Shown in pieces: positions 1 to 32,428 of a DNA stretch of 32,428 nucleotides (position 1 is its first letter; the number at the start of each line of letters is the position of its first letter). The DNA is taken from positions 1 through 32,428 of the forward strand of contig JAFWYQ010000085.1 in NCBI GenBank assembly GCA_017517605.1. Reading direction: 5' to 3'. A model generated the notes under the pieces. The model searched no databases and was not told the DNA's origin. It saw nothing but the letters and a program-made list of their open reading frames with translations. Both the position numbers and the translations under genes were made by a program. This stretch comes from Bacteroidaceae bacterium (GTDB lineage Bacteria > Bacteroidota > Bacteroidia > Bacteroidales > Bacteroidaceae).

Positions 1-766
1 CATTCTGATGGAAAGCCATCCAGAAGAAGATAACAACTGCGTATACCAAACAGAGGCAAATGATACGTTCTTTTGTTTGTGCAGGAGTCAGCTCTTCAAC
101 TGCAGATTCGTTACTGTTGGCTACGGCTGTCTTGGCACGATCAGCATCCTTGAATGTGTAACGGAAAGTGTAGTATATGGCAATGGACACTATCAACGAA
201 GCACATGCTACAGCAAATGCAAAATGATATGAGTCAGCTTCGCTGATACCCAATGAGGTCTGTGCCCAATTCATGATACCAATAGCTGCAGATGGAGCAA
301 ACATGGCACCAATATTAATGGCCATGTAGAAAAGGCTGAATCCAGAATCGCGTTTAGCTGAATACTTGGGGTCATCATACAAGTTTCCAACCATCACTTG
401 AAGATTGCCCTTGAACAAACCAGTACCAAAACCGATAAGCAACAGAGCAGCACCCATACCGGCAACAGCTACCCAGTCAGCACCTAAGGGTAAAGAAAGC
501 AGGAGATAACCCATGAACATGATGGCAATACCAATAGTCACCATACGTCCGAAACCGAACTTGTCGGCTAACATACCTCCAAAAAGAGGGAAAAAATAAA
601 CTAATCCCAAGAAAGTGGAATAGATTGTACCTGATACTCCCACGGAGAATCCGAAATTGGCTTGCAGAAAAAGAAGGAATACGGCCAACATGGTGTAGTA
701 GCCGAATCGTTCTCCTGTGTTTGCAAGCGCCAAGGCCCAAAGCCCTTTAGGTTGTCCTTCAAACAT
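1..766 (-). CDS. POT/PTR family peptide:proton symporter (partial, C-terminus outside window)
   Basis: Inner-membrane proton-coupled oligopeptide transporter of the major facilitator superfamily. I translated the minus strand from the ATG at 764-766; 255 codons are open to the window edge. TM1 carries the family motif NTGERFGYYTM (the ExxER-type proton-coupling motif reduced to ER-F-YY), and the second PTR2 signature FSLFYMAINIGA is present near residue 145. About seven hydrophobic segments are visible; the last ends in FFWMAFHQN. In well-studied members the TM7 position before the Gln is usually Glu; here it reads His, which I recall in Bacteroidetes relatives but have not checked. The family usually has about 450-550 residues, so roughly half is missing. 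It stands alone, with a gap of 112 bp to the downstream end of the flavodoxin-ferredoxin gene. Family call is secure; substrate (di/tripeptides) is inferred. Confidence 0.9.
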   Translation of the reverse strand, partial: MFEGQPKGLWALALANTGERFGYYTMLAVFLLFLQANFGFSVGVSGTIYSTFLGLVYFFPLFGGMLADKFGFGRMVTIGIAIMFMGYLLLSLPLGADWVAVAGMGAALLLIGFGTGLFKGNLQVMVGNLYDDPKYSAKRDSGFSLFYMAINIGAMFAPSAAIGIMNWAQTSLGISEADSYHFAFAVACASLIVSIAIYYTFRYTFKDADRAKTAVANSNESAVEELTPAQTKERIICLCLVYAVVIFFWMAFHQN

Positions 767-878
767 AGATAATTTAATTTTTAAGTGTTTATAAAATAAA
801 ATTGTTTTTCATCTTTTGCGCTGCGAAGATACACAAATATCCTCAAATTTCCAATGAATTAAGCATCATTTAGCAATC

Positions 879-1712
879 TTATAGCAGATAAAGTGGTTCG
901 CGGCGGATTTGAAAGTTTTCCGACAGGGGTTTGGCAAAGGGCGAAAGGAAGGTTCGTGCTCCTGACGGACACCCTTTCACACAAGCGCAACAACGGATGC
1001 AACGCATCGGGTCGCTCACCTCTTCTTTTCCAAGCGTGATGGCTTGTGTAGGACATAACGTGACGCATTTGCCACAATGAGTGCAGGCCTCTTTGGAAGC
1101 TGAAGGATAAACCTTTACGGGATTCTCCTGTTGTTGGCGGGTATATTCCTGCACAAAGGCTCGGAAAGCCAGAAGGGAGGACTCGGGAGTCTCCAAGCGA
1201 GGCATTTCTTCAGCCACATTGATTTGCCTTACACCTTCTTGGGTATTCAATTTAGTGGCAATCCGCTTGCCGAATTCCTCTGCTGAGGCCAAATCGGTGG
1301 CATCGGGTCTTCCAACGGCAATGGGATATGTTGCATTGCTGTACGAATGTTCGCCCACAAGAGCCGCTGAGGCAATGGGACGGAAGCCACGTTCACAGAC
1401 AAAATCGGCCAATTGTGAGAGTGCCTGCTCGAAATTGCGGTTACCGTATGTCACTAATAGAATGGCCGGAGTGTCCTCTCCCCTCACCTGCTCCATCCGT
1501 GCAAGAGCCGTAGGTGCTACTTTACCACCATATACGGGTGCAGAGAAGATGACTACATCAAGCGAAGAGTGGAGAGTGAAAGAGAAAGAATCACTATCGC
1601 ACAAAGTCAAGTCACGGTGTGCAACATCCTCAATACCTAATCCCTTCACCACAGCCATCATGTTCTGTCGCGAAGTGCCCGTAGGCGAAAAGCAATATGT
1701 AGTCAGTTTCAT
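879..1712 (-). CDS. EFR1-type flavodoxin/4Fe-4S ferredoxin fusion protein
   Basis: A 277-residue cytoplasmic electron-transfer protein. The N-terminus has a flavodoxin fold with FMN phosphate-binding loop SPTGTSRQN at residues 9-17 and a second flavin-loop candidate SAPVYGGKV around 57-65. The C-terminus has two 4Fe-4S motifs: Cys210-213-216-220 (CTHCGKCVTLCP) and Cys238-241-244-248 (CIRCCACVKGCP), the latter with an extra Cys at 242. This order (flavodoxin then bacterial ferredoxin) is that of the EFR1 family; the redox partner is unknown. Start at the ATG 1710-1712 is supported by a TATCTTTG element 28 bp upstream. No neighbour suggests a pathway; the POT gene lies downstream on the same strand after 112 bp. 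Confidence 0.88.
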   Translation of the reverse strand: MKLTTYCFSPTGTSRQNMMAVVKGLGIEDVAHRDLTLCDSDSFSFTLHSSLDVVIFSAPVYGGKVAPTALARMEQVRGEDTPAILLVTYGNRNFEQALSQLADFVCERGFRPIASAALVGEHSYSNATYPIAVGRPDATDLASAEEFGKRIATKLNTQEGVRQINVAEEMPRLETPESSLLAFRAFVQEYTRQQQENPVKVYPSASKEACTHCGKCVTLCPTQAITLGKEEVSDPMRCIRCCACVKGCPSGARTFLSPFAKPLSENFQIRREPLYLL

Positions 1713-1739
1713 TATACCTTATTATATATATTCCATTTG

Positions 1740-1747
1740 CAAAGATA
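1740..1747 (-). promoter_or_regulatory. Bacteroidales -7 promoter element for the EFR1 gene
   Basis: On the minus strand the sequence reads TATCTTTG, an exact match to the Bacteroidales -7 consensus TAnnTTTG. It lies 28 bp upstream of the EFR1 start codon. I see no exact TTTG at the expected -33 position. Confidence 0.55.
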
Positions 1748-1874
1748 CAACGAAAATGGCACATTTTGGGTAAAATTGACTTTTTTGCCCAAAAGAGTGT
1801 AAACAAATCATACAATTTTGCCCTTCAAAATACGATTTAATAGATTTTAACGGAATTTATTTTGGAATATTAAA

Positions 1875-1882
1875 TAACTTTG
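1875..1882 (+). promoter_or_regulatory. Candidate -7 element for the permease operon
   Basis: TAACTTTG matches TAnnTTTG exactly. A TTTG occurs at 1861-1864, but the spacing is too short for a canonical -33 box. If used, it would give a leader of about 410 nt before the first permease, placing the heptamer repeats and the hairpin array inside the transcript. Confidence 0.4.
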
Positions 1883-1903
1883 TAAGGCCTTAAGTGAGCG
1901 AAA

Positions 1904-1938
1904 GAAGAGTGAAGAATGAAGAGTGAAGAATGAAGAAT
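1904..1938. repeat. Five tandem heptamers GAAGAGT/GAAGAAT
   Basis: Units start at 1904, 1911, 1918, 1925 and 1932 and read GAAGAGT, GAAGAAT, GAAGAGT, GAAGAAT, GAAGAAT. The only variable position is the sixth base. It abuts the hairpin-array region. No function is known to me. Confidence 0.85.
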
Positions 1939-1943
1939 CACCC

Positions 1944-2160
1944 GGCGAACGTAAGTTGTTCTTCGCCTCCTCATACAGGAAACAACAGTACCCTATAAGG
2001 GGATTTTCTTCCTCCATAGTGGCTACTCCGTTTCTCCTCTTGAGAAACTCACGTTTCCTACGTCAGAAACTCCAGTTTCCCAATAGAGGAACTCGCGTTT
2101 CCTTTTACAGGAACTGTCGTTCCCCTGAAGAGAAACTGAAGTTTCCAAGGCAGAGATTTC
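1944..2160. repeat. 22-nt-period array of short hairpins
   Basis: Five well-conserved 15-nt units start at 2044, 2066, 2088, 2110 and 2132, exactly 22 nt apart. Each can form a 5-bp stem (GAAAC/GTTTC type) with a 4-nt loop beginning with T (TCAC, TCCA, TCGC, TGTC, TGAA). The 7-nt spacers are unrelated to each other. In the unit at 2110 the second stem pair changes from A-T to G-C (GGAAC/GTTCC), and the unit at 2088 has the G.T intermediate. Degenerate copies continue the phase at about 1978, 2000, 2022 and 2154, and a larger inverted repeat (GGCGAA/TTCGCC) spans 1944-1967. The region is non-coding and lies in the long spacer before the permease operon. Confidence 0.8.
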
Positions 2161-2251
2161 AAGGAGACTGCAATGATTTGAAAATAAAGGATTTAATAAA
2201 TAGAATAAAAAAGAGAAAAGTTAACGGAATTATAACACATGACTATCCACT

Positions 2252-2282
2252 CCCCTCCCTTGTGGAGGGGCAAGGGGGAGGG
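2252..2282 (+). promoter_or_regulatory. GC-rich hairpin with two alternative pairings ahead of the first permease
   Basis: CCCCTCC at 2252-2258 pairs perfectly with GGAGGGG at 2264-2270 across a 5-nt loop. The same left arm (2253-2259) can instead pair with GGGAGGG at 2276-2282. The two pairings exclude each other and end only 17 nt before the ATG at 2300. The structure could affect translation, or it may simply be a dispersed repeat; similar C-rich/G-rich elements are common between Bacteroidetes genes to my recollection. Confidence 0.5.
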
Positions 2283-2299
2283 TCCAAACTTAAATAATT

Positions 2300-4708
2300 A
2301 TGTTTACACACAACATCACCATCGCCTGGCGGAACATCCGCAAGTACTTGATGCAAAACATCATCAGTGTCATCGGCCTTACGGCCAGTTTGATTTGTTT
2401 CAGTATCTGTATGCACTTTATCCGTTTCGAACTCGAACAGTATGATACGGTGGAGAAGCGCGACCGCATCGTGGAAATCTATGCTCCGAGTGACAAGACG
2501 TCATTCGTATCGAGATTGGGATGTGCGGATGCTGCCAAATTGAAATCGCTCCAACTGAACACCCTGTCTGGCTTGTGTATCGTCAAGTATCGCGAAACGA
2601 CAGGTTATCTGGAAGGGCGCACCGGCAAGAATCTTCCTTATAAATTGACTGCAATAGAGACTGATTCCCTTTTTGCGTCATTTTTCAACTTGAACATCGT
2701 GGCAGGCAGTTGGGAGCAAGTGGCCCATCATCCTAATTCCATCGTGTTGACAGCTTCAGCCGCCCGTCGAATCTTTGGTTCTGAAGACGAAGCTATAGGC
2801 CAGACGTTGAATCGGAACGAAGCGGTTTATGCCAACCAGACCTATACGGTGCGTGCCGTGATGGAGGATTGGGACTCGCAAAAATCCGATGCCGTTTGTT
2901 CTGCTGATCAGGGTTTTGACCTGCTTCGAGTGAATGATTTGGCCGGTGCGATAGAACGTCGGGAAAATAGAGGTCCTTTTATCAATGTATATGGCATGAT
3001 GGCCGATGGATGCAGTGTTGAGGATGTCAATCGGGAATTGCTTACCGTAGTGACGCACTTCCCCTTCATTTGGGACATGGAGCGTGGCGACCACGTGTTG
3101 AAGGGATACCTCATGGGGGAAAGGACGGAGAATGAAATTATATGGCCGTGGTTTATGTTTATAGGCTTGTCTCTATTGGTGCTTTCCGTAGGTTTGTTCA
3201 ACTTCCTGCATTTCTTGATAGGAACCTTCTTGAACCGTACGCACGAATACAGCCTCCGCCGTCTGATGGGATGTCGTTGGCGCGACCTATTCTTGATGCT
3301 AATGACACAGATGAGCATCATGGTGATAGCCGTTGGGTGGCTGTGCAACTATGTGCTGAGGTGGTTGGATGTACGGGCCATTGTTCCACAAAGTATGTTT
3401 ACTCCCGACATCGATAGAGGCAAACTCATGTTGGAGGCGGCTGAATACACCGGTTGGATTTTCCTCCTTTGTACACTCATCTGCTTGGTAATAAGCTGGC
3501 GCATACATCGCATCACTATCCAACGTGGTATCCTTGGCAATACGGCAGCACCTCGCCACCAAAGACGGGTAAGCCGCAATTTGCTCCTTGGATTCCAATT
3601 CTTTGCCAGCTGGCTTTTCATCTGTTTTGCCGTCGCTTCCTATATGATCTCTGATTTGAATAGGAACAAGGTGTTTGATACCCTGACGAACGATGAGAAA
3701 GAGCAGATTCTCTCCGTATCACTCAATCCAGGATTGGTGTCAATTTCCTTCCAGGAGAAACCTTTTGTGTGTCAACGATTGGCTGCCCATTCAGGCGTAA
3801 AGGAGATGATGCCTCACAGTTTTCATCTGTTTGGTGGAAGTGGTAGCAACCATTTTTTCCTGTATGATAACCTTGAAAATGAAAATGCGTGCAGCTATCC
3901 CAGCATAGATGCTGTGCCTAAGAACTTCTTTGAGTTCATGAACATAGAACTGATACGTGGAAATCTTCCAGAAAAGGAGGGTGAAGTGGTTGTCAACAAG
4001 CATTTTGCCGACAATTTTGCCGAGGATGTCATCGGAAAGACCTTCTATCGTCGCGATGTCTCCTTGGCTTACAAAGTGACAGGCATTGTAAACAATTTCA
4101 TTTCGCATAACACAGGTAGAGGAACTAATCCCGAAACGCTTTATAGTGTGGATATTCATCAGCCAATGATCAGTCTGGTCTATCTGAAGTGTTATCCTGG
4201 ACAGGTGGAAGCGGTGCGTGAACACGTCCGTCAGGAGTTACGCAAGGTCTTTCCCGAAAATGTAGAGCCAGAAATCACTACACTCATGGAAGATATCGAA
4301 GATAGTCATGGTGGAACGAGGTCATTGCAGCCTTCCGTTAACTTTCTCTCCATCGTCTGCTTGACCATTGCCTTGTTGGGTGTTTATTCTGCCATTACGC
4401 TTGATACAGAGCGCCGACGCAAGGAGGTGGCCGTCCGCAAGGTCTTCGGTGCCCGTTTCGGTAACATTCTGTGGATGTTCGGCCGCCGTTATTTCTGGTT
4501 GCTCGTCATCCCTGCTTTGCTCGCGTTCCCCATTGACTACTTGGTGTTGTATTCGTTGAGTATGAATTACGTGGAGTTCATTTACATAGGTCCGTTCTTC
4601 TGGCTCGGCATCTTCTTGGCTGTATCCCTTTTGGTGTTGCTCACCATCCTGTGGCGCATCCTGCAAGTAGCTCATATCCGTCCTGCGGAGGAGATAGCCA
4701 AAGGGTGA
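2300..4708 (+). CDS. FtsX/MacB-like ABC transporter permease (first of three)
   Basis: An 802-residue inner-membrane protein with the two-repeat layout typical of large Bacteroidetes FtsX-like permeases. TM1 is at about residues 20-41, followed by a periplasmic MacB-like core domain, an FtsX module with three helices around 280-405, a central TM near 425-445, a second periplasmic domain, and a second FtsX module around 680-795. The C-terminal module carries RRRKEVAVRKVFGA, the conserved cytoplasmic helix motif that contacts the ATPase in this superfamily. Such proteins normally work with a LolD/MacB-type ATPase in efflux or lipoprotein/envelope stress functions; no ATPase is encoded in this window. 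It is clearly more diverged from the other two permeases than they are from each other. No Shine-Dalgarno sequence is visible before the ATG. Confidence 0.85.
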   Translation: MFTHNITIAWRNIRKYLMQNIISVIGLTASLICFSICMHFIRFELEQYDTVEKRDRIVEIYAPSDKTSFVSRLGCADAAKLKSLQLNTLSGLCIVKYRETTGYLEGRTGKNLPYKLTAIETDSLFASFFNLNIVAGSWEQVAHHPNSIVLTASAARRIFGSEDEAIGQTLNRNEAVYANQTYTVRAVMEDWDSQKSDAVCSADQGFDLLRVNDLAGAIERRENRGPFINVYGMMADGCSVEDVNRELLTVVTHFPFIWDMERGDHVLKGYLMGERTENEIIWPWFMFIGLSLLVLSVGLFNFLHFLIGTFLNRTHEYSLRRLMGCRWRDLFLMLMTQMSIMVIAVGWLCNYVLRWLDVRAIVPQSMFTPDIDRGKLMLEAAEYTGWIFLLCTLICLVISWRIHRITIQRGILGNTAAPRHQRRVSRNLLLGFQFFASWLFICFAVASYMISDLNRNKVFDTLTNDEKEQILSVSLNPGLVSISFQEKPFVCQRLAAHSGVKEMMPHSFHLFGGSGSNHFFLYDNLENENACSYPSIDAVPKNFFEFMNIELIRGNLPEKEGEVVVNKHFADNFAEDVIGKTFYRRDVSLAYKVTGIVNNFISHNTGRGTNPETLYSVDIHQPMISLVYLKCYPGQVEAVREHVRQELRKVFPENVEPEITTLMEDIEDSHGGTRSLQPSVNFLSIVCLTIALLGVYSAITLDTERRRKEVAVRKVFGARFGNILWMFGRRYFWLLVIPALLAFPIDYLVLYSLSMNYVEFIYIGPFFWLGIFLAVSLLVLLTILWRILQVAHIRPAEEIAKG

Positions 4709-4716
4709 AAGCCTTT

Positions 4717-4784
4717 GGAATTAAAAATTTAAAGTTAAAATTAAGGATAGTCAACTCGCTAACTAAGAAACTTATGAACTAAAA
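4717..4784. repeat. Degenerate 7-nt and 8-nt repeats between permeases 1 and 2
   Basis: The 81-bp gap begins with A/T-rich heptamers of the TTAAAAT type. It is followed by an octamer series in which AACT recurs exactly every 8 nt at 4753, 4761, 4769 and 4777. No terminator is evident, so read-through into the second permease is likely. Confidence 0.6.
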
Positions 4785-4789
4785 GCTAT

Positions 4790-7144
4790 ATGATAGAACA
4801 TTATTTCAAACTCGCTTGGCGGCAATTGGTAAAGTACCGCCTGCAATCATTGGTCAGCATCGTGAGTCTGGCCATCGGCTTCGCCTGCTTTGCCTTAGCG
4901 GCGATGTGGATAAAGTATGAGACGACGTATGATGCGTTTCACAAGGATGCGGAAAATATCTATTGCTTGATACGCAAAGATAAAGCTATTACTGCAGGAC
5001 GTCCAGCATGGGTATCAACCATCCCTTTAACCGACTCTATCATTGCCCGTTGTCCAGAGATTGATACTTATGAAGCCTTCAATATAACGAGGGAGTCTGA
5101 AGTTAGGTTGATTAAGGGTAATTCGGATTCGCTTGCGATTGAGTATATTGAGATTTTAGAGTGTGACAAAAGTTTCTTTGACTTTTTTTCGATAAAATTC
5201 ATCTTAGGAAATTCCGATTTTATTGATGATGACCGAAAGGTGGCTGTTACCCAAGAAATGGCTAAGCAGTTGTGGGGAGACGAAAACCCGATAGGCAAAC
5301 AGGTGAAATTCAATGCAAATAAGAACGTGTTCACCATAGCGGCCGTTGTCAAGGGATGGGGAGAGCATACCAGCATTCCTTTTGCCTTTATACGGAATAA
5401 GAGTGATTTGTATCAATCTGGTAAATACAGTTACCGTCAATATGCATTCCGCTTGCATCCCCATGTGGATGTAGATAAATTGAACGATAAGTTGGCACAG
5501 ATGCCGAGGTTTGATTTACCCGAGCACAATCCTATGGAGATGGATTGTTCATGGTCGGTCGTTCCATTGATTAAGTGGCGTAATTTGATGACTTCGTATG
5601 GGCAAAGTTTCAGTTTGAACCATATCTATCTCTTCTCCATTGCAGGAGGGTTGTTGATCCTTTGTGGATTGCTAAACTACCTGACCATGTTCTTGAACCG
5701 TCTCTTTATCCGTCAACGCGAAATGGTGTTGCGCAATGTGTTTGGCGCAACGGGAAAGCAACTGATGATGCAGTTTGTCGTTGAATACGGTTTGCTGTTG
5801 GCTATTGCCCTATTTTTTGGGAATTACGCTACAAAGGTGTCGCTCAATTGGTTCTTGGAGTTGTCAGGTTTACCTGCGGATTGGAATTATTTCCATCGCG
5901 AAAGCCTGCTCTATCTGGTGTTAGTAGTAATGACTTCGTTGCTCATCTCCTGTCCGCCTATCTGGTACTTCCGTCGCCAATCGTTGCAACAGACTTTTGA
6001 ATGGAGCAATGGATTTTTCACCTATAGCAATTTTCGCAAATTCAGCACCTGTCTGCAACTCTGCATTGCCATCTTCTGCATTTTTTGTACCGTAGTGCTC
6101 CAAAAACAACTGAATGAATTACGCCACGGTGATATAGGATTTGACCATGAACGTACCATTCGTTTTGGCATTTTAGTGGAAAACGGTAATGAGGATGAAA
6201 AGGAGGCTTTTCTTCATTATCTTCGTCAGCAACCCGAGATTGAAACTGTTTTCAATGGCGAACCACTTTATCCGCGTGGACCATTCACGACCTATGTTAT
6301 CAACAAAAAGGATGAACCTGACATGAACACACAGATGGCTTCAGTGGTAGGATACTTTGATTGGGAAGGAGAAGTAAGTCGTTTTCATAACTTGCGCTTA
6401 TTGCAAGGGCGTTTGTTACAACCGGGTGATTCACCCACCGATGTGGTAATCAATGAATCCACAGCCAAATTATTTGATTGGGATACCCCTATTGATAAAG
6501 TCTTTATGAATGGATTCAGAATAATAGGAGTCGTGAAGGATTTCCAGAACAACGGTCCCACATTGCCAGCACAGCCTTCTATGTTGATGCAAAAGCGCTA
6601 TGAGAATCACTACACTCACATGCTGAGATATTCGGTCGGAGATTGGGAAGAGCATCAAAAGAAATATGATGAATATTTGAAGAGAACAAGTAGCCATCTA
6701 AAGGTTATATATGACCCAGTTGCCAATCGCTTTAATGCAGACCTTGCCAGAGAAGACAAATTGCAAACCCTCCTCAACATCACCACAGGAGTCTGCATCC
6801 TCATCGCCCTCTTCGGTGTGTGGTCGATGATAATGCTCACCTGCGAGCAGCGCCGTAAGGAAATCGCTATCCGCAAGGTGTTTGGTGCTACGGTAAAGGA
6901 CATTCTTGATATGTTCTTTCTTGAATACATGACCCTGCAAGGAGTGGCGGCTTTGGTAGCCTTTCCTCTGGGCTATGTCTGCATGAAACCATGGTTGGAG
7001 CAATACGTGGTGCAGACAGAGATTTCTTGGTGGATTTACGTCGGAATCTTCCTTGCCGTAGCTCTTCTCGTAGCCCTCTGCATCGGTTGGCGCGTATGGA
7101 AGACAGCCACCGCCCGTCCTGCGGATGAGATTTGCAAAGGGTGA
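4790..7144 (+). CDS. FtsX/MacB-like ABC transporter permease (second of three)
   Basis: A 784-residue inner-membrane permease with the same two-repeat architecture. TM1 is at about 20-42, the first FtsX module around 275-400 contains RQREMVLRNVFGATG, and the second module near 665-780 contains RRKEIAIRKVFGATV. The first 54 residues differ from the next permease at only 3 positions, and the last 117 residues at only 2, while the periplasmic regions between are strongly diverged. The next gene follows after 34 bp, so the two are very probably co-transcribed. Substrate is unknown; the variable periplasmic domains are the likely specificity or partner-binding part. Confidence 0.87.
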   Translation: MIEHYFKLAWRQLVKYRLQSLVSIVSLAIGFACFALAAMWIKYETTYDAFHKDAENIYCLIRKDKAITAGRPAWVSTIPLTDSIIARCPEIDTYEAFNITRESEVRLIKGNSDSLAIEYIEILECDKSFFDFFSIKFILGNSDFIDDDRKVAVTQEMAKQLWGDENPIGKQVKFNANKNVFTIAAVVKGWGEHTSIPFAFIRNKSDLYQSGKYSYRQYAFRLHPHVDVDKLNDKLAQMPRFDLPEHNPMEMDCSWSVVPLIKWRNLMTSYGQSFSLNHIYLFSIAGGLLILCGLLNYLTMFLNRLFIRQREMVLRNVFGATGKQLMMQFVVEYGLLLAIALFFGNYATKVSLNWFLELSGLPADWNYFHRESLLYLVLVVMTSLLISCPPIWYFRRQSLQQTFEWSNGFFTYSNFRKFSTCLQLCIAIFCIFCTVVLQKQLNELRHGDIGFDHERTIRFGILVENGNEDEKEAFLHYLRQQPEIETVFNGEPLYPRGPFTTYVINKKDEPDMNTQMASVVGYFDWEGEVSRFHNLRLLQGRLLQPGDSPTDVVINESTAKLFDWDTPIDKVFMNGFRIIGVVKDFQNNGPTLPAQPSMLMQKRYENHYTHMLRYSVGDWEEHQKKYDEYLKRTSSHLKVIYDPVANRFNADLAREDKLQTLLNITTGVCILIALFGVWSMIMLTCEQRRKEIAIRKVFGATVKDILDMFFLEYMTLQGVAALVAFPLGYVCMKPWLEQYVVQTEISWWIYVGIFLAVALLVALCIGWRVWKTATARPADEICKG

Positions 7145-7178
7145 TTCTAAGATAAAAGAACAAAAATAAAAAAACAAT

Positions 7179-9542
7179 ATGATAGAACATTATTTCAAAC
7201 TCGCGTGGCGGCAATTGGTAAAGTACCGCCTGCAATCAGTGGTCAGCATCGTCAGTCTGGCCATCGGCTTCGCCTGCTTCACCATGGCGGCGATGTGGAT
7301 AAAGTATGAAACAACGTATGATGCGTTTCACAAGGATGCGGACGGCATCTATGAATTGTTGGAATATAAACAAGAGATGCTATCATATCTTGGCAAGGCG
7401 GATATAGAACAATGGCCTGAGGTGGCAGAATTTGCCCTCTATACTGGTTCGTATTGCGAAGAGGTTAATGGACAGAAAGTGGAAGTGTATGAACGCTTGG
7501 TGTTCGATAGTTGTTTCTTGTCCATTTTTCACCTTAATTTCTTGGAGGGAGGTGCTGATTTCTTGCACGATGAAGGACAAGTGGCCATTAGCGACCAATT
7601 GGCGAAAAAACTCTATGGTGACGAATCACCCATTGGGAAGGAATTGACCCTCGATACCTCCATTCAATCACAACAACGACGTATAGTGACGGGGGTATTC
7701 AAAAGTTGGGGCGAGCATACAAACAGTCCGTTTGAATTGATGAGCAAATACCCTTCTGTAATCCCTTCCAACCATTACTTCACCCAGTCTTGTGTGATGC
7801 GCTTGCATCCGAATGTGAATGTGGATACTCTGAATGCACGTTTGGCTGATTATAGAAAACCAACGGGAGCCTTTATCCGTAAAAATGGAGAACTATATCC
7901 CTATGAAGTGAAAACAAGTGCTAAGGTCGTCCCTATCACCAAGTTGCGTCATTCTACAGATCAATACGAATCATCCGCTAAACTCAAGATTGAGCATATT
8001 TATCTGTTTGCTTGTGCTGGTTTGTTGTTGATTGCGTGCGGATTACTGAACTACTTGACGATGTTCATCAACCGTCTTTTTATCCGTCAGCGCGAGATGG
8101 CTTTGCGCACTGTATTTGGAGCCACAGGTGGTAATTTGATGGTTCAATTCCTTGTCGAGTACGGCATGTTGTTGCTGATTGCCATGTACTTTGGTCGCCT
8201 CACGTTGGAGAGTTCTTTGGAGTGGTTTCGTACCATGGCCGAACTGCCCACTGACATTGGATATATCTATCGCGAGACGTGGCTTTTCATGTCAATCGTT
8301 ATGGTAGTGTCATTGCTTGTTTCAGTGCCTGCCATCTGGTATTTCCGTCGACAATCGTTGCAAAGCAGCATTACGGGCGTTGGAGGATTGACCCGCTACA
8401 ACACCTTCCGTCGTATCAGCACAGGTTTTCAGATGGGTATTGCCATCTTCTGTATCTTCTGTGTAGTAGTGATGATGAAGCAACTCGACTCTTTACGCCA
8501 CGAGGATATTGGCTTCAAGCGCGAAAATATTGGATATAAATATGTGGTCAGTACATCAGAGGAGATTGAGGCTTTAACCTACTTCTTGAAACAACAACCC
8601 GAGGTAGATACGGTTATCGTACCAACTCATTCCATTTACCCGATAAGCAGTTATGGTATGTCGGAGATTTCTCCTGAAGAAAATCCTCGATTGAGCGAAC
8701 CGATTGCGTATTCGCAAATGAGGATAAACGAAGCTACCGTCAATTTCTACGGTATGACTTTGCTACAAGGCGAATGGCCCGACCCCTACAAGCATGGGCC
8801 ATGGAGCGTGGTTGTGAACGAATCGTTTGCCCGCCAATTGGGGTATGAAAATATTGAAGAGCTTATCGGAAAAGAGGTGGAGGGCATTCAAGTGGTTGTA
8901 GGTGTCTTTAAGGACATAATGAACCGCGCTCCTACGCAAAAGGCCGAGGCGTGGATGTTGCAAGCTGAGGACACACGTAAAGAAGAGGGTACGGGCGCTT
9001 ATTGGAGACGACATATCCTTTTCAAATTCAAGCCGGGTACATTCCCTATCCTAAAACAAAAGATTGAAGACCTTTATAAACAACAGGGATGGAATGATAG
9101 TGGAGACCTCAGTACGTTGGAAGCCACATACGAAGAATTGCTGGAGTCGGAAAAGAATTTGCAGAAACTACTAACCATCACGTCCATCGTCTGCATCCTC
9201 ATCGCCCTCTTCGGCGTGTGGTCAATGATTATGCTTACCTGTGAACAACGCCGCAAGGAAATCGCCATCCGCAAGGTGTTTGGTGCTACGGTGAAAGACA
9301 TCCTCGACATGTTTTTCCTTGAATACATGACCCTGCAAGGAGTGGCGGCTTTGGTAGCCTTTCCCCTGGGCTATGCCTGCATGAAGCCATGGCTGGAGCA
9401 ATACGTGGTGCAGACAGAGATTTCTTGGTGGATTTACGTCGGCATCTTCATGGCCGTAGCTCTGCTCGTAGCACTCTGCATCGGTTGGCGCGTGTGGAAG
9501 ACGGCTACCGCCCGTCCGGCAGATGAGATTTGCAAGGGGTAA
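7179..9542 (+). CDS. FtsX/MacB-like ABC transporter permease (third of three)
   Basis: A 787-residue paralogue of the preceding gene. It starts with the same block (MIEHYFKLAWRQLVKYRLQS) and ends with the same 117-residue block. The first FtsX module contains RQREMALRTVFGATG and the second RRKEIAIRKVFGATV. The periplasmic domains differ from the previous copy throughout. The gene ends 12 bp before a long hairpin shared with the convergent ybaK gene. As with its neighbours no ATPase or membrane-fusion partner is adjacent, so the transporter is incomplete within this window. Confidence 0.87.
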   Translation: MIEHYFKLAWRQLVKYRLQSVVSIVSLAIGFACFTMAAMWIKYETTYDAFHKDADGIYELLEYKQEMLSYLGKADIEQWPEVAEFALYTGSYCEEVNGQKVEVYERLVFDSCFLSIFHLNFLEGGADFLHDEGQVAISDQLAKKLYGDESPIGKELTLDTSIQSQQRRIVTGVFKSWGEHTNSPFELMSKYPSVIPSNHYFTQSCVMRLHPNVNVDTLNARLADYRKPTGAFIRKNGELYPYEVKTSAKVVPITKLRHSTDQYESSAKLKIEHIYLFACAGLLLIACGLLNYLTMFINRLFIRQREMALRTVFGATGGNLMVQFLVEYGMLLLIAMYFGRLTLESSLEWFRTMAELPTDIGYIYRETWLFMSIVMVVSLLVSVPAIWYFRRQSLQSSITGVGGLTRYNTFRRISTGFQMGIAIFCIFCVVVMMKQLDSLRHEDIGFKRENIGYKYVVSTSEEIEALTYFLKQQPEVDTVIVPTHSIYPISSYGMSEISPEENPRLSEPIAYSQMRINEATVNFYGMTLLQGEWPDPYKHGPWSVVVNESFARQLGYENIEELIGKEVEGIQVVVGVFKDIMNRAPTQKAEAWMLQAEDTRKEEGTGAYWRRHILFKFKPGTFPILKQKIEDLYKQQGWNDSGDLSTLEATYEELLESEKNLQKLLTITSIVCILIALFGVWSMIMLTCEQRRKEIAIRKVFGATVKDILDMFFLEYMTLQGVAALVAFPLGYACMKPWLEQYVVQTEISWWIYVGIFMAVALLVALCIGWRVWKTATARPADEICKG

Positions 9543-9553
9543 TGAGGGGAGAA

Positions 9554-9630
9554 AAGGTTCAAAGTTCAAAGTTTAAGGTTCAAAACAAAATCAGAACTCT
9601 TTGAACCTTGAACCTTAAACTTTGAACCTT
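9554..9630. terminator. Long bidirectional hairpin made of GTTCAAA-type heptamers
   Basis: Two 31-nt arms (9554-9584 and 9600-9630) are reverse complements at 28 of 31 positions, with a 15-nt loop. Each arm is itself a series of degenerate heptamers (GTTCAAA/GTTTAAG). It sits exactly between two convergent genes and ends 1 bp from the ybaK stop codon, so it is well placed to terminate both. The stem is A/T-rich and no clear poly-T tract follows, so the role is inferred from structure and position. Confidence 0.65.
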
Positions 9631-9631
9631 A

Positions 9632-10120
9632 TTAGAACAACTCGCAAGGTTCTGCTTGTGCCGCCCGTATGAGGTCAGCCGGTGCAAGTTTCATCTGAAG
9701 ACCGCGTACACCGGCACTGACATATATATAAGGATAGTCGAGTGCCGTGCGGTGGATGTAGGTAGGGAAATGTTTCTTCATGCCAATAGGTGAACAACCT
9801 CCACGAATATAGCCGGTGAGGGGAAGCAGCTCCTTCATGGGGATAAGGTCGCACTTCTTGTTGCCACTCACCTTGGCGGCCATTTTCAGATCCACTTCAT
9901 CGCCTCCAGGGATAACACAAACAAAATACCCCGTACGGTCGCCATGAAGCACAAGGGTCTTGAACACTTGTCGGATGTCCTCGCCCAATTGGGCTACAAT
10001 GTGGTGGGCACTGAGGTCGTTCTCGTCCACTTCGTAGGGGATGAGTTCGTAGGCAATTTTTGCCTTGTCCATCAGGCGGGCAACGTTGGTCTTTTGGATT
10101 TTATCTTTTTCTTTGGGCAT
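9632..10120 (-). CDS. ybaK: YbaK-type Cys-tRNA(Pro)/Cys-tRNA(Cys) deacylase
   Basis: A 162-residue cytoplasmic trans-editing protein that hydrolyses mischarged Cys-tRNA(Pro). The YbaK/EbsC fold is recognised from QVFKTLVLHG with the family's essential lysine at residue 54, and from the GGCSPIG segment at 107-113 that lines the substrate pocket. Length matches the usual 155-165. It lies 69 bp downstream of uvrA on the same strand and may be read through from it; the gap contains CTAG nonamers. The substrate is assigned by family; ProX-type relatives share the fold. Confidence 0.9.
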   Translation of the reverse strand: MPKEKDKIQKTNVARLMDKAKIAYELIPYEVDENDLSAHHIVAQLGEDIRQVFKTLVLHGDRTGYFVCVIPGGDEVDLKMAAKVSGNKKCDLIPMKELLPLTGYIRGGCSPIGMKKHFPTYIHRTALDYPYIYVSAGVRGLQMKLAPADLIRAAQAEPCELF

Positions 10121-10139
10121 AAAGTGTATTTGGGATTTA

Positions 10140-10193
10140 CTAGATTTACTAGAGATTCTAGATTATCTAGATTTACTATTCTATATTTATTAG
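10140..10193. repeat. CTAG-led nonamer repeats between uvrA and ybaK
   Basis: CTAG recurs every 9 nt at 10140, 10149, 10158 and 10167, in units such as CTAGATTTA, CTAGAGATT, CTAGATTAT and CTAGATTTA, decaying to CTATTCTAT. The CTAG core makes overlapping short palindromes possible. It occupies most of the 69-bp gap. Confidence 0.75.
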
Positions 10194-13018
10194 TGGTTGT
10201 TTAGTTCTTCTCTGAGGAATTGGGGGGTATATCCTTTCTCTGAGAGGGCGACCTCTTCGGGTGTTCCACTGGAGAGGAGCACTCCTCCACCCTTTCCACC
10301 TTCGGGACCCATGTCGATGATGTGGTCGGCCATTTTGATGACATCGAGGTTATGCTCGATGACGATGACGGTATTCCCCTTATCAACCAATCGGTTGAGT
10401 ACGTTCAGGAGGACACGGATATCTTCGAAATGAAGGCCCGTGGTAGGTTCATCAAGGATATATAACGTCTTGCCCGTGTCGCGCTTGGCAAGTTCGGTTG
10501 CCAGTTTGACACGTTGGCTTTCACCACCGGAGAGGGTTGTGGAAGGTTGGCCGAGTTTGACGTAGCCAAGGCCTACATCCTGAAGGACCTTTATCTTGGA
10601 GAGGATATTGGGGACATTCTCGAAGAACTCCACGGCTTGGTTGATGGTCATGTCGAGCACGTCGGCAATGGATTTACCTTTGTAGCGCACTTCCAATGTT
10701 TCACGGTTATAGCGCTTGCCATGGCACACTTCGCAAGGCACCATCACATCAGGGAGAAAGTTCATTTCGATGGTCTTGTAGCCATTTCCACTACATGCTT
10801 CGCACCGTCCGCCACCGATGTTGAACGAGAAGCGTCCGGGCTTGTAGCCACGTATCTTGGCTTCGGGCAATCCGACAAAGAGATTTCGGATGTCGGCAAA
10901 TACGTTGGTATAGGTGGCGGGGTTGGAGCGCGGTGTGCGTCCGATGGGCGACTGATCCACATCCACCACCTTGTCGATATACTCCAATCCTTCGATGGAG
11001 TCGTATGGCAATGGTTCTTTGAGTGAACGGTAAAATCTTTGCGAAAGGATGGGATGAAGTGTCTCGTTGATGAGCGTGGATTTTCCGCTTCCCGACACAC
11101 CTGTCACACAGATGAGTTTACCTAAAGGAAATTCCGCATCCACCTGCTTCAAATTATTTCCCCGTGCTCCGCGAATAACAAGGCTCTTTCCATTGCCTTT
11201 ACGTCGTTCGGCAGGCACTTCTATCTTCAGCTTACCGGTGAGGTAGTTGGCGGTCAATGTATCCTGCTTCAACATCTCTTCGGGTGTACCTTGGAAGACC
11301 ACTTCGCCTCCCAATCGTCCGGCACGAGGTCCCATATCGACTACCCAGTCAGCGGAGAGCATCATATCCTTGTCGTGCTCCACCACTATAACAGAGTTTC
11401 CCAAATCACGAAGGGCCGAAAGAGAGTTGATCAGTCGGCGATTGTCCCGCTGATGGAGGCCGATGCTTGGTTCATCAAGGATATAGAGCACGTTCACCAG
11501 TTGCGAACCTATCTGTGTGGCCAAACGGATGCGTTGGCTCTCTCCACCCGAAAGGGTCATGGAGGCACGGTTGAGCGAGAGGTAATCCAATCCTACGTCG
11601 AGCAAGAATTTGAGACGAGTGCGGATTTCCTTCAAAATCTCCGTGGCGATGGTGCGTTGTTTATCCGAGAGGTGCTCCACTACCCCTTGCAACCAGGCAT
11701 ATAGTTCGCTGATGTCCATTTCGGCAAGCTCCATAATGTTCTTGTCGTGGATGCGATAGCTGAGCGCTTCGCGATTGAGTCGTTTCCCTTCGCATTCGGG
11801 ACATACGGCCGTACGCGAGAATTGCTCTGCCCACTTCTGTTCGGTAGCACTGGTCTCCTGCTCTTGAAGCATTTGTATGTATTTCACCAATCCCTCAAAT
11901 GTAACGAAGTAATCGGAGTTGGTGTGGATAAGGCTTGCCTTGATACGGAGGCGGTCATCGGAGCCATTGAGGATTTCATCTATCGCCTCGTCGGGCAATT
12001 GGTTGACGGGTGTCTTGAGGTCGGCTTCGTACTTCTCCAACAGAGCTTCTATCTGAAAGAAAATCATCGTGCCCTTGTACTTGCCTAATGGAGCAATGGC
12101 TCCCTCGTAGATGGAGAGCGAACGGTCAGGGATAACCTTATCTATATCAATGAGATTGACCACACCCAATCCTTTGCATCGTGGACATGCGCCGTGTGGT
12201 GAGTTGAACGAGAAGTTGTGCGGAGCCGGCTCGCGATAGGCAAGGCCCGTGACGGGGCACATCAGGCGCTTGCTATAGTGGCGCACCTCGCCCGTGTCAG
12301 CATCAAGGATGAGTATCAATCCGTCGCCTTGTGCCATGGCCGTGGCCACGCTTTGGCGAAGGCGCTCTTCGTCGGTGTTGGACACCTTCATCTTGTCGAT
12401 GACGATTTCCACATCGTGATTCTTGTATCGGTCGAGTTTCATGCCGGGGAGAACCTCCTTCACCTCGCCATCCACACGGGCATAGAGGTATCCTTTGCGA
12501 CGTATTTGCTCGAAGAGTTCCTTATAATGTCCCTTGCGGCTACGCACGGCAGGAGACAATATCATGATGCGCTTGCCAAGGTATTGTTCGGTGATGAGTT
12601 CGAGAATCCGCTCTTCGGTGTATTTCACCATAGGTTCGCCCGAGAGGTAGGAATAAGCCGTAGCTGCACGGGCATAGAGAAGGCGCAGGTAATCGTACAC
12701 TTCGGTCGTAGTGCCTACGGTCGAGCGTGGATTCTTGTTGGTGGTCTTCTGCTCAATGGAGATGACAGGACTGAGCCCCGTAATCTTATCCACATCGGGT
12801 CTCTCCATACCGCCCAGAAAGTTGCGGGCGTAAGCCGAGAAGGTCTCTATATAACGGCGTTGGCCTTCGGCAAAGATGGTGTCGAAAGCCAACGATGACT
12901 TGCCGCTTCCGCTCAATCCTGTGATAACGGCCAGTTTGTTGCGGGGAATCTCCACGTCCACATTCTTCAGATTGTGCACGCGCGCTCCCCAGACATTTAT
13001 CTTTTCTTCTTCGTTCAT
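10190..13018 (-). CDS. uvrA: UvrABC excinuclease subunit A
   Basis: A 942-residue damage-recognition ATPase of nucleotide excision repair, close to the E. coli length of 940. Walker A motifs GLSGSGKS (34-41) and GVSGSGKST (near 640), two LSGGESQR signatures, and [18 protein letters not shown] Walker B segments show both ABC modules. The C-terminal zinc module has CEAC...CEVC. The N-terminal zinc module reads CPVTG...CPRC (Cys254, Thr257, Cys278, Cys281), so one of the four expected cysteines is Thr. The insertion domain and the [15 protein letters not shown] segment typical of UvrA are present. Start ATG 13016-13018 fits the conserved N-terminus. The upstream gene ends 107 bp away. Confidence 0.97.
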
Positions 13019-13023
13019 TTTTC

Positions 13024-13065
13024 AGTTACAAGTTATGAGCTACAAGCTACGAGTGACGAGTTACC
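13024..13065. repeat. Six tandem heptamers of AGTTACA type
   Basis: Units at 13024, 13031, 13038, 13045, 13052 and 13059 read AGTTACA, AGTTATG, AGCTACA, AGCTACG, AGTGACG and AGTTACC. All share AG at positions 1-2. They fill the space just upstream of the uvrA start codon. Confidence 0.8.
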
Positions 13066-13078
13066 ATACATCAAGCGT

Positions 13079-13122
13079 CGGTTAAGGCAACCTTACCTCA
13101 GGGTTAAGGTAGGCTTAACCGT
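13079..13122 (-). repeat. Two 22-nt palindromic units; possible terminator of the type B sorting-domain gene
   Basis: Units 13079-13100 and 13101-13122 are each 22 nt. The first pairs GGTTAAGG with CCTTACC (one bulge); the second pairs GGTTAAG with CTTAACC perfectly around a 5-nt loop. The two units also pair with each other as one long hairpin. A partial third unit (CGGTTAACG) overlaps the stop codon of the upstream gene. No T tract follows on the minus strand, so termination is uncertain. Confidence 0.6.
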
Positions 13123-13125
13123 CGG

Positions 13126-13851
13126 TTAACGTATGTTTCCTCCATTGAGTCCACCTTGTCCGCGAAGGATGTTGATGTCACGTCTGATGTGATACTTAAT
13201 CCCATCCGAGCCAACAGCTTCTACAACAATAAAATATACTCCATCAGCAACGTCCTTGCCTCCGTATGTGCCGTCCCATCCTTGGTCGATGTTGCTCAAG
13301 TTGCGTTGGCAGATTCGTTGTCCCCAACGGTTGAAGATGGATACATCCAACTTCACCAACGACTGGAAGGTGATGCGATAGACATCGTTCACTCCGTCGC
13401 CATTGGGCGAGAAGGCATTGGGCACCTTCAGGGACGATTCGCTGATGACGATAATGATAGGTTCGGATTCCTCCTCCATAGGTTCGGCAGAACCATCATC
13501 GGGCGAATAGGTAATCTTCAATTGCACGCCGTATGTGCCCGAATCGTAGAAGGTGTATTCCGTATCCGGCTCGAATCGGCGCAACAGAGCATCCTCGGGG
13601 TTATCGGCCGGATAGATAACCCATTCGTAAGCATAGGTGTATCCATCCTGTTCATCCGGCTGAGCCTCAAAAGATACTTTCAGCGGAGCCGAAGCCGTGT
13701 AGCTTTCGCCACAGGTGATGAGAGTCTCTTCCTCCACAGGGCCTCCGTTTTCCTCCAACACCCGTCCGATAGGGTTGCTCACCTGTGCCTTGGCAACCAT
13801 CTGTGAAAAGAGGGCAAAGGTGAGGGTGATAAAAGTGGTTCGTATATTCAT
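13126..13851 (-). CDS. Secreted protein with PKD-like region and T9SS type B (gliding-motility-associated) C-terminal domain
   Basis: A 241-residue exported protein. Residues 1-22 form a signal peptide ending in AKA-Q. Residues about 50-135 look like a PKD/Ig-like beta domain. Residues 142-236 match the CHU_C / gliding-motility-associated C-terminal domain: PNAFSPNGDGVND at 144-156, NRWG at 174-177, and WDGTYGGKDVADGVYFI at 192-208. In Flavobacteriia such domains direct proteins to the type IX secretion system and are usually at the end of very large adhesins; here almost the whole protein is the domain plus one beta module. No T9SS component is encoded in the window apart from a PorT-like barrel of uncertain role. 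Confidence 0.85.
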   Translation of the reverse strand: MNIRTTFITLTFALFSQMVAKAQVSNPIGRVLEENGGPVEEETLITCGESYTASAPLKVSFEAQPDEQDGYTYAYEWVIYPADNPEDALLRRFEPDTEYTFYDSGTYGVQLKITYSPDDGSAEPMEEESEPIIIVISESSLKVPNAFSPNGDGVNDVYRITFQSLVKLDVSIFNRWGQRICQRNLSNIDQGWDGTYGGKDVADGVYFIVVEAVGSDGIKYHIRRDINILRGQGGLNGGNIR

Positions 13852-13870
13852 ATTTATTCCTTTTAAGATG

Positions 13871-13878
13871 CAAAAATA
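13871..13878 (-). promoter_or_regulatory. -7 element for the type B sorting-domain gene
   Basis: The minus strand reads TATTTTTG, an exact TAnnTTTG match, 20 bp upstream of the start codon. It is back to back with the element driving the divergent LysM gene. Confidence 0.55.
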
Positions 13879-13964
13879 GTGTTTCCTGTCGAAATAACGG
13901 TTGAAAAAGGGTATTATTATTTGCTAAACAACGCTATTTCGTGTAAAGAGTAGATATTTTTTTG

Positions 13965-13972
13965 TAATTTTG
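13965..13972 (+). promoter_or_regulatory. -7 element for the LysM gene
   Basis: TAATTTTG matches TAnnTTTG exactly and lies 47 bp before the ATG at 14020, giving a leader of about 40 nt. Confidence 0.55.
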
Positions 13973-14019
13973 CGGCCAATAACAACCATTCTTGGACAAA
14001 TAAAGATTAGAGAATACAG

Positions 14020-15864
14020 ATGAACTTCTTCAAACGTATATCCGTTGCCTTGATGCTCGTGGGCAGTTCGATTGTCGCCATGGCTCAGGTTACCCAACAA
14101 GACAACACCTTTTTACACACCATCATGCGTGGTCAGACACTCTACTCCATCTCCACCATGTATGGCGTGAGTGTAGATGATATTGTAAGCCTCAATCCCG
14201 GAAGCGACAAACAGGTGAAGGCGGGCGAAACTCTGCGTATCCCCCAACAGTCCAAAAAGGCCGACGGCACCGTACAAAACCGTCTGCATTTCCATACCAT
14301 CCAAGCGGGTGAAACACTTTATCGCATCACCCAAAAGTATCAAGTGAGTGCCGACATCATCTGCCGCGCCAATCCTGGATTGAGCGCAGAGAACTTCCGC
14401 ACCGGCCAAGTCATCGTCATCCCCATGACTGAGCAAGTGACAACTCCAGCGCCCGTGGCACCTGTACAGGAGATGAAAGAAGATAAGAAAGAAACCACCT
14501 CGCCTTGCCGCGAGATGCATAAAGTGAAGCGCAAGGAAACCATCTTCAGCATCAGCCGCATGTACGGCATCAGCGAGAAGGAACTCATCGATGCCAATCC
14601 CGAATTGAAAACAGAGAAGTTGAAGAAAGGCAAATTCCTCTGCATCCCTTACAAGAAGCAATTGGAGTTGGTGATAAAGACTCCCGAACGCACACCCTCA
14701 AACGAAGAACTCTTCACCAAGAGCCAACCTGCCACCAAAGAGGTGGGAAGCATTGATGCCGCCCTTGTCCTCCCCTTCCAATTGGATGCGGCCGGCGGAC
14801 AACAAACATTGATGTTGGAGTACTACGAAGGATTCCTCTTGGCCGTAGACAGTTTGAAGAAACAGGGTGTCAGCATCAACCTCCATGTGTATGACACGGG
14901 TGAGCGCACTGCATCGGTAGAGAACATTCTGGCCAAGCCCGAATTGAAGCAGATGGATGTTATCTTTGGCCCTGGACATGCTGAGCACCTCAAACCCCTC
15001 TCCGACTTTGCCAAGGAAAACGGAATCCGCTTGGTAGTCCCCTTTACCTCCAAGGATAGCGAAGTATTCACCAATCCCTACCTCTATCAAGTGAACACTC
15101 CACAATCCTACCTCTATGCACAGGTGTACAAGCTCTTTGCCGAGCAATTCGCTGAATACAACATTGTGTTTGTGGAGGTTAACGATGGCAAGGACAAAAC
15201 CGACTACATCAAAGGTCTGCAGCAAGAACTTGACACACGCGGCATCAGACACCAAACCATCCCTATGCCCGAAATTGTAGAAGAGACAAAGGGTGAAGGC
15301 GAAGAGAAGGAAGAAATCATCACCGTGCCTGGTCTTACCAACGCATTGGATTCAACCAAGCACAACATCATCATCCCCACATCGGGCACCAACACGGCAT
15401 TGACCAAGTTGCTCCCCTTGATTCAATTGGTGGTGCGTACCGATGAAACTCCCTATCAGGCTCACCTTTTCGGCTATCCCGAATGGCAGAAGTATTACAA
15501 CGACCACTTGCAGGCCTTCTACGAGTTGGATACCTACTTCTACTCTTCCTTCTACACTAACAACCTGTTGCCCAGTTCAAAGAACTTCCACAACAAGTTC
15601 CATAACATGTTCAACAAAGAGATGCATACCACCTATCCCAAATACGGAATGCTTGGCTTCGACATCGGCTATTATTTCCTGAAAGGATTGAAAACATACG
15701 ACTCCAAGTTGGAAGAAAATCTCTCAACATACGACATTGTGCCCGTGCAGACAGGCTTCCACTTCGAACGTGTGAACAATTGGGGAGGATTCATCAACAA
15801 GAAGGTATTCTTCATCCACATGACACGCGACCACGAACTCATCAAGATGGATTTTGAACAATAG
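14020..15864 (+). CDS. Triple-LysM protein fused to a type 1 periplasmic-binding-like domain
   Basis: A 614-residue exported envelope protein. Signal peptide 1-22 (cleavage before Q23 in AMA-Q). Three LysM domains follow at about 33-75, 91-135 and 167-210, each with the (G/K)-(E/Q)-T-(L/I) start and an (R/V/C)-IP end, expected to bind peptidoglycan. A linker rich in P, K and E separates LysM2 and LysM3. Residues about 235-610 resemble the leucine/amino-acid ABC solute-binding fold (IDAALVLPF, then YYEGFLLAVDSLKKQG, and VIFGPGHAEHLKPLSDFA). The binding domain is anchored to the wall rather than to a transporter, so a sensor or scaffold role is more likely than uptake. It ends in tandem stops TAG-TAA. 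The PorT-like barrel follows after 63 bp and is likely in the same operon. Confidence 0.87.
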   Translation: MNFFKRISVALMLVGSSIVAMAQVTQQDNTFLHTIMRGQTLYSISTMYGVSVDDIVSLNPGSDKQVKAGETLRIPQQSKKADGTVQNRLHFHTIQAGETLYRITQKYQVSADIICRANPGLSAENFRTGQVIVIPMTEQVTTPAPVAPVQEMKEDKKETTSPCREMHKVKRKETIFSISRMYGISEKELIDANPELKTEKLKKGKFLCIPYKKQLELVIKTPERTPSNEELFTKSQPATKEVGSIDAALVLPFQLDAAGGQQTLMLEYYEGFLLAVDSLKKQGVSINLHVYDTGERTASVENILAKPELKQMDVIFGPGHAEHLKPLSDFAKENGIRLVVPFTSKDSEVFTNPYLYQVNTPQSYLYAQVYKLFAEQFAEYNIVFVEVNDGKDKTDYIKGLQQELDTRGIRHQTIPMPEIVEETKGEGEEKEEIITVPGLTNALDSTKHNIIIPTSGTNTALTKLLPLIQLVVRTDETPYQAHLFGYPEWQKYYNDHLQAFYELDTYFYSSFYTNNLLPSSKNFHNKFHNMFNKEMHTTYPKYGMLGFDIGYYFLKGLKTYDSKLEENLSTYDIVPVQTGFHFERVNNWGGFINKKVFFIHMTRDHELIKMDFEQ

Positions 15865-15927
15865 TAATTTAGGTACGGATGACACGAATAACACTACTCG
15901 TTTAGTAAAGTAATATTGTGTCCATAC

Positions 15928-16662
15928 ATGAATAAAACAATGAAACATTTCTATACTCTCCGCAAAGCCGCCATGCTTTTCCTCCTTGCAGGAAGCCTCT
16001 TCACAGCCAAGGCACAGATGAATACACAGATAACCGATTATCGCAATAATTTGGCCATCGGATTCAACGGAGGAGCCACCTTCAATAGTGTAACATTCTC
16101 GCCAAGCATCAAGCAGACGATGCAACAAGGCTTTGTAGGTGGTTTTACCGCGCGCTACATCAGCGAAAAGTATTTCGCCATGATTTGTGGTCTTCAGATA
16201 GAAGCCAACTTCAGCCAACGCGGATGGAAGGAAAAGATTGAGGACGGCACAGGTAATACTTACCAACGCACGCTAAACTATGTGGAAATCCCCTTCCTTG
16301 CCCACCTTGCCTTTGGCGCAGATGACCGTGGCGCACGCTTCTTCATCAATGCAGGCCCCCAATTCAGTTTCTTCCTCAACGACAAGGAAGAGTATGGAGG
16401 TTTACAACCATGGGACCCCAGCCATCGTCCGAACAATGTCACCCACCAATACGGTAAATCGGTAGAGAACAAATTTGAATACGGTATCACCGGTGGACTC
16501 GGCCTCGAAGTACGCACCGGCATCGGCAATTTCCTCCTCGAAGGCCGCTATTACTATGGCCTCTCCGACATCTACGGCAATAGCAAGAAGGACTATTTCT
16601 CCCGCTCAGGACTTTCCACTATTTATGGCAAAGTCACATACTTGTTCGACTTGACAAAATAA
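15928..16662 (+). CDS. PorT-family outer-membrane beta-barrel protein
   Basis: About 244 residues. I prefer the ATG at 15928 (or 15940) over the upstream TTG at 15916, because these begin just before a signal peptide ending LFTAKA-Q. The mature protein has alternating amphipathic strands (LAIGFNGGATFNSV, GFVGGFTARYISEKYFAMICGLQIEANFSQRGW, and YVEIPFLAHLAFG) and ends with an aromatic-rich strand and final VTYLFDLTK. This pattern matches PorT-like outer-membrane barrels common in Bacteroidales, where PorT itself supports type IX secretion; many paralogues have no known role. It follows the LysM gene and could link wall and outer membrane. Confidence 0.8.
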   Translation: MNKTMKHFYTLRKAAMLFLLAGSLFTAKAQMNTQITDYRNNLAIGFNGGATFNSVTFSPSIKQTMQQGFVGGFTARYISEKYFAMICGLQIEANFSQRGWKEKIEDGTGNTYQRTLNYVEIPFLAHLAFGADDRGARFFINAGPQFSFFLNDKEEYGGLQPWDPSHRPNNVTHQYGKSVENKFEYGITGGLGLEVRTGIGNFLLEGRYYYGLSDIYGNSKKDYFSRSGLSTIYGKVTYLFDLTK

Positions 16663-16692
16663 AAGGAAATACATATTTATCGTTCCCCAAAT

Positions 16693-16729
16693 AATCCCTG
16701 CAAACGATTTTTAATCCGTAGCGGGGATT
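16693..16729 (+). terminator. Possible terminator after the PorT-like gene
   Basis: AATCCCTGC (16693-16701) pairs with GCGGGGATT (16721-16729) with one G.T pair; the loop is 19 nt and a T-rich stretch follows. The long loop lowers confidence. Confidence 0.4.
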
Positions 16730-16797
16730 TGTTGTATGCATAATACTCTACTCATTAAATAAAGGGAACACAATATATAGTAAGGATATGTATTGTA

Positions 16798-16958
16798 TTG
16801 AGATACGGATGTTGTGGCTTGAAGATACGGTTCTTAACGGTTGAAGATTTGCATCTTCTATTTGTTTCAAACGATTGGCATTCTTTAGCTGAAAGAATGG
16901 TAATCTTACGTACTGAAGAATGGTAATCTTACGTACTGAAGAATGCAATCGTACGTGG
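16798..16958. repeat. Seven degenerate 21-24-nt tandem units
   Basis: Units begin at about 16798, 16819, 16841, 16865, 16889, 16913 and 16936, each opening with TTGA, TTTC or CTGAA. The last three are close copies built on GAATGGTAATCTTACGTA. The third forms a perfect 6-bp stem GAAGAT/ATCTTC with a 4-nt loop; the others are weaker palindromes. The region is non-coding, between the convergent PorT-like gene and nqrF. Period and hairpin style resemble the array at 1944-2160, but the sequence is unrelated. Confidence 0.7.
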
Positions 16959-17001
16959 TAATATTATACGGGTAACAAACTAACAACAAGAAAAGCCGAA
17001 A

Positions 17002-17040
17002 GAAGAAGGGCGTGACAGTAATTCTGACACACCCTTCTTC
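17002..17040. terminator. Bidirectional terminator hairpin between the PorT-like gene and nqrF
   Basis: 17-nt arms (17002-17018 and 17024-17040) pair at 15 of 17 positions with loop TAATT. The G/C-rich part is GAAGGGCGTG against CACACCCTTC, and both outer flanks give T-rich tails (CTTCTTCTTTT on the plus strand and CTTCTTCTTTC on the minus strand). It is 22 bp past the nqrF stop codon and is the best terminator of the nqr operon. Confidence 0.8.
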
Positions 17041-17061
17041 TTTTAGAAAGATTATAAATGA

Positions 17062-18330
17062 TTATCCTCCAAAGTTATCGTACATGATAGAGCTTTCCTC
17101 TACGCCGAGGTCGGTGAGCATAGCCACCACGGCCTTCGACATGGGACCGGGGCCACACATGTAGTACTCGATGTCTTCGGGGGCTTCGTGATCCTTCAGG
17201 TAAGTGTTCAGCATCACCTGGTGAACGAAGCCTGCGGTGTACTTCACGCCAGCTGCATCGGCAGCAGGGTCGGGACGGTCGAGTGCCAAGTGGAAGTGGA
17301 AGTTGGGGAAATCCTTCTCCAATCCGAGGAAGTCTTCGAGGTAGAACACTTCGTTCAAGGCACGTGCACCATAGAAGTAGTGCATTTCGCGATCGGTTGT
17401 GTGGAGAGTCTTGGTCATGTGCATAATCTGTGCACGGAGGGGAGCCATACCGGCACCACCACCAACCCAAATCATTTCGCGCTTGGAGTCGAAGTGCGGA
17501 TGGAAGTCTCCGTAAGGACCACTCATGATTACCTTGTCGCCGGGCTTCAGGGTAAAGATGTATGATGAAGCGATACCGGGGTTCACATCCATGAATCCGC
17601 TACGGTCGGCCTTCATAGGCGGAGTAGCAATACGCACGGTCAGCATGAACACGTTACCCTCGGCAGGATAGTTGGCCATAGAGTAAGCACGCACGGTCTC
17701 CTCGGGATTGACACACTTCAAGGGGAAGAGGCCGAACTTCTCCCATGCAGGCAGATATTCGTCGCCAATGAGGCCCTTGTCGATGTCCTTGTCATAATCC
17801 ATAGAGAATGCAGGAATCTTGATCTGTGCATACGAACCGGGGAGGAAGTCCATCTGAGCACCTTCGGGAAGCTGCACCTTGAACTCCTTGATGAAGGTTG
17901 CCACGTTCTTGTTGCTGATAACAGTACATTCGTACTCCTTCACACCCATAACGCTTTCGTCAACCTTGATGCCGAGGTCACCCTTCACCTTGCACTGGCA
18001 AGCCAGACGCCAGTTGTCCTTAATCTGCTTGCGGGTAAAGTGTCCCTTCTCTGAATCGAGGATTTCGCCACCGCCTTCTACTACCTGGCATTTGCACTGG
18101 CCGCACGAGCCCTTACCGCCACAAGCAGAAGAGAGGTAGATGCCCTGTGCCGAGAGGGTGTTGAGCAAGCTGCTACCCTGCTCCACTGATACGGTGTCCT
18201 TACCATTGATGGTAATGTTCACATTGCCGCTGGGCGACAAATACTTCTTTGCTACGAGCAACATAATCACCAAGATAAGTACAATGGTGAGAAATACTCC
18301 GATGCTCGCTAATATTAAATTCATATCCAT
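17062..18330 (-). CDS. nqrF: Na+-translocating NADH:quinone reductase subunit F
   Basis: A 422-residue NADH-oxidising subunit. One N-terminal TM helix (about 6-27) anchors it. A plant-type 2Fe-2S ferredoxin domain uses Cys70, Cys76, Cys79 and Cys111. The FAD-binding motif RAYSMANYP lies at 214-222 and the NADH-binding GGGAGMAPLRAQ at 290-301; the chain ends DNFGG as in the family. It passes electrons from NADH via FAD and 2Fe-2S to the rest of the complex. Last gene of the operon, separated from nqrE by a 120-bp repeated spacer. Confidence 0.97.
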   Translation of the reverse strand: MDMNLILASIGVFLTIVLILVIMLLVAKKYLSPSGNVNITINGKDTVSVEQGSSLLNTLSAQGIYLSSACGGKGSCGQCKCQVVEGGGEILDSEKGHFTRKQIKDNWRLACQCKVKGDLGIKVDESVMGVKEYECTVISNKNVATFIKEFKVQLPEGAQMDFLPGSYAQIKIPAFSMDYDKDIDKGLIGDEYLPAWEKFGLFPLKCVNPEETVRAYSMANYPAEGNVFMLTVRIATPPMKADRSGFMDVNPGIASSYIFTLKPGDKVIMSGPYGDFHPHFDSKREMIWVGGGAGMAPLRAQIMHMTKTLHTTDREMHYFYGARALNEVFYLEDFLGLEKDFPNFHFHLALDRPDPAADAAGVKYTAGFVHQVMLNTYLKDHEAPEDIEYYMCGPGPMSKAVVAMLTDLGVEESSIMYDNFGG

Positions 18331-18450
18331 AATCTTTTTCTTTAATTTGCTAATGTGATAAATCTGCCAATTTGCTAATCACTGGTCTTCAGACTTTGTT
18401 TTTATGCCCCAACATTGGCACATCTGCACATTGACATATTAGCACATTAT
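18331..18450 (-). repeat. nqr intra-operon spacer element, copy 1 (E/F junction)
   Basis: Homologous to the spacers at 19048-19175 and 21697-21822. It opens (plus strand) with TAATTTGCTAATGTGAT, has a central short hairpin (GTCT/AGAC) followed by TTTTATGC, and ends in octamers with ACAT-type starts at 18412, 18420, 18428, 18436 and 18444. Left (GCTAATGTG) and right (CACATTAGC-like) ends can pair. Confidence 0.75.
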
Positions 18451-19047
18451 TTAGATTTTCAAACCAGAGAAACACATGAATGCCATAGCCATGAGACCTA
18501 CGGTGATGAATGTAATACCAAGTCCCTTCAAGGGAGCGGGCACATCAGAGTAAGCCAACTTCTCGCGGATAGCGGCAAGGCCGACAATAGCAAGTAACCA
18601 ACCGATACCTGAACCTGCTGCATAGCTGAATACTTCACCCATGTCGCCAAACTGACGTTGTTGCATGAAGAGCGATGCACCCATGATGGCACAGTTTACA
18701 GCAATCAACGGAAGGAAGATACCGAGCGAAGCATACAACGAGGGGCTGAAACGCTCAACAATCATTTCCACCAATTGTACGATGGCTGCGATAACGGCAA
18801 TAAAGAGAATCAGGCTAAGGAAGCTGAGGTCAACACCCTCAACCAATGCATTGGCCTTGAGCACATAATTTTCCAACAGATAGTTGACCGGGAGAGTCAC
18901 CAACAACACGAAGGTAACAGCGATACCCAAGCCAAGAGCTGTCTTTACGTTCTTAGATACTGCCAAGTAGGAACACATTCCCAAGAAGTAGGCGAATATC
19001 ATGTTGTCCACGAAGATGGACTTGACAAATAAACTTAAATATTCCAT
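18451..19047 (-). CDS. nqrE: Na+-translocating NADH:quinone reductase subunit E
   Basis: A 198-residue integral-membrane subunit with six hydrophobic segments, homologous to NqrD and RnfA/E. The start [20 protein letters not shown] and the segment [20 protein letters not shown] are characteristic; the conserved Cys in LGMCSY belongs to the intramembrane iron site shared with NqrD. Flanked on both sides by repeated spacers, unlike the tightly packed B-C-D part. Confidence 0.97.
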
Positions 19048-19175
19048 ACGTTATTTATTAATTTGCTAATGTGATGAATTTGCCAATTAGCCAATCATTG
19101 GCCTACGGCCTTTGGTTTTATACACATTATTTTTATTTGCATATTAGCACATTTGCATATTAGCACATTGGCACA
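19048..19175 (-). repeat. nqr intra-operon spacer element, copy 2 (D/E junction)
   Basis: Same element as at 18331 and 21697. The central hairpin is GGCC/GGCC around TAC. The right part holds repeats of GCATATTAGCACATTT type. Its last CACATTA overlaps the nqrD stop codon (TAA, 19176-19178), so the repeat runs right to the gene end. Confidence 0.8.
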
Positions 19176-19814
19176 TTAATTACTACTTTCTTGCAATTCG
19201 GGATTCTTGGCACGCTGATACCAGATGATGCAAGCCACAATGATGAGAGCCATAGGAGGCATCAGCATAAGGCCGTTGTTCAAGTATCCAGCTTCGTAAG
19301 CCACTTCAGGGATAATACGAATACCGAAAAGGGTACCTGAACCCAACAACTCGCGGAAGAAAGCCACGATAATCAAAATCTTGGCGTATCCAAGACCATT
19401 ACCTATACCATCGAGACATGACTCCCAAGGACCATTCTGCATGGCAAAAGCCTCAAGGCGTCCCATCAAGATACAATTGGTAATGATAAGACCTACGTAA
19501 ACAGAAAGCTGTACACTCACGTCATAAGCAAAAGCCTTCAGAATCTCACTTACAATAGTTACCAATGCGGCTACAACCACCAACTGAACGATGATACGGA
19601 TACGGTTGGGAATTGTGTTACGCAACAGAGAGATGACCACGTTAGCAAAAGCCGTAATCACGGTCACAGAAAGTCCCATCACGATGGCCGGCTCCAACTG
19701 AGCTGTTACGGCCAAGGCTGAACAGATACCGAGCACCTGTACGGTTACAGGGTTGTTCAAACCAAGCGGAGTAAAGAGAACTTCTTTATTCTTTTTTGAA
19801 AACAATTGACTCAT
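19176..19814 (-). CDS. nqrD: Na+-translocating NADH:quinone reductase subunit D
   Basis: A 212-residue integral-membrane subunit, six hydrophobic segments. LGICSALAVTAQLEPAIVMG contains the conserved Cys of the iron site shared with NqrE; TNCILMGRLEAFAM is the second conserved inverted-repeat half with its Cys. It starts 19 bp after the nqrC reading frame and, unusually here, has a clear Shine-Dalgarno sequence. Confidence 0.97.
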   Translation of the reverse strand: MSQLFSKKNKEVLFTPLGLNNPVTVQVLGICSALAVTAQLEPAIVMGLSVTVITAFANVVISLLRNTIPNRIRIIVQLVVVAALVTIVSEILKAFAYDVSVQLSVYVGLIITNCILMGRLEAFAMQNGPWESCLDGIGNGLGYAKILIIVAFFRELLGSGTLFGIRIIPEVAYEAGYLNNGLMLMPPMALIIVACIIWYQRAKNPELQESSN

Positions 19815-19824
19815 ATTCTATTTT

Positions 19825-19830
19825 CTCCTT
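19825..19830 (-). promoter_or_regulatory. Shine-Dalgarno site of nqrD
   Basis: The minus strand reads AAGGAG 10 nt before the nqrD ATG. Strong sites are rare in this window, so it may let ribosomes load independently of nqrC, which matters because nqrC translation should stop early. Confidence 0.6.
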
Positions 19831-19833
19831 ATA

Positions 19834-20505
19834 TTATTTAGTTAAAAACTTCTCGTAAGGTTTCAAACAATTCTTCAACATGGCATCCACACCGTTTGAA
19901 GTGATTGTACCACCAGAGATACCGTCCACTTCATAATCAGGGTTAGCCACGCGACCGTTCTTCACCACGCTCAAACCTACGTTTGCACCGTCGAACACCT
20001 TCTTGCCAGTAAATTGTCCCTGAAACTTGGGTGTTGTGATTTCTGCGCCAAGGCCAGGAGTTTCACCTTGATGAGAGAAATAAACACCATAAACAGTGTT
20101 TCTGTCGTCATTCTAGCCGATGTATCCCCAGATGGGTCCCCAAAGACCTGCACCATAAACAGGGATGACATACTTCTTGACACCATCGACTTCGCACTCA
20201 AACACGTGCAGACGTCCTTCGGCAATCTCACCTTTATAGTTGGTGTTGAACGCACCGTCGTTAGCGACAAGTGAACCGTCGGCCTGCATCAGCATATCAC
20301 CCTTCACGTATGTGTTGTAAGCAGCCTCAGCATCTTCTACATCAGCAATGTTGAGAGCAGCCAAAATCTGCTTCTTGGTATCCAATTCTACATTCTTGTT
20401 CTGTATGTCTTTCAATGAAGAGCTAACAAAAGCAAGCAGGAATGCTACGATAATAACCATTACCGAAGCATAGATGATTGTATAGCTATTACTATTTGTA
20501 TTCAT
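19834..20505 (-). pseudogene. nqrC: Na+-NQR subunit C interrupted by an in-frame TAG at codon 131
   Basis: The frame runs from ATG 20503-20505 to TAA 19834-19836, 223 codons, which is a normal full length. Codon 131 (20113-20115) is TAG. Before it: an N-terminal TM helix (about 8-30) and periplasmic domain up to GLWGPIWGYIG. After it, in the same frame and without any other stop: NDDRNTVYG, GETPGLGAEI and SGGTITS (197-203), where Thr200 is the covalent FMN attachment site. The 130-residue product would lack this site. TAG also ends nqrA, potD and the LysM gene, so it is not generally recoded. By alignment to V. cholerae NqrC from memory, the lost residue should be hydrophobic, so TTG to TAG is the simplest change. 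A sequencing or assembly error is a serious alternative. Confidence 0.85.
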
Positions 20506-20520
20506 ATCTTTTTCCTGTAA

Positions 20521-21696
20521 TTATTTGTTAGTATTCAAACGTTTCACACGACGATTGATGTTGCTCTGTACTACGTAGTAGTCAATCAGCGGAGCAAATA
20601 CGTTCATCAACAGGATGGCAAGCATCATACCTTCGGGATAACCGGGGTTGAGCACACGGATGATAACCGCCATAGCTCCCACGAGGAAACCGAAGATGAA
20701 CTTACCTGTCTCAGTACGTGCAGAGGTCACAGGGTCAGTCGCCATGAATACGGCACCGAAACAGAAGCCACCAAGTACGAGATGCTGATACCAAGGCATT
20801 TGAGCCATGAAGTTTCCTTCAGGACCACAAACATTGAAGATAAGTCCCATTACGGCACCACCAACGAATACGCTAAGCATGGTCTTCCAGCTGGCCACAC
20901 CACTCCACAAGAGGAGGATAGCACCAAGAAGAATGGCAACAACACTTGTTTCACCGATTGAACCAGGGATAAAGCCCCACACCATATTCATATCGAAAGC
21001 CGGTACGCCCACGGTAGCAGCTTGGCCAAGAGCAGTAGCTGCAGTGAATCCATCGGGCAGGTCGGCACCAAGGCCGAAAATACTTTCGGTAGCTACCCAT
21101 ACAGTGTCACCAGACATCTGTGTAGGATAAGCAAAGAAAAGGAACGCGCGCGCTATAAGAGCCACGTTGAACACATTCATACCTGTACCACCAAACACTT
21201 CCTTTGCAAAAATCACCGCGAAAGCAGTAGCTACAGCCAAAATCCACAACGGACAGTTCACGGGTACAATCATCGGAATCAACATACCAGATACGAGGAA
21301 ACCTTCCTGAATTTCTTCGTTCTTCAGTTGGGCAATGATAAACTCGATACCCAAACCTACGATGTAAGAGACGAGAATCTTGGGCAATACGGCCAAGAAG
21401 CCATAACCGAAGACTTCGATGAAGCTGGCACTACTCATTAAGCCTGCGGCTGTGTAGTGCTGATAACCTACGTTGTACATACCAAACAAAAGAGCAGGTA
21501 TCAACGCGATTACCACGAACGACATGATGCGCTTTGAATCAATGGCATCATGAATATTCACGCCATGGCGTGCAGTGGTGTTGGGTACGAACAGGAATGT
21601 TTCGAAACCGTCGAACACCGAACGCAGCGCGTGAAGCTTGCCTCCCTCCTCAAAGTTCGGCTTTATTTTGTCGAGATAATTTCTTAACGCTTTCAT
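20521..21696 (-). CDS. nqrB: Na+-translocating NADH:quinone reductase subunit B
   Basis: A 391-residue integral-membrane subunit with about ten hydrophobic segments. The covalent FMN site is recognisable as DGFTAATALG at 215-224, with Thr221 the expected attachment residue. FEGGTGMNVFNVAL-type quinone-site sequence appears as EVFGGTGMNVFNVAL near 166-180. NqrB forms the sodium channel and quinone-reducing core. It starts 126 bp after nqrA across a repeated spacer and is separated from nqrC by only 15 bp. Confidence 0.97.
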   Translation of the reverse strand: MKALRNYLDKIKPNFEEGGKLHALRSVFDGFETFLFVPNTTARHGVNIHDAIDSKRIMSFVVIALIPALLFGMYNVGYQHYTAAGLMSSASFIEVFGYGFLAVLPKILVSYIVGLGIEFIIAQLKNEEIQEGFLVSGMLIPMIVPVNCPLWILAVATAFAVIFAKEVFGGTGMNVFNVALIARAFLFFAYPTQMSGDTVWVATESIFGLGADLPDGFTAATALGQAATVGVPAFDMNMVWGFIPGSIGETSVVAILLGAILLLWSGVASWKTMLSVFVGGAVMGLIFNVCGPEGNFMAQMPWYQHLVLGGFCFGAVFMATDPVTSARTETGKFIFGFLVGAMAVIIRVLNPGYPEGMMLAILLMNVFAPLIDYYVVQSNINRRVKRLNTNK

Positions 21697-21822
21697 AATT
21701 TATATAATTTGCCAATGTGATGAATTTGCCAATGCGTCAATTATTGGCCTACGACTTTTGTATTATGCACATTATTAGTTCTATTGCTCATTAGCACATT
21801 TCGCACATTAGCACATTAAACA
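21697..21822 (-). repeat. nqr intra-operon spacer element, copy 3 (A/B junction)
   Basis: Opens with TAATTTGCCAATGTGATG, has the central GGCCTACGAC segment, then TATTATGCACATTATTAG and CATTAGCACATTT-type repeats ending just before the nqrA stop codon. It aligns along its length with the copies at 18331 and 19048. Confidence 0.8.
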
Positions 21823-23169
21823 CTATTCCATCTCCTTTCTGAGTGCGTCCAGTCCTTCACGAACAATACGTTGCAACTCCAATTTCGATGAATCAACAAA
21901 CTCACACAGGGCGAAATCCTCAGGAGCCACCTCATAAATACCCAATGCCTCCATACGGTCGATATCGCCAGCAATGATGGCCTTGATAAGATATTCAGGC
22001 ATGATGTCCATGGGGAACACGCGGTCGTACTCGCCACTCATAATCATGTGACGCTCGCCACCCTTCACACGGGTATCAAGGGTATACTCCTTCTTGCCCA
22101 TCAACCAACTGAAGTAACTGCGGCTGGTACTGTATTGGTCAAAGCGAGGCATAATCCAACCCAACATTTCGTGAACATCATCTCCTTCAGGAATAACGGT
22201 CAATTCTGTCGCATGAGCAGCAACGAAACCTTCCAACGATGTCTTATAACCCGTCAGTACGTTTCCATTGATGATACGTAAACTCTTTCCTTCAGCCATG
22301 CGGCCTTTCAACACGCTTTCAATCTTAGCGCCCACCTTCACACGAACGTATGCAGGAGCGTTCACTTCTGAACCTGCCACAGCGATGGTACGTGTAAAAT
22401 CAACACAACCTGTATTGAACAGACGACCGATGAAAATAACCTCCTCAGCGCCCAATGTCCATACCACTTCGCCCTTATTCACAGGAGCGATATTATTAAT
22501 CTGTACACCTACATTACCTGCAGGATGAGGACCGTCGAATACCGTTACGGTCACATTCTTGGCTTGAATCAATGCGGCAGAAGTCTGCTTGGCACTTACA
22601 CTCAAACATGTGGGAGCAATCTTAGCCAACGCATCAAGACCTGTCTGGAAGTCCGCTTCCTGACCATTCAACACATACTCGAACTCGGGAGCCAGAGGCT
22701 GAGAGTCGAATGCAGAAACAAAAATAGCACGCGGAGCTACTTCTGGAGCAGGAACCACGTCATACGGACGTTGCTTGAAGAATGCAAAAAGACCTGCTTC
22801 GAGTAAGGCCTCCTTCACCTGGCCGCCCGAGAGGGCTGACACATCCTTCTTGCCAAAATCAACAACCTCGTTTCCCTCAGCAGCTACACGGATACTCATT
22901 ACCTTACGGCGCGCACCACGCTCCACAAGGGTCACCTTACCGCTAACAGGCGAAACGAATTTTACATCAGGGTGATTCTTGTCAACGAACAAAGCCTCAC
23001 CGGCCTTGACAATCTGCCCTTCCTTGACTACCACCTTGGGAGTGACACCAGTGAAATCATCGGGCACGAGAGCATACTCTGCCGACGGCTTCACATCCAT
23101 CATTTCCCGCGCTGGTTTGCCTTTCAGAGCAATGTCCAAACCTTTACGTAACTTTACTATGTTTGCCAT
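21823..23169 (-). CDS. nqrA: Na+-translocating NADH:quinone reductase subunit A
   Basis: A 448-residue peripheral subunit without TM helices, first gene of the operon. The start MANIVKLRKGLDIALKGKP and GDIDRMEALGIYEVAPEDFALCEFVDSSK-type C-terminal segment (here with ALCEFVDSSKLELQ) are characteristic. The family helps bind quinone and cap the cytoplasmic face. It ends in TAG. An exact -7 promoter element lies 38 bp upstream of the start. Confidence 0.97.
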   Translation of the reverse strand: MANIVKLRKGLDIALKGKPAREMMDVKPSAEYALVPDDFTGVTPKVVVKEGQIVKAGEALFVDKNHPDVKFVSPVSGKVTLVERGARRKVMSIRVAAEGNEVVDFGKKDVSALSGGQVKEALLEAGLFAFFKQRPYDVVPAPEVAPRAIFVSAFDSQPLAPEFEYVLNGQEADFQTGLDALAKIAPTCLSVSAKQTSAALIQAKNVTVTVFDGPHPAGNVGVQINNIAPVNKGEVVWTLGAEEVIFIGRLFNTGCVDFTRTIAVAGSEVNAPAYVRVKVGAKIESVLKGRMAEGKSLRIINGNVLTGYKTSLEGFVAAHATELTVIPEGDDVHEMLGWIMPRFDQYSTSRSYFSWLMGKKEYTLDTRVKGGERHMIMSGEYDRVFPMDIMPEYLIKAIIAGDIDRMEALGIYEVAPEDFALCEFVDSSKLELQRIVREGLDALRKEME

Positions 23170-23206
23170 ATAATTAATAAAATAGTGAATTTATCAATAG
23201 ATGGTG

Positions 23207-23214
23207 CAAATTTA
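23207..23214 (-). promoter_or_regulatory. -7 promoter element of the nqr operon
   Basis: The minus strand reads TAAATTTG, matching TAnnTTTG exactly, 37 bp upstream of the nqrA ATG. No exact -33 TTTG is seen. The remaining part of this 360-bp gap up to 23418 shows nothing I can identify. Confidence 0.55.
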
Positions 23215-23418
23215 CGTAAAAAAGGTCATTCTTTTCCCTTATAATTGAACAAAATTCGGAGAGGAATACGGAATTTTTTCCGCATTCTAATCTCTTATCC
23301 TCTTTTTCTATCTCTTGGCAGAAAGATTGTAATGTTGGGATTGCAAATTCTTTCCCGAAGGCCAGTGTTTCTATTAACGTTCATTTGTCTGTGGATGGCA
23401 AGATTAAAATGTGACACA

Positions 23419-23447
23419 ATTAGTGACCAATTAAATCGGACACTAAT
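23419..23447 (-). terminator. Possible terminator of the pot-channel operon
   Basis: ATTAGTGACC (23419-23428) and GGACACTAAT (23438-23447) pair with one mismatch and a 9-nt loop. It is 84 bp past the channel gene. On the minus strand a short TTTT follows after about 15 nt, so termination is plausible but weak. Confidence 0.4.
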
Positions 23448-23530
23448 GATAAAAATACTGTAACTTCATCCACGTGATTGATACGACCCGCTATACAAGA
23501 AGTAAGTTCTATTTATCGACTAATCGTCAG

Positions 23531-24148
23531 TCACCACTCATTAGCAATGAATCGATAGAGGTTGCATCCAATAAAGTTGCCAAGAACAAGACATGGGTAT
23601 AGAATAAGGACTTCGGCAAAATGAGCGGAAGTGTACTCCCAAGGCACAGCAAGGTAATAGAAAGCATCGGCTACGCAATGAGGAAAACCACAGAGAATAA
23701 AAAGAGGAACTCCGAAAAGAAGAATGAGGGGCTTGCCTGCACGAGCACCTGTAACCACTGTGGTCATAATAAATCCACAACCAATAGCAAGGAGTCCTGC
23801 GCGGAAAGGACCAATATCCAAACGCCCTTCCAATATCTGTTGGGCAGAAGCCGCCAAGTCTATGGGTGAAAGACGGGTAAGCAAAGCCACGAGCAAACAT
23901 CCAATGATGTTTCCAAACAGGACAAGTAACAGAGTTGCAACGGAAGAGAGGATACACGAATGCCCCTCATCATCACGAAATGGAACAAAACCTGCCGTAC
24001 CAGTGTAAAGGCTTAGTTTGTATTGTATCACGGTGAGCAATCCGAACGAGAAGAGGACAGCTCCTACAATGTTGGTTGAGGCCAAATACCCCCACCCTGC
24101 TATAGCGATAGCTATGCCAGAAAGAATGGATGAACGAAGGGTTTTCAT
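23531..24148 (-). CDS. Formate/nitrite transporter (FNT) family channel
   Basis: A 205-residue inner-membrane protein with six hydrophobic segments. The FNT family is recognised from GWGYLASTNIVGAVLFSFGL near the start, KLSLYTGTAG, and GFPHCVADAFYYL, where the His corresponds to the central pore histidine of FocA and Asp sits where FocA has Asn. It is clearly shorter than FocA (about 285), mainly in the N-terminal part. It lies 76 bp downstream of potD on the same strand and is probably read through from the polyamine operon. Which small anion (formate, nitrite, acetate, hydrosulfide) it carries cannot be told. Confidence 0.8.
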   Translation of the reverse strand: MKTLRSSILSGIAIAIAGWGYLASTNIVGAVLFSFGLLTVIQYKLSLYTGTAGFVPFRDDEGHSCILSSVATLLLVLFGNIIGCLLVALLTRLSPIDLAASAQQILEGRLDIGPFRAGLLAIGCGFIMTTVVTGARAGKPLILLFGVPLFILCGFPHCVADAFYYLAVPWEYTSAHFAEVLILYPCLVLGNFIGCNLYRFIANEW

Positions 24149-24224
24149 ATTTATTCAAGATTATTAGTTAATGAATTGACAAGATTACTATAAGTTTATT
24201 ACGAAACTTGCCTTACTTACTCCT

Positions 24225-25568
24225 CTATCTTCTCTTTCTTCTACGACGATAGCGATTGCGCTGTTGGTTGCGGCGGAATTTCTTTACTTTATTGACAACA
24301 ACAACGACAAAAAGAATACCAATGACAGCAAAAATAAAGAGGACAAGTCCGGCATTAAGATTATCACCTTTGACACGACTCCACATTTCGAGCACCTTCT
24401 CAAGATCTTCTTTGTTGCTGAAGTCACGAATGACAGCACAACGCTCTATCACTTCACGACTGGGATATTGGATGGGGTCTACCTGTACACTATCAGCATG
24501 AGGACCAAAGAAATAACTAAGATCAGAATAGGTATCAAGGGTTGTATCAATCTTAGCCTCAAGGATTTCGTCTGTAGCAACAGCTGAGACGTAACCGATA
24601 GCATCCATATTGCGTAAGGCTATATCGGGACGGCACATATAATTAATGAACCAACTGGCAGCTTTTACATTGCGTGAATACTTGGGGATAACCCAACCGT
24701 CGAACCACACATTACTTCCTTCGATGGGTACAACATAATCAAGCTCTACACCTACTTCAGCAGCCTCTTCAATAGCCCAAACGGCATCACCACTCCAGGT
24801 GAAGTTGATAAGAACCTTTCCCTTTGTCATCATTTCTTTACCAAAGTCAGCTTCCCAACCTGCAATATTAGGTTTCATCTGCTTCAAACACTCTTCTGCA
24901 GTAGCAATAGCCTCAGCTGAGTTGTCGTTCATCAATTGTTCTACGGAAACTTCACCTCGACGAAGACGGTCAGCATTGGCATAAATGATGGCTGTACCAT
25001 AACAATCACGATAACTATCCTTCATCAGAATCGTATTCTTGAACTTAGGGTTCCACAGACTCTTCCACGTGAAGGCTTCCTCTTCAGTAACGAGGGATTT
25101 ATTATAGAGAATACCTGCTGTACCCCACATGTATGCAACAGCATAATCAGTAACAAGACGACCATCGGTTATCATCTTATTCAGCTCACGTTGAATGTAA
25201 GGAGTAAGATTGTCAATATAATCAGGAGTATTGCCGAAATCGCGATCAATAGGAAGGAGCATATCCTTCTTCATCATACGTTCAATTATGTATTCTGAAG
25301 GACAAACGACATCAAAATCCTCGTGTCCGCGCTCAATCTTTGTGAGCATCACCTCATTGATATCAAACACTTGATAAATAACCTCGATGTCTTCGCCTGT
25401 CTGCTCTTTAAACCATTCAGGAAACTCGGCCAAAACATCTTCATCGATATAATCAGCCCAGTTATAGACTTTCAGAATGTGACTACGCTCTTCTGCAGAG
25501 CGCACACAACCGCCCAAAATAAGAAGGGCAAGGAAGAAGGGAAGAATATATTTCATTTTTTTGAGCAT
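24225..25568 (-). CDS. potD: Polyamine ABC transporter substrate-binding lipoprotein with C-terminal membrane segment
   Basis: A 447-residue protein. Lipobox LILGGC places the lipidated Cys at residue 21. The binding domain starts ILKVYNWADYIDEDVL, with the aspartate- and aromatic-containing features of PotD/PotF (YNWADYI; later WGTAGILYN and VNFTWSGDA-type segments, here LINFTWSGDAVWAIEEA). Unusually, residues about 406-425 form a second hydrophobic helix and 427-447 an Arg/Lys-rich tail (RRNQQRNRYRRRRKRR). PotD of other bacteria ends after about 350 residues. The tail would lie in the cytoplasm next to the transporter if the helix spans the membrane. Last pot gene; stop is TAG. Confidence 0.88.
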   Translation of the reverse strand: MLKKMKYILPFFLALLILGGCVRSAEERSHILKVYNWADYIDEDVLAEFPEWFKEQTGEDIEVIYQVFDINEVMLTKIERGHEDFDVVCPSEYIIERMMKKDMLLPIDRDFGNTPDYIDNLTPYIQRELNKMITDGRLVTDYAVAYMWGTAGILYNKSLVTEEEAFTWKSLWNPKFKNTILMKDSYRDCYGTAIIYANADRLRRGEVSVEQLMNDNSAEAIATAEECLKQMKPNIAGWEADFGKEMMTKGKVLINFTWSGDAVWAIEEAAEVGVELDYVVPIEGSNVWFDGWVIPKYSRNVKAASWFINYMCRPDIALRNMDAIGYVSAVATDEILEAKIDTTLDTYSDLSYFFGPHADSVQVDPIQYPSREVIERCAVIRDFSNKEDLEKVLEMWSRVKGDNLNAGLVLFIFAVIGILFVVVVVNKVKKFRRNQQRNRYRRRRKRR

Positions 25569-25665
25569 TGTTCTACTATATTTTGGAAACGCAGAGACAC
25601 GGAAACAAAGAGTTCATAATTTCTATTCTGAGAAATTACCTCTATCACGTCCGTGTATTCTGATT

Positions 25666-26457
25666 TTACTCTTGTTTCTGTTTCTCTGCACGACGGTTAA
25701 TGACAATCAGTAATACCAATACCGTAACAAAGATAATGGTTGATAGTGGTCGCAACTCAGGTGTCAATCCACCTTTGCGTGCATCGGCATAGATATAGGT
25801 AGAGAGCGTCTCTAAGCCTTCGTTACCAATAGTAAAAATAGTAACGGCAAAATCGTCAATCGAAAGAGTGAAGGCCAAAATAAACCCGCTAATCATACCT
25901 GGAAGTATCTCAGGCAAAATCACCTTACGAAGGGCTTGAAAAGGTGTAGCACCAAGGTCAAGAGCCGCTTCGTAAATATTAGGATTCATTTTCTTCAAAC
26001 GAGGCATTACACTCAACACTACATAAGGTGTACAGAAAGAGATATGAGCCAACACTACGGTTGTGAATCCTTGTGAAATACCAAAACTGACAAACAGCAG
26101 AAAGAGAGACACACCAGTAATGATATCAGGGTTCATAATGGGAATGTTATTCACAAAATTCATAGCAGCCCGTTGGCGACTACGCAAATTGTAAATACCT
26201 ATAGCCGCAATACTCCCCAATACAGTAGATACCGTGGCTGCTATCAACGCGATTAGAAATGTGTTGATGATAGCATTGGTCAACGAATGATGCATTCCAC
26301 CAGAGAAGAGCGAACTGTAAAGATTGAATGAAAAGCCAGTCCAGTTACCTAAAACTTTCGCCTCAGTAAAGGAAAAAATCATGATAATCAATATGGGAGA
26401 ATAGAGCAGGGCCAACAACAGCCACAGATACCCTTTGGCAAGAATTGTCTTCATCAT
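25666..26457 (-). CDS. potC: Polyamine ABC transporter permease
   Basis: A 263-residue inner-membrane permease with six helices. The EAA loop EAALDLGATPFQALRKVILP near 160-180 docks with PotA. NIPIMNPDIITGVSLFLLF and FILAFTLSIDDFAVT are typical of PotC. Its start codon overlaps the potB stop (ATGA), showing translational coupling. Confidence 0.93.
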   Translation of the reverse strand: MMKTILAKGYLWLLLALLYSPILIIMIFSFTEAKVLGNWTGFSFNLYSSLFSGGMHHSLTNAIINTFLIALIAATVSTVLGSIAAIGIYNLRSRQRAAMNFVNNIPIMNPDIITGVSLFLLFVSFGISQGFTTVVLAHISFCTPYVVLSVMPRLKKMNPNIYEAALDLGATPFQALRKVILPEILPGMISGFILAFTLSIDDFAVTIFTIGNEGLETLSTYIYADARKGGLTPELRPLSTIIFVTVLVLLIVINRRAEKQKQE

Positions 26458-27254
26458 ATCACACCTCCACTTTCATTTTGTGCATTATCCTCGTCGTTGC
26501 TAAAGAAAGACATAATAGCAATCAAAAGCAACATGATGAGAGAAAGGGCTGCACCATAATTCCACATTCCGTTATATATATTCTCCTGCACGGTAGTACC
26601 GAAAAGTTTTATATTATTCATTGTCAGCAACTCTGCTATGGCAAAAGTGGATACGGTAGGCATAAACACCATCAATATACCACTGAAAATACCTGGCATA
26701 GAAAGAGGAAGAACAACCTTTGTAAAGACTTTCAAGGGATTGGCACCCAAGTCTTGCGCTGCTTCAATGAGACTCTGATCCATCTTCTGCAACGTATTGT
26801 AGATGGGGTAAATCATAAATGGCAGGAAATTATACACCATGCCAAAGATAAGGGCACCTTCACCCAAAGGTAATTTCAAGAAATCGAACAAAGCCACAGT
26901 CGCAAGAGTACGAATAAGGATATTCACCCACATAGGAAGGATAAAAAGCACCACCATCGTCTTGGAAGTCTTAAACTGCTTCTGACTCATAATGTAGGCA
27001 GCAGGATATCCTAATACCAAACATAGGATAGTTGTAATCATTGCAATACCTATTGAATAAATAAAGGTATTCACCGCCTCGGGATGTACCATAAACTTAC
27101 GGAAGTTGCCGAGTGTAAAGGCTCCTTCTTCATCCGTAAATGCGTATGCTACAATGAGCACCAAAGGCACAACCACAAACACAAGCAGGAAGATGGCATA
27201 AGGTATCGACCAACTTCTGCGACGCATGAAAAATTGAGAAAGTTTGTTGAGCAT
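26454..27254 (-). CDS. potB: Polyamine ABC transporter permease
   Basis: A 266-residue inner-membrane permease, six helices. EAA loop EAAQDLGANPLKVFTKVVLP around 165-184 and FMPTVSTFAIAELL near 200-215 fit PotB. It ends inside the potC start (4-bp overlap). The gap to potA is 111 bp and shows no clear terminator. Confidence 0.93.
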   Translation of the reverse strand: MLNKLSQFFMRRRSWSIPYAIFLLVFVVVPLVLIVAYAFTDEEGAFTLGNFRKFMVHPEAVNTFIYSIGIAMITTILCLVLGYPAAYIMSQKQFKTSKTMVVLFILPMWVNILIRTLATVALFDFLKLPLGEGALIFGMVYNFLPFMIYPIYNTLQKMDQSLIEAAQDLGANPLKVFTKVVLPLSMPGIFSGILMVFMPTVSTFAIAELLTMNNIKLFGTTVQENIYNGMWNYGAALSLIMLLLIAIMSFFSNDEDNAQNESGGVI

Positions 27255-27365
27255 GAGTTCTTTATATAGCTCTGTTTCCCGAATTACTTCTGAATGAGGG
27301 AGGAGTAAAAGGTTCTTTTTAATTATCTACACTCTCCCCTTAGAGAAGGCGGGATTAGTCTGTTA

Positions 27366-28748
27366 TTAATTCATTACCACTCTAATATCTTCCGGTGCAA
27401 TCGTTATACCTACGCGGTCGCCATCATCCCACACATCGTTGGTGTCGACATAGACATCCTCATCCCAATCAGAACGCACGGTAAGATGATAATGGTCACC
27501 CTTATAAAGTATAAAGTTTACATCGCCCGTAAGCATACCGTCCTCTTCGTTATCTTGAAGAGTCACACGGTTAAAATCAACCTCAACCTGTACTGTTGCT
27601 CCTGACTCGATATCCTTCACGGGCAGACATTCAAACTCGCGACCAAGGAATTCAACATGAGTTTCATCAACCAAATGTCCTTCAAAGGTATTGCATGTAC
27701 GTTCCTTCTTCATGACGTGTATATCAAAAGGCTTCACCAGCAATCCTACTTCGCGACCGGCTTCAAAGCAATTGTAATCCTGCACCATCAGCTCATAGCC
27801 ATCCTCTGTCTGAACCAACATTTCATAGTGTACCCCCTTGAAGATACAACTTGTCACTTTACCACGAAGTTGCGCCGCATCCGAAGGTTCAAAAATATAG
27901 ATATCCTCGGGACGGATAACCACATCCACGGGAGTATTTTCGCCAAAACCTTCATCTACACATTCGAATTCGTGACCTGCAAAGCTGACAAGTTTATCCT
28001 TCAGCATCGTAGCATTAAGGATATTGCTTTCGCCAATAAAATCGGCCACAAAGGAGTTGATGGGTTCATTATAGATATCGATAGGAGTACCTATCTGCTG
28101 AATCTTTCCTTCGCTCATTACAACAATGGTATCGCTCAAGGTCAAAGCCTCTTCCTGGTCGTGCGTTACATAAACAAATGTTACACCAAGCGATTTATGC
28201 AATTCCTTCAACTCCATCTGCATGTCTTTGCGCATCTTCAAATCAAGAGCAGCCAAAGGTTCGTCCAACAGGAGCACTTCGGGATTGTTTACAATGGCAC
28301 GGGCGATGGCTACACGCTGCTGTTGACCACCCGAGAGAGAATCCACATCGCGATACTCATAGTCGGTCATTCCTACCATTTTCAACGCACTCTTCACCTT
28401 CTTTTCAATCACAGAAGCAGGCAATTTCTTCAGTTTAAGGCCGAAAGCAATATTGTCATACACATTCAAATGGGGGAACAATGCATACTTCTGAAATACA
28501 GTATTCACCGGTCGCATGTGTGGAGGTGTCTGCGTTATCTCCTGTCCGCTGATACGAATCTCGCCTTCTGATGCTGTTTGAAATCCGGCAATCAGACGCA
28601 GAAGCGTTGTCTTACCACACCCAGAAGGGCCGAGGATGGTTACAAACTCTCCCTTCTTAACTTTCAAATTAATGTTGTCCAGCGCCACCTTCTCTCCGAA
28701 GTATTTCGACACATTCTGAACCTCAATGATATAATTTGCTTGTTGCAT
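27366..28748 (-). CDS. potA: Polyamine ABC transporter ATP-binding protein with two TOBE regions
   Basis: A 460-residue ATPase. Walker A GPSGCGKT (40-47), Q-loop [10 protein letters not shown] (Q86), signature LSGGQQQ (138-144), Walker [12 protein letters not shown] (159-169) and the switch His in YVTHDQEEA. The C-terminal part after about 240 is longer than in E. coli PotA (378): it contains two related TOBE-like units, each with a ...EF-EC-... strand and ending RPEDIYIF (near 300) and APEDIRVV (at the very end). First gene of potABCD, with a strong promoter upstream. Confidence 0.93.
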
Positions 28749-28795
28749 TTTGTCAGTTAATCGCTACATAAAATTATCACAAAGGAAATTGAGCG

Positions 28796-28826
28796 CAAAA
28801 ATATGAATAAAATTCATATGAACAAA
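28796..28826 (-). promoter_or_regulatory. potABCD promoter with an inverted repeat in the spacer
   Basis: On the minus strand, TTTG (28823-28826) is followed by exactly 19 nt and TATTTTTG (28796-28803), the canonical Bacteroidales promoter layout. The spacer contains a perfect inverted repeat, ATATGAAT (28801-28808) and ATTCATAT (28812-28819), centred between the two boxes. Its position fits a repressor operator. It is 48 bp upstream of the potA ATG. Confidence 0.75.
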
Positions 28827-28890
28827 GATATATTATAGAAATATGAAAAATCGAAGCAAAAATCCCTTTTATACATATATAATAAAAGGA

Positions 28891-28918
28891 GTGGGAGTAC
28901 CAATCAAGGTACCCCCAC
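28891..28918 (-). terminator. Intrinsic terminator of alaS
   Basis: GTGGGAGTACC (28891-28901) pairs with GGTACCCCCAC (28908-28918), 10 of 11 positions, loop AATCAA. On the minus strand it is followed by TCCTTTTATT. It is 56 bp past the alaS stop codon. Confidence 0.85.
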
Positions 28919-28973
28919 CCTTCTTATACAGTTAAGAATTTTCAATTTCCGTATATAGGATAATTAAAGATAC

Positions 28974-31592
28974 TTACCCTTGTGCCAACTCAACGACCTT
29001 TTCTACTGCAGAGATAATTCCTTCAGGATTCTTACCACCAGCAGTAGCGAAATGAGGTTGGCCACCACCGCCACCTTGGATAAGTTTGGCAGCTTCCTTC
29101 ACCAAAGCACCGGCTTTAAGACCAGCAGCCACGAGGTCATCGCTAATCATTACGGTAAGCATAGGCTTGCCTTCGTTAACACTTCCTGCGACAAAAAGGA
29201 GTTTTTCGGAGATTGCCTGACGCACCTGGAAAGCGATATTCTTTACTGCATCAGCAGGCATAGGAAGAATGGCTTTTACCACCTTCATACCACCAATTTC
29301 CTTGGCCTCAGCAATAAGGCGGTTCTTCACCTCAGCTTCCTTCTCCTTCATAAAATCTTCCACCTGCTTCTTCAAGCCTACATTTTCTTCAATATGCTTG
29401 CGGATGGCAGCTTTCAAGTCGGGGGCATTGTTGAAGAGAGCCTTCAAATCGGCCATAGTATCTTGGATAGCATCGAGCATAGCCTCAACCTTTTCACCCG
29501 TGATGGCTTCGATACGGCGTACGCCTGCAGCAACACTACTTTCTGAGATAATCTTCACCATACCAATTTTACCGGTAGCCGATACGTGAGTACCTCCACA
29601 GAATTCTACCGAAGAACCGAATTGTACAACACGTACACGGTCGCCATACTTCTCGCCAAAGAGGGCGATAGCACCAAGTTCTTTGGCTTGTTCGATAGGC
29701 AAATCGCGATGGTCGGTCAAGGGTACATTCTCACGAATCTTGGCATTTACCAAATGCTCTACCTTGCGGATTTCTTCGTCAGTCACCTTCTGGAAGTGCG
29801 AGAAGTCAAAACGGAGACTTTCGGGAGTTACCAACGAACCCTTCTGCTCTACATGTGTGCCCAGCACTTCGCGCAAAGCCTCGTCAATCAAGTGGGTACA
29901 TGAGTGGTTGGCTGCACAAGCAACTCGTTTGTCAGTATCCACACAAGCCATCATCGGCGCCTCAGGATGTTCGGGCAATTTCTTGGCAATATGGATAGGA
30001 AGGTTATTTTCCTTCTTGGTATCAACGATGTCAATGGTTTCGAACTCACTTACCAACACACCGGTATCACCTACCTGACCACCACTTTCGGCGTAGAAAG
30101 GTGTCTTGTCGAGCACAATCTGATAGAGTGTCTGATTCTTCTGCTTCACCTGACGGTAGCGGAGGATGCTGGTTTCGTATTCGGTATAGTCGTAGCCGAC
30201 GAACTCGGTGTCGCCTTCCTTCAAGGTCACCCAGTCGCCTGTCTCCACGGCAGCGGCATTGCGTGCACGCTCCTTCTGTTGTTGCATCTGGATGTTGAAC
30301 TCGTCGATGTTTACGGTCAAGCCATTTTCGCGACAAATCAACTCTGTCAAGTCGAGAGGGAAACCGTATGTATCATAAAGGGTAAAGGCATTCACACCAT
30401 TGATTTCGGTCTTGCCGGCTGCCTTCACTTCGGCCATCACCTTGTCGAGCAGGCGGATACCTGTTTCCAAAGTGCGGAGGAAGGATTCTTCCTCTTCCTT
30501 CATCACCTTCTCGATAAGTGTCTGCTGAGCCTTCAATTCGGGATATGCACCACCCATATTGTCAATCAATACAGGCAAAAGACGGTACATGAATGCCTCC
30601 TTCTGTCCGAGGAATGTATAACCATATCGGACGGCACGGCGCAAGATACGACGGATAACATATCCGGCCTTGGCATTTGAGGGAAGCTGGCCATCGGTGA
30701 TAGAGAAGGCAATGGTACGGATGTGGTCGGCAATCACGCGCATGGCCACATCGCTTTCGCGGGCGGCGCCATAGTTGATGCCTGCCAATTGGGCGATGGC
30801 ACGGATAATGGGCTGGAAGACATCGGTATCATAGTTCGAAGTCTTGCCTTGCAGAGCCATGCAAAGACGCTCGAATCCCATACCTGTATCAATCACCTTG
30901 GCGGGAAGCCCTTCGAGCGAACCGTCTGCCTTGCGGTTGTATTGCATGAACACGAGGTTCCATATTTCAATCACTTGCGGGTGGTCGTGGTTTACGAGGT
31001 CGCGTCCACTTACCTTGGCACGCTCTTCAGCAGGACGGAGGTCGATGTGAATCTCTGAACAAGGTCCGCAAGGACCTGTATCTCCCATCTCCCAGAAGTT
31101 ATCCTTCTTGTTACCATTGATAATATGGTCTTTGGGCGAATATTGTTCCCAATAGCTTGCAGCCTCGTCATCGCGTCCGAGGTTTTCCTCTGGACTTCCT
31201 TCAAATACCGTTGCATAGAGGTGCTCGGGATTCAATTTCAATACATCCACCAGATACTCCCATGCCCAACTGATAGCCTCCTTCTTGAAATAGTCACCGA
31301 ACGACCAGTTGCCAAGCATCTCAAACATGGTATGATGATAGGTGTCGTGTCCTACCTCCTCCAGGTCGTTGTGCTTTCCACTTACACGCAGACACTTCTG
31401 CGAGTCGGCCACACGCTTGCTCTTGGCAGGTGCATTACCGAGGATAATATCCTTGAACTGGTTCATACCGGCATTGGTAAACATCAATGTGGGGTCGTCC
31501 TTAACCACCATAGGAGCCGAGGGAACAATCAAGTGTTCTTTCGACTCAAAAAAACTCTTGAACGAGTCTCTGATTTCGTTTGCTGTCAACAT
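28974..31592 (-). CDS. alaS: Alanyl-tRNA synthetase
   Basis: An 872-residue class II synthetase, usual length. The catalytic core (1-about 250) includes [16 protein letters not shown] and the GMGFERL motif 3 segment. The editing domain has the zinc ligands H563xxxH567 (NHSCTHLID) and C665xxxH669 (FCGGTHV), needed to clear Ser- and Gly-tRNA(Ala). The C-terminal DHHA1/C-Ala domain has the glycine-rich [16 protein letters not shown] near 838-853. Single-gene transcription unit, divergent from the M23 gene. Confidence 0.98.
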
Positions 31593-31628
31593 ATATTATA
31601 CGTATAAATTTTAATTTCTGAAAAATGA

Positions 31629-31660
31629 TTTGCAAAGATACGCTCTTTTTCGTATTTTTG
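31629..31660 (+). promoter_or_regulatory. Promoter of the M23 peptidase gene
   Basis: TTTG (31629-31632), 20-nt spacer, TATTTTTG (31653-31660): canonical Bacteroidales layout. The leader is about 65 nt. The spacer contains the alaS -7 element on the other strand. Confidence 0.7.
31633..31640 (-). promoter_or_regulatory. -7 element of alaS
   Basis: The minus strand reads TATCTTTG, an exact match, 41 bp before the alaS ATG. It overlaps the M23 promoter region, so the two transcription complexes would compete or be coordinated. Confidence 0.6.
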
Positions 31661-31733
31661 CACCCATAATTGGATAAAAGTTAATCAAGATAGGTGTAAA
31701 TAAGTCCTTTTCACCTAAAATTGGAGAAAATAT

Positions 31734-32428
31734 ATGCGAAAAGAATACTATATCTATAATCCGGAGACGAGCAACTACGAACGCGCCAAATCCACCCCAC
31801 GCCAACGGACACTCGGCATTTTGCAACGCATCTTTTATGCGGCAGGAATATTGGTGATTCTTTTCGGAGGGCTATATTGGTTTCTGGGTACTCCTTCCGA
31901 AAATGCCCTCCGCATCGAAAACTCTGAGCTGGAAGCACGATACGAAGTGCTTTCGCATCAACTGGACGAAGCACTGGGAGTGCTGGAGGACTTGCAACAA
32001 CGCGACGACAACCTTTACCGCGTAATCCTGCAAACCGACCCCATATCACCCTATATACGGAAATCGGGCAATGGAAACATCAACCGGTATGAGCATCTGG
32101 AAGATATGGCCAATGCAGACATGATTATAGAGAACTCTCAAAAAATCGATTTCCTGAAGCGCCAATTGTACATCCAATCCAAATCGTACGACGAAATCAT
32201 TGCCTTATGCAAGCAGAATGACGAACGCTTGCAATGCATCCCCGCCATACAACCCGTATCGAACAAAGACCTGAAATATACGGCATCGGGATACGGACGA
32301 CGCATTGACCCCATCTACAAGACGGTGAAATTCCACCACGGCATGGACTTCTCGGCCAACACGGGCACACCGGTGTATGCCACAGGAAATGCCACCGTCA
32401 TCAAATGCGGATGGCAAAGCGGATACGG
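31734..32428 (+). CDS. M23-family (LytM-type) peptidase, membrane-anchored (partial)
   Basis: I translated from the ATG at 31734; 231 codons are open to the window end. A cytoplasmic N-terminus of about 28 residues is followed by one TM helix (about 29-51), a coiled-coil-like stretch (about 56-150, for example ENSELEARYEVLSHQLDEAL), and the start of a LytM domain: SGYGRRIDPIYKTVKFHHGMDFSA, which holds the first zinc-binding HxxxD-type motif (HGMD). The second motif (HxH) lies beyond the window. The layout resembles E. coli MepM and periplasmic EnvC-like proteins that cut peptide cross-links or activate amidases. Whether it keeps all catalytic residues cannot be seen. Confidence 0.88.
   Translation, partial: MRKEYYIYNPETSNYERAKSTPRQRTLGILQRIFYAAGILVILFGGLYWFLGTPSENALRIENSELEARYEVLSHQLDEALGVLEDLQQRDDNLYRVILQTDPISPYIRKSGNGNINRYEHLEDMANADMIIENSQKIDFLKRQLYIQSKSYDEIIALCKQNDERLQCIPAIQPVSNKDLKYTASGYGRRIDPIYKTVKFHHGMDFSANTGTPVYATGNATVIKCGWQSGY

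Follow-up and report, generated by a model that had tools for sequence, protein, structure and literature searches.

An isolated in-frame TAG in nqrC of a Bacteroidaceae draft genome: probably a very recent nonsense change or a sequence error

What does a TAG codon in the middle of nqrC signify when the rest of the Na+-NQR operon looks sound? We analyzed a stretch of 32,428 nucleotides from a Bacteroidaceae bacterium (GCA_017517605.1; the stretch, called the window here, is contig C89), on which the nqrABCDEF operon is complete and in the usual order apart from a stop in nqrC. An earlier note on this DNA had proposed that the stop is a recent mutation, is read through, or is an error. We compared the gene with its relatives, and examined its operon, the decoding of TAG in this genome and the quality of the assembly.

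The nqrC frame runs from an ATG (20505) to a TAA (19834), with 223 codons preceding the final stop, and the sequence confirmed the earlier description of a frame of this length broken by a TAG at codon 131 (Table 1). The two halves match the NqrC model (TIGR01938/NF003750) from end to end, and the TAG keeps them from forming a single uninterrupted open frame. The TAG lies near the start of the FMN_bind domain (PF04205, 19861-20148), so that most of this domain is encoded in the post-stop part. The motif SGGTITS, which we take to be the FMN-accepting motif of NqrC, occupies codons 197-203; its first threonine is codon 200, present and in frame as the earlier note had stated, but past the stop. 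Covalent FMN is carried on threonines of NqrC and NqrB, according to the available portion of one report (PMC4348036). Among the near-invariant columns of the alignment the window keeps 48 of 48, 20/20 before the stop and 28/28 after it, in keeping with the earlier remark that the post-stop part is well conserved. Because both halves match NF003750 and every near-invariant column is kept, the frame across the TAG is, judged from sequence, more than chance.

Table 1. Positions of nqrC, its parts and the other nqr genes in the window.
Feature	Coordinates	Strand	Remarks
nqrA	21823..23169	-	uninterrupted ORF, above TIGRFAM cut-off
nqrB	20521..21696	-	uninterrupted ORF, above TIGRFAM cut-off
nqrC reading frame	19834..20505	-	224 codons, final TAA counted; broken at codon 131
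nqrC before stop, 130 codons	20116..20505	-	NF003750 positions 1-130, E 1.8e-64
In-frame TAG, codon 131 of nqrC	20113..20115	-	
nqrC after stop, 92 codons	19837..20112	-	NF003750 positions 133-224 of 225, E 1.3e-43
nqrD	19176..19814	-	uninterrupted ORF, above TIGRFAM cut-off
nqrE	18451..19047	-	uninterrupted ORF, above TIGRFAM cut-off
nqrF	17062..18330	-	uninterrupted ORF, above TIGRFAM cut-off

Relatives are intact at this site. We collected 117 nqrC loci, 109 of them inspected individually, which gave 101 distinct proteins; one of these (L110, 119 residues, cut by a contig edge) was left out, and it has Leu at the codon-131 site. None of the remaining 100 distinct relatives, each of at least 200 codons, has a stop there. 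The residue is Leu in 90, Phe in nine and Met in one, all of them hydrophobic, so the alignment of sister genes for which the earlier note had called bears out its guess at the kind of residue lost. Among the matches listed in two nqrC surveys, one of which used the post-stop part alone as query, no genome besides the window's has an internal stop in nqrC; the count of 100 was drawn from the aligned loci. The gene itself is widely retained: the nqrC model was matched in 363 of the 399 Bacteroidaceae genomes searched, and in 197 of the 207 family genomes with at least 90% completeness and at most 5% contamination.

Relaxed selection after the stop, expected only of an old pseudogene, is not seen against the nearest relatives. 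In comparison with the two nearest relatives, dN/dS of the window is 0.060 before the stop and 0.041 after it (L005), and 0.043 before and 0.044 after (L033). Against the more distant L036 and L039 the values before the stop (0.082 and 0.094) are lower than those after it (0.136 and 0.140), but the pre-stop dS of these pairs is saturated (>2), and their dN falls rather than rises past the stop. Against L034 and L035 it is dN that rises, from 0.045 and 0.044 before the stop to 0.076 and 0.103 after; the unique post-stop amino-acid changes number three in L034, six in L035 and one in the window, and the excess in L034 and L035 thus does not lie on the window. Two of the 14 dN/dS values are undefined (L035 after the stop, L037 before it). 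In an unrooted count over four sequences (the window with L033, L034 and L035), the part of nqrC before the stop has one amino-acid change and 12 synonymous codon changes that only the window shows, and the part after it has one amino-acid change and 11 synonymous ones.

These comparisons bound the age of the stop. Under a simple Poisson model, in which the terminal branch is half the pairwise dS and the constraint is that before the stop, a post-stop part evolving without constraint for 10% of the terminal branch would lead us to expect 20-21 nonsynonymous differences, whereas 8 and 9.5 were seen (P 0.0009 and 0.010); for a stop aged 5% of the branch, P is 0.015 and 0.13. The post-stop part still has the look of a working gene, and so the stop would be young or not in the organism at all: on these sequence comparisons it is younger than roughly 5-10% of the branch leading to the window's genome, or an error.

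The lesion is also confined to one gene of the operon. In tblastn comparisons of ORFs from L033, L034, L035 and L037 with the window, nqrC was the sole nqr gene with an internal stop; the other stops counted there, by our reading of the coordinates, precede start codons or belong to shadow frames. The earlier view of an operon otherwise intact therefore holds, with nqrA, B, D, E and F each over its subunit cut-off. No lesions were found in the neighboring genes at 10190-16662 with homologues in L033 or L035. This region, beside nqrF, is ordinary in content and encodes a UvrA-domain protein, a type IX secretion signal protein (CHU_C), a LysM protein and an outer-membrane beta-barrel. On the selection pattern and the intact partner genes we rejected an old, decaying operon.

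A separate observation concerns nqrA, in which 24 amino-acid and 52 synonymous changes are unique to the window; the corresponding counts are 11/38 in L033, 7/21 in L034 and 6/21 in L035. By these raw counts the window's share of amino-acid changes is somewhat above those of its three relatives.

Could the TAG be read through, by a suppressor tRNA, near-cognate decoding or a lineage-private recoding, such that full-length NqrC is made? The preserved frame and the retention of all near-invariant residues after the stop would suit this reading. Decoding in this genome points the other way. By model score and open frame, RF1 is intact on contig C92 (prfA model 453.1 bits, cut-off 423.25, no internal stop). 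The tRNA model has 42 matches in the genome, and ARAGORN, run on those loci and on a first set of stretches, gave 44 distinct tRNA contexts, none with a CUA anticodon. This search, which the earlier note had also proposed, drew on a visibly incomplete set, with no gene labeled Ile or Cys and a genome at 80.5% completeness; one of the missing tRNAs could be a suppressor.

TAG is, moreover, an ordinary terminator. Of 217 ORFs sampled first, 27 end in TAG; in a larger sample of 671 ORFs, 87 do, nqrC's own short ORF among them. The sequence behind terminators is not coding-like on average for any stop, the mean score of the codons there being -0.107 for TAG (the least negative; 27 ORFs, nqrC among them), -0.138 for TAA (126 ORFs) and -0.174 for TGA (64 ORFs). 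A scan of 914,492 bases and 671 ORFs, which had about 50% sensitivity (1441 of 2880 simulated stops found, in ORFs of at least 150 residues) and is blind to frameshifts and misjoins, recognized no mid-gene stop other than that of nqrC. It returned 12 candidates: nqrC; seven shadow frames, which by our reading of the table lie beneath a longer ORF on the opposite strand; and four cases of neighboring genes, two genes in one frame with their own Pfam family on each side.

Recoding of TAG finds no support in the intact RF1, the tRNA set recovered or the ordinary use of TAG, and the earlier note had likewise argued against general recoding; a suppressor tRNA in the unassembled part of the genome leaves this reading a small opening. 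The three options of the earlier note were the right ones, and read-through is the least likely of them because RF1 is intact, no CUA tRNA was found among the 44 contexts and no examined relative has a stop at the site; nor was a second gene with such a stop recognized. We consider it very improbable. Less probable still is a useful decoding of amber in NqrC by this lineage, in which a private suppressor tRNA or context-dependent read-through would let termination efficiency tune NQR.

The least probable reading of those we weighed is a two-piece NqrC, in which a restart after the TAG would make the FMN domain as a separate protein. An ATG does begin four bases past the first base of the stop, but it is out of frame and yields 44 codons only. 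Within the frame, no start-like codon follows the stop before codon 170 (GTG), and no ATG before codon 209, which is past the FMN threonine; a fragment lacking the N-terminal membrane anchor would presumably not be exported. On the positions of these start codons we rejected a split gene expressed by re-initiation.

Our preferred reading, held tentatively at a little short of an even chance, is that nqrC in the strain sampled acquired one isolated nonsense change very recently. With RF1 intact and TAG in ordinary use, translation would end at codon 131 and leave a product of 130 residues that lacks the FMN threonine together with most of the FMN-binding domain. Within Na+-NQR, electrons run through the FMN of NqrC; without it they should not pass on, and the complex would be inactive. 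The expectation in the earlier note that loss of the FMN site should block the pump is supported to this extent. A null cell would then need other routes for NADH.

If the TAG terminates translation, about 300 bases would be left untranslated ahead of nqrD. The earlier note had suggested that an independent Shine-Dalgarno site could keep nqrD translated. The motif AAGGAG is indeed present upstream of nqrD, but the argument built on it is weak because ribosomes of Bacteroidia are reported not to recognize Shine-Dalgarno sequences (PMC9976891, available portion).

A second nqrC copy elsewhere in the genome was considered. The only other FMN_bind match found, on contig C65, is rnfG (TIGR01947, over its cut-off); the nqrC model has three matches in the window's genome. 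For complex I, the subunit family PF00146 had no match in the 80.5%-complete genome. Contig C65 (L173) carries an Rnf cluster at 5275-9441, with matches to the rnfB, rnfD and rnfG models over their cut-offs; rnfC is assigned by reading of the ORF alone, and by that reading rnfA is absent from C65. Since rnfE is broken off near the end of the contig, a working Rnf is putative.

The fitness of such a null can be judged from Bacteroides fragilis. In the available portion of one study (PMC7002350), NQR is the main NADH:quinone reductase of that species, and an nqr deletion mutant grew normally in rich medium and made up less than 1% in mouse-gut competition. By analogy a cell without nqr would survive, although selection in the gut should disfavor it. 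Given this cost, an assembler should not easily end up with a null as its reported allele.

Since a recent null would be viable yet disfavored in the gut, an error is nearly as likely: the TAG would then stem from base calling, assembly or consensus building, or would be a minor allele picked by the assembler, and nqrC of the organism would be intact. The lack of relaxation after the stop relative to the nearest relatives fits an error equally, and the strong fitness cost of NQR loss in a related species (PMC7002350, in part) favors it. The TAG is known from draft assembly sequence alone, and the assembly (134 contigs, 2.97 Mb, 2.16% contamination) is a draft. The window's genome is probably a metagenome-assembled genome (MAG), because its seven nearest named relatives (L033-L039) all are; the nearest of the named records, Bacteroidaceae MAGs, derive from water buffalo rectum, goat cecum and roe deer colon. 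Two nqrC loci from genomes of its genus (L016, L028) agree in identity and frame length with loci recorded as uncultured Phocaeicola (L050, L068), which makes Phocaeicola, or a genus near it, probable. In the parts of the literature available to our search, nothing specific was found on premature stops and strain mixing in MAGs.

One further contig bears on the quality of the draft. On C65, rnfE (9465-9976) matches its model as far as position 119 of 196, beyond which the sequence is unrelated; the break lies ~145 bases from the contig end, no continuation was seen in three frames, and the genome yielded no second rnfE over the cut-off. The sequence suggests that the C65 end is probably misjoined. 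Such a misjoin is not the same sort of error as a wrong base, yet it shows that the draft is not clean. Against an error stands the scan described above: with no other mid-gene stop recognized in 914 kb, the assembly is not visibly rich in base errors of this kind. Against the very recent nonsense change count the retention of nqrC in nearly all good genomes of the family, the draft state of the assembly and the misassembled-looking end of C65.

The junctions between the nqr genes drew our attention independently of the stop. Related AT-rich repeats, about 110-125 bp long, lie in three of the five junctions in the window (18331-18450, 19048-19175 and 21697-21822). One end of each has units spaced by eight bases (AATGTGCT-like), and the opposite end has inverted units. 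The genome contains 63 matches to these repeats, of which many span 28-45 bases and some overlap. When folded as single strands, the repeats do only slightly better than shuffled sequences (z -0.95, -1.81 and -1.52), and the 15-base string GCACATTAGCACATT was not found in the papers searched.

We examined the same junctions in six outgroups (L037-L040, L044 and L050). In five they are 12-28 bp long, and in the sixth, L050, one junction is 146 bp and one 36 bp; the window, L033, L034 and L035 have 76-175 bp at three or four of the five junctions. The fillers belong to several repeat families (GTGCTAAT octads; GACCCCATCCCAGCCTTCCCC...GGAGGGTC; the AATTATGAATTATAAATT type), which sit at different nqr junctions in different species. 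Small elements seem to accumulate in the operon junctions of the window's clade while the genes stay conserved, and these crowding repeats may be of more interest than the stop in nqrC.

If the very recent nonsense change is real, it would be a naturally arisen null for the enzyme that serves B. fragilis as its main NADH:quinone reductase (PMC7002350, in part), and of some help in asking when NQR is dispensable. If the TAG is an error, it cautions against drawing physiology from a single base in a draft genome. On both accounts the stop would be an ordinary lesion or an error, and points to no new kind of system and no new reading of the code.

Set beside known systems, the locus resembles NqrC (TIGR01938/NF003750) in that its halves jointly cover the model, the gene order is nqrABCDEF and the SGGT threonine is encoded; it differs from NqrC by one in-frame TAG, absent from the 100 distinct relatives. 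Amber-recoded genetic codes likewise have an in-frame TAG within a conserved gene; unlike them, the window's genome has RF1, terminates ordinarily at TAG and yielded no CUA tRNA among the contexts found, and no second mid-gene TAG was recognized in the sampled sequence. From a recent nonsense pseudogene, the window's nqrC differs in that the base comes from a draft alone and that NQR loss costs fitness in a related gut species (PMC7002350, in part); it shares with that kind a single lesion, an intact frame afterwards, the selection pattern of a working gene and intact relatives.
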